Below, piece after piece: positions 1-47,149 of a stretch of 47,149 nucleotides of DNA; the first letter of the stretch is position 1; each line of letters opens with the position of its first letter. This DNA is from Acidimicrobiia bacterium. Lineage in GTDB: Bacteria > Actinomycetota > Acidimicrobiia > IMCC26256 > PALSA-555. The notes beneath the pieces were generated by a model, which saw only the letters and a program-made list of their open reading frames with translations, did no database searches and had not been told where the DNA came from. The stretch covers positions 1 to 47,149 of the forward strand of contig DASZJD010000026.1 of assembly GCA_035948415.1 (NCBI GenBank). The letters run 5' to 3'. A program made the position numbers and the translations under genes.

Positions 1-146
1 CCATCACCGAACAGACCCTCGACGTCACCCTGGCCTTGCTCTACGACTCGATGGGCGTCGACCGCCCCGTGGTGGTGTCAGGCTCGAGACCACCGAGGCG
101 CCGCGACGACCGGCAGGCGAAGCCAAGCGGCGTGTCGCATCGCTAG
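1..146 (+). CDS. C-terminal end of an unidentified ORF, cut by window edge
   Basis: An open frame enters from the left edge (codons from base 3) and stops at TAG 144-146, giving about 47 residues. The first part (TLDVTLALLYDSMGVDRP) looks like real protein. The last 20 residues are Arg/Pro-rich and look like out-of-frame translation, so a frameshift near base 70 is likely. I do not recognise the family. It may belong to the same broken gene as the fragment at 212-364. Confidence 0.25.
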   Translation, partial: ITEQTLDVTLALLYDSMGVDRPVVVSGSRPPRRRDDRQAKPSGVSHR

Positions 147-211
147 TTCCAGACGGAACTTCCCGCGCGGGCGAGCCGACCCGGCCGTGCCGGACCTCTG
201 GACCGAGCTGA

Positions 212-364
212 TCGATCAGTTATCTGTTGCGCACGCCAGTCGCGAACGGCAACGGGCAACACCTCTTCGAGGGCGTTGCGGGCTCCCCACGGCTCAACCT
301 GGACCTCGTCACGACGTTCAAGAGCGGCGTCGTGCTGCTCGTCTACGCACCAAGGTGGAGCTAG
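212..364 (+). pseudogene. C-terminal protein fragment, frame-disrupted remnant
   Basis: After a TGA at 209-211 this frame stays open to TAG 362-364. It encodes 50 protein-like residues ending in DLVTTFKSGVVLLVYAPRW, with alternating hydrophobic residues and normal codon use, but there is no start codon upstream. The frame overlaps the 5' part of a longer open frame (187-1344) whose translation there is low-complexity Arg-rich, so the coding frame up to about 355 is probably this one. It looks like the end of an upstream gene broken by indels, either real decay or assembly error. The family is not recognised. Confidence 0.35.
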
Positions 365-1344
365 GCTCCGCCGGCGTGTCGCTCTGGGACGACGAGGTCG
401 AGGCGCTCCGGCCGCGGCTACGGGAAGAGGCGGCGACGTTCATCGCGTCTGTCCGGTGGAACGAAGCCGACACCGCGACGCTGCGTATCGAGGATCGGGT
501 GGCCGCGCACCGGAAGGCCCAGTGGGGCGGCGAACCGTCGACCCGCGCCGTCGATCGCACGATCGAAGGACCTGCGGCGCCGATCAGGCTTCGCAGCTTC
601 ACCCATGAGCAGCCCGAGGGCGTGCTCCTCCACATTCACGGCGGCGCGTGGATGGCGGGTGCACCCGAGATGATGGATCAGCTCCTCGAGGTCATCGTCG
701 ACACGTGCAACGTGGCGGTGGTGAGCGTCGACTACCGCCTCGCCCCGGAGCACCCATACCCGGCGGGCCCCGATGACTGTGAGGCCGCGGCCTGCTGGTT
801 GCTCGAGCACGCGGCCGACGAGCTCGGCTCCGATCGACTACTCATCGGCGGCGAGTCGGCCGGCGCGCACCTCGCCGCGGTCACATTGCTCCGCATGAGG
901 GACAAGCATCGGGCCGCCGATCGCTTCCTCGGAGCGAACCTGGTCTTCGGGGCGTACGACCTGTCTCGCACTCCGAGTCAGCGCGGCGTCGGGCTGGCGT
1001 CCGGAACCGACATTCTCGACTCCACTGGCTTCCCGCTTGACCTGTTCCTGCCCGGGATGTCCGACCAGCAGCGCCGCGATCCCGATGTCTCCCCGCTGTA
1101 CGCGGACCTTCACGGGATGCCGCCCGCGCTCTTCTCCGTTGGCACCAACGATCACCTGCTCGATGACACCCTCTTCATGGCGGCGCGCTGGGAGGTCGCG
1201 GGTAATCGGAGCGAGTTGCTCGTATACCCGGATACGCCGCACGGATGTATCGCCCTGCCGTCCGTCGCCTCGCACTTCTTCCCACGGCTCTTCGACTTCG
1301 TGCGCGGGTGCCTCGAGACGCCGCTGCCCGTCAGCCCTCTCTAG
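355..1344 (+). CDS. Alpha/beta hydrolase, HSL-type esterase/lipase
   Basis: Predicted cytoplasmic carboxylesterase of the hormone-sensitive-lipase family, which hydrolyses short acyl esters. Counted from GTG 355 (329 aa), the oxyanion-hole motif HGGAW is at about 95-99. The nucleophile elbow GESAG has its Ser near 168. The acid is an Asp near 266 in the GTND segment, and the catalytic His is near 296 (TPHG). VDYRLAPEHPYPA, typical of the family, follows the oxyanion motif. The frame is open from GTG 187, but residues encoded by 187-354 are Arg-rich and compete with a more protein-like frame, so GTG 355 is preferred although its ribosome site is weak. That start overlaps the TAG of the upstream fragment. 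Substrate unknown. Confidence 0.8.
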   Translation: MELGSAGVSLWDDEVEALRPRLREEAATFIASVRWNEADTATLRIEDRVAAHRKAQWGGEPSTRAVDRTIEGPAAPIRLRSFTHEQPEGVLLHIHGGAWMAGAPEMMDQLLEVIVDTCNVAVVSVDYRLAPEHPYPAGPDDCEAAACWLLEHAADELGSDRLLIGGESAGAHLAAVTLLRMRDKHRAADRFLGANLVFGAYDLSRTPSQRGVGLASGTDILDSTGFPLDLFLPGMSDQQRRDPDVSPLYADLHGMPPALFSVGTNDHLLDDTLFMAARWEVAGNRSELLVYPDTPHGCIALPSVASHFFPRLFDFVRGCLETPLPVSPL

Positions 1345-1544
1345 CGCCGCAACGGCGCCAACGCCCGCCGCGAGGAAGGGCCGGCCGGGGCACGGATCGC
1401 ACGGCGTGGCGCTGCTCGCTCGCCTGGGGGCCGATGAGTTCGCGCGGTCCTCACGGTCGAATCGGTGACGCACCGCCGTTGACCCGTCATCGACGAGAAG
1501 TCCGGCGGCGAACACTCTGTCGGGCCGAGAAAGAAGGTGCCGCG

Positions 1545-2045
1545 ATGAGCGACCCGGTGACCACGATTGACGAGCGATTCAGCGAGCCCGACGTGGCTGG
1601 CACCAGCTGGGAGGAGACCCGTCGATTGCTCGAGACAGCCGATCTGTTCTGGATCGCAACCGTCCGGACCGACGGTCGACCACACCTGACTCCACTCGTG
1701 GCCGTGTGGCTGGATGGCGCCATCCACTTCTCAACTGGCCCAAGCGAGCAGAAGGCCATCAACCTCCGTGCCAATCCGGACGTGATCTTGACAACGGGCT
1801 GCAACACCTGGCAGAGCGGCGTCGACATCGTCATCGAGGGCACCGCCGCCCAGCTCACCGACGGCGACACGCTCGAACGCCTGGCCCAGGCCTGGGCCCG
1901 GAAATGGGATGGACGATGGCGATACGAAGCCCGCAATGGCACCTTTCACCATGGGCGAGGCACTGCGCTCGTCTTCTCCGTCACGCCAACCAAGATTCTC
2001 GCGTTTCGCAAGGGCACCTTCAGCCAGACCTGCCACCGTTTCTGA
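1545..2045 (+). CDS. Pyridoxamine 5'-phosphate oxidase-fold (PPOX/FDOR) protein
   Basis: A 166-aa protein of the split-barrel flavin/F420-binding family. The ATVRTDGRPHLTPL segment at about 38-51 is the typical first strand pair. HFSTGPSEQKAINLRANP at about 61-78 is the cofactor-phosphate region with the conserved Ser and Lys. The C-terminus has the usual FSVTPTKILAFRKG. Members reduce or oxidise small molecules with FMN or F420, and the cofactor cannot be decided by eye. ATG 1545 is chosen over earlier in-frame starts because translation before it is Arg-rich and an AGAAGG-type ribosome site lies just upstream. It stands alone between the esterase and the convergent PilZ gene. Confidence 0.75.
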   Translation: MSDPVTTIDERFSEPDVAGTSWEETRRLLETADLFWIATVRTDGRPHLTPLVAVWLDGAIHFSTGPSEQKAINLRANPDVILTTGCNTWQSGVDIVIEGTAAQLTDGDTLERLAQAWARKWDGRWRYEARNGTFHHGRGTALVFSVTPTKILAFRKGTFSQTCHRF

Positions 2046-2268
2046 CGTCTCGGCTCGGACTCGGCCGATGACTTCTGGGACTCGAGCGGCCAGCCGCCAG
2101 CACCCGCATCAGCCTCCCGGCTGGACGATCGGCAGCACTTGCCGCCTTACGCTTCGCCGCCGACGCCATCGTGTACACGAACCGCTCGAGGTGTTCTGGT
2201 CTCGGGTGAGTGACGGCTCGCGCGTTCACCGGGTCCTCGTGCCTCGGCCGACTGGCGTGGTCTAGCTC

Positions 2269-2916
2269 CTACCCAACGCCCGGCTGACTCATGGAGTCAT
2301 TCGCTCGCGGAACGCCGTCGAGGCTGCCGAGGAACGCTGTGATTCGCTCGATGTTGTCTCGGGTAATGCACGTGAATTGGACGCGCACCGTATAAGCGTT
2401 CTCGTAGGGCTGCATGGTGCAGTCGAGCACTTCCCCAACCGCCATGGCTGGCGAGACACCGGGCAGCTGCAAGACGACAAACGCCAGCGCGCCCTGGGGA
2501 ACGCGGGTCCCAACGTGGAGCTTCACGCCACCCACAGAGACGTCGATCGCTGCACAGCTCAACTGCATCCCATCCGGGTCATCGACTAGGTCAAGCTCGA
2601 CGCCGAGGCGCAGCGGGTAACGGTCATGTCGGCGCAACTCCGCCGGTGCTTTGAGAGCGACCTCGAGCACGTGTGGCTCGGGGTGGGCCACCACCGCCCC
2701 GAGCAATCGCTGGTCGCCATACCTGACCACGACTGGGACCCCAGCCGGTACGGGCGACCGAGCGGCGTCTCCCTCCAGTCGTACTCGGAGCCCGTCGCGA
2801 GATCCGACGCGAAACGAACCCCCCGAGAAGCCACCACCAAACGAGCGCGGCAGGCTGACCAGCACCATCCGGCCAGGCTGTGGCAGGCGATCGTCCTCGA
2901 CCGTTGGTGGGGTCAC
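2269..2916 (-). CDS. PilZ-domain protein, predicted c-di-GMP receptor
   Basis: A 215-aa soluble protein. Residues about 15-90 resemble the N-terminal YcgR-like flagellar-brake/PilZN barrel. Residues about 94-200 are a PilZ domain with RRHDR (95-99) and DVSVGG (125-130), matching the RxxxR and D/NxSxxG signature that binds cyclic di-GMP. The GTG start at 2916 is preceded by a good GGGGAG ribosome site. Within the window it is the only obvious c-di-GMP receptor, while two GGDEF-EAL proteins could make or degrade the nucleotide. By family, output would be on motility, secretion or envelope functions; no target gene adjoins it. Confidence 0.8.
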   Translation of the reverse strand: MTPPTVEDDRLPQPGRMVLVSLPRSFGGGFSGGSFRVGSRDGLRVRLEGDAARSPVPAGVPVVVRYGDQRLLGAVVAHPEPHVLEVALKAPAELRRHDRYPLRLGVELDLVDDPDGMQLSCAAIDVSVGGVKLHVGTRVPQGALAFVVLQLPGVSPAMAVGEVLDCTMQPYENAYTVRVQFTCITRDNIERITAFLGSLDGVPRANDSMSQPGVG

Positions 2917-3322
2917 GGCGCTCCCCGACTCGCTGGCCGTGTATCGGCCCGTAGTGGCACGGCTTTGAGTCAGATCCGGTGGAGAGTTCCTGGGCTGAAC
3001 GAGGCCGATCCGAGGCTGGAGGCGTGGGCAACTGGCTCAGTGCGACTCGCGGTCTGCAAGACCGCGAGTCGAGCGAGCGAGATGGGGTGGCGACGCCCCA
3101 CGGCGGAGCGCGCGCGCCCTCTGCGGACCCCTGGCGCGAGCCGCTGAGCTCCGCCATGTAGGAGCCGAAGGGGGCCTCGAGCGGTGGTCTCGGAGCGATA
3201 TCGGCTCTGGCCTGCAAAGACGCGTGCGACAGCGATGGCGGCCGCGCAGATCCTTAGTGGGGCCTCGACACGCTCGTCACCGGCGTGATGGACTCCGCCG
3301 GGGGGCGCCGGGGGGAGATGCG
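2917..3322 (+). other. Intergenic region between divergent PilZ and LAFTG genes
   Basis: About 400 bases with no convincing coding frame; the translations are Arg/Ser-rich. The region holds a perfect 12-bp hairpin (3043-3071) and, at its right end, the GGGGGGAG ribosome site of the gene at 3323. Both flanking genes start from it, so it should carry both promoters. I see no clear -35/-10 pair. Confidence 0.5.
3043..3071. promoter_or_regulatory. Perfect 12-bp inverted repeat, 5-nt loop
   Basis: CGACTCGCGGTC (3043-3054) is followed by TGCAA and then its exact reverse complement GACCGCGAGTCG (3060-3071). It lies between divergent genes, so it is not an obvious terminator for either. It could be a leader hairpin or a regulator site. 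There is no T-tract on either side. Confidence 0.55.
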
Positions 3323-3625
3323 ATGACGGCAGGGTCCTTGCGGTCGCTGGGGCGACCGCTGGTGCTGGCAGCACTCACGCTGGCGGTGTTCGCGCCAGTA
3401 GCAGCGTTCGCCCAGACCGACTACCCGACGACACCGACGACCGAACCGCGTAGCGGGGAACCCGTCACGGTCACGGGGCCGCACGTGGTTTCTCCCAGGA
3501 CCAACGACGGCGCCCTGGCGTTCACGGGCGGCGACATCGCGGTCCTCGCTGAGCTGGGCCTAGTCGCCACCGCGGGAGGGTTCGTGCTGGTGCGGGTAGG
3601 CCGCCGCTCTGGCCTCACGCGCTGA
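3323..3625 (+). CDS. Small secreted surface protein with LAFTG sorting-type motif
   Basis: A 100-aa protein. A signal peptide covers residues 1-30 (basic start, hydrophobic core, cleavage after AFA), followed by about 34 mature residues rich in Thr/Pro. LAFTG at 65-69 precedes a hydrophobic segment (about 72-91) and a basic tail VGRRSGLTR. This matches the layout of a cell-wall sorting signal, with LAXTG as recognised by class E sortases of high-GC Gram-positives. ATG 3323 has GGGGGGAG just upstream; the longer frame from 3224 is Arg-rich and rejected. The sortase itself is not in the window. The mature region is too short for an enzyme, so an envelope or structural role is inferred. Confidence 0.65.
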   Translation: MTAGSLRSLGRPLVLAALTLAVFAPVAAFAQTDYPTTPTTEPRSGEPVTVTGPHVVSPRTNDGALAFTGGDIAVLAELGLVATAGGFVLVRVGRRSGLTR

Positions 3626-3705
3626 AAACTTTTCAGGTAGATAGGCGATCTGGCGTGGCGACCGGAACCCGATAGCTGAGCCACCCGCTATGCAATTCAG
3701 GGTCA

Positions 3706-4662
3706 TCAGTGTCGGCCCGAGAAGGTTATGACCGTCTTCCCCTCGGGCCCGGTCTTGCCGTCCATCCCGGGCACGTCATCAAGTGCGATTCGGGCGATCG
3801 GCGGTGCGACAATGCGCCCGCTGGCGATAGCGTCCGCGACCTGCTCGAGCATTCCGCTCGCTGCGCGCAGTTCATAGTTCACCCCGGTGACTCCCCGTGA
3901 GGCGAGTCCTTCAATGTCGGCGGCGAACTGGAACCGTGTCTTTAGTGCCGTGCCGCCGCTGCGAACGAGAGACGCCAGCTCGGCAAAGTCGTCGGCGTCG
4001 CTCGCCAGATCGATGAGGACGTCGATGCCGTCGGGGTGCGCCCGCCGTAGGGCATCAGGCACGGACCCCGCCTTGTAGTCGATCACTTCCGCAGCCCCGT
4101 AGCTGCGTAGCCGATCACCGGCGTCGGCACTTGCCACGGCAACCACGTGGGCGTCGGCGTTCGCGGCAAATTGGGTCGCGAACGAACCGACGCCGCCCGC
4201 GGCGCCTACCAGCACTGCGGTCTTGCCACTGAGGGGCTCGAGCGATTCGACGATCTCGAGCGCGGCCGAGCCGGCGGTGGGCAGCGCTGCGGCGACAACA
4301 GGATCGAGACCCTTCGGCACACGCGCCAGCGGCTGGTCCTCACTGACCGCGACGAGCTCTGCGTACGTACCCGTCGAGCCCCACGGGGCGATCAGCAGCT
4401 GACCGAACAGCTCCTCGCCGAGCGCGAACCTACTCGCGCCCTCGCCGAGAGCCTCGACGATGCCCGCCACATCGACGCCGAGGACGAGGGGGAACTGTGC
4501 CGGCCCGATCGGCTGCAACGCACCGTCGGCGATCATCCGATCCAGCGGATTCATCCCGGCCCCCTCGACCTTGATCAACACCTGTCCCGGTCCCGGCTGC
4601 GGATCGGGCACCTCCATGAGCGCCGGCATGGCGCCGTACTCGTTCACGGCAATGACACGCAC
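3706..4662 (-). CDS. MDR-superfamily oxidoreductase, quinone-oxidoreductase-like
   Basis: A 318-aa NADP-dependent enzyme of the medium-chain dehydrogenase/reductase superfamily. It has an N-terminal GroES-like fold (EVPDPQPGPGQVLIKVEGAGMNP-type region, about 15-40) and a Rossmann domain with LVGAAGGVGSFATQ at about 150. It lacks the structural-zinc cysteine cluster of classical alcohol dehydrogenases, so zinc-independent quinone/enone reduction is more likely. GTG 4662 is preferred to an upstream ATG because GGGGAGG lies just before it and residues before it are not family-like. The F420/NADP-type reductase ends 55 bases upstream on the same strand, so the two may be one transcription unit. 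Convergent with the LAFTG gene. Confidence 0.8.
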   Translation of the reverse strand: MRVIAVNEYGAMPALMEVPDPQPGPGQVLIKVEGAGMNPLDRMIADGALQPIGPAQFPLVLGVDVAGIVEALGEGASRFALGEELFGQLLIAPWGSTGTYAELVAVSEDQPLARVPKGLDPVVAAALPTAGSAALEIVESLEPLSGKTAVLVGAAGGVGSFATQFAANADAHVVAVASADAGDRLRSYGAAEVIDYKAGSVPDALRRAHPDGIDVLIDLASDADDFAELASLVRSGGTALKTRFQFAADIEGLASRGVTGVNYELRAASGMLEQVADAIASGRIVAPPIARIALDDVPGMDGKTGPEGKTVITFSGRH

Positions 4663-4717
4663 CGTGCCCTCCCCTCTTGTAACACGGCAGTGCGTACCGG
4701 AGACCAGCACCGGCGAA

Positions 4718-5332
4718 TCACTGCAGTCTCACCAGGTTGACGCCAGCGAGGGGGCCTCCGGCCTGTTGCATGCGACCCCCGGTCCCGAGCTCACCGAGAT
4801 CGATCGGGAAGAACCCGGCGTGCTCGAAGAGGTCTGCGACTGACGCCTTCGCGGCACCGTCGTCGCCGGAGAGGAACAGCACACGTCGGCCACCGGCCTC
4901 CTGCGGATCGCTTCCAAGGACCCCAGCAAAGAGGGTGTTAGCGGCCTTCACGACCCGTGCACCTTCAACGAGCATCGCCACGATCTCACTCGATGAACGC
5001 CCGCCGAGATCCACCAGCTTCATCTCGGGGAGGAGATAAGAGTTGGTCTGGTCGACGACGATCTTGCCGTCCCAATCCCCGCCCGCAACCGCCTCGGGGA
5101 CGCTCGCCCACGGCACCGCGATCACAACCAGTGCCGATGCGGCCGCTTCACCGACCGTGCCGGCCGAGACACCTGCTCCGAGGTCGTCGACCACGGCCGC
5201 CAGGGACTGTGGGCCGCGGCTGTTGGCGATCACGACCTTGCGATTGGCCCGCTGCGCCACGCGAGCAAACGCCTGACCGGCGCTTCCTGCGCCAATGATT
5301 CCGACCGTATCGACGCTCGTCTCAGCAGCCAT
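4718..5332 (-). CDS. NADPH-dependent F420 reductase-like (F420/NADP oxidoreductase family)
   Basis: A 204-aa Rossmann protein opening with TVGIIGAGSAGQAFARVA (GxGxxG) and, at the end of the second strand, NSRGPQSL, the usual NADP 2'-phosphate-binding segment of this family. VVIAVPWASVPEA and DQTNSYLL match the cofactor pocket of F420H2:NADP+ oxidoreductases and related reductases. Length agrees with the family. ATG 5332 is used; 12 extra residues from an upstream ATG are not family-like. It precedes the MDR oxidoreductase on the same strand, suggesting shared redox metabolism. The true electron partner is not shown by sequence. Confidence 0.75.
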   Translation of the reverse strand: MAAETSVDTVGIIGAGSAGQAFARVAQRANRKVVIANSRGPQSLAAVVDDLGAGVSAGTVGEAAASALVVIAVPWASVPEAVAGGDWDGKIVVDQTNSYLLPEMKLVDLGGRSSSEIVAMLVEGARVVKAANTLFAGVLGSDPQEAGGRRVLFLSGDDGAAKASVADLFEHAGFFPIDLGELGTGGRMQQAGGPLAGVNLVRLQ

Positions 5333-5406
5333 ACGGTGATCGTCCCGTTGTGCCGGTGCTTGTCGCATCCGCCAAATGGCCAGTCGTTGGTCCGCAGCGC
5401 CGCTAG

Positions 5407-5667
5407 GGCGTCTGGATCCAGCACTTCTCCTTAGAAACAGCGCCTGGTCTGCTTGTCGAGTCCGTCACAACGGACGGTCCGACAGAGAAGGCCGGCATTC
5501 AAGCGGGCGACCTGATTGTCGCCGGGGGCGACCAAGACCTCCGTTCTCTGACCGGGCTAGCGGCGGCCCATGCCGGAGCTAACGAGGTCTTGCCGTTTCG
5601 GCTGGTACGCGGCTCGCAAACCAGACAAGCAAGGGTGAGGCTTTCAGATGGAGCGCTCGGCAGGTGA
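5407..5667 (+). pseudogene. Orphan PDZ domain, remnant of an HtrA/DegP-type protease
   Basis: The frame is open from just after TAG 5404-5406 to TGA 5665-5667 (86 residues) with no ATG, GTG or TTG at its beginning. The translation is a clear PDZ domain. GLLVESV is the carboxylate-binding strand, GPTEKAGIQAGDLIVAGG is the signature turn and strand, and LPFRLVRGSQ is the later strand. That is the order seen at the C-terminus of HtrA/DegP serine proteases. No protease domain lies upstream, where the divergent reductase gene begins at 5332. I read it as the tail left after deletion or rearrangement. A small free-standing PDZ protein with an unusual start is the alternative. Confidence 0.6.
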
Positions 5668-5741
5668 CGTGATCCTCAGCGAGCCTGAATGAGCGACGAT
5701 CGCTGAGAACATCCATCTAACGCACAGGTACCGTCGGAGCC

Positions 5742-6338
5742 ATGAACGCGCCGCATCCCCCTGCATTGGGACCGCTCACGCCACTGATCGGCACCTGGGA
5801 AGGGGATCGTGGCTACGACGACGCGTACGTGTACGCAGTCGGTCGCGAGCAGTGCGCCCAATTTCGAGAACACAGCACCTTCAGACCGGCCGGGCCAGCC
5901 CACAATGGAGCCCAAGCCCTGTATCGACTGGACTACACAACCACCGCGTGGCGCATCGGGGAAGACGATCCGTTCCACACGGAGATTGGCTACTGGTTCT
6001 GGGACGCCGAACACAGCCTCGTCATGCGAGGGCTCGTTACGCCGCGAGGCATCGTCGCCCTGGCCGGGGGCTCGGCAAGTCCTGGAGACAAGGTCCTGAC
6101 GGTCGCCGCGGAGGCCGGGCGCGAGGGGTTCGGGATCCTGTCGAATCCCTACCTGACCCCCACTGCCCAGACCACCGCCTTTCGGATGACAATCGACCTC
6201 TCGACGCCAGACGAGTTCTCCTACGACCAACAGACCTACATGCTCCAACCCCGAATTGAGGGTCCGTACTGTCACCGTGACCGCAACACGCTCAACCGGT
6301 ACAGGACTGATCACGAAAACTCAAAAGTCAAATTTTGA
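5742..6338 (+). CDS. Nitrobindin-like heme-binding beta-barrel protein
   Basis: A 198-aa protein with LGPLTPLIGTWEGD (8-21), the opening of the nitrobindin/DUF1794 (fatty-acid-binding-like) barrel, and a WFWDAEHSLVMRG strand region. Family members are 10-stranded barrels that bind heme or small hydrophobic ligands. The usual ligand His near the C-terminus may be the one in YCHRDRNTLNRY, but the flanks differ from canonical nitrobindin. The GTWxGxG glycine pattern is altered to GTWEGDRG. No Shine-Dalgarno is visible. TACCGT at 5729-5734 sits seven bases before the ATG and is compatible with a leaderless transcript. Confidence 0.6.
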   Translation: MNAPHPPALGPLTPLIGTWEGDRGYDDAYVYAVGREQCAQFREHSTFRPAGPAHNGAQALYRLDYTTTAWRIGEDDPFHTEIGYWFWDAEHSLVMRGLVTPRGIVALAGGSASPGDKVLTVAAEAGREGFGILSNPYLTPTAQTTAFRMTIDLSTPDEFSYDQQTYMLQPRIEGPYCHRDRNTLNRYRTDHENSKVKF

Positions 6339-6587
6339 AACCGCCCGTGCGCGACCCGACCACGCACCGACGATCGAGCACTGGTCCCCAGGGATCGTCC
6401 GGCGCCAGACTGGCAAGTGGCTTTGTGATCATCTCGCCACCCACTCCGAGTGATCGCGAACGGGACGACCGCATTACAGGTGGCCGACGATCGTTCGGCA
6501 GCCTGATGACCATCGCACTGCAAGGGGTGATCCTCGCTTCGACCCAGACCACACCCCGCTCCTTCAGCACAAGGGGAGGCTGATGCC

Positions 6588-7418
6588 ATGACAACAGACG
6601 CTCTGTCTGCAGACGGACGAGCACGAGGACTCGCAGACGGCAACCAGATGCCTATCCCGGGCCTCGGCGTCTGGCAGGTACCCGATGGGCCCGAGTGTGT
6701 CAACGCGGTGCGCTGGGCGCTCGAACTCGGGTATCGCCACATCGACACCGCTCAGGCCTACGGCAACGAGGAGAGCGTTGGAAAGGGACTGCGTGAGAGC
6801 GGAGTCCCGCGGGACGAGGTGTTCGTCACCACGAAGTTCTATCCAGAGCACCGGGACCCAGCTGCCGAGGCCGAGCGCAGCCTCAAGCGCCTCGGTGTCG
6901 ACCGAGTCGACCTGTACATCATTCACTGGCCCCAGGGCGGGCCCGTCTGGGCGTGGCCAGGAATGGAGCGGGCTCTCAACCTTGGTTTGACCCGCTCGAT
7001 CGGCGTATCCAACTTCAGCGTCAGCGAGCTCAACGAGTTGATGGCGGCGGCGCATGTCGCGCCAGCTGTCAATCAGGTGCAGTTCAGTCCGTTCAAGTAC
7101 CGCCGCGAGCTCCTTGAGTCCTGCCAGCAGCGCGGCATCGTGCTCGAGGCCTACAGCCCGCTCGGTACAGGCCAAAACCTGTCCGATGCGACCGTCAACC
7201 GGATTGCAAAGCGCGTCGGGCACACGCCGGCACAGGTGCTGCTGCGCTGGTGCGTGCAGCACAGCCTCCCCGTAATCACCAAGTCGACGCACCGCGAACG
7301 CATCGCAGAAAACCTCCAGATCTTCGACTTCACCTTGTCAGAGGAGGACATGACGCAACTCGACGCACTGGACGAGACCGATGGAACCGGCCAAGCCCTC
7401 GAGGACAATTGGTGGTGA
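6588..7418 (+). CDS. Aldo/keto reductase, diketogulonate-reductase type
   Basis: A 276-aa NADPH-dependent carbonyl reductase with the full AKR tetrad: Asp53 and Tyr58 in HIDTAQAYGNE, Lys83 in VTTKFYP, and His113 in IIHWP. GVSNFSVSEL and NQVQFSPF follow as in AKR5-type enzymes. The C-terminal KSTHRERIAENLQIFDF binds the NADPH 2'-phosphate. A strong GGGGAGG ribosome site precedes ATG 6588. It lies about 100 bases before the cyclic-nucleotide/flavoprotein fusion on the same strand and may be co-transcribed with it. The substrate is not predictable. Confidence 0.88.
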   Translation: MTTDALSADGRARGLADGNQMPIPGLGVWQVPDGPECVNAVRWALELGYRHIDTAQAYGNEESVGKGLRESGVPRDEVFVTTKFYPEHRDPAAEAERSLKRLGVDRVDLYIIHWPQGGPVWAWPGMERALNLGLTRSIGVSNFSVSELNELMAAAHVAPAVNQVQFSPFKYRRELLESCQQRGIVLEAYSPLGTGQNLSDATVNRIAKRVGHTPAQVLLRWCVQHSLPVITKSTHRERIAENLQIFDFTLSEEDMTQLDALDETDGTGQALEDNWW

Positions 7419-7520
7419 AGCCAGGGCAGTGCCGTCGCCACTTCGCGGGCCGCTCCGCGCCGGCGAGGTGGGTCGGCACCGACCACGGTCTGAGACTCCT
7501 ACAGAGATGGGTAGTTTGCG

Positions 7521-9224
7521 ATGGTGACCCAGCCCTCGGCCGGTGACCCCTCGACCCTGAACAAGGAATTTGCGGCCGAGTTACCCGATCCGGCCGCACC
7601 CACGCTGGATGCTGCAGCTCTCGCCGAGCTGGCACCCGTCGGGGACGAGCGTGTCGTCGAGGTGGGCGACGTTCTGTTCCGCGCTGGGGACGAGCCCAGC
7701 AACTTCTTTGTGGTGCTCGAAGGCGCTGTCGACATCATCCGTCCGGATCTCGAGGGCGACACGCTGCTCACCACCCATGTGGCGGGCCGATTTCTCGGCG
7801 AGCTGAGCATGGTGACGGGCCAACGCCTGTATCTGACAGCCCGCGTCAGCCAGCGCGGCCGGGTGCTGGCTGTACCTCTCGACGCGTTCCGACGAGTCAT
7901 GAGCACCCGGCCGGATCTCGCCGACACGATCTTTTCGGCGTTCGTTGCCCGACGGGAGGTTTTGCGCACGGGCGAAGGCGCGCGTGCGGTGCGGATCATC
8001 GGGTCCCGCTACTCGCGCGAGGCCACGGCATTGCGCGCGTTTGCAGCCAGGAGTCGTCTCCCTCACACGTGGATCGACATCGAGGGTGCGGACGACGTCG
8101 AGGTCCTGCTCGCGGACATGGGGTTCCGTCGGCAGGACACGCCAGTGGTCATCACGTCGACGGGGGTGCTGCGTCACCCGTCACCCGGCGAGTTCGCCCA
8201 GCATCTCGGATTGACGTTCCAGCCCGAGCCGGGCTACCTGTTCGACCTCGTCGTCGTCGGAAGCGGTCCGGCCGGCCTGGCGGCCGCGGTCTACGGAGCC
8301 TCCGAGGGGCTCAAGACCGTGTCGCTCGACGCCGATTCCGTAGGCGGGCAGGCTGGCTCCAGCTCGCGCATCGAGAACTATGTCGGGTTCCCGAACGGAA
8401 TCTCTGGCGAAGACCTCGCGGCCCGGGCCGCGGTGCAGGCACAGCGGCTCGGTGCCCGCTTGAACGCCCCGTGCGAGGTCGCCGGTCTGCGAGTGGAGGA
8501 AGGGTTCCTGGTCGTAGCGCTCGTCGACGGCAGCGAGATCCCGACTCGCACCGTGATCATCGCGGCCGGCGCCCGTTACCAGCGCCTCGCGGTCGACGAT
8601 CTGGAGCGTTTCGAAGGTGCTGGGGTGTACTACGCGGCCACCGATCTCGAGGCTCGAATTTGCAACGGCCGGCCCGTCATCGTGGTTGGGGGCGGAAACT
8701 CCGCCGGGCAGGCCGCGATCTACCTCGCCCAACAAGGGAGCCACGTATCAATCGTCATACGCGGCAAGGACCTCACGCACAGCATGTCGCACTACCTCAT
8801 CGAGCGGGTCGAGGCCGACCCGCGCATCGAGCTCGTCATCGACACACAGGTCCGTGCACTCGTTGGCGACACGCATCTTGGCCACGTCACCCTCGAGTAC
8901 ACGCCCACAGGCGAGCGTCGCGCCGTCGCTTGCTCGGGACTCTTCTGCTTCATCGGTGCCGACCCCGCAACCGCGTGGCTGGCCGGTGCGTTGGAGCTTG
9001 ACTCGAAGGGCTTCGTTCTCACCGATCGCTCCTTGCCGGATACGAGCACGGATGGCCCGAGGTTCGCGACGCGTGACCCGTTCCCGTTCGAGACGTCCGT
9101 GCCGGGCGTCTTCGCCGTTGGTGATGTGCGAAGCGGCTCACTGAAGCGGGTCGCCGCTGCCGTCGGGGAAGGGGCGGGCGCCGTGCGCTCCGTGATCGAG
9201 CACGTCGCCACGATCACCAATTGA
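7521..9224 (+). CDS. Cyclic-nucleotide-domain / thioredoxin-reductase-like flavoprotein fusion lacking redox CxxC
   Basis: A 567-aa protein in three parts. Residues about 35-150 are a Crp-like cyclic-nucleotide-binding fold (FRAGDEPSNFFVVLEG, GELSMVTG). Residues about 156-232 resemble a glutaredoxin/thioredoxin fold with the TPVV cis-proline turn, but the CxxC position reads SRYS. Residues about 241-560 are a thioredoxin-reductase-like flavoprotein: FAD loop VGSGPAGLAAA, GGQAGSSSRIENYVGFP, NAD(P) loop GGGNSAGQAA (390-399), and C-terminal FAVGDVRSGSLKRVA. The segment that normally carries the redox-active CxxC before the NAD(P) loop reads VYYAATDLEARI and has no cysteine pair. Fusions of this kind occur in other bacteria; with both thiol centres missing, it is more likely a regulated NAD(P)H oxidase or reductase than a thioredoxin reductase. 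Confidence 0.82.
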   Translation: MVTQPSAGDPSTLNKEFAAELPDPAAPTLDAAALAELAPVGDERVVEVGDVLFRAGDEPSNFFVVLEGAVDIIRPDLEGDTLLTTHVAGRFLGELSMVTGQRLYLTARVSQRGRVLAVPLDAFRRVMSTRPDLADTIFSAFVARREVLRTGEGARAVRIIGSRYSREATALRAFAARSRLPHTWIDIEGADDVEVLLADMGFRRQDTPVVITSTGVLRHPSPGEFAQHLGLTFQPEPGYLFDLVVVGSGPAGLAAAVYGASEGLKTVSLDADSVGGQAGSSSRIENYVGFPNGISGEDLAARAAVQAQRLGARLNAPCEVAGLRVEEGFLVVALVDGSEIPTRTVIIAAGARYQRLAVDDLERFEGAGVYYAATDLEARICNGRPVIVVGGGNSAGQAAIYLAQQGSHVSIVIRGKDLTHSMSHYLIERVEADPRIELVIDTQVRALVGDTHLGHVTLEYTPTGERRAVACSGLFCFIGADPATAWLAGALELDSKGFVLTDRSLPDTSTDGPRFATRDPFPFETSVPGVFAVGDVRSGSLKRVAAAVGEGAGAVRSVIEHVATITN

Positions 9225-9537
9225 GACCCGTTGCCTGAGCTCCGGGGCGCCCCGGCCCGAACGGTTCAGAGAAGTCGCTCCCCATCGGGTCGCTCGAAAA
9301 ATAAGGACGGGCTGTTCAACGCCCAAGCTCAACCGCCACCGGGCCATGAGGGGCCTGCCTCTTCGCCCGACGCCTGACAGGTCCGCCGGAAGCCGGGTCG
9401 CCAGCTGTTGCTCGCCGCGAGCCTTTACCTGCCCTTCAACCGTCGGCTTTGCCGCGGGGATGCCTCCGTCCGCATGGCACCCGTGAAGGGGCGAGGTTCG
9501 CTCTCAGCCTTCTGCCAGGTCTGGTCGAGGGTCTCGA
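9225..9537. other. Intergenic region between convergent genes
   Basis: 313 bases between the flavoprotein fusion and the oppositely oriented GGDEF-EAL gene, with no coding frame I would support. Two small symmetric elements are visible: the perfect palindrome CCGGGGCGCCCCGG (9242-9255), 18 bases after the flavoprotein stop, and a 5-bp hairpin GCTCG-CCG-CGAGC (9410-9422) followed by CTTT. Either could help terminate the plus-strand transcript. Neither is a strong terminator. Confidence 0.45.
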
Positions 9538-11850
9538 TCATCCATCGTGGCGACGAGCGGCGGGAGCACGCCGGGTCCGGTGCTGGTCCTGTGAGAAGTT
9601 GCGACGCGCGGTGTCGGTTGGCCAGTGCCGAAGGTCGTGACGCGGCTGGTCGCCGAGCATGCCGGCGGGTTCTGGGATGCCGAAGAGGTAACCCTGTGCG
9701 TACTCGCAGCCCAGGGTCTGGAGCTCCTGAAGCTGGGCTCGGGTTTGGACTCCTTCGGCAATGGCGGCGATGCCCAGCGAGTGGGCGAGACCGACGATGG
9801 CACCGACGATGCTGGTGTCTTCGGCCTGGTCGCCGAGTCCGTCGACGAAGGTGTGGTCGACTTTGAGCGCCTCGACCGGGAAGCGTTTGAGATAGGCGAG
9901 CGACGAGTAGCCGGTGCCGAAGTCGTCGATGGCGAGGTGCACACCGAGGCGACGGAGGCGTTCGAGAACGAGGATGGCCTGATCGGCGTCGTGCATGAGG
10001 GCGCTCTCGGTGAGCTCGAGCCACACGCTGTTGGGGTCGATGCTGGTGCGCTGGAGAATGTCGGCCACTTCGGCGGTGAGTGACGGCTCGATGAGCTGGC
10101 GGGGAGCCAGATTGATGCTGACCGAGAGTCGGTGCCTTCCTGGTTGGTGTCCGTGCCAGCGGGCCGCTTGGCGGCAGGCATGTTCGAACACCAGGGCGCC
10201 GATCGGGACGATGAGTCCGTTGTCTTCGGCTCGGGGGATGAAATCGTCGGGCTGGATGAGCCCGAGAGTCGGGTGTCGCCAGCGGACCAGCGCTTCGAAG
10301 CCGATGACTCGCCGTTCGACCAGGTCAACGATCGGCTGATAGTGGAGCTCGAACTCCTGGCGGTCCACGGCACGGTGGAGGTCGGCATCCATCTGGAGCG
10401 CCTCGACGGCTCGCCGGTGCCCGACGTCGTCGAAGAGCTCGATGCGGGCTCGTCCATTGTCCTTGGCTCGGTACATCGCGGTGTCGGCGTCTCGTACGAG
10501 CTCGTCGGGTGCTTCGTCGGGCCGCTTGGCAATGGCGACGCCGAGACTGGCCGTGACGAAGATCTCGCGGTGCGCCACCAGCACCGGTGCCCGCACCGCG
10601 TCCTGGAGCCGCTCGGCGATCTCGAGCGCGGCATCGGCGTCCGGGATGTCCGGGCACAAGATGACGAACTCGTCGCCGCCGAAGCGGGCCACGGTGTCGC
10701 CGGGCCGCATCGCGGCTCGCAGCCGCTGCGCCAGCACGCTGATCAGCTGATCGCCGGCCGGATGACCGAGGCTGTCATTGACCAGTTTGAAGCGATCGAG
10801 ATCCAAGAAGATCACGCCGACGCTGGCGCCGGGCTGCTGACGACTCAGAGCAAGTCTCAGGCTGTCTAAGAACGCGACCCGATTCGGGAGGCCGGTGAGC
10901 CCGTCGTGGGTGGCGGCGTTGCTGAGCTGTTCGGCGATCGCCTTGCGTTCGCTGATGTCGCGCAGATTGGCGACGATTCCCTCAACCCCAGGTCGGTTGG
11001 TCATGTCGGTCACGCTGGCGTCGAACCATCGCCAACTCCCGTCCCGATGATGGAGCCGCAGCTCGATTCGGGCCGCGACGCCATCGGCGTGTTGGACGGC
11101 CAGAAAGGACTCCGCCGCCGCCTCCACGTCATCGGGGTGGGCAAGGTCCAACGCCAACGATCCGATCGCCTCGCCGGGTGAGTATCCGAGCAGTACTTCA
11201 AAGGCTGGGCTCGCGTACCGGACCCGTCCGTCCTCGACCACGAGGATGATGTCCGCGGCGTGCTGCACCAACCCTCGGAACCGCTCCTCTCGGCGCTCCA
11301 ACGCCTCCTCGGCGCGCTCCTTGTCCGCGGTCGCCCATCCCAACAACAGGATGGTCAGGACGACGCCGAGCCCGGCGAACAGCGCCAGCCCGTGCACCAG
11401 GGGCGTCGAGATCAACGAGGGCGCCAACCCGGCGACGATCGCCAGCTCCCCCAACACCAGGTCGATCACACTCCACACCACTGCCGGAGCCACCGCCCGC
11501 GAGCCCGACGCCCGCACGTTGTTGGCCGCCCCGAATACGAGCCCGATCGACAAGGTCGGTCCCCACCCGACCGCATACATGACGGCCGAGATCACACTCA
11601 GCTCGACGCCCACCCGGACGAAGAGCCGCCACCCGACCTGCGCGTCACCCCAGAGCGCGTACACGAGCCCCGAGACCAGCTGGGCGCCCACCAACAGGCC
11701 CAGCAACGCCCACAGCGACACCGGCGCGACGATCCCGAGCCGGCTGCCCAGCCAGAACGCCGGCGCCACCACCACCACACCCAGCAGACTCGGCCCACCC
11801 ATGCGAGTCCGCAGGCGACCGGCAAAGGTGTCAGCCCTGGGTCGGCTCAT
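9538..11850 (-). CDS. Membrane PAS-GGDEF-EAL protein (c-di-GMP synthase/phosphodiesterase)
   Basis: A 770-aa protein. Residues about 22-172 hold five or six hydrophobic segments, followed by a short coiled linker. A PAS domain (about 190-305) carries the usual ISERKAIAEQL exit helix. The GGDEF domain has intact GGDEF (391-395), THDGLTGLPNR, and an RPGD inhibitory I-site (382-385) at the correct distance. The EAL domain has EAL (519-521) in GFEALVRWRHP and intact DDFGTGYSS (642-650). Both catalytic domains therefore look competent, and the I-site predicts product inhibition. The membrane region is not a MASE or MHYT type I recognise, but it is related to that of the protein at 32689-34977. The final 50 or so residues are basic and disordered. 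Confidence 0.9.
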   Translation of the reverse strand: MSRPRADTFAGRLRTRMGGPSLLGVVVVAPAFWLGSRLGIVAPVSLWALLGLLVGAQLVSGLVYALWGDAQVGWRLFVRVGVELSVISAVMYAVGWGPTLSIGLVFGAANNVRASGSRAVAPAVVWSVIDLVLGELAIVAGLAPSLISTPLVHGLALFAGLGVVLTILLLGWATADKERAEEALERREERFRGLVQHAADIILVVEDGRVRYASPAFEVLLGYSPGEAIGSLALDLAHPDDVEAAAESFLAVQHADGVAARIELRLHHRDGSWRWFDASVTDMTNRPGVEGIVANLRDISERKAIAEQLSNAATHDGLTGLPNRVAFLDSLRLALSRQQPGASVGVIFLDLDRFKLVNDSLGHPAGDQLISVLAQRLRAAMRPGDTVARFGGDEFVILCPDIPDADAALEIAERLQDAVRAPVLVAHREIFVTASLGVAIAKRPDEAPDELVRDADTAMYRAKDNGRARIELFDDVGHRRAVEALQMDADLHRAVDRQEFELHYQPIVDLVERRVIGFEALVRWRHPTLGLIQPDDFIPRAEDNGLIVPIGALVFEHACRQAARWHGHQPGRHRLSVSINLAPRQLIEPSLTAEVADILQRTSIDPNSVWLELTESALMHDADQAILVLERLRRLGVHLAIDDFGTGYSSLAYLKRFPVEALKVDHTFVDGLGDQAEDTSIVGAIVGLAHSLGIAAIAEGVQTRAQLQELQTLGCEYAQGYLFGIPEPAGMLGDQPRHDLRHWPTDTARRNFSQDQHRTRRAPAARRHDG

Positions 11851-11897
11851 CCATCAGGGATCGGCTCACCCTCCGGCCTCCTTGACGACTCAGGGCG

Positions 11898-11929
11898 CCC
11901 GGGAGGCGCGGCCCCACGAGGCTCCCGGG
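11898..11929. repeat. Hairpin in divergent intergenic region
   Basis: CCCGGGAG (11898-11905) and CTCCCGGG (11922-11929) form an 8-bp GC stem with a 16-base loop. It lies 48 bases upstream of the GGDEF-EAL start, in the 272-base gap before the divergent kinase gene, so it would be in that gene's leader or promoter. Function unknown. Confidence 0.4.
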
Positions 11930-12122
11930 TCTGACATCGGTCCGCCGCGCTGCCGCCGCCTTCTCCGGCGACCGGACCGGGCTGACCAGCTCGTCACGTC
12001 TGAGCCTCCGGGCCGCGTCACCCTGGCCGACGGGCCAAATGGACGCTGATACTGGCGAGCGTGGCACCCCTCGGGGTCTCCGATCAGATCGGACGCCTGA
12101 CCGCCGGCCGGGTCGTCCGGTA

Positions 12123-12692
12123 ATGGCTCGGGCGTCGATCGTGGTCATCACCGGGCCGCCCGGAGCGGGCAAGACCACCGTCTCGGGTCTGGTGGCCGAG
12201 ACCATCGATCCGAGCGTCCACGTCGAAGGCGACGCGTTCTGGCACTTCATCCGCCGCGGCTACATCGAGCCGTGGCGCGTCGAGTCGCGAGGACAGAACC
12301 GGGTGGTGGTCCGAGCGCTCGCCCGCGCCGCCGACACGTACGCCGCGGGCGGCTACACCGTGATCCTCGACTGCATTCTCGGCCCGTGGTTCCTCGAGGA
12401 GTTCCTCGCCGACTTGTCGAGTCCGGCCCCTCAGGTCGACTACCTCGTGCTGCGGCCAAGCCTCGACGTCGCGCTGCAGCGAGCCACCAGCCATACCGAG
12501 GATCGCCGCTCCCAACACGGCCGACCGCTCGGAAGTGAGCCGGCACGACGGATGTACGAGCAGTTCGCTGACCTCGGCATCTACGAGCGGCACGTCGTCG
12601 ACTGCACCGCCCAGACACCCCACGAGACCGCACACGTGATCGAGCGGTTGCTCGAGGCCGGCAGCGTTCGCCTCACTGCCGGACGGACATGA
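12123..12692 (+). CDS. P-loop kinase, AAA/zeta-like or shikimate-kinase-like
   Basis: A 189-aa protein with Walker A GPPGAGKT at 11-18 just after the first strand IVVIT. A lid-type region follows, with DRRSQHGRPLG-like Arg residues. ILDCILGPWF is the second acidic strand that usually holds the phosphoacceptor substrate. Size and layout fit small-molecule kinases of the zeta/chloramphenicol-phosphotransferase/gluconokinase group. No antitoxin gene lies next to it, so a toxin role is not supported. ATG 12123 is chosen because the 28 residues before it (open from 12039) are Arg/Pro-rich. The VOC gene follows after 40 bases. Confidence 0.7.
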   Translation: MARASIVVITGPPGAGKTTVSGLVAETIDPSVHVEGDAFWHFIRRGYIEPWRVESRGQNRVVVRALARAADTYAAGGYTVILDCILGPWFLEEFLADLSSPAPQVDYLVLRPSLDVALQRATSHTEDRRSQHGRPLGSEPARRMYEQFADLGIYERHVVDCTAQTPHETAHVIERLLEAGSVRLTAGRT

Positions 12693-12732
12693 GCTCGCCG
12701 GCGGGGTCGCGGTCGCGTGCTCAAATGGCGTC

Positions 12733-13095
12733 ATGCCCACAGCCCTGCACGGACTCCGAACCGTCATCTACCCCGCACCCGATCTCGAAGCAGTCAGAGC
12801 CTGGTGGGTCCGGTTCCTCGGCTTCGAGCCTTACTTCAACAGGCCCTTCTACGTCGGGTTCAGCGTCGCGGGCTATGAGCTGGGATTGCTACCGACCGCC
12901 GCGCCGGAGGATGGCGCGCTGACGTACTTGGGCGTCGACGATGTGCCCGCGGCGGTCGAGGCGGCGGTCGCCGGTGGGGCGTCCGTTCATGTACCGGCCG
13001 CGCAAGTCGGAGGCGACATCGTGACCGCCACGGTTCGGACCCCCCAGGGAGCGATCGTCGGCTTCATCTTCAATCCTCACTTCGGCGCCCACTGA
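12733..13095 (+). CDS. VOC (glyoxalase/bleomycin-resistance-fold) family protein
   Basis: A 120-aa single-domain protein. TVIYPAPDLEAVRAWWVRFLGFEP (opening strand and helix), YELGLLP, and a C-terminal strand ending TPQGAIVGFIFNP match the vicinal-oxygen-chelate fold. Metal ligands are not obvious: the usual His/Glu positions are only partly present. It could be a ligand-binding rather than catalytic member. It follows the P-loop kinase by 40 bases on the same strand. Confidence 0.75.
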   Translation: MPTALHGLRTVIYPAPDLEAVRAWWVRFLGFEPYFNRPFYVGFSVAGYELGLLPTAAPEDGALTYLGVDDVPAAVEAAVAGGASVHVPAAQVGGDIVTATVRTPQGAIVGFIFNPHFGAH

Positions 13096-13096
13096 C

Positions 13097-13112
13097 CGTG
13101 ACGGGCGTCACG
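13097..13112. promoter_or_regulatory. Inverted repeat CGTGAC-N4-GTCACG
   Basis: A perfect 6-bp inverted repeat with a 4-base spacer, two bases after the VOC stop codon and about 230 bases before the amine oxidase start. It is either a short terminator hairpin or an operator-like site for a dimeric repressor. No regulator gene adjoins it. Confidence 0.35.
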
Positions 13113-13340
13113 AGGGCAGGGCCAAGCGCCGAGAACGAACCGCGCCCCCGGTACGGACCAGCCATGACCTCCCGCGTCCCGACGCCCCGGTCGACCTCGA
13201 GACGCGGCATGCTCTTGTCCCACCGACACGTGGTCTGACGCGTCCGCCGCTCTCGCCAGCCGGGGAGCAGTCGAGGCAAGCACGGTCGCGTTCGCCCCGC
13301 ACGGTGCGGCGGCACCATGCAGTGAAAGGACCCATGAACG

Positions 13341-15251
13341 ATGAGCTCCGCGAGTGCGCACCCGCTCGACATGGTGACCGTCGAGGAGATCCGGCGGGCC
13401 GCAGCGATCATCCGCGGTGACGCGCGCTTTGACGAAGCGTCGGTGTTCGCGCACATTCGTCTCCACGAGCCGCCAAAGGATCTTCTCGCGGCCGAGACGC
13501 CTGACGCGACCGTGGACCGCGCCCTCGAGGCGCTGCTGGTACCCCGCGCTCGCCTCGAGGTGATCGAAGTCGTCGTGTCGGTGACGACGGGGGACGTGCG
13601 CTCGTGGGTGGTGCGCCAGGATGTCCGCCCCGCATTGCTGTTCGGTGAGTCGTTCGAGGCGATCGTCGCCCTCCGGGAAGACCCCGAGTGGCAGGCAGCG
13701 CTTCGGCGCCGCGGAATCGAGGACTTCGACCAGGTCCAGATCGACCCCTGGCCGGCGGGCTCCTTCGGCAACGAGCACGAAGCGGGGCGTCGTATCAGCC
13801 GCTGCATCGCGTACCTGCGCGACTCCGCGACCGACAACGGCTACGCGCGCCCGATCGAGGGTCTGATCGGGTTCTTCGACCAAGGCGGTGGCAAGGTCCT
13901 CGAAGTCCTCGACCTCGGGACCGTCCCCTTGCCGCCCGAGCGGGGCTCGTACCTCCCCGAGGACGTCGGCCCGATGCGCGGCGACCTCAAGCCCCTCGAG
14001 ATCGTCCAGCCCGACGGCCCGAGCTTCGCGGTCGACGGGAACCTCGTGGCGTGGCAGAAGTGGTCGTTTCGAGTCGGGTTCGACCCCTACGAGGGCCTGA
14101 CGCTGCACGACGTCTCGTATCGCGACGGCGAGCGTGCGCGCCAGGTGATGCACCGAGCGTCGATCGCCGAGATGGTCGTTCCCTACGGCGACCCGAACCC
14201 GATGCACGGATGGAAGAACGCGTTCGACGCGGGCGAGTGGGGACTCGGGCGCATGGCCAACTCACTGGCCCTGGGCTGTGACTGCCTGGGGGTCATCCAC
14301 TACTTCGACGGTGTGCTCGCAACCGAGCAGGGCGAGCCCTACACGATCGAGCACGCGATCTGCATGCACGAAGAGGACTACGGGATCCTCTGGAAGCACC
14401 ACGACCTCCACGGCGACACCACCGAGGTGCGACGGTCTCGTCGCCTCGTCGTGAGCTTCATCGCCACCGTCGGCAACTACGAGTACGGGTTCTACTGGTA
14501 CTTCTATCTCGACGGGAGCATCCAGCTCGAGGTCAAGCTCACCGGCGTCCTCTCCACCATGGCCGTCCCGCCCGGCGACGACCCGGAGTTCGCCACCATC
14601 GTCGCCCCGGGCCTCGCGGCAGTCAACCATCAGCACCTGTTCTGCGCCCGCCTCGACCTCGACGTCGACGGAGCCCTCAACAGCGTCGAGGAGACCGAGG
14701 CCGGGCCCCTTCCACCCGGGCCCGACAACCCGTGGGCCAACGCCTTCCGGCAGAGCCGGACGCGCCTCGAGACTGAGCTCGCGGCGCGACGCGACGTCAA
14801 CCCGGCCACCAGCCGGGCCTGGAGAGTCCTGAACCCGGGACGCACGAACCGGCTCGGACAACCCGTCGCGTACAAGCTCGTTCCCACGATGGCGACCCCG
14901 ACGATGCTCGCCGCCCCCGAATCGAGCGTCGGGAAACGTGCCGGGTTCGCCCGCCACAACCTGTGGGTCACGCCCTACGCGCCCGACGAGCGGCGCGCCG
15001 CCGGCGAGTACCCCAACCAGCACCAAGGTGGCGATGGCCTCCCCCGATGGACCGCAGCCGACCGACCGATCGTCGACACCGACATCGTGCTCTGGTACAC
15101 GTTCGGCGTGACGCACTTCGCCCGCCCTGAGGACTGGCCCGTGATGCCCGTCGAATACACCGGGTTCCTCCTGTCCCCGGTTGGGTTCTTCGACCGCAAC
15201 CCCGCGCTCGACGTCCCACGCGCTCGCGGTACCGGCAGCTGCCACGCCTAA
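13341..15251 (+). CDS. Copper-containing primary amine oxidase
   Basis: A 636-aa quinoprotein that oxidises primary amines to aldehyde, ammonia and peroxide. The cofactor precursor is Tyr380 in TVGNYEYG, fitting the TxxNY(D/E) consensus for topaquinone. The catalytic base is Asp296 in FDAGEWGLG. Copper ligands are His430 and His432 in NHQH and His592 in THFARPEDWPVMP. All catalytic residues are present and the length is normal for bacterial enzymes. There is no signal peptide, so it is cytoplasmic, as in Arthrobacter-type enzymes. An AAAGGA site lies about 12 bases before ATG 13341; an ATG at 13334 is out of frame. No aldehyde dehydrogenase or amine transporter is adjacent. Confidence 0.92.
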   Translation: MSSASAHPLDMVTVEEIRRAAAIIRGDARFDEASVFAHIRLHEPPKDLLAAETPDATVDRALEALLVPRARLEVIEVVVSVTTGDVRSWVVRQDVRPALLFGESFEAIVALREDPEWQAALRRRGIEDFDQVQIDPWPAGSFGNEHEAGRRISRCIAYLRDSATDNGYARPIEGLIGFFDQGGGKVLEVLDLGTVPLPPERGSYLPEDVGPMRGDLKPLEIVQPDGPSFAVDGNLVAWQKWSFRVGFDPYEGLTLHDVSYRDGERARQVMHRASIAEMVVPYGDPNPMHGWKNAFDAGEWGLGRMANSLALGCDCLGVIHYFDGVLATEQGEPYTIEHAICMHEEDYGILWKHHDLHGDTTEVRRSRRLVVSFIATVGNYEYGFYWYFYLDGSIQLEVKLTGVLSTMAVPPGDDPEFATIVAPGLAAVNHQHLFCARLDLDVDGALNSVEETEAGPLPPGPDNPWANAFRQSRTRLETELAARRDVNPATSRAWRVLNPGRTNRLGQPVAYKLVPTMATPTMLAAPESSVGKRAGFARHNLWVTPYAPDERRAAGEYPNQHQGGDGLPRWTAADRPIVDTDIVLWYTFGVTHFARPEDWPVMPVEYTGFLLSPVGFFDRNPALDVPRARGTGSCHA

Positions 15252-15360
15252 TGGGTCGGTGAGGAAGGCCTCGCCCACAGCAGTCATGGTTCACCGGCTG
15301 AAGGTCCCACAGGGCCACTCCAGCGACGGAGAACGACGAGTCAGTCGGTGCACCGCCGAC

Positions 15361-16206
15361 ATGCCGTGCCGCGCGCGATGCAGTCGCGCCGCCGTGACGT
15401 CGACACGCCGCGGCGGCGTCACAGCACGAGCCACCCGGGGCGTCGCCGCACTCGTCCTCGCTGCCGGGCTCCTCACAGCGGGCGGTCCCGCTCGCGCGCA
15501 GGTCCCGCCCGGCGTCGACCCCCGCCTGTTCGTCATCGGCGACTCGGTGATGCTCGGTGCGCACGACGCCATTGCCGCGCGCATGACCGGCTGGTCGCTG
15601 ACTTTCTACGCCGTTGAGGGGCTCTCGACGCTGGCTGCCCCGTCGATCATCGCCGCGAGTCGGCCTGCGATCGGCGAGGTCGCGGTCGCCGCGCTCGGGA
15701 ACAACGACGCCGGGAACCCGGCGACGTTCGCCCAGCGTGTCGACAGCGTCATGCAGGCGTTCGGGCCGATCCGCCGGGTCATCTGGGTCAACCTGCGCTC
15801 GTTCGCCAGCTGGACCCCGGCGCTGGACCAGCAGCTGACGGCGGCGGCGACGCGCTGGCCGAATCTCGTCGTCGCTGACTGGAACACCCGTTCGGCCACC
15901 GACCCCACGCTCGTCTACGGCGACGGGCTGCACCTGACACCAGGTGGCCAGGCCGCGATGGCGGACCTCGTCGCGGGCCAGGTCAGCACCTATGTGCAGC
16001 AACGCCTGGCTGCGACGACGACCACGACGACCACCACCGCGGCGCGTCCCGCCTCGCCCCCGCGGCGTCGTGCGGCGCATCGCCCCACCCACCGGCGGCG
16101 TGAACTGGTCCCATGGATCGGGGGCGCGGTCGGTGTCGTCGTGCTCGGCGGCACGCTCAGCTGGACTCGACGGCGCCGTCGGCGCCGTCGCGGCGGCCCC
16201 GCCTGA
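15361..16206 (+). CDS. Secreted, membrane-tethered SGNH-hydrolase-like protein
   Basis: About 281 aa from ATG 15361. A basic n-region and hydrophobic core end at ARA about residue 46, consistent with a signal peptide. The SGNH fold follows: GDSVMLG with nucleophile Ser62, GNND near 113-116 for the oxyanion hole, and DGLH (Asp188, His191) near the end. This resembles the extracytoplasmic SGNH domain of peptidoglycan/LPS O-acyltransferases. After the domain come a run of eight Thr, an Arg/Pro linker, a transmembrane helix (about 250-268) and an octa-Arg stop-transfer tail. The start is uncertain: ATG 15286 and GTG 15394 are alternatives, and none has a good ribosome site. A cell-envelope esterase or acyltransferase accessory is likely. 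Confidence 0.65.
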   Translation: MPCRARCSRAAVTSTRRGGVTARATRGVAALVLAAGLLTAGGPARAQVPPGVDPRLFVIGDSVMLGAHDAIAARMTGWSLTFYAVEGLSTLAAPSIIAASRPAIGEVAVAALGNNDAGNPATFAQRVDSVMQAFGPIRRVIWVNLRSFASWTPALDQQLTAAATRWPNLVVADWNTRSATDPTLVYGDGLHLTPGGQAAMADLVAGQVSTYVQQRLAATTTTTTTTAARPASPPRRRAAHRPTHRRRELVPWIGGAVGVVVLGGTLSWTRRRRRRRRGGPA

Positions 16207-16249
16207 CCAACCGCGGGGCACACGTGCCAAGGTCAAACCGTTCGCCGTG

Positions 16250-16275
16250 ACGACCGCCATCGTCGGAGCGGTCGT
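16250..16275. terminator. Hairpin between convergent genes
   Basis: ACGACCGC (16250-16257) pairs with GCGGTCGT (16268-16275) across a 10-base loop. It lies in the 118-base gap between the convergent SGNH gene and the gene at 16325, so it could serve as a bidirectional terminator. There is no T-tract, as is common in GC-rich actinobacteria. Confidence 0.4.
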
Positions 16276-16324
16276 GGCGGTGCGGCTCGGCACGCTGCCA
16301 GCGACGACGCGAACGAGCCGCCGC

Positions 16325-17125
16325 TCAGTGCACCGGGGCCGTCGTCACCAGCGAGAGGTCGAACTGCTCGTGGTAGCGCACCGAGCCGAGCGGGCTGCTG
16401 CCCTGCGACACGTCGACCGTGCCTCGCCAGCGGAGCAGACGGGAGTCGTCAAGCGCGAACCAGTAGTCGCTCGGGTTGGTGCCCGTGTTGCGCCCGGCGA
16501 AGGAGAATACGACCCGGGTATGGACAGCTGGGATGCGAGCGGACCCGACCGCGACCGACGCCGGGCCGATCACGGTGCCGGTCCCCCGCCACTCGACCTG
16601 AGGCGCGCCACAGGCAAGGGACCAGGTCTCACCGGGACGAAGTGTGGGAGGGCGAAGGTAGGACCCGGGGGAGCAGGTCACCTTGTCGTGGCTCACGACC
16701 CCGAAGAACGTCTCGGTGACGCTCGAGGTGGCCAGCGCCAGGCTCTTCGCGGGGCCGAGGCACTCGTCGTACTCCTCGGTGTGCTCGGCGATGGCAGCCC
16801 AGCGCACGGTGACGCCGCACCCGCTCGGCGTGACCGTCATCGTCGAGCGGTCGGGGTAGCTCCGGTCGCCTCCCGGGAGGTTCAGCGCCTCCGACCCCCG
16901 GGTCCGGTACGTGTACACGCCGGGCGGCGGCAGCGACACGCCCGCGCTCGCCGCACCGTGGTGAGTCCGGTACCGGTGCAGCGCTTCGCCGAGGCTGATC
17001 GGCGTGGCGTGGTTCTGGAGGACGACCAGGTACACGACAACCGCGGCCGCCGCGAGGGCGAGGACGCCGACACCGACGCTGGTCAGCAGCCAATGCCGTC
17101 GCAGCCACGTCCGTGGTGCTGTCAT
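16325..17125 (-). CDS. Membrane-anchored extracytoplasmic protein of unknown function
   Basis: A 266-aa protein starting at ATG 17125 with a single N-terminal membrane segment (about 13-36). ISLGEALHRYR and a Gly/Pro-rich PPPGVYTYRTRG stretch come next, then a soluble beta-rich domain with several Cys that could form disulfides. I do not recognise a named family. Similar single-pass proteins with an outside beta-domain occur in actinobacteria. The frame continues upstream to 17554, but that part is Arg-rich and rejected. It is divergent from the ECF sigma gene across about 440 bases and could be one of its targets, which is only a guess. Confidence 0.6.
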   Translation of the reverse strand: MTAPRTWLRRHWLLTSVGVGVLALAAAAVVVYLVVLQNHATPISLGEALHRYRTHHGAASAGVSLPPPGVYTYRTRGSEALNLPGGDRSYPDRSTMTVTPSGCGVTVRWAAIAEHTEEYDECLGPAKSLALATSSVTETFFGVVSHDKVTCSPGSYLRPPTLRPGETWSLACGAPQVEWRGTGTVIGPASVAVGSARIPAVHTRVVFSFAGRNTGTNPSDYWFALDDSRLLRWRGTVDVSQGSSPLGSVRYHEQFDLSLVTTAPVH

Positions 17126-17562
17126 GGTCAGGCCGCCGACCGACGGCCGGAAATGCGAACCCCGGTGGCGTCTGCGCGGCGAGACCGACCGGCGTCGGGT
17201 CGCTCGACGCGGCGGTTGCGGACCGTCGTCGTTCGCCCTCGGTCGGCCGGCACCGCCCGATCCTGGCACCGATGGTGGCAGGACGACGTTCGACGTGTCG
17301 CCGTCGACGGACGCGCGGTCCGGCGGGTCACGGAAGTCGGTCGGGCCGACGCGGCACCGCGGCGTGGGCGCGCGGCGCCGGCGACCACGGTTCGCTCGGG
17401 TCCGGGCTCGACGACGCCGCGCCGTCAAGGCCTGGACCCGGGAGGCCGTAACCACGGTCGTGCCGCGGACTGCGCTGACCCTCGGGATCGCCGTGGTCAA
17501 GCCGGTCACGGCACGCTCGGACCGCTCGAGGGCTGACCCGGTGCGGCCGACCACTGGCGCCG
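17126..17562. other. Intergenic region upstream of ECF sigma factor
   Basis: 437 bases without a convincing gene; all open frames here are Arg/Pro-rich. GGAAA at 17149-17153 is followed after 15 bases by CGTC (17169-17172), close to an ECF-type promoter (GGAAC and CGTC separated by about 16 bases). It lies about 390 bases before the sigma gene, so the assignment is weak. I see no other structured element. Confidence 0.35.
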
Positions 17563-18132
17563 ATGCCCGTCGATGACGACGACGCGGCGCTGGCCCGCCG
17601 AGCCGGGCGCGGCGACGATGGCGCGCTCGCGGTCCTGCTCGAGCGACACGCGGACCGGGTCCACGCCCTCTGCCGACGGGTGATCGGCGATCCCGACGAC
17701 GCCCTCGACGCGACGCAGGAAGCCTTGATCGCCGTGGCTCGCGGGATCGGGCGCTTCGACGGCCGGTCGGCGTTCACGACCTGGCTCTACCGCGTCGCGA
17801 CCAACGCCGCGCTGGACGAGCTCCGGCGGCGCCGGCGCCGCCCGCGTCCGGCCGGCGACGTCCCGGACTCTCAGGCGGGGGCGGCCGCGATCGACGACGC
17901 GGTCGCCGACCGCGTCGACGTGGACCGCGCCCTCGGTGAGCTGCCGGGGGAGTTCCGCGTCGCGGTCGTGCTGCGCGACCTCTGCGACCTCGACTACGCG
18001 GCGATCGCAGCCGTCCTGCAGGTGCCGGTGGGCACGGTTCGGTCTCGGATCGCACGGGGACGCGCCGCGCTCCGAGCGGCCGTCGGGAACCCCGTCACGG
18101 CCCCGCGACGTCCAAGGTGCGACGATGACTGA
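17563..18132 (+). CDS. ECF-type RNA polymerase sigma factor
   Basis: A 189-aa sigma-70 family protein with region 2 (about 20-92) and region 4 (about 128-178) and no regions 1 or 3. Region 2 includes LCRRVIGDPDDALDATQEAL and GRFDGRSAFTTWLYRVATNAALDELRRR. Region 4 includes LPGEFRVAVVLRDLCDLDYAAIA and the helix-turn-helix VPVGTVRSRIARGRAAL. The layout matches SigM-like ECF factors. Its stop overlaps the start of the next gene by eight bases, the usual coupling of an ECF factor with its anti-sigma partner. Target promoters cannot be read from the sequence. Confidence 0.9.
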   Translation: MPVDDDDAALARRAGRGDDGALAVLLERHADRVHALCRRVIGDPDDALDATQEALIAVARGIGRFDGRSAFTTWLYRVATNAALDELRRRRRRPRPAGDVPDSQAGAAAIDDAVADRVDVDRALGELPGEFRVAVVLRDLCDLDYAAIAAVLQVPVGTVRSRIARGRAALRAAVGNPVTAPRRPRCDDD

Positions 18133-18748
18133 CCACGACCCGACGACGCCCGACGACGACCGCCGCGACGAGCGGCTGGCGCCCCAGCTGGCCGTCGAGC
18201 CGCTCGACGAGCTCACCCGCCGGCGGCTGGTCGACAACGCCGTCCGAGCCCGAGCTCGACGACGGTGGGTCCGATACGCCGCGGCGGCCGCGGTCGCCGC
18301 CGGCCTCGCCGGGGGCACGGCCGCGCTCGTCGCCCGGACCGGCGGCAGCGGCCCGACCGCGTCCCGGCGACCGGGGCCGGCGTCGGGCGCCGCGGGCGCG
18401 CCGTTTCGTCCCGCCCTGTCGGCGGTCCCGCAGCTCGGCACACCGCCCGACCTCGGCGACTTCGGGAACCTCGACGACGCCGCGAGCGTCGCTCGCCTGC
18501 GGGCCGCCGCGGCGGCACACGCGAGCGGCGCCGCGCCGAGCGCCCCGCCCGCGGCCGCCACGACCCCCCCAGCGAGGCGGGAGCTCGAGTCAGCGCTGCC
18601 GTCTGCCCGCAGCTGCGCGCGGACGAGCGCGTCCGTCACCGCGGTCGCCACCGGCCGGCTCGGCGGCCGGGCGGCGCTCGTGCTCGTGTCGGGTGCTCGC
18701 CTGACCGTCGTGGTGTCCGACCCCTGCCAGGTCCGAGAGCTCGGGTAG
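18125..18748 (+). CDS. Putative membrane anti-sigma partner of the ECF factor
   Basis: A 207-aa protein starting at ATG 18125 inside the end of the sigma gene. Residues 1-48 form a charged cytoplasmic segment (ELTRRRLVDNAVRARARRR), about 50-70 is one transmembrane helix, and about 75-207 is an Ala/Pro-rich outside domain with two Cys that could pair. There is no HxxxCxxC zinc anti-sigma motif, so the role rests on position, topology and the short helical cytoplasmic region. If it is an anti-sigma factor, it would hold the sigma factor at the membrane until an envelope signal arrives. Confidence 0.6.
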   Translation: MTDHDPTTPDDDRRDERLAPQLAVEPLDELTRRRLVDNAVRARARRRWVRYAAAAAVAAGLAGGTAALVARTGGSGPTASRRPGPASGAAGAPFRPALSAVPQLGTPPDLGDFGNLDDAASVARLRAAAAAHASGAAPSAPPAAATTPPARRELESALPSARSCARTSASVTAVATGRLGGRAALVLVSGARLTVVVSDPCQVRELG

Positions 18749-18796
18749 GCGGCGCGCCCGGGCCCAACCGGTCCCGCGCCCGGGCCGGTCCCGCGC

Positions 18797-19834
18797 TCAG
18801 CCGCGGCTGGTCGCGGCGCGGGCTGACCGCCGAGACGCCCGGCGGCCGACGAGCACCGCCGCCGCCGCCGCAATGGCGCCGACCGCGATCGCCGACCACG
18901 CCACGGCACCCGGACCGAGCGATCCCGGCGCGTCGAGCACCGCGGCCGGCACCCCTGCGTCCGCGGGTCGCGCCGGGTGCCCGACCCCGACGGCGAGGTC
19001 GTACCCGAGCCGGCCCGCCGGTTGCGCCAGGCGCAGGAAGCTCAGCCACCCCTGCGACGGGACCCAGCTCGTGGCGCGGTCGGCCCGGAGGTCGCCGAGC
19101 AGCCCGGGCGGCGCCGCCTCCGAGCGCACGAGCTGCAGCCCCTGGCCGGTGAGGAGATCGGGCTTGCGGTCGGTGAGCAAGAACACGTCGGCGTTCACGA
19201 CCTCGTCGGCCGGCTTCCCGGTGGCGAGGATGCGCAGGGGGACCCACGGCTCCCTCACGGGGATCGTCAGCTGCACCGGGATCCCGTCGCCGGTCCGGAG
19301 GCCGCGAGCGACTGCGGCCGACGCGTCGTACTTCGCGGCCAGGAAGTACGGCGACCGCCGCGAGTAGAAGTCGAGCACCGCGGGCGTGTCGGGCGTCAGC
19401 GCGAAGCCCTGCCGCGCCGTCCACGCCGCGACCGCCGTGCCGCCACCGCGCAGGACGGTCACGTCGAGGGCGTCGATCCGCACCTGCTGGAGGACCTGCA
19501 CACCCGAGGCGGCCGCCGGCCGTTGCGAGCCGGCCTCGAGGCTCAGGGGCGTGACCTCGCGCTCGAGTCGCTGCAGGGTCCAGTCGCCGCCGCGTCGTAC
19601 GTCCGTCGGCGCCGCCGGCAGCGGGATGATCGAGCCGAACGACTGCTTCGGGCTCACGAACTGGAAGTTCGTCACGTAGTGCTCCACCCCGGCGTGGTAG
19701 GCGGCCAGGGTGGTGGTGCGGACGAGCCGCACCGCCCCGTTCGGGGCCACCAGGCTGCCGCACGCCCACGCGTACGAGCCCCCGACGGCCACCAGGCCGA
19801 GGGCCGCCACCACCAGCACGAACAGGCGTCGCAT
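18797..19834 (-). CDS. DUF2330 family envelope protein
   Basis: A 345-aa protein with a signal peptide (about 1-25, ending SYAWA) followed at once by CGSLVAPNG, the usual mature start of DUF2330 proteins. The body contains the family-like HYVTNFQFVSPKQSFGSIIPLPAAP segment and a long beta-rich region. A C-terminal transmembrane helix is followed by a basic tail RRASRRSARA. The ATG at 19834 has a GGAGATGG ribosome site and gives a clean signal peptide, so it is preferred to an ATG nine codons upstream. Function of the family is unknown. It is convergent with the sigma/anti-sigma pair. Confidence 0.75.
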   Translation of the reverse strand: MRRLFVLVVAALGLVAVGGSYAWACGSLVAPNGAVRLVRTTTLAAYHAGVEHYVTNFQFVSPKQSFGSIIPLPAAPTDVRRGGDWTLQRLEREVTPLSLEAGSQRPAAASGVQVLQQVRIDALDVTVLRGGGTAVAAWTARQGFALTPDTPAVLDFYSRRSPYFLAAKYDASAAVARGLRTGDGIPVQLTIPVREPWVPLRILATGKPADEVVNADVFLLTDRKPDLLTGQGLQLVRSEAAPPGLLGDLRADRATSWVPSQGWLSFLRLAQPAGRLGYDLAVGVGHPARPADAGVPAAVLDAPGSLGPGAVAWSAIAVGAIAAAAAVLVGRRASRRSARAATSRG

Positions 19835-19994
19835 GGTCCATCTCCTCGTCGAGTCGGTCACCCCTTAGACGCAGGGCTCGACGGGTCCGGTTCCCGGCCC
19901 GACCCTCGATCGGCCGACCGCCGCCCGCCGGCAACCAGGAACGACGGACCGCCTTCCGGTGTTGTGCCGGGTGAGCGTGAGCATGGGAGGAACC

Positions 19995-21110
19995 ATGCGA
20001 GAGAGCATTCGGCTCGGACGGATCCTCGGGATCCCCGTCGGCGTGAACTGGACGCTGCTGGCGATCCTGGGCCTCTTGACCTACGACCTGGCCCTGGGGC
20101 TCCCCGGCGGACCCACCGTGGCCGCCGTGGCCGTGGCCGGTCTGGCCGCGGTCGTGTTCTTCGGGTCGGTGCTGCTGCACGAGCTGGCGCACTCGGTGGT
20201 CGCCCGCCGGTACGGGCTCCGGGTCGACGGGATCACCCTGTGGCTGCTCGGCGGCGTGTCGCGCCTCGAGGGCGAGGCGCCGTCCGCCGGCGCCGCGGCC
20301 CGCATCGCCGTCGCCGGCCCCGCCGTGAGCCTGGCGCTCGCGGTCGGGTTCGGGGTCTTCGCGATCGCCGCCGCCGGCCTCGGCCTCCCCGCCGTCATCG
20401 GCGCGGGCGTCGGCTGGCTGGCGGTGATCAACGGCGTCGTGGCCGTCTTCAACCTCGTGCCGGCGGCTCCCCTCGACGGCGGCCGCATCCTCGGCGCGGC
20501 GCTCTGGGCCCACTACCGGGACCGCGACCGCGGGCAGCTCGGCGCCGCCCGCGCCGGGCGGGTGTTCGGCTGGGTCCTGATCGGCCTCGGGATCTGGGGG
20601 TTTCTCTCCGGTGCCGGCATCTTCGGCCTGTGGCCGGCGGTGCTCGGGTGGTTCGTGCTGAGCCTCGCCGACGCCGAGGCCCGCTACTACCGTCTGCGCC
20701 AGTCGACCCGAGGTCGGACCGTGGGCGAGGCCATGACCCCGGTCACGTCGGGCGAGCCCGGTTGGCTCACCGTCGACGGGTTCCTCGACCACGTCGGCGG
20801 TGCGCACGCGCGCGGGTTCGTCGTCGACCAGTGGGGCGGAGGTCCCGCCGCGTTCGTGACCGGCGACACCCTCCGCAGCGTCCCGGCGGCGGCACGCGGC
20901 AGCACCCGAGTGCTCGACGTGGCGCGGCCGCTCCACGGCGTGCCGGTCGTGCACCGAGGCGACGACCTGCTCGACGCGTGGGCGCGGACCTCGGGGCCCC
21001 GGCCGATGCTCGTCGTGCAGGACGGGGGCGACATCGTCGGCGTCGTGACCCCCGAGGATCTGCAGCGGGCGGGCGCGCCCACCGAGCTGCGCCACGGCGC
21101 GGCCCGCTGA
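19995..21110 (+). CDS. Site-2-protease family (M50) membrane metalloprotease
   Basis: A 371-aa multi-spanning intramembrane zinc protease. The zinc site HELAH is at 62-66, and the second conserved motif NLVPAAPLDGGR (Asp161) is at about 153-164. About six hydrophobic segments span 15-215. The C-terminal 130 residues resemble degenerate paired CBS domains (TVGEAMTPVTSGEPGWLTV, VVQDGGDIVGVVTPEDL), an arrangement known for group III S2P proteases of the SpoIVFB/Rip3 type. GGGAGG precedes ATG 19995. Substrates of the family are often membrane anti-sigma factors; the candidate at 18125 lies nearby, but a link is only inference. Confidence 0.88.
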   Translation: MRESIRLGRILGIPVGVNWTLLAILGLLTYDLALGLPGGPTVAAVAVAGLAAVVFFGSVLLHELAHSVVARRYGLRVDGITLWLLGGVSRLEGEAPSAGAAARIAVAGPAVSLALAVGFGVFAIAAAGLGLPAVIGAGVGWLAVINGVVAVFNLVPAAPLDGGRILGAALWAHYRDRDRGQLGAARAGRVFGWVLIGLGIWGFLSGAGIFGLWPAVLGWFVLSLADAEARYYRLRQSTRGRTVGEAMTPVTSGEPGWLTVDGFLDHVGGAHARGFVVDQWGGGPAAFVTGDTLRSVPAAARGSTRVLDVARPLHGVPVVHRGDDLLDAWARTSGPRPMLVVQDGGDIVGVVTPEDLQRAGAPTELRHGAAR

Positions 21111-21138
21111 GCCGGCGCGCCCGGCCCGGTCGTCGCGG

Positions 21139-21957
21139 TCAGGTCGGGGCCGGAGCGACGGGGCGAAGCACCATCTCCTGGGCGACGGACACGCCAAGGC
21201 GCCCGTCGGGACCGTGCATGGTCCCGCGGAGCAGCCCCCGGCCGGCCGTGTTCACCAGGGAGTGCACGTCGTAGAGCAGCCACTCGTCGGCGCGTAAGGG
21301 CCGGTGGAACCACACCGCGTGGTCGAGGCTCACCATCCCCTCGACCGTCCCCTCGAGGTGGCGCGGGCGGCCGCCGGTCCCGGTCATGTCGGTCGCGAAG
21401 GCGATCAGGGCGGCGTGGAGGCCGGCGTCGTCGGGCAGCCGGGCACCGACGCGCAACCACGCCCGGCTCGTGGACCGGTAGGTGCCGCCGGGTCCCGGCG
21501 GCGTCGGGCCGATCTCGGCCTTGACCCACGGCCCGGGCCCGACCACCGGGTCCAGCTCGTCGGGTTCGGGCGCGTCGAACCCGAGCGGCAGCTCATACTC
21601 GTAGCCGTCGGTGTCGGGCCCGAACGAGCAGAGCATCGAGAACACAGCGCGGCCGTCCTGGGCCGCGTCGAGGCGCCGGGTCGTGAACGAGCGACCCTCC
21701 CGGAGGGCGGCGGCGCGGTACGACAGCGGCCGGCCCGCGACGACGGACCGCAGGAAGTACCCGTGCAGCGAGTGGAGCCGACGACCGGTCGGCGTGGTCT
21801 CGACGGCGGCCGCGACGGCCTGGCCGACGACGAACCCGCCGAAGAGGCGCTCGCCGAACCAGTCGGGCGCGTCGCCGATCCAGCCCTCGCCGTCGACCCG
21901 GACCCGCAGGGAGTCGATGGTCTCGGCCACCACCCCGTCGAGGTCGCCGTCGGCCAT
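21139..21957 (-). CDS. tesB: Acyl-CoA thioesterase II (TesB-like)
   Basis: A 272-aa double-hotdog thioesterase that hydrolyses acyl-CoA. The N-terminal half has WFGERLFGGFVVGQAVAAA and LHSLHGYFLRSV, and the first hotdog continues with GRSFTTRRLDAAQDGRAVFSM. The C-terminal half has SLDHAVWFHRPLRADEWLLYD and the RGLLRGTMHGPDGRLGVSVAQE end. These segments match TesB family landmarks. It lies downstream of htpX on the same strand with a 55-base gap. Chain-length preference cannot be inferred. Confidence 0.88.
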   Translation of the reverse strand: MADGDLDGVVAETIDSLRVRVDGEGWIGDAPDWFGERLFGGFVVGQAVAAAVETTPTGRRLHSLHGYFLRSVVAGRPLSYRAAALREGRSFTTRRLDAAQDGRAVFSMLCSFGPDTDGYEYELPLGFDAPEPDELDPVVGPGPWVKAEIGPTPPGPGGTYRSTSRAWLRVGARLPDDAGLHAALIAFATDMTGTGGRPRHLEGTVEGMVSLDHAVWFHRPLRADEWLLYDVHSLVNTAGRGLLRGTMHGPDGRLGVSVAQEMVLRPVAPAPT

Positions 21958-22012
21958 GGCGCCGGAGGTTAGGGGCGGCGACCGGGCCGCCCGCGAGCGC
22001 GGAGGGTCGCGC

Positions 22013-22963
22013 TCAGGCGGTGGCGGGCGGGATCGTCCCGGCCACCTCCTGGAGCGCCGCGATCCGGTCGTCGAGCGGCGGGTGGGTCTCGAAGAGGCGG
22101 TTGAACCAGCCGTGGGCGTCCTTGGCCTCCTTCTCGAGCGGCGACGCGATCCACATGTGCGCGGTGGCGGCCGGCGCGTGCTGCACCACCGTGGAGCTGG
22201 CCTTCAGCTTCTCGAGCGCCGAGATGAGCCCCTGCGGGTTGCGGGTGATGTAGACGCCGGACACGTCGGCGAGCGCCTCCCGACGCCGCGAAACGGCGAG
22301 CTGCATGAGCGTCGCCCCGATCGGGGCGAGGATGATGAAGATGAGCGAGAACGCAAGTATGAAGATCGTGGCCTCGCTGTCCCCGCCGTTCCGGTCGCGG
22401 CCGCCGAGCCCGCCGAACAGGAGGAGCCGCAGCCCGAAGTCGGAGAGGAGGGCGATGAACCCGACGAGGGTGACGGCGATGGTGGAGATCAGGATGTCGT
22501 AGTTGTGGACGTGGCTCAGCTCGTGGGCGAGGACGCCCTCGAGCTCGGTCCGGTTCATGATCTGGAGCAAGCCGGTGGTGACCGCCACCGCCGCGTGGGC
22601 CGGGTTCCGCCCGGTTGCGAAGGCGTTCGGGGCCGGGTCGTCGACGATGTAGATCCGCGGCTTCGGCAGGCCGACGCCGATGCACAGCTCCTCCACGATG
22701 TCGTGGAGCTGCCGGTACTCGTTGGGGTCGGCCTCCTTGCCGCGCGCCGCCGCGATGGTGATGCGGTCGGAGTAGAAGTAGCTCCCCCAGACGAAGGCGA
22801 TGGCGATCACGAAGGCGATGACGATGAAGGCGGGACCGAACTGGAAGGCGACGTCGAAGGCGACGACGGCGGCGGCCACGAGCACGAGGAACCCCGCCAT
22901 CAGGTACACGGTGCGCCGCTTGTTGGCGCCGATCTGGGCCGTGAGGTCATGTCGCTGGGCCAC
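22013..22963 (-). CDS. htpX: HtpX-like membrane zinc metalloprotease
   Basis: A 316-aa M48-family protease for membrane-protein quality control. Two N-terminal transmembrane segments span about 19-60. PAPNAFATGRNP is the conserved substrate-cleft loop. The zinc motif HELSH is at 147-151, and the third ligand Glu lies in REALADVSG. Two further hydrophobic segments lie between the zinc motif and that Glu, with active sites facing the cytoplasm as in HtpX. GTG 22963 is chosen because AAGGGGAG sits just upstream; the longer frame from 23023 adds non-family residues. It follows the penicillin-binding protein by 90 bases on the same strand. Confidence 0.9.
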   Translation of the reverse strand: MAQRHDLTAQIGANKRRTVYLMAGFLVLVAAAVVAFDVAFQFGPAFIVIAFVIAIAFVWGSYFYSDRITIAAARGKEADPNEYRQLHDIVEELCIGVGLPKPRIYIVDDPAPNAFATGRNPAHAAVAVTTGLLQIMNRTELEGVLAHELSHVHNYDILISTIAVTLVGFIALLSDFGLRLLLFGGLGGRDRNGGDSEATIFILAFSLIFIILAPIGATLMQLAVSRRREALADVSGVYITRNPQGLISALEKLKASSTVVQHAPAATAHMWIASPLEKEAKDAHGWFNRLFETHPPLDDRIAALQEVAGTIPPATA

Positions 22964-23053
22964 GCCGTCTCCCCTTTCTGCTCCGAGCAGCATGGCCCGC
23001 GCCGGGCCGATGTGTGACATCAACCCCGCGGTCCCCGATGGCGCCGGGGCGAC

Positions 23054-25489
23054 CTACCCGCCCACGCCGCCCGGCGCGCCCCGGCCCGGGTCGCTGATCG
23101 GCGCGCCCGGTCGGCCGCACACCGGCCCGGGCGCCGGCAGCGGCGGCGCCGGCTGGCCCGCCAGCTCGGCGCTCATGTACGCCTGCCAGATCTCGGCCGG
23201 GTAGGTGCCGCCGAACACGTCGATCCCCCCGACGTCGGTCATCGGGACCCGACCCGTCGTCGCCCCCATCCACACCGCGGTGGCGAGCTGCGGCGTGAAC
23301 CCGATGAACCAGGCGTCCCCGTGGTCGTCGGTCGTGCCCGTCTTGCCGGCGGCGTCCCGTCCGGGCAGCTGGGCCCGGGTGCCGGTCCCGCGCTGGATGA
23401 CCCCGCGGAGGATATCGGTCTCGCAGTCGGCGACGGCCGGGTCGAGGACCCGCTGGCCCGCCGGCTGGGTGTTGTCGATGTAGACCTTGCCGTCCGGTCC
23501 CACGACCCGCTCGATGAACGTCGGTGTGTGGCGCACGCCCTCGTCGGCGAGGGTGCTGACGACGGTGGCCATCTCGAGCGGCGTCGCCTCGGCGACGCCG
23601 AGCGTGATCGGCAGGTAGGCGGGCACCGGCCCGGTGATCCCGAGCCGGTGGGCCATGCTCACGACCGCCGGAGGCCCGAGGCTGGCGATGACGTGCGCGA
23701 ACGCGCAGTTGACCGAGTTGACCGCAGCGTCGCGAAGGGACAGGGTGCCGCCGCCCGGTTCGGCGTTCACGGTCGACCACGGCGGGAACCCGGGGCGGAA
23801 CGCGGAGCACGGCGAGCTGCCGTTCACGGTGTCGTCCGGCGAGTAGCCGGCCTCGAGCGCGGCGGCGAGGGTGACGACCTTGTACGTCGATCCCGGCTGC
23901 CGCCCCGGCGGGTGGGTGGCGAGGTTGTACTGGAGCCGCTCGAAACCCGGTCCGCCCGCCATCGCGCGCACCTTGCCGGTGGTCGGGTCCATCGACACGA
24001 CGGCGGCGGTGAACGGCGGCTGGTTCGGCAACACGCTGCCGATCGAGCTCTGGGCCAGGAACTGCGCCGTCGGGTCCAGCGTCGTGACGACGCGCAGCCC
24101 GCCGCGGAGGACCAGCTGCACCCGGTCGCGCAGCGTCGCCCCGAGCCGCGGGTCGGCGAGGAGCCGCTGCTGGACCTCGGCCACCCACAGGTCGCGGGGC
24201 CGCAGATCGGGAGCCGGCGGCGGCACGGCGGGCAGCGGCACCAGGTCCGCGGCCGCCGCCAAGACCGGGGTGGCGTAGCCCTCGGCCACCATGCGCTGCA
24301 GGACGTCGTGGCGGCGGGCCCGAGCCGGGACCGGGTGGGTGAACGGGTCGAAGCCCGACGGGTTGGCGATGAGCCCGGCCAGCAGCGCCGCCTCCGGGAG
24401 GGTCAGCTCCCGCGGCTCCTTCCCGCGCGGGGCGGTGGCCCCGGGATCCTGGGTCAGGAAGAACCGCGCCGCGGCCGACTGCACGCCGTAGGCGCCCTCC
24501 CCGAAGTAGACGGTGTTGACGTACTCGGTGAAGATCTGGCGCTTCGACATCCGTCGGTTGAGCCGGAGGGCGAGCACCGACTCCGTCACCTTCTTCTGCA
24601 GGTCCCGGCGGGGGTCGAGGATCCGCGTCTTCACCAGCTGCTGGGTGATGGTCGAGCCGCCCTGCCGCACTCGCCCGGAGCCGACGTCGTCGACGAAGGC
24701 CCGGACCAGCCCCGCGGGGTCGACCCCGGGGTTGGTCCAGAAGGTGTGGTCCTCGGTGGCGACCACGGCGTTCACGAGCACGGCCGGGAGGTCGTCGAAG
24801 CCCACGGGCTGGCGATCCTCGAGCCCGAGCGCGGCGAGCGGGGCGCCGTTCGACGCGTACACCGTCGAGGGCAGCGACAACGGTCGGAGCCGCTCGGTGG
24901 TCGACCGGTAGCTGGCCGCGTGCGCGAACGTGGACAGGTTGGCGGCCAGGGCGGCGACGAGCACGCCGACCGCGGTCCCGCCGACGACGGTCGTCACCAG
25001 GACCTTGGGGCTCGCCCGTCGGACCGCCCGTCGAGCCCGGCGCAGCCGGGCGGCGCCGTCGGTGCGCAGCCAGGTCCACCCGCGCCGCCGCTGCCGGCGG
25101 ACGGTGTCCCACGCCGCGGCGCCCGCGACGCGGCCGAGGCTGAGGGTCGCGGTCCCCACCCGGCGGAGGGCGCCGGTGACCGCGACGACCTCGACCTGCC
25201 CGCCGTCCTCCGCGGTCACGAACTCGAGCGCGCGCGCCGCCGATTCGCGCGCGCGAGCGGACAGCGGCTCGCGCCCGCGCGCGCCGTCGCCGTTCGGATG
25301 GTCACCGTGGCGACGGGCGACCCAGACCGACGGCCGTGTCCGTCCGCGCTCGGCGCCTCGTCGCGGCTCGGACGTCAGCACGAGCGGTCGTGGCCTTCCC
25401 GCGACGAAGTCGCGGTGCACGCGGGTCCCGAGTGTCGGGGCGTCACTCCGACCACTGCACCCCCTTCGCGGGGCGTCGGCCGTGAGCAC
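23054..25489 (-). CDS. Bifunctional penicillin-binding protein (class A, GT51 + transpeptidase)
   Basis: An 811-aa peptidoglycan synthase. A long basic cytoplasmic N-terminus (about 1-160) precedes one transmembrane helix (about 163-184). The GT51 glycosyltransferase domain has catalytic Glu246 in ATEDHTFW and QGGSTITQQLVK (277-288). The transpeptidase domain has the SxxK motif Ser534/Lys537 (GSTYK), SVN (592-594) and KTG (716-718). The tail is Pro/Gly-rich. All catalytic motifs are present. The true start may be internal, for example the GTG for Val91, because the first 90 residues are Arg-rich and poorly structured. It sits after the liv terminator and heads a minus-strand set with htpX and tesB. 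Confidence 0.9.
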   Translation of the reverse strand: MLTADAPRRGCSGRSDAPTLGTRVHRDFVAGRPRPLVLTSEPRRGAERGRTRPSVWVARRHGDHPNGDGARGREPLSARARESAARALEFVTAEDGGQVEVVAVTGALRRVGTATLSLGRVAGAAAWDTVRRQRRRGWTWLRTDGAARLRRARRAVRRASPKVLVTTVVGGTAVGVLVAALAANLSTFAHAASYRSTTERLRPLSLPSTVYASNGAPLAALGLEDRQPVGFDDLPAVLVNAVVATEDHTFWTNPGVDPAGLVRAFVDDVGSGRVRQGGSTITQQLVKTRILDPRRDLQKKVTESVLALRLNRRMSKRQIFTEYVNTVYFGEGAYGVQSAAARFFLTQDPGATAPRGKEPRELTLPEAALLAGLIANPSGFDPFTHPVPARARRHDVLQRMVAEGYATPVLAAAADLVPLPAVPPPAPDLRPRDLWVAEVQQRLLADPRLGATLRDRVQLVLRGGLRVVTTLDPTAQFLAQSSIGSVLPNQPPFTAAVVSMDPTTGKVRAMAGGPGFERLQYNLATHPPGRQPGSTYKVVTLAAALEAGYSPDDTVNGSSPCSAFRPGFPPWSTVNAEPGGGTLSLRDAAVNSVNCAFAHVIASLGPPAVVSMAHRLGITGPVPAYLPITLGVAEATPLEMATVVSTLADEGVRHTPTFIERVVGPDGKVYIDNTQPAGQRVLDPAVADCETDILRGVIQRGTGTRAQLPGRDAAGKTGTTDDHGDAWFIGFTPQLATAVWMGATTGRVPMTDVGGIDVFGGTYPAEIWQAYMSAELAGQPAPPLPAPGPVCGRPGAPISDPGRGAPGGVGG

Positions 25490-25615
25490 CCAGTCAGCCC
25501 CAGCCCCTGATCGGGTGCCCAGCGGGGCGGCCAGCGCCTCGACTGGCCCCGTGATACCCCATCGCGGGCCGGCGCGGGGATCGGGCTCGCAGCGCGCGTC
25601 GGAGGCCGGACGCGA

Positions 25616-25647
25616 GCCTGGGCCCGCCCCGGAGGGCGGGCCCAGGC
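25616..25647 (-). terminator. Strong 14-bp hairpin terminator after livK
   Basis: GCCTGGGCCCGCCC (25616-25629) and GGGCGGGCCCAGGC (25634-25647) are perfect complements around a CGGA tetraloop. The hairpin begins 25 bases past the livK stop and precedes the penicillin-binding-protein gene. There is no T-tract, as is usual in this GC range. It most likely ends the liv operon transcript. Confidence 0.75.
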
Positions 25648-25671
25648 GAACCCAGTGGCGGAGGGAGGCGG

Positions 25672-26922
25672 CTAGAACTTCAGCTGGCCGGCCTCCGCCG
25701 ACACGAACGCCGGCTGGAGGATGTCCAGGCCGATCGGCTTCCCGTTCACGATCCGCGAGATCGTGGTGTCGCGGGGCGGGTTCCGCTTCGAGGCGGGCCC
25801 GTAGGTGTAGTCGCCGATCAGGTTCTGGAACGTCAGCTTCGGGATCTGCTGCACGGCCTTCTGGATCCCCGCGTGGCTGAGGTCCCCGTTCTTCACGGCC
25901 TGCTCGAGCACCTGGTCGACGCCCCAGGATTCCGCGTAGCCGAACGCGAAGTACTGGTCCGGCTTCTGGGTCGGCGAGAACTGCTGCACGTCGCTGAGCA
26001 TCCTCGCCATGCCGGGCACGGTCGTGTCGCCCCAGGCCGGACCCTCAGAGAGCAGCCAGAAGTGCTTGGCGTAGAAGTCGCCCTGGTCGGGGCTGGCCTC
26101 GAATCCCGAGAGCCACGTCGGCCCGAGCCCGAGCACCTGCGGCGTGAAGTTCCGACCGATCATCTTCGTGACGATCGACAGGGTGTCGTTCGGCACCGAC
26201 GCCAGGAACACGGCGTCGCACTTGGCGTCGGCCAGCTGGCCCACCTGGGCGCTCACGTCCGAGCCGGTCGCGAACCGCACCGTCACCGCCGTCTTGAACT
26301 TCAGCTTCGACCCCGCGAAGCTCAGGCCCTGCAGCCCGGCGGCGCCGTACTGGTCGTCCTGGGCGATGGCGCAGATCTTCTTCCCCTGGCCGCCGTGCTT
26401 GATGTAGTAGTCGAAGCCGTTCACGGCCTCGACCTGGTAGGGCGCGCCGACCGGGACCAGCTGCGGCACCTTCACCCACAGCGAGTCGAGGGTCGCCGGG
26501 GCGGCCACGAGGCCGTCGGCCTTGAGCCGCTGCAGGACCGCCTGCACGATCTGGGTCCCGAGGACCTGGTCGAAGGCGACGACGTTGTCCTTGATCTGGT
26601 CGTAGCCCTGTAACGCGTTCGAGACCATGTACTGGCTGTCCTGCTGGACCAGCTGGACCCGGTACTTGCCGGCGACGCCGCCCTTGGCGTTCACGGAGTC
26701 CCAGTACACCTGGTTGCCGTTGGTCAGTGGCTTGCCGATGACGGCGGCGATGCCGCTGAGCGGCGTGATCACCCCGAGCTTGATGGTGTGACCGTCGAAG
26801 CCCGGCACCGTCGGCGGCGCCTTCGCTCCGTGACCGGCCGCGGCCACCGGCGACACCGAGGTGCCGATCGCGAGGGTCGCCGCAGCCAGGATCCACAGGA
26901 TCCGGCCCAGGTTCTTCCGCAT
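25672..26922 (-). CDS. ABC transporter substrate-binding protein, branched-chain amino acid (LivK) type
   Basis: A 416-aa periplasmic-binding-type protein. A signal peptide (about 1-29, ending PVAAA) has no lipobox cysteine. The mature domain starts with IKLGVITPLSGIAAVIGKPLTNGNQ, typical of the Leu/Ile/Val-binding family. VNAKGGVAGKYRVQLVQQDSQ and the later ICAIAQDDQYG also match. The family also binds amides, aromatic acids and short-chain fatty acids, and the acyl-CoA ligase in this operon suggests a carboxylic acid rather than an amino acid. GGGGGAACG precedes ATG 26922. It is the last gene of the operon, 55 bases after livM, and is followed by a strong hairpin. Confidence 0.87.
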   Translation of the reverse strand: MRKNLGRILWILAAATLAIGTSVSPVAAAGHGAKAPPTVPGFDGHTIKLGVITPLSGIAAVIGKPLTNGNQVYWDSVNAKGGVAGKYRVQLVQQDSQYMVSNALQGYDQIKDNVVAFDQVLGTQIVQAVLQRLKADGLVAAPATLDSLWVKVPQLVPVGAPYQVEAVNGFDYYIKHGGQGKKICAIAQDDQYGAAGLQGLSFAGSKLKFKTAVTVRFATGSDVSAQVGQLADAKCDAVFLASVPNDTLSIVTKMIGRNFTPQVLGLGPTWLSGFEASPDQGDFYAKHFWLLSEGPAWGDTTVPGMARMLSDVQQFSPTQKPDQYFAFGYAESWGVDQVLEQAVKNGDLSHAGIQKAVQQIPKLTFQNLIGDYTYGPASKRNPPRDTTISRIVNGKPIGLDILQPAFVSAEAGQLKF

Positions 26923-26977
26923 CGTTCCCCCCTTTGGGACGGTTCCGGCCCCGCCGCGGTCGGGTCTCCCGTGATCC

Positions 26978-28132
26978 TCAGTACCGGAAGGGCCAGGAAC
27001 GGAAGTATGCCTGAACCCGGCGCCAAATCCCGGCCATCCCCCGGGGCTCGAAGACCAGGAAGATGATGATGAGCAGGGCGTAGATGATGGTGCTGAGGGC
27101 GCCCTTGCTCAGCCCGCTCTTGGCCGGGTCGGTCACCACGATCCCGCTGATGAGCGGGAGCGAGGTGGCGTACTGGTCGATGAGCTTCGGGAGGGCGCCG
27201 ATCAGCACCGCCCCCAGGACCGGCCCGTACATGGTCCCGATGCCGCCGACCACGATGATGGCGAGGAAGGTGATCGACAGCGTGATGCCGAGGGAGGTCT
27301 CGTCGGGGGTCAGGTAGCCGAGGTAGAGGCCGTACAGCGCGCCGGCGAGCGCCGCGATGGCGCTCGAGATCACGAAGGCGCCGATCTTGTACCGGAACAG
27401 GCTCACGCCGACGACCTCGGCGGCGACGTCGCGGTCGCGCACGGCCTGGAGCGCGCGGCCGGGACGGCTGCGCACGATGTTCTTGACCAGGATCGCCACG
27501 ACCGCCACGATTCCCCAGGCCAGGTACATGAGGCCCTGCTTCGGCCCCATCGACTGGCCGAACACCTTGAAGTTGCCGAGCAGGTTCAGCTTGTGGCCGG
27601 CGATGTTGTAGACGTCGGCCTTGGGCGGCATCGCGGTGCCGGCGTTCCCGCCCGTGACCGTCGTCCACTTCTGCCACAGGTACAGCGCCAGGTAGACGAG
27701 GCCGAGCGTCACGATCACCAGGTAGTTGCCGCGCAGCCGCAGAGCCGGCAGCCCGATCACGAACCCCACCACCCCGCCGAGGATCATGGCGATGATCAGG
27801 TAGACCCACAGGTTGAGGTTGTACCCATGGGGCGGCGAGCCGAGCAGGCGGCCGCCGCCGAGGTAGGCGGCGGTGAACGCGCCGAGCCCGATGAACGCGG
27901 CGTGCCCGAGCGAGGGCTGGCCCGTGTACCCGGTGAGCAGGTTCAGGCCGATCGCGCCGATGGCGGTGATCCCGGCCAGCGCGAACACGTTCGCCCACAG
28001 GTTGTCGACGAACAACGGCAGGAACAGGTACAGCGCCGCCAGCAGGACGAGGAAGGCGCGCTTCGTCCAGGTCGGGAACAGGCGCAGGTCGTCGGCGTAG
28101 CTGCGGACCATGGCGCGGTTGGCTCGAGCCAT
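26978..28132 (-). CDS. livM: Branched-chain-type ABC transporter permease (LivM)
   Basis: A 384-aa membrane permease. Family landmarks include GLNLLTGYTGQPSLGHAAF, PALRLRGNYLVIVTLGL and VVGGIGTMYGPVLGAVLIG, with about nine hydrophobic segments. ATG 28132 overlaps the TGA of livH by one base (TGATG), showing translational coupling; the very long open frame upstream of it is antisense-like noise over livH. It forms the channel with LivH, energised by LivG and LivF. Confidence 0.92.
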   Translation of the reverse strand: MARANRAMVRSYADDLRLFPTWTKRAFLVLLAALYLFLPLFVDNLWANVFALAGITAIGAIGLNLLTGYTGQPSLGHAAFIGLGAFTAAYLGGGRLLGSPPHGYNLNLWVYLIIAMILGGVVGFVIGLPALRLRGNYLVIVTLGLVYLALYLWQKWTTVTGGNAGTAMPPKADVYNIAGHKLNLLGNFKVFGQSMGPKQGLMYLAWGIVAVVAILVKNIVRSRPGRALQAVRDRDVAAEVVGVSLFRYKIGAFVISSAIAALAGALYGLYLGYLTPDETSLGITLSITFLAIIVVGGIGTMYGPVLGAVLIGALPKLIDQYATSLPLISGIVVTDPAKSGLSKGALSTIIYALLIIIFLVFEPRGMAGIWRRVQAYFRSWPFRY

Positions 28133-29037
28133 CAGACCCTCTGGACGTCTCGCGTGCCGAACAGCCCGTAGGGGCGCACGAGCAGCACCAAGAACATGAT
28201 GATGTACGGGACGACGTCGGCGAACTCGGGGCCGAGCGCTGGGAACTGGGCCGGGACGTACCCGCCGGTCATCACCTGGGCCACGCCGATGATGAGGCCA
28301 CCGACGACCGCCCCGCCCGGCGAGTCGAGGCCGCCGAGGATGATGGCGGGGAAGGCCCGCAGCGCGATCAGGCTGAGGCTCACGCTCAGGCCGGGCGCGG
28401 GGCCGGCGCCGCCGGCCAGCATCATCCCCCCGACCACCGCCACCGCCCCGGCGATGGCCCAGGAGAGGGCGAAGATCTGGCGGACGCTGATGCCCTGCGC
28501 CAGCGCGGCCTCCTGGTCGACGGCCGTGGCCCGCATCGCCAGCCCCGCGCGCGTGTAGCGGAAGAGGAGGAAGAAGGCGCCGAGCACGACGGCGCCGAGC
28601 ACGACGGTGGCGATGTTGACCTGGAGAATGCGCACGTCGCCGAGCCGGACGGTGTGCAGCCGCCAGGGGGTCAGCACGCCCCCGGGCGGGTTGTGCCAGA
28701 CCGTGGTGGTGACGGGCTCGACGAGCAGGAACAGCCCGATGGTGATGAGGATCACCGCGAAGATGGGCTGGCCGATCATCCGGCGGAGCACGAGGGCCTC
28801 GAACGCGGCCCCGATCGCGGCGCAGCACGCCATCGCGAAGACGGCGCTGACCCAGAACGGCAGCCCCCAGGTGTGCTCGGCCTGGTAGACGAGGAAGGCG
28901 CCGAAGACCACGAGGCCGCCCTGGGCGAAGTTGATGATCCGGGTGGCGCGGTAGATGACCACGAACCCGAGGGCCACGAGCGCGTACACGGCGCCCAGCG
29001 CGAGCCCGTCGCCGAGGAGGCTGAAGAACTTCGTCAC
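28132..29037 (-). CDS. livH: Branched-chain-type ABC transporter permease (LivH)
   Basis: A 301-aa membrane permease. The start LLGDGLALGAVYALVALGF and the following IYRATRIINFAQGGLVVFGAF are classical LivH landmarks. RAGLAMRATAVDQEAALAQG is the cytoplasmic coupling region, and AFPAIILGGLDSPGGAVVGG is typical of its end. GTG 29037 overlaps the stop of the acyl-CoA ligase by four bases (GTGA), and its own stop touches livM. Both permeases look complete. Confidence 0.92.
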   Translation of the reverse strand: MTKFFSLLGDGLALGAVYALVALGFVVIYRATRIINFAQGGLVVFGAFLVYQAEHTWGLPFWVSAVFAMACCAAIGAAFEALVLRRMIGQPIFAVILITIGLFLLVEPVTTTVWHNPPGGVLTPWRLHTVRLGDVRILQVNIATVVLGAVVLGAFFLLFRYTRAGLAMRATAVDQEAALAQGISVRQIFALSWAIAGAVAVVGGMMLAGGAGPAPGLSVSLSLIALRAFPAIILGGLDSPGGAVVGGLIIGVAQVMTGGYVPAQFPALGPEFADVVPYIIMFLVLLVRPYGLFGTRDVQRV

Positions 29038-30878
29038 TGGCCGCCTCCCGACGCGTACATCCCCTCGATGAGGTCGGCGAACTGCTCGACGACCTGCTGG
29101 CGGCGCACCTTCTGGGTCGCGGTGAGGGCACCGACCTCGCCGAGGTCGACCGGCAGCAGCTCGAACCGTCGGAGCTGCTCCGCGTCGGCCAGGCGCTCGT
29201 TGGTGTCGGCGATCTGGCGCTCGACGAGCCGCCGAACCTCGGGCTTGCTCACGAGGTCGTGCTCGGTCGTGAACTGGAGACCCTGCTGCTTCGCCCACTC
29301 TGCGACGGCAGTGCTCTCGACCCCGACGAGCGCACAGAGGTACGGCCGCCGGTCCCCCACGACCATCGCCTCGCTGATGAAGGGCGACACCTTGGCCAGG
29401 TTCTCGATCTTGGCCGGCGAGACGTTGAGGCCGCCGGCGGTCACGATGACGTCCTTCTTGCGGCCGGTGATCCGGAGGTTGCCGTCGGCGTCGAGCTCGC
29501 CGAGGTCGCCGGTGTGCAGCCAACCCTCGGCGTCGAGCACGGCGCGCGTCGCGGCCTCGTCGCCGAGGTAGCCGACGAAGTTGCCGGGGCTGCGGATCAG
29601 GATCTCGGCGTCGGCGGCGACGCGCACATCGACGCCCGGCAGGGCGGGGCCGACGGTGCCGAGCCGCACGTCGTCGGCCCGGTGCGCGGTGGCAACGGCG
29701 GTGTCCTCGGTCTGGCCGTAGGTCTCCCGGAGCGGGACGCCGAGCGACCACCAGTACTCGAGGACCTCCGGCGCGATAGGCGCCGCCCCGGAGAGGGCGA
29801 TGCGCACCCGCGAGAGTCCGACCTTCTGGCGCAGGGTGCGGAACAGCAGGAGCCACCCGACGGCGGCCCAGAACCGGCTCCCCGCTCGGCCCCGCCGGCG
29901 AGCCTCGCCGATCCGGGCCCCCTGACGCTGGCAGGTCGCGTACACCTGGCGCTTCAGCCAGCTGGCGTTCCGCACGCGGAAGAGCACGGACCCCATGAGG
30001 CGCTCCCAGACCCGCGGCACCCCCAGGAAGAAGGTGGGCTGCACCTCCCGCAGGTCGTTGGCGAAGGATTCGCCGCCCTCGCCGAAGTTGACGACGTACC
30101 CGGCGTGCACGGCCGCGATGACCGAGACGAGCCGCTCGGCGACGTGGCTGAGCGGCAGGTAGGAGAGGATCTCGTCGTCGCGGCGGGCGCCGAAGAACTC
30201 GGTGAGGATGCTCGCCGCCGCGCTCAGGTTGGCGTGCGAGAGCATCACGCCGCTCGGCGGGGCGCCCACGCCGGACGTGTACACGACGACGGCGACGTCG
30301 CCGCCGCCCCGGAGCTGGGCCACGAGCTCGCCCCACAGCTCGAGGACCCCCCGGGCCGGCTGCTCGCCGAGGTTCTCGAGCTCGTCGAGGCTCATCGTCA
30401 TGGGGTCCAGGAGCGACTGGATTCCCCGGGTGTCGAGCACCACGATCTTCTCGAGGCGGGGCAGGTCACCCCGCACGGCGAGCGTCTTGTCGAGCTGCTC
30501 CTCGTCCTCGACGAACACGACCCGAGCCTCGGAGTCGCGCAGCACCTGGGCCACGCCCGCCTCCACCTCGCTCGGGTACACGCCGACCGTCACCGCGCCG
30601 ACGCTCTGGATGCCCAGGTCGGCGAACAGCCACTCCGGCCGGTTCTCGCTGAGCACCGCCACCCGGTCCCCCGGCCCGAGGCCCAGCTCGCGGAGGCCGA
30701 GCGCGACGGTCGCGACCCGGGCGGCGTACTCACCCCAGGAGATCTCGAGCCAGCGGCCGAGCCGCTTCACGCGCAGGGCCGGGTCCCGCGGCCGGGTCTC
30801 GGCCTGCGCGAGGAGTCGGGCCGGGAGGGTGGCGGCGCCGAGCCTCGAGCCCGCGGGGGTCTCGACCCCGGCGGTCAC
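29034..30878 (-). CDS. Long-chain acyl-CoA synthetase family ligase embedded in liv operon
   Basis: A 614-aa AMP-forming acyl-CoA ligase of the FadD15/ACSL type. Visible motifs are LSENRPEW (77-84), the P-loop region at 199-211, YGQTE (387-391), the hinge GRKKD (472-476), and catalytic Lys590 in TATQKVRR. The P-loop, normally YTSGTTGxPKG, reads YTSGVGAPPSG, so the second and third Thr/Gly positions and the conserved Lys are changed. All other motifs are intact. GTG 30878 overlaps the livG stop by four bases. Ligases in such clusters are thought to trap the imported acid as a CoA thioester. Activity with this P-loop is uncertain. Confidence 0.87.
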   Translation of the reverse strand: MTAGVETPAGSRLGAATLPARLLAQAETRPRDPALRVKRLGRWLEISWGEYAARVATVALGLRELGLGPGDRVAVLSENRPEWLFADLGIQSVGAVTVGVYPSEVEAGVAQVLRDSEARVVFVEDEEQLDKTLAVRGDLPRLEKIVVLDTRGIQSLLDPMTMSLDELENLGEQPARGVLELWGELVAQLRGGGDVAVVVYTSGVGAPPSGVMLSHANLSAAASILTEFFGARRDDEILSYLPLSHVAERLVSVIAAVHAGYVVNFGEGGESFANDLREVQPTFFLGVPRVWERLMGSVLFRVRNASWLKRQVYATCQRQGARIGEARRRGRAGSRFWAAVGWLLLFRTLRQKVGLSRVRIALSGAAPIAPEVLEYWWSLGVPLRETYGQTEDTAVATAHRADDVRLGTVGPALPGVDVRVAADAEILIRSPGNFVGYLGDEAATRAVLDAEGWLHTGDLGELDADGNLRITGRKKDVIVTAGGLNVSPAKIENLAKVSPFISEAMVVGDRRPYLCALVGVESTAVAEWAKQQGLQFTTEHDLVSKPEVRRLVERQIADTNERLADAEQLRRFELLPVDLGEVGALTATQKVRRQQVVEQFADLIEGMYASGGGQ

Positions 30879-31699
30879 GGCTCGGCCCTCGCCTCGCTCA
30901 TCGGCGGGCCCGGCGGCTCGTCGGGCTGCCCGAGGTAGGCCTCGATGACCCGTGGGTCGGCCTGCACCTCCGGCGGCGCCCCGGTGGCGATCGGCTGCCC
31001 GAAGTCGAGGGCCATCACCCGGTCGGCGATGTCCATGACGAGATGCATGTCGTGCTCCACCAGGATCATCGAGAGCTCGAACTCGGCCCGGACCTGGAGG
31101 ATGTAGCGGGCCATGTCCTCGGTCTCCTCGAGGTTCATGCCGGCGACGGGCTCGTCGAGCAGGAGCAGCTTCGGCTCCATCGCCAGGGCCCGCCCGAGCT
31201 CGACCCGCTTCTGGATGCCGTACGGGAGCATGCCGACGGGCTGGTAGCGGTAGGGGCCGAGCTCGATGAGCTCGATGACCTCCTCGACCCGCTCGCGGTT
31301 GGCGACCTCCTCTCGCTTGGCTCGCCCCAGCCACACCGCGCCGGCGAGGAAGCCTGTCTTCATGAGGTGATGGCGGCCGAGCATCAGGTTGTCGATCACG
31401 TTCAGGTTCACGAACAGGCCGAGGTTCTGGAACGTGCGGGCGATGCCCATCGCGGCGGTGGTCGCCGGCCGCTTCCCGATGATCTCCTCCCCCTCGAAGC
31501 GGATGTGCCCGGACTGCGGCCGGTACACCCCGTTGAGGCAGTTGAAGATCGACGTCTTGCCGGCGCCGTTCGGCCCGATGATCGCGAAGAGCTCGTTCGG
31601 TCGAACCTCGAAGGTCACGTCCTGCAGCGCGCTGACGCCGCCGAACCGGAGGGTGACGGCCTCGACGTCGAGGAGGGCGGGTCCGCCGACTGCGCTCAT
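30875..31699 (-). CDS. livG: Branched-chain-type ABC transporter ATPase (LivG)
   Basis: A 274-aa ABC ATPase. Walker A is GPNGAGKTS, the Q-loop region is [17 protein letters not shown], the signature is [10 protein letters not shown] (the LivG-type variant of LSGGQ), Walker B is [12 protein letters not shown], and the H-loop is ILVEHDM. The C-terminal tail [18 protein letters not shown] is typical of LivG. ATG 31699 overlaps the livF stop by four bases (ATGA), and its own stop overlaps the ligase start. Confidence 0.92.
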
Positions 31700-32583
31700 G
31701 CGCTCCAGCGCTTGCGCCGCCGGTAGGTCTTGAGGTCGCGGAACGAGCGGCCACCGGTCTCGCCGACGCCGAGGTAGAACTCCTGGATGTCGGCGTCGGC
31801 AAGCAGCGCCGGACCCGGCCCGTCCTTGGCGATGAGGCCGTTCTCGAGCACGTAGCCGTGGTTGGCGATCGAGAGCGCCATCGTGGCGTTCTGCTCGACG
31901 AGCAGCACGTCGGTGCCGGACTGCTTGATCTCGACGATCAGCTGCCGGATCTGCTGGACGATGAGCGGGGCGAGCCCGAGCGAGGGCTCGTCGAGCACGA
32001 GCAGCCGCGGCGCCGCCATCAGGGCCCGGCCCATGGCCAGCATCTGCTGCTCACCGCCCGACAGGTAGCCGGCCGTGGAGCGGAGCCGGTCGCGGAGGAG
32101 CGGGAAGAGCTGGAGGACGTGCTCGTAGGTGTCCTTGACCGACGTTCGGTCCCCGCCCCGCGGGCGCCCGCCGCGGCCGAGCGCGGCGCCGATGACGCTC
32201 GTCACCGCGGCGACGCCGCCACCGAGTCGCGTGTACGCCCCGGCCCGGAGGTTCTCGTCGACGGTGAGCTCGGCGAAGATGCGGCGGCCCTCCATCACCT
32301 GGGCCATGCCGCGCCGGACGATGGCGGCGGCGTCGAGGCCGTCGATGCGCTCGCCCTCGAGCTCGACGCTGCCCTTCGTGATGGAGCCGCGGTGGAACCG
32401 CAGCAGCCCCGACACGGCCCGGAGCAGGGTGGTCTTGCCGGCCCCGTTGGCGCCGAGCAGCGCCACGATCGACCCCGGTCGCACCTCGAGGCTCACGCCC
32501 CGCAGCACGTGGATGGCGGAGCCGTAGACGACCTCGACGTTGCGGACGGCGAGCGTCGGCGTGCTCGCACCCCCCGATGCCAC
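31696..32583 (-). CDS. livF: Branched-chain-type ABC transporter ATPase (LivF)
   Basis: A 295-aa ABC ATPase and first gene of the operon. Walker A is GANGAGKTT, the family-specific [22 protein letters not shown] follows, the signature is LSGGEQQML, Walker B is [13 protein letters not shown], and the switch segment is VLLVEQNA. A roughly 25-residue extra loop (about 130-160, GRGGRPRGG) lies before the helical subdomain. GTG 32583 gives the right N-terminus; the frame stays open far upstream over the divergent GGDEF-EAL gene but that is noise. A -10-like TAGTGT lies eight bases before the GTG, suggesting a leaderless mRNA. Confidence 0.9.
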
Positions 32584-32590
32584 GGGCCCG

Positions 32591-32596
32591 ACACTA
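32591..32596 (-). promoter_or_regulatory. Putative -10 hexamer for a leaderless livF transcript
   Basis: On the minus strand TAGTGT matches TANNNT and ends eight bases before the livF GTG. This spacing would start transcription at or next to the start codon. There is no good -35 match and no ribosome site, which fits leaderless expression as is common in actinobacteria. Confidence 0.35.
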
Positions 32597-32688
32597 ATGA
32601 TCGGCCCCCGCCTCGGACAGGGCCGACCGCCAGGATCGGCCGGCGGGCCGCCGTCAAGCCCGGCCTCGGAGGCGCCGATACCCGGGGG

Positions 32689-34977
32689 ATGGCGATCGGG
32701 GGGTCGAGCAGAGGGATCGGGCGTCGGGTGGCCGACGCCCTCGCGCCGGGCTTTGCGTCGACCTGGGTCGCGAGCGGGTTCACCGCCGCCGCCTTCATCG
32801 TCCTCGACAGCTTCGGGGTGCTCGGCAACCTGCCGGTCGAGGTCCTGCTGGGCCTGCTCGCCGCCGCCGCGATCGTCGCCGAGGCGTCGCGGCGGCTCGC
32901 CGGCACGGACCCGAGCACGCCCGCGCTCTGGGCCACCGTCGGCGTCCAGATCCTCGCGGTCAGCGTCGTGATCTACGCCATCGGCTGGGGTGGCGCCCTG
33001 GGCATCGGCTACGTGTTCGTGATCGCCCGACAGATCGAGGACTACGGCCCCCGGGTGTGGCGACCGGCCGTGGTGTGGACGGCCGCGGGGATGACCGGCG
33101 GCCAGCTCGCGATCGCGACCGGCGGGCTCGGCAGCTACATCAGCCAGCCCGAGGTGCACGGCTTGACGCTCCTCATGGGCCTCGGCGTCGCCTTCATCGC
33201 CGAGATGCTGGCGGGCAAGGTCGACGAGCAGCGCCGCAGCGCCGCCGAGCTGCGGGCCAGCGAGGCGGACTTCCGCCAGCTGTTCGCCGCCAACCCGCAG
33301 CCCATGTGGGTCTTCGACGCCGAGACGCTGGCCTTCCTGGAGGTGAACGACGCCGCCGTCCGGCACTACGGGTACAGCCGCGAGGAGTTCCTGGCCCGCC
33401 GCGTCGTCGACATCCGACCGGTCTCGGAGGTCCCCTCGTTCCTCGCCCACCTCGAGGGCACGCACGACCGCGACATCGTGCAGGGCGAGTGGCGGCACGT
33501 CCTGAAGGACGGACGCGTGATCGACGTCGAGGTTCGCAGCCACACGTTCGTGTTCGAGTCGCGAGCGGCGGTCCTCGTCGCGGTGCAGGACGTCACCGAG
33601 CGCAACTCGCTGCAAGCCGAGCTCCAGCACCAGGCCTTCCACGACTCGCTCACGGGCCTCGCCAACCGGGCCCTGTTCAGCGACCGGGTCGAGCACGCCA
33701 TCCAGCGGGGAGCTCGGGATTCGAGCACCGCCGGCGTGCTGCTCCTCGACCTCGACGGGTTCAAGACCGTGAACGACAGCCTCGGCCACACCGCCGGCGA
33801 CGAGCTGCTGGTCGCCGTCGCCCAGCGGCTGCGCGCCGTGCTGCGGCCGAGCGACACCGCCGCCCGGCTCGGCGGCGACGAGTTCGCGGTCCTGCTCGAG
33901 GACCTCACCGGGGGCGAGGAGGCGTGCGAGGTCGCCGAGCGGGTCCTCGAGGCGGTCGACCGGCCGTTCGCGCTGGCGGGGACCGAGGTCGTCATCCACG
34001 CCAGCGTCGGCATCGCCGTCGTCGGTCACCTGGGCGCCGACCCGGAGGCGCTGCTGCGCAACGCCGACGCCGCCATGTACAGCGCCAAGAACGGGGGGAA
34101 GGGCTGCTACCGGCTGTTCGAGCCCGCGATGCACTCCGCTGCGGTGGCCCGCCTCCAGCTCGAGGGCGACCTGCGCCAGGCCGTCGAGGCTCGCCAGTTC
34201 GTCCTCCACTACCAGCCGGTCGTGTCGCTCACGGCCGGGCGCGTCGTGGCCCTCGAAGCCCTGATCCGCTGGCAGCACCCGACCCGTGGGCTCATCCCGC
34301 CCGCCGACTTCATCCCGATCGCCGAGGAGAACGGGCTCATCGTCGACATCGGGCGGTGGGTCCTCGCCGCCGCGTGCCGGCAGGCCCGCATCTGGCAGGA
34401 GGCGCACCCGCACCTGAGCCTGACCATCGCGGTGAACCTCTCGCCCCGCCAGCTCGCCGACCCGGGCCTCGTCGGTGACGTTCGCCGGGCCCTCGCCGAG
34501 AGCTGCCTCGCCCCCGAGACGCTCACCCTCGAGATCACCGAGAGCGTGCTCGTCGACAACGTCGGCGGCGCCATCGCGCGCCTCGGCGAGCTCAAGGACA
34601 CCGGGGTCCGTCTCGCCATCGACGACTTTGGCATCGGCTACTCGTCGCTCGGCGCCCTCGGGAGCCTCCCGGTCGACACGCTGAAGATCGACAAGGCCTT
34701 CATCGACGGGGTGACGACCGGCGTCGAGGCCGACGCCCTGGTCCAGGCGATCCTGCGGCTGGCCCGCACCTTCCACCTCGTCACCATCGCCGAGGGTGTC
34801 GAGCGCCCGGACCAGCTGCGCCGGCTCGAGGAGCTCGGCTGCGACCAGATCCAGGGGTTCTGCTTCTCGAGGCCGATCCCCGGCGACCGGGTGGAGGCCC
34901 TCCTGCGCCGCGTCCCCGTCGCCACGCCGGCCGGCGTCGCTGCGCTCGCCCCGCAGCCGGTCCTCACCGACCAGTAG
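32689..34977 (+). CDS. Membrane PAS-GGDEF-EAL protein, paralogous to the one at 9538
   Basis: A 762-aa protein. Five or six hydrophobic segments (about 25-172) include YAIGWG, RPAVVW and [12 protein letters not shown], aligning with the membrane part of the other GGDEF-EAL protein. A PAS domain (about 192-305) follows. The GGDEF domain has intact GGDEF (395-399), [11 protein letters not shown], and an RPSD I-site (386-389). The EAL domain has EAL (523-525) and, at 645-653, DDFGIGYSS, in which the usual Thr of DDFGTGYSS is Ile. That residue lies in the dimerisation/metal loop, so phosphodiesterase activity may be altered. ATG 32689 is 105 bases from the divergent livF, and the two may share a control region. 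Confidence 0.9.
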
Positions 34978-35038
34978 CGCCCGCGCTCCCCCACGCCCGC
35001 CTCCGGGACCACCGGGCGCGGCCCCGTACGCTCGGCCC

Positions 35039-36411
35039 GTGAAGGTCCGCGCCGCGCCGCTGCTCGACCCGACGGGACCCGGGCCCGGCCGCGACGTCGA
35101 CGAGCTGCTCGCCGCCGCCGGCCTGCCGCCGCCACCCGGGTCCCACCCCGTCGCGGCGCCGACGGGAGAGCTGACCGCGTGGGCCGCGTCCGGCGGGATG
35201 GCCCTCACCGGCTGGCCCGACCAAGCCCCCCTGCCGCCGCCGGCGCCGGTGCTCGGCCGGCTCGGCGCCGTCACGGCGGCGATCGCCGCGGTCACGAGCC
35301 GGCTCGGCGATCGCGTCGACGTCGACCTGCCGGTCACCCTGTTCGGCCGGGCCGCGCTGCTCGCGGGCCGGCGAGCCGGCACCACGTCGGTCGGCGGCTC
35401 GTGTCAGCTCCTGCCCGCGGCCGACGGCTGGCTGGCCCTGAACCTGCCCCGGTGGGAGGACGCCGAGGCCGTGCCGGCGCTCGTCGGCCGGGCGGTCACC
35501 GACCCGTGGGGGCCGCTCGGCGGGTTCGCGCGCTCGCGTCCGGCGGCCGACGCGGCGGCGCGGGCCCAGGAGCTCGGCATCCCCGCGGCCGCGCTCGGCG
35601 AAGCTGGCGACGCGCGGGTCCGCGCCCGCCGCCTCGGTGCCCCCGCCGCGGTCCGGAGCCGCCCGCTCGTGGTCGACCTGTCGGCCCTGTGGGCCGGCCC
35701 GGTCGTCGCGCACGTGCTCGGCCGCGCCGGCGCGCGCGTGGTCAAGGTGGAGACGCCCGAGCGGCCGGACGGGGCCCGACGCGGGCCGCGGGCGTTCTTC
35801 GACTGGCTCCACGCCGGCCACGAGAGCGCGGCCTGGGACTTCACGACCCCGGACGGCTCGGCGCGGCTCCGAGCCCTGCTGCGTCGCGCCGACGTCGTCA
35901 TCGAGGCGTCGCGACCGCGCGCCTTGCGCCAGCTGGGCCTCGACGCCGAGGAGCTCGTCGCCGAGCGGCCCGGCCGGACGTGGCTCTCGATCACCGCCTA
36001 CGGGCGAGGCGGCCCGTGGTCGAACCGGGTCGGCTTCGGTGACGACGTCGCCGCGGCGGCGGGGCTCGTCGCCCGCGACCCGGCCGGCGTCCCGGTCTTC
36101 TGCGGCGACGCCATCGCCGACCCCGTGACCGGCCTCGTCGCGGCCCTCGCCACCCTGACGGCCGTGGCCGCGGGCGGCGGCTACCTCCTCGACGTCTCGC
36201 TCGCCGCCGCCACCGCCTTCGTCGGGCGGCCGGCCGCGCCACTGGTGCCGGAGCTGCTCCCGCTCGGTCCAGGCCGGTGGGCGGTCCGCGACGGTGCCGG
36301 CGAACAGGAGGTGCTCGCCCCGCGCCCGCCGACGCCCCTCCGCGAGGCCGAGCCCCTCGGGGCTTCGACCGCGGTCGTGCTCGGCGAGCTCGGCGACGCC
36401 GACGCGCGGCG

Positions 36412-36415
<4 letters not shown>
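35039..36415 (+). CDS. CaiB/BaiF (family III) CoA transferase with permuted segment order
   Basis: A 458-aa protein. Residues about 211-385 are the normal N-terminal part of family III CoA transferases: VVDLSALWAGPVVAHVLGRAGARVVKVE, then ADVVIEASRPRALRQLGLD, SITAYGRGGPW, and GDAIADPVTGLVAAL. Residues about 45-205 look like the C-terminal part of the same family (ALTGWPDQAPL, a VDVDLPVTLFGR helix, ADGWLALNLPRWED, AQELGIPAAAL). The order is therefore C-part then N-part. Weak internal similarity (DVDLPVTLFGR and LDVSLAAATAFVGR) supports this. The catalytic Asp could be Asp335 or Asp336. GTG 35039 starts the frame; the family moves CoA between carboxylic acids. Its TAG shares the CTAG with the convergent gene. 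Confidence 0.75.
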
Positions 36416-36914
<499 letters not shown>

Positions 36915-36918
<4 letters not shown>

Positions 36919-37781
36919 GACGCCGCCGCTTCCAGGGCGCGGGCCAGCGCGCGCGCGACGACGTGGGCGCCCACCATGCGCCGATACCGCGCCGAGGCGT
37001 GCACGTCGTCGGGCGGGTCGAGGTCGCGGACGGCGAGCTGGCCGAGCTCGGCGAGGTCGAGCTCGGCCGCGGCGCGGCCGAGCAGGCTCGCCTCGGCCTC
37101 CGGTGCTCGCAGCGGGGTGCTGGCCATCCCGAAGAGCGCCACGGCGGCGCGCTCGACCCGGCCGTCGCGATCCAGGGCCACCCCGGTGGCGGCGCCGGTC
37201 AGCGCGAAGTCGCCGTGCCGGCGCGCCACCTCCTCGACCGCGAACCCGCAGCGTCCGGGCCAGACCGGGAACCGGGCCGCGACGAGGAGCTCGTCGGGCT
37301 CGAGCGCGGTGGTCCAGTTCCCGACGAAGAACTCGGCCGCCGGCACCACGCGGGTCGCGGCGGTCGTCGCCACCTCGAGCTCGGCGTCGAGCGCCAGCGC
37401 CACCGCCGGCAGCTCGCTGGCCGGGTCGGCGTGGGCGAGCGAGCCGCCGACGGTGCCCCGGTTCCGGATCTGGAAGTGGCCGATCAGGGGCGCGGCCAGG
37501 GTGAGGAGGGGCACGTCGGCCGCCGCCTCGGCCCGCTCGAGGGTGGCCTGGCGGGTCATCGCGCCGACGACGAGCGTGCCGTCGCGCCGGCGGAGGCCGG
37601 TGAGCTCCTCGACCCGGTTCAGGTCGACGAGGTGCTCGAACCGGGCCAGGCGGAGGGCCAGCATCGGGACGAGGCTCTGCCCGCCGGCGAGGGGCTTGGC
37701 CTCGTCGCCGTGCGCCGCGAGCACGGCGACGGCGTCGGCGACGGTCTCGGGCGCGTGGTACTCGAACGGCGCAGGCTTCAC
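36915..37781 (-). CDS. Molybdenum-hydroxylase FAD-binding subunit (CoxM-type)
   Basis: A 288-aa flavoprotein subunit. AGGQSLVPMLALRLARFEHLVDLN holds the FAD pyrophosphate-binding segment (AGGQSL). TVGGSLAHADPASELPAVALAL is the second FAD motif (TVGGSLA). The C-terminal domain has the CoxM-type ALFGMASTPLRAPEAEA. It passes electrons from the iron-sulfur subunit to an acceptor. It begins 50 bases after kdpE on the same strand, so read-through from the kdp operon is possible though unrelated in function. No molybdenum subunit or molybdopterin gene lies within the window. Confidence 0.88.
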
Positions 37782-37831
37782 GGGGCCTCCTGGCGCGGGA
37801 GCCTACGGCCTGGCCCGGTCGCGCCGCCCCG

Positions 37832-38509
37832 CTACGGGACGCTGAAGCGGTAGCCCATGCCGGCCTCGGTGTGGAAGTACCGGGGCTGGGACGGCTCGGG
37901 CTCGAGCTTGCGCCGGACGTGGGCCATGAAGACGCGCAGGTAGTGGGTCTCCCGCTCGTAGCCCGGCCCCCACACCTCGCGGAGGAGCTGACGGTGCGAG
38001 AGCAGCTTGCCGGGGTTGCGGACGAGGAGCTCGACGAGGCCCCACTCGGTCGGCGTGAGCCGGACCTCGTCGCTGCCGCGGACGACGCGCTTCGTCGCCA
38101 GGTCGATCGTGAAGTCCGGCGTCTCGATGACGGCATCTTCCTCCGCCGGCGCGGCACGGCGCAGCGCCGCCCGCAGCCGAGCCAGGAACTCGTCCATGCC
38201 GAAGGGCTTCGTGACGTAGTCGTCGGCGCCGGCGTCGAGGGCTGCGACCTTGTCCGGCTCGGTGTCGCGTGCCGACAGCACGACGATCGGGACCCGGCTC
38301 CACCCGCGGAGGCCGGCGATGACGTCGACGCCGCGGATGTCCGGCAGCCCGAGGTCGAGCACGACCACGTCGGGGTGGTGGCGCGCGGCGAGATCGAGGG
38401 CCTGCTCGCCGTCGGCGGCGAGGTCGACGTCGTAGCCGCGGACCCGCAGGTTGATCCCGAGGGTGCGTCGGATCTCGGGCTCGTCGTCGACGACGAGGAC
38501 GCGGCTCAC
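37832..38509 (-). CDS. kdpE: Response regulator KdpE
   Basis: A 225-aa OmpR-family regulator. The receiver domain has Asp8/Asp9, phosphoacceptor Asp52 in VVVLDLGLPD and Lys101 in YVTKPFG. The C-terminal winged helix (about 130-225) has the recognition region HYLRVFMAHVRRKLE. GTG 38509 overlaps the kdpD stop by four bases (GTGA), so sensor and regulator are translated together. It is expected to bind upstream of the operon, where CTTAGCG repeats are seen at 45910-45979. Confidence 0.92.
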   Translation of the reverse strand: MSRVLVVDDEPEIRRTLGINLRVRGYDVDLAADGEQALDLAARHHPDVVVLDLGLPDIRGVDVIAGLRGWSRVPIVVLSARDTEPDKVAALDAGADDYVTKPFGMDEFLARLRAALRRAAPAEEDAVIETPDFTIDLATKRVVRGSDEVRLTPTEWGLVELLVRNPGKLLSHRQLLREVWGPGYERETHYLRVFMAHVRRKLEPEPSQPRYFHTEAGMGYRFSVP

Positions 38510-41010
38510 GTCTCCGCCCGCGGCACCGACATGACCATGGTGAGGCCGCCGCCGGGGGTGTCCTCGACCGAGAGGTCGCCGCCCATCGCCTCGACGAAGC
38601 CGCGCGCGACGGCGAGGCCGAGACCCACGCCGGTGGAGTTCGAGCGGTCGCCGAGCCGCTGGAAGGGCCGGAAGATCGTCTCGCGCTGCTCGGCGGTGAC
38701 GCCGGGCCCGGCGTCGATGATCCGGAGGTCGACGTTGGTCCCGAAGCAGCCGGCCTCCACCCGCACCCGCTGGTCGGGCGGCGACCACTGCACGGCGTTC
38801 TCCAGCACGTTGGCGATGGCGCGCTCGAGCAGGCTGGCGTCGGCGTGGACGCGCGGCAGCGTCTCGGGCAGGTCGAGGGCGACCCGCCTGGCGCCGTCGG
38901 GGAGCTCGGCGACGACCTGGGGCACCACCTCCTCGAGCCCCACGTCGCGCAGCACGGGCTCGAGGGTGCCGGCCTGGAGCCGACCCATGTCGAGCAGGTT
39001 GTTGATGAGGGACGTCAGGCGGTCGGCGCCCCGGTCGACGGCCTCGAGCAGGTCGCGCTGCGCGTCCGGCGGCCAGTCGACGTCCTGCTGAAGCAGGCTC
39101 GTCACCGACGCTTTGATCGACGCCAGCGGGGTGCGCAGGTCGTGCGACACCGCCGCGAGGAGGGCGGTGCGCAGCTGGTTGGCCTCGGCGAGCCCGGTGG
39201 CCAGGGCGGCCTCGGCTCGGAGCTGCCGGGATTCGAGGGCCAGCGACAGCTGGGCGGTGAACGCCTCGAGGAGCCCGAGGTCCTCGGGGTCGACGTCCGG
39301 CCCGACCAGCACCAGCTGCTCGTCGTCGTCGAGGGGCACGCTGAGGTCGGCGTCCTCGGGACGCTCAGGGACGGGCTCCCCGACCGAGGTCTCCACCCGC
39401 CAGTGCTCGCCCTCCCGGCGCAGCACCGCCGCCGCGGTGATGCCGAAGGTGTCGCGCAGCCGGGTCATGAGCACGGCGAGGGGGTCGTCGGCGCCGATGA
39501 CGGAGCCGCTGAGACGGGCCAAGGTCCGCGCCTCGGCCTTGGCGTGCGCGGCCTCGGCGGCGCGCCGAGCGGTCAGGGCGACGAAGCCGCTCACGGTGAG
39601 CCCGACCGCGAGCAGCGCGATCAAGGCGATGACGTTGGCCGAGCTGCCGATCGCGAGCTGGTGGACGGGCGAGATGAAGAAGTAGTCGGCCAGCAAGAAG
39701 GCGGCGACGCTCGTGGCGACGCCGGGCCGCAGGCCGCCGACGCCGGCCGCGGCGACGACGAGGAGGACGTAGACGAGCAGCGCCGCGGGCAGCGTGAACG
39801 TGCCCCGCGCCGACGTCATGATCAGCGTCGACGCCGGCAGGCTGACCGCGGCGAGCGCCCACGCCGCCAGCTCCCGGCGTCGGGAGGGGCCACGGGGCGG
39901 CCGGGGGACGATGACCGGCGGCAGGCCCGGCTCGGGGGCGTCGCCCGAGATCACGTGGACGTCGATCGTGTCCGTCTGGCGGATGACCCGGGCGACGACC
40001 GAGCCTCGGACCAGCTCGCTCCAGCGGGAGCGTCGGGAGGCTCCGATCACGAGCTGGGTGGCGTGCTCGGCCTTCGCGAACTCGACGAGGGCTCGCCCGA
40101 CGTCGTCGCCGGCGACCTCGTGGTAGGTGCCGCCGAGGGCCTCGAGGAGCCCCCGGTGCTCGGCGAGGCGGACGTCGTCCCGCCGCTCGGCGAGCCCGCT
40201 GGTGTTCCGGATGTGGACGCCGACGAGGTCGCCGCGGGTTCGCTGGGCCATGCGGGCGGCCCGGCGGATCAAGACGTCGCCGTGCAGAGCGCCGGTGAGC
40301 GCGACCACGACCCGCTCGCGCGTCTCCCACGAGGCGTCGATCCCGTGGTCCTCCATGTACTGCTGGAGGGACTCGTCGACCCGGTCCGCGACCCACAGGA
40401 GGGCCAGCTCGCGCAGGGCGGCGAGGTTCCCGGGGCGGAAGTAGTTGGCGAGCGCGGCGTCGACCCGCTCGGAGGGATAGATGTTGCCGTGCGCCATCCG
40501 CCGTCGGAGCGCCTCCGGCGTCATATCGACGAGCTCGACCTGCTCGGCGGCGCGCACCTTGGCGTCGGGGATCGTCTCGTGCTGCTTGACCCCGGTGATG
40601 CGCTCGACGAGGTCGTTCACCGACTCCAGGTGCTGGATGTTCAGCGTCGAGATCACGTCGATTCCGGCGTCGAGGATCTCGTCGACGTCCTTCCATCGCT
40701 TCTCGTTGCGCGAGCCGGGGACGTTGGTGTGCGCGAGCTCGTCCACGAGGACCTGCGCCGGCTTGCGGGCGATGATGGCGTCGACGTCCATCTCCTCGAA
40801 CTCGCGGTCGCGGTAATGGACGGCCTGCCGCGGGACGACCTCGAGGTCCCCGACCTGGGCGGCCGTGTTGGCGCGGCCGTGGGTCTCGACGAACCCCACG
40901 ACGACGTCGGTGCCGCGGCTGTGGCGGCGGCGACCCTCGTTGAGCATGGCGTAGGTCTTGCCGACGCCGGGCGCGGCGCCCAGGTAGATGCGGAGTCGGC
41001 CGCGGGCCAT
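38506..41010 (-). CDS. kdpD: Potassium/osmosensor histidine kinase KdpD
   Basis: An 834-aa sensor kinase. The N-terminal KdpD domain has Walker A GAAPGVGKTY and VLVDELAHTNVPGSRN. A USP-like domain follows (about 248-365, with VVVALTG and LVIGASRRSRW). Four membrane helices (about 380-490) precede a GAF-like region. The HisKA domain has phosphoacceptor His623 (AVSHDLRTPL), and the ATPase has ENAVQWSP, DAGPGV and GVGLGLAV. Length is close to the usual 890. Ten bases separate it from kdpC. It senses low K+ or ionic stress and phosphorylates KdpE. Confidence 0.93.
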   Translation of the reverse strand: MARGRLRIYLGAAPGVGKTYAMLNEGRRRHSRGTDVVVGFVETHGRANTAAQVGDLEVVPRQAVHYRDREFEEMDVDAIIARKPAQVLVDELAHTNVPGSRNEKRWKDVDEILDAGIDVISTLNIQHLESVNDLVERITGVKQHETIPDAKVRAAEQVELVDMTPEALRRRMAHGNIYPSERVDAALANYFRPGNLAALRELALLWVADRVDESLQQYMEDHGIDASWETRERVVVALTGALHGDVLIRRAARMAQRTRGDLVGVHIRNTSGLAERRDDVRLAEHRGLLEALGGTYHEVAGDDVGRALVEFAKAEHATQLVIGASRRSRWSELVRGSVVARVIRQTDTIDVHVISGDAPEPGLPPVIVPRPPRGPSRRRELAAWALAAVSLPASTLIMTSARGTFTLPAALLVYVLLVVAAAGVGGLRPGVATSVAAFLLADYFFISPVHQLAIGSSANVIALIALLAVGLTVSGFVALTARRAAEAAHAKAEARTLARLSGSVIGADDPLAVLMTRLRDTFGITAAAVLRREGEHWRVETSVGEPVPERPEDADLSVPLDDDEQLVLVGPDVDPEDLGLLEAFTAQLSLALESRQLRAEAALATGLAEANQLRTALLAAVSHDLRTPLASIKASVTSLLQQDVDWPPDAQRDLLEAVDRGADRLTSLINNLLDMGRLQAGTLEPVLRDVGLEEVVPQVVAELPDGARRVALDLPETLPRVHADASLLERAIANVLENAVQWSPPDQRVRVEAGCFGTNVDLRIIDAGPGVTAEQRETIFRPFQRLGDRSNSTGVGLGLAVARGFVEAMGGDLSVEDTPGGGLTMVMSVPRAET

Positions 41011-41020
41011 CGCCGCGCCG

Positions 41021-41815
41021 CTACCGGCCGAGGCGGTCGAGGGCCAGGTTCAGCGACAGGACGTTCACGGTCGTCTCGCCGAGGACGCCGGCGGTGCGGC
41101 TCGACTGGTGCGCCTCCACGAGCTGCAGCACCACCGCCGCCGGGAGATGCCGGGCCGCGGCGACCCGCGGCGCCTGCAGCCGCGCGTTCGCCACCGAGAT
41201 GTCCGGATCGAGGCCCGACGCCGACGCCGTCACGGCGTCGACCGGCACCGGGGCGCCCGCGGGGAGGCGGTTGAACGCTCGGTAGGCGAGGACCCGCTCC
41301 GGGACCGTGTCCGGGTCACAGACGAAGGACCCGTCCGGGCTCCGGGCGTACCGCTGCCCCGCCGACGGCTTCGTGACCGGATGGCCCTGCGGGTCGGTGG
41401 GGACGCAGGCGGGGTCGGCCGCGGTCGCGAACGGGTTGGCGCTCGACGGGTTGCCGCGGCGGTCCACGGTGTTGAGCCGGGGGACGAAGCCGATCAGGAG
41501 CGGGTTCGTCGGACCGAGGTTCGACGCCCCGCTCAGCGTCGGGTCGTACCCAGCCGTCGTCTTCGCGGCGGCGCCCGAGGCCGCCGAGGGACGGGACTGG
41601 AAGTACTGCGGCAACGGGTTGCCTTCCGCGTCCGTGAAGCTCTGGCCGATCAGGTGGGAACCGACGACCTGGCCGCCGCGCCGGACCAGCGAGCCGTTGG
41701 CCTTGTCCCGGATCCCGACCTGCGCGATCCCGGTGACGACCAGAGGATACGCGACGCCGGTCAGGGCCGTGAACACGACCATCGCCAACAACGCAGGCAG
41801 CAGCTGTCGCCGCAT
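41021..41815 (-). CDS. kdpC: K+-transporting ATPase subunit KdpC, with large insertion
   Basis: A 264-aa assembly and stabilising subunit of the KdpFABC pump. One transmembrane helix (about 7-30) is followed by the family landmarks [45 protein letters not shown] and [16 protein letters not shown]. Most family members have about 190-200 residues. The extra length lies between about 108 and 180, a Pro/Asp-rich stretch with two Cys that could form a disulfide outside the membrane. ATG 41815 directly follows the kdpB stop codon. Confidence 0.92.
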
Positions 41816-43879
41816 CTACTTGACCCCCAAGGCCGTGATCAAGAGGTCGATGAGCTTGATGCCGATGAACGGCGCGACGACGCCGCCCAACCCGTAGATG
41901 AAGAGGTTCCGTCGCAGGAGCTGGGTCGCGGCCTTCGGCACGAACTTCACGCCGCACAGCGCCAGCGGGATGAGGGCGACGATGATGAGCGCGTTGAAGA
42001 TGACCGCCGACAGCACCGCCGAGCGTGGGGTCGCCAGACTCATGACGTTGAGGTCGTTGAGCACCTTGACGGTGGCGAACCCGGCGAACATGGCCGGGAT
42101 GATCGCGAAGTACTTGGCGACGTCGTTGGCGATCGAGAACGTGGTGAGCGAGCCGCGCGTGATCAGCAGCTGCTTGCCGATCTCGACGATGTCGATGAGC
42201 TTCGTGGGGTCCGAATCGAGGTCGACCATGTTGCCGGCCTCCTTGGCGGCCTGCGTGCCGGTGTTCATCGCCACGCCCACGTCGGCCTGCGCCAGCGCGG
42301 GCGCGTCGTTCGTGCCGTCGCCGGTCATCGCGACGAGCCGTCCGCCCCGCTGCTCGCGCTTGATGAGCTGCATCTTGTCCTCGGGTGTCGCCTCGGCGAG
42401 GAACTCGTCGACGCCCGCTTCCTTCGCGATGACCGCGGCCGTGCGCGGGTTGTCACCGGTGATCATCACGGTGGAGATGCCCATGCGACGCAGGTCCGCG
42501 AAGCGCTGGGAGATGCCGGGCTTCACGATGTCCTTGAGGTAGATCACGCCCAGGGCTCGCGCGTGCGCCGGCGCGCTCCCATCGCCGCTCTCGGCCACGA
42601 CGAGCGGCGTCCCGCCTTGGCCCGCGATCGAGTCGACGGTGGTGGCGACCTGCGACGGGAACGACCCGCCCTGCTCCTCGACCCAGCGTCGCACCGCGTC
42701 GGCCGCCCCCTTCCGCACCGACCGGCCCTCGAGGTCGACGCCGCTCATGCGGGTCTGGGCCGTGAAGGGCACGAGGTCCGCGCCGGTGAGCTCGCGTTCG
42801 CGCAGCCCGTAGCGCTCCTTCGCCAGCACCACGATCGAGCGTCCCTCGGGCGTCTCATCGGCGAGCGACGAGAGCTGCGCGGCGTCGGCGAGCTCGGCCT
42901 CGGCGACCCCCTCGGCGGGGAAGAAGGCGTCGGCAGCGCGGTTGCCGAAGGTGATGGTGCCGGTCTTGTCGAGGAGCAACGTCGCGCAGTCCCCGGCCGC
43001 CTCCACGGCCCGGCCGGACATCGCCAGCACGTTGCGGCGGACGAGGCGGTCCATGCCGGCGATGCCGATCGCCGAGAGCAGCCCACCGATCGTCGTGGGG
43101 ATCAGGCACACGAGCAGCGCCACCAAGATCACGATGCTCTGCTCGGCCTTCGAGTAGATCGCGAAGGGCTGCAAGGTCACGGTCGCCAGCAGGAAGATGA
43201 TGGTGAGGACGGCGAGCAGGATGTTGAGGGCGATCTCGTTCGGCGTCTTCTGGCGCTGCGATCCCTCGACGAGCGCGATCATGCGGTCGAGGAAGGTCTC
43301 GCCGGGCCGGGCCGTGATCCGGACCACGATCTGGTCCGAGAGGACGCGAGTGCCGCCGGTCACGGCCGAGCGGTCCCCACCCGATTCGCGGATGACCGGC
43401 GCCGATTCGCCGGTGATCGCCGATTCGTCGACGCTGGCGATGCCCTCGATGACCTCGCCGTCGCTGGGGATCATCTCTCCCGCCGACACGACGCACTCGT
43501 CATCGACGGTCAGCTCGGTGCTGGGGACGTCCTCGAGCGTCCCGTCGGCGCGCCGCCGGTGGGCGACGGTCTCCGAGCGTGTCCGCCGCAACGTGTCGGC
43601 CTGCGCCTTGCCCCGGCCCTCGGCGACCGCCTCGGCGAAGTTGGCGAAGAGGACGGTGAACCACAGGAACAGCGCCACCAGGCCGGCGAAGACGCTGAGG
43701 TGCGCGCTCGACGTGGGCAGGTCCCGGAAGAAGAGGACCGTGACCAGCACGCTGCCGACCCCGACGACGAACATGACCGGGTTCCGCGCCAGCGTGCGGG
43801 GGTTCAGCTTGATGAAGCTGTCCACGACGGCACGGCCGACGATCTGCCGGTCGAACAGCGAGCGGGACTCCACGGGCAT
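41816..43879 (-). CDS. kdpB: K+-transporting P-type ATPase subunit KdpB
   Basis: A 687-aa P-type ATPase that powers K+ uptake. The actuator motif is TGES at 156-159. Phosphorylation Asp304 is in LLLDKTGT. The nucleotide domain is present, and the hinge region [18 protein letters not shown] follows. About seven membrane helices are seen at the usual positions. The Ser in TGES is also the known inhibitory phosphorylation site in E. coli KdpB. ATG 43879 has a GGAG site 14 bases after the kdpA stop. Confidence 0.95.
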
Positions 43880-43893
43880 GGCGGCGGTGACTC

Positions 43894-45606
43894 CTAGACC
43901 TTCAGCGCTTCGACGAGGGGGCCGAGCGCCAGCACGGGCAGGAAGGTGAGCGCGCCGACGATCACGATCACGCCGATCACCAACACCACGAACAGCGGCG
44001 TGTGGGTCGGGAAGGTCCCCGCCGACGGCGGGACCGGCCGCTTGCGCACGAGGGAGCCGGCGAGGGCGAGGGTCGGGATGATGAGGAAGAAGCGGCCGAC
44101 CAGCATGGCGACCGCCAGCGCGGAGTTCAGGAACGAGGTGTTGGCGTTGAGGCCGGCGAAGGCCGAGCCGTTGTTGTTCGCGGCGGAGGTGAACGCGTAG
44201 ACGAGCTCGGTGAATCCGTGGGCACCTGGATTCAGGATCGAGGTGTTCTTGACCGAGTTCACGAACACCGCGATGGCGACGCCACCAAGCAGCACGAGCG
44301 GCATGGCCAGGATGTAAAGGGCGACGAGCTTCACCTCGGACGCCTGGATCTTCTTCCCGAGGTACTCGGGTGTTCGCCCGACCATGAGCCCGGCGATGAA
44401 CACCGAGAGGATCGCGAACACGAGCAGCCCGTTGAGGCCGACGCCCACCCCACCGGGGCTGACCTCGCCCAGCTTCATGTGGGCCAGCACGAGGAAGCCG
44501 CCGGTCGGCGTGTAGCTGTCGTGCATCGAGTTCACGGAGCCGTTCGAGGTGCCGGTCGCCGACGCCCCCCAGAGGGCCGACGCGCTGGGCCCGAACCGCG
44601 ACTCCTTGCCCTCCATGTTCCCGCCCGGCTGGGCCGAGGTGGCGACCTCCGTGGCTCCCCGTGCCGACAGGCGCGGGTTGCCCGAGGTCTCGGCCTGCAT
44701 CGTCCCGATCGACACGCCGAGCCAGATCACGAACATGATCGCGAAGACCGCGTAGCCCTGGCGTCGGTCCTTCACCATGCGCCCGAAGGTGAACGCCAGC
44801 GCGAAGGGGATGATGAGGATCGCGTACAGCTCGAGGAAGTCGCTCAGTTTCGTCGGGTTCGAGAACGGGTGCGCGGAGTTGACGTTGAAGAAGTCACCCC
44901 CGTTCGATCCGAGCTGCTTGATCGACTCCATGCTGGCGTTCGGCCCGCCCGGGATCCGCTGGGTCGCACCGGCGACGGTGTGCGCGGTCGTGAACCCGTG
45001 GGTGTTCTGGATGACGCCCTGGGTCACGAGCACGACCGCGAACACGAAGGAGATCGGGAGCAGCACCCGGATCGTGGTGCGGATCAGGTCGACCCAGAAG
45101 TTGCCGACTGTCCGCTGCGCCGTTCGCGACAGGCCCCGCAGCAGCGCGGCCATCACGGCCATGCCGGCGGCGGCGGACACGAACTGCTGCACGGTCAGGC
45201 CCACCATCTGGGTGAGGTGGCTCAGCGTCGATTCGCCGCCGTAGGCCTGCCAGTTCGTGTTCGTCAAGAAGCTGACCGCGGTGTTCATCGACAGCGCCGG
45301 CGCGACCGCGGCCACGTTCGTCGGGTTGAAGGGCAGGCTCGACTGCACCCGCTGGAGCACGTAGAGGATGAAGAACCCGACGACGCTGAACGCGAGCAGC
45401 GACAGCGTGTAGACGGTCCAGTGCTGCTCGCGCTCCGGGTCGATCCGACAGACCCGGTAGATGAGCCGTTCGACGGGTCGCGCCAGCCGGTCGCCCACCA
45501 TGGGGCCGCCCTCGTACACGCGGGCGATGTAGAAGCCGAGCGGCGGCGCCGTCACCAGGAGGAGCACGACGAGCGCGGCGAGCTGCCCCCACCCGGCGGC
45601 GGTCAC
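43894..45606 (-). CDS. kdpA: K+-transporting ATPase channel-like subunit KdpA
   Basis: A 570-aa membrane protein that selects K+. Four pore-loop repeats are recognisable, for example [11 protein letters not shown] (115-125), GSNGGDFFN (233-241), [10 protein letters not shown] with [11 protein letters not shown], and [13 protein letters not shown]. Ten or so transmembrane helices match the family and the length is normal. GTG 45606 overlaps the kdpF stop by one base (TAGTG). A longer in-frame ATG upstream would run through kdpF and is rejected. Confidence 0.95.
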
Positions 45607-45695
45607 TAGAAGCGCTCCGGGAAGAGCAACGCCGCGAACAGGTAGGCCGCCAGCAGGACGGCGAGCACTAGCCCGGCGATGTTGTCGCCCGTCAT
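45606..45695 (-). CDS. kdpF: KdpF, small stabilising subunit
   Basis: A 29-residue peptide with one hydrophobic helix ([21 protein letters not shown]) ending PERF, characteristic of KdpF, which stabilises the KdpABC complex in the membrane. ATG 45695 overlaps the TGA of the preceding small ORF (TGATG), and its TAG overlaps the kdpA GTG, so all three are coupled. It is easily missed because of its size. Confidence 0.9.
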
Positions 45696-45844
45696 CAGCG
45701 GGCGGGCTCGGCGTCGCCGGCGCCGTCCTCCTCGGCCACGGGTAGGTCGCGGTCCGCGCCGACGATCCGGTCACAGGCCCGCACGTAGGCGAGGCACAGG
45801 CCGAAGAACCCGACGACGAAGAGCGCCACGAACACATCCGCCAT
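45695..45844 (-). CDS. Small single-pass membrane protein heading the kdp operon
   Basis: A 49-aa protein. ATG 45844 has a GGAG site eight bases upstream. One transmembrane helix spans about 4-21 ([18 protein letters not shown]), followed by [12 protein letters not shown] and an acidic, Ala/Gly-rich C-terminus. Its TGA overlaps the kdpF ATG. Position and coupling suggest an accessory of the Kdp pump. Similar small ORFs ahead of kdpF occur in other actinobacteria as far as I recall, but I know of no assigned function. It is not KdpF itself, which follows it. Confidence 0.8.
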
Positions 45845-45909
45845 CTCTTGCTCCGTTCGTCAGATGGGCGAGGCCTCGGAGATGGTGCCCGATCCTGCCC
45901 GGCCCGTGT

Positions 45910-45979
45910 CTTAGCGCCCCCGATGCTCGCCATCTCGCCGCTTTACGGGTCCTTAGCGCCGCCGCCGGATCTCTTAGCG
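45910..45979 (-). promoter_or_regulatory. Three CTTAGCG direct repeats upstream of kdp, candidate KdpE sites
   Basis: CTTAGCG occurs at 45910, 45952 and 45973, so the steps are 42 and 21 bp (four and two helical turns), placing all copies on one DNA face. A degenerate copy CTTTACG at 45941 lies 11 bp before the second. OmpR-family regulators such as KdpE bind tandem repeats at about 10-11 bp. They lie about 66-135 bases upstream of the first kdp ORF, a usual place for activator sites. Confidence 0.5.
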
Positions 45980-46047
45980 GCGCCGCAACGCCACGCGCGC
46001 CGAGCGCGCCGCCGACACAACCCGGCCCGCGACCCTCGGGCCTTTGG

Positions 46048-46053
46048 TAGGTT
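46048..46053 (+). promoter_or_regulatory. Putative -10 element of the thi operon
   Basis: TAGGTT fits TANNNT and would start transcription near 46060, just at the beginning of the TPP riboswitch. No convincing -35 element is seen. A short hairpin GCGCGC-CGA-GCGCGC (45995-46009) lies between this and the kdp control region. Confidence 0.35.
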
Positions 46054-46060
46054 CGGGCCA

Positions 46061-46155
46061 ACGCACGGGAGCCCGGTGACACCGGGCTGAGAGGAGGGCT
46101 GAGGAGCCCTCGACCGTCTGAACCTGATCCGGGTCATGCCGGCGAAGGGAGGACC
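46061..46155 (+). promoter_or_regulatory. TPP riboswitch (THI element)
   Basis: All conserved parts are visible: the GGGAGCC opening (46067-46073), a P3-type arm with CCCGGTGACACCGGG (46072-46086), CTGAGA (46087-46092), a variable GC hairpin, and then CTGATCCGGGTCATGCCGG (46123-46141) with GCGAAGGGA (46142-46150) closing the element. The ribosome site of thiE (GGGAGG, 46147-46152) lies within the closing strand, and CACGG (46064-46068) is complementary to CCGTG (46154-46158), which includes the GTG start. Thiamine pyrophosphate binding would hide the start and repress translation. Confidence 0.92.
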
Positions 46156-46782
46156 GTGCCGCTCGGTCGGCTGCACGTCGTCACGGACACCAGGCCCGGT
46201 CGCGACCCGATCCGCGTCGTGGACGCCGCCCTGGCCGGCGGGGCGCCGGTCGTGCAGGTACGGGGCAAGGGGCTCACCGACGCCGAGCTCTACGAGCTGG
46301 CCTGCTGGGTCGCCGACCGCTGCGCCCGGCACGGGGCGCTCTGCGTCGTCAACGACCGGCCCGACGTGGCCCTGGCCGTCGGCGCCGGAGGCGCCCACGT
46401 CGGTGCGCACGACCTGCCGGTCGCAGCGGCACGCCGGGTGCTCGGCCCGGACCGGGTCCTGGGTGCGACGGCGCGCGACGCCGACACCGGGCTCGCGCAC
46501 CAGGCCGCGGGAGCGTCCTACCTCGGCGTCGGCCCCGCCTACGCCAGCTCGACGAAGGCCGGCCTGCCGGCGCCGCTCGGCCCCGCGGGCGTCGGACGGG
46601 TCGCGGCCGCCGTCTCCATCCCGGTCATCGCGGTCGCGGGGGTGACACCCGGGAGCGTGGAGGCGCTGCTCGCCGCCGGCGCCTACGGGGTCGCGGTCAT
46701 CAGCGCGGTCTCGGACGCCCACGACCCGGCGCGCGCCACGACGGCGCTCCTCGCGGCGTTGGACGCGGTGGCGGTCGGGTGA
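46156..46782 (+). CDS. thiE: Thiamine-phosphate synthase ThiE
   Basis: A 208-aa TIM-barrel enzyme that couples HMP-pyrophosphate with thiazole phosphate to thiamine phosphate. LHVVTDTRP opens the barrel. VQVRGKG (33-39) and NDRPD (66-70) are the diphosphate and Mg2+ sites; HVGAHDLP (81-88) and YLGVGPAYASSTKAG (122-136) follow. AVAGVTPGSVEALLAAGAYGVAVISAV gives the phosphate-binding end. The usual HxGQ/D motif reads HVGAHD, a mild variation. GTG 46156 is directly controlled by the riboswitch, and its stop overlaps the thiO start by four bases. Confidence 0.92.
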   Translation: MPLGRLHVVTDTRPGRDPIRVVDAALAGGAPVVQVRGKGLTDAELYELACWVADRCARHGALCVVNDRPDVALAVGAGGAHVGAHDLPVAAARRVLGPDRVLGATARDADTGLAHQAAGASYLGVGPAYASSTKAGLPAPLGPAGVGRVAAAVSIPVIAVAGVTPGSVEALLAAGAYGVAVISAVSDAHDPARATTALLAALDAVAVG

Positions 46783-47149
46783 CCCCGACGATCACCGTCG
46801 TCGGCGGCGGGGCCATCGGCCTGGCGACGGCCTGGCGGATCGCCCAGCGGGGGCCGCGGACCGTCGTCGTCGACCCGGAGCCGGGTCGGGGCGCCACCGA
46901 CGTCGCGGCCGGGATGCTCGCCCCCGTGACCGAGGTGCACTACGGGGAGGCGCCGCTCCTGGCCCTGAACCTCGAGTCGGCCCGCCGCTGGCCGAGCTTC
47001 GTCACCGAACTCGAGGCCGCGGCCGGCGTCCCCGTCGGCTACCGGCAGGAGGGCACGCTCGCCGTCGCCGTCGAGGACGACGACCGGCGCGCCCTCGACG
47101 CCCTCGTGCAGTTCCAGCGGCAGCTCGGCCTCCCGGTCGAGCGGCTGGG
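46779..47149 (+). CDS. thiO: Glycine oxidase ThiO, truncated by window end
   Basis: At least 123 residues of a D-amino-acid-oxidase-family flavoenzyme. The FAD loop is VVGGGAIGLATAWRIAQRG near the N-terminus. DVAAGMLAPVTEVHYGE is the ThiO-type second segment (AAGMLAP). The gene runs off the right edge without a stop. GTG 46779 overlaps the thiE stop (GTGA). ThiO oxidises glycine to the imine used for the thiazole ring of thiamine; thiS and thiG probably follow outside the window. Confidence 0.9.
   Translation, partial: MTPTITVVGGGAIGLATAWRIAQRGPRTVVVDPEPGRGATDVAAGMLAPVTEVHYGEAPLLALNLESARRWPSFVTELEAAAGVPVGYRQEGTLAVAVEDDDRRALDALVQFQRQLGLPVERL

Follow-up and report, generated by a model that had tools for sequence, protein, structure and literature searches.

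The gene at positions 7521..9224 of the window, by which we mean the whole stretch of 47,149 nucleotides analysed here, encodes a flavoprotein that has kept the FAD- and NAD(P)-binding motifs of a thioredoxin reductase (TrxR) and lost the redox cysteines both of that module and of the glutaredoxin-like (Grx-like) domain fused to it. We see about an even chance that it serves as an NAD(P)H-dependent FAD flavoprotein of a stress or redox module, delivering electrons to an external acceptor. This explanation rests on the domain architecture, the double cysteine loss, the retained nucleotide motifs, the grouping of all cysteine-free members in a single clade and their association with zf-UBP genes; cofactor loading, hydride transfer, the external acceptor and switching are what it would predict. 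The family already has a name at NCBI, under an activity label that its sequence does not back, and it offers a naturally occurring TrxR fold that retained the sites for hydride transfer and lost the thiol chemistry, with a cysteine-bearing sister for comparison.

Gene and domain architecture

The open reading frame (plus strand) is complete, begins with ATG and encodes 567 amino acids; codon-scored gene calls gave no gene competing with it, and a sigma-70 promoter scan of window positions 6300-9600 returned none. A cyclic-nucleotide-binding-type (cNMP-type, CRP-like) domain spans residues 44-129 (7650..7907; PF00027, 1.1e-15), followed by a glutaredoxin-like domain without cysteine at residues ~157-235 (7989..8225) and a TrxR-like FAD/NAD(P) module at residues 241-561 (8241..9203), matched by Pfam Pyr_redox_2 at residues 241-551 (PF07992, 1.8e-34) and by fold to TrxR and AhpF. 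The middle domain has no Pfam match of its own; its columns can be matched one by one to those of the Glutaredoxin domain (PF00462, 4.1e-10) in cysteine-bearing Grx-TrxR fusions. An AlphaFold2 model built from 30 sequences (mean pLDDT 90.2, pTM 0.88) finds its longest structural match in AhpF and its core match in TrxRs; together with the Pfam matches and the glutaredoxin alignment, it supports the three folds proposed in the initial annotation. The top NCBIfam model is thioredoxin-disulfide reductase (TIGR01292), reached with 220 bits, well under the cut-off of 343.

The aldo-keto reductase gene upstream and the GGDEF-EAL gene downstream were considered as operon partners and set aside, no conserved linkage having been found. 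The latter, at 9538-11850, encodes a PAS-GGDEF-EAL protein and is transcribed towards the flavoprotein gene; homologues in loci L006, L008 and L082 likewise have GGDEF or EAL genes beside them. Two genes upstream, at 5742-6338, lies a gene for a THAP4/nitrobindin-like heme-binding beta-barrel (PF08768, 5.7e-20), and L002 and L003 have genes resembling it a few genes away from their homologue. Elsewhere in the window, a minus-strand cluster at 37832-45844, judged by eye, resembles kdpFABC with KdpD/KdpE, and very long open reading frames cover the same bases on opposite strands (31858-34977 on the plus strand, 31696-35385 on the minus strand); a simple codon score picked the plus-strand frame, which may be a shadow ORF.

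Loss of both redox cysteine pairs

The window protein contains four cysteines (Cys318, 381, 471 and 476) and no CxxC anywhere. Aligned with the cysteine-bearing fusions, the canonical CATC of TrxR falls on A372-A-T-D375 (8634..8645) and the glutaredoxin CPDC, of the CPxC type, on S165-R-E-A168 (8013..8024). The initial annotation was therefore right that both pairs are missing and that the TrxR CxxC region is altered; in the glutaredoxin-like domain it was right about the absent cysteines and placed the site three residues off, at SRYS (162-165). Neither pair is kept in any of 75 full-length homologues of 42-69% identity, and the same losses in 75 sequences exclude chance. Column 372 of this set holds A (72) or S (3), columns 373-374 are nearly always A-T and column 375 is mainly E, P, Q or D, while position 165 is S, A, D, T or E and never Cys, leaving neither a CPxC nor a CxxS active site; a stray Cys two residues before position 165 occurs in one branch only, that of the plasmid chaperone operons described below. 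Of 142 distinct TrxR-like sequences in a broader set, 131 have no CxxC, and not one of these 131 has a Cys at the TrxR site. The other 11 belong either to canonical TrxB or to a separate Grx-TrxR class, which keeps WC-x-x-C and CATC in 8/8 genomes read and in one tandem-Grx member. In L205, a plus-strand ORF from about 1503 encodes two tandem glutaredoxin domains (both WCPDC) and a TrxR with CATC. NCBI product names for the cysteine-free family are 'cyclic nucleotide-binding domain-containing thioredoxin-disulfide reductase' or 'FAD-dependent oxidoreductase'; because its members lack the cysteines for disulfide reduction, the label 'thioredoxin-disulfide reductase' is doubtful and, judged from sequence, probably wrong.

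The nucleotide-binding loops, by comparison, are intact, as the initial annotation held: GSGPAG (residues 247-252, 8259..8276) for FAD and GGGNSAGQ (390-397, 8688..8711) for NAD(P). Residues G247, G249, G252, N393, S394, G396, Q397 and R414 are invariant in the 75 homologues, and such invariance in the FAD and NAD(P) sites despite the loss of both cysteine pairs speaks for a retained function. Arg414 (8760..8762) replaces the first Arg of the TrxR 2'-phosphate signature HRRxxxR, which has shrunk to IRG in the window protein. Just after the flavin-binding GDV segment, at the end of GDVRSGSLKR (534-543, 9120..9149), stands Arg543, where TrxR and the cysteine-bearing sister have Gln, and which might conceivably influence the flavin potential. 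That the protein is a pseudoenzyme, a scaffold whose nucleotide folds are kept for stability only, would suit the disappearance of both dithiol sites and the decay of HRRxxxR to R-G; we think it quite improbable, as few columns are better conserved than those of the FAD and NAD(P) loops and the model adopts a hydride-transfer conformation.

A redox pair might also be sought among the remaining cysteines. Cys318 (8472..8474) and Cys476 (8946..8948), placed by alignment to TrxR in the FAD domain and on the strand returning from the NAD(P) domain respectively, are present in 72/75 and 74/75 near homologues, and the initial annotation had named conserved cysteines elsewhere, forming the redox pair, as evidence that would count against it. 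Near-invariance in the close set has the outward form of such evidence. Both are confined to the near cNMP clade, however: in receiver-domain relatives position 318 is taken by other residues and position 476 by V, and the members from plasmid chaperone operons, although cNMP-type, read FVFIGA and have no Cys at 318. Variation outside the near clade means that the two residues are no required pair of the family, and an alternative disulfide between them, rejected as a hidden redox pair, is extremely improbable.

The N-terminal sensory domain

The CRP-like beta-roll is present according to both Pfam and the model, so that the cyclic-nucleotide fold of the initial annotation stands, its phosphate-binding cassette Arg aside; the description 'cyclic-nucleotide-gated' is unsupported. 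Aligned with PKA regulatory subunits, the cassette Arg corresponds to L103, within the cassette region G93-R108 (GELSMVTGQRLYLTAR; 7797..7844). That column is occupied by A, V, P, T, I, L, H or S and by Arg in 0/75 members; the positions after it read [FY]-L-[ST]-A-R, with R108 in 73/75. With no member of the 75 keeping the cassette Arg, canonical binding of cAMP or cGMP is not expected, and the domain most likely does not read either nucleotide in the usual way; another ligand is possible. The same core carries two sensory domain types, CRP-like here and a response-regulator receiver in a sister branch.

Origin and distribution

In a maximum-likelihood tree of the TrxR domain, a quick tree without bootstraps and with the CxxC columns masked, all cysteine-free members form one clade on a long stem (SH-aLRT 99), which splits into a cNMP branch (94) and a branch of receiver and other types (81). 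The cysteine-bearing Grx-TrxR fusions fall outside it, and both pairs were thus most simply lost once, before the N-terminal domains diverged. The window's genome holds a second cysteine-free Grx-TrxR copy without a sensory domain (L082, 1459-2739) and also a normal TrxB with STCATCDG (L083). Nearest orthologues are scattered across Acidimicrobiia and absent from most genomes of the same family. The family is widespread: of 296 actinobacterial genomes sampled across the phylum, 75 carry the Grx-TrxR type, which is cysteine-free in 69 of them, presence being called at E<1e-54 from a single query and part of the counted members having been read for cysteines. Plasmid records matching the family number 130, many from Rhizobium, Rhodococcus and Agrobacterium, and phage records yielded two weak fragments only. 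We found no published work on the cysteine-free family, which is weak evidence, as subscription literature lay mostly beyond the search.

Genomic partners

The most constant companion of the flavoprotein is zf-UBP, a small zinc-finger protein. In the 296-genome sample, zf-UBP is present in 55/69 genomes with the cysteine-free type against 17/227 others (Fisher p 2e-31) and in 0/6 of those with the cysteine-bearing type only; among 61 relatives the counts are 19/22 with the cysteine-free type against 4/39 (p 3e-9), the genomes in these comparisons not being phylogenetically independent. The link holds in relatives of at least 3 Mb. In many loci the zf-UBP gene adjoins the flavoprotein gene, in both orientations and in annotated operons, and in R. 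leguminosarum it lies 10 bases upstream. The two zf-UBP genes of the window's genome lie on contigs other than that of the flavoprotein, and no zf-UBP, thioredoxin (Trx), NhaA-DsbA, Rieske or molybdopterin-enzyme gene lies next to the window copy. Our search found no known role for a bacterial zf-UBP protein, and the two proteins form a pair whose roles can be tested together.

Signalling proteins accompany one branch. Receiver-type members share operons with a histidine kinase bearing a CRP-like domain and with zf-UBP (L185, L191, L192 and L194). In L190 (3774-5441) a single gene, adjoining a receiver-Grx-TrxR gene, encodes a CRP-like domain, a histidine kinase and zf-UBP together. These operons and the fusion, with the joining of one core to two different sensory domains, are what would be expected of a redox or NAD(P)H sensor, in which NAD(P)H and oxidant would set the state of the flavin, and this in turn the conformation of the receiver or CRP-like module and of the zf-UBP partner, turnover being incidental. 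Strict conservation of both nucleotide sites also fits catalysis, however, some neighbours are enzymes that require electrons, and no output interface was identified; a sensor is possible, if somewhat unlikely.

Other neighbours, grouped by clustering based on codon-scored gene calls, recur within single branches. On actinobacterial plasmids the gene order is (grpE)-dnaJ-cbpM-clpB-trxA-zfUBP-flavoprotein, where the last three share a few bases at their junctions in Rhodococcus and Nocardia and lie tightly packed in Streptomyces. This operon, which looks like a mobile stress-tolerance cassette, was seen at L234 (3143-5551), L238 (4131-6611), L239, L240 and L241, with a DUF1931 gene often next in Rhodococcus and Nocardia. 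In Microbacterium, one gene upstream of the flavoprotein, a fusion protein is encoded that joins an NhaA Na+/H+ antiporter to a DsbA-like domain whose C-x-F-C is intact (L044, 4083-5960, and ~21 similar loci). A Trx with a zinc-ribbon N-terminus is encoded next door in L182, L223 and L155, a molybdopterin oxidoreductase and an FAD/NAD reductase adjoin in four Acidimicrobiia loci (L009, L092, L093 and L096), and a Rieske oxygenase gene extends across the flavoprotein start codon in a single genome (L227). Ferredoxin was dropped as a linked partner, being seen at one locus only, and NhaA-DsbA as a general one, being of the Microbacterium type only, absent from the window's genome and not co-occurring with the flavoprotein (9/23 against 21/38 relatives, p 0.29).

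The contiguity of trxA, zf-UBP and flavoprotein in the plasmid operons, the DsbA-type domain immediately upstream in Microbacterium and the zinc-ribbon Trx next door at three loci all favour a split thioredoxin reductase, which would draw the missing dithiol from a separate protein, either from the cysteines of zf-UBP or from a Trx-fold partner that takes its electrons straight from the flavin. Yet the conserved zf-UBP cysteines match the zinc-ligand pattern of their Pfam family, and the Trx and NhaA partners are branch-specific, NhaA failing both on co-occurrence and in the window's own genome; we consider this unlikely. Decidedly unlikely, in our estimate, is its fuller form, in which the dithiol has moved out of the enzyme, the flavoprotein reduces zf-UBP (and this then thioredoxin) or a Trx-fold protein, and the whole makes up a thiol-reduction system that is divided between proteins, controlled by signals and linked to ClpB/DnaJ chaperone operons.

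Structure and a proposed route for electrons

The window model superposes on the FR conformation of L. lactis TrxR (5mh4) with a TMt of 0.91 at 2.3 A and on the FO conformation (5mjk_A) with 0.64 at 7.2 A, while a control model of the cysteine-bearing sister (8 sequences, pLDDT 83.4) gives 0.85 for FO and 0.65 for FR, a contrast between one model each from alignments of unequal depth. An FR-like, hydride-transfer arrangement in the model fits an enzyme that needs no CxxC at the flavin, and is suggestive only.

The external-acceptor reading may be put as follows. In the ancestor common to the family, a glutaredoxin-thioredoxin-reductase fusion would have given up its two dithiol sites and kept the first half-reaction, in which hydride passes from NAD(P)H to FAD in the FR-like arrangement. 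No CxxC would swing to the flavin any longer; electrons would leave to an external acceptor docking near it, much as in the TrxR-type flavodoxin/ferredoxin reductases. The N-terminal domain, CRP-like or, in the sister branch, a receiver, would act as a sensory or dimer switch that sets the timing. As the most constant companion, zf-UBP might be acceptor, adaptor or effector, with Trx-fold and metalloenzyme partners as recurrent candidates in single branches. Against an external acceptor it counts that neighbours vary between branches and that no partner adjoins the window gene; against a likeness to ferredoxin/flavodoxin-NADP+ reductase (FNR), that the window protein lacks the C-terminal loop by which an FNR characteristically covers its flavin, the last helix (544-566) closing the 567-residue chain.

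Comparison with known systems

Electron exit without a CxxC has precedent in the TrxR-like FNRs, which have no CxxC (PMC8564101), and in a B. cereus TrxR variant of FNR-like design, with cysteines changed to serine among other changes, that reduced NrdI at 3.9 per min against 3.2 for the wild type (PMC8564101). Low-Mr thioredoxin reductase (TrxB, TIGR01292) shares with the window protein the two-domain FAD/NAD(P) fold and the TrxR-type C-terminal helix and is its top match in sequence and structure; the window protein differs in having AATx for CATC, in its score (220 against 343 bits) and in its added sensory and Grx-like domains. AhpF, which gives the best fold match over the full length, and the Actinomycetota Grx-TrxR fusions (L198-L206), the nearest relatives outside the cysteine-free clade, likewise join a Trx/Grx-like N-terminal domain to TrxR, but in the fusions both domains retain their cysteines. 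TrxR-type ferredoxin/flavodoxin-NADP+ reductase (YumC/FNR2) differs in its hallmark C-terminal extension stacked over FAD (PMC8564101, PMC10526003), which the window protein, nearer to TrxR in sequence, lacks; the two have in common a TrxR fold without a CxxC, and the passage of electrons from NAD(P)H through FAD to an external acceptor, the known route of FNR (PMC8564101), is the one predicted here.
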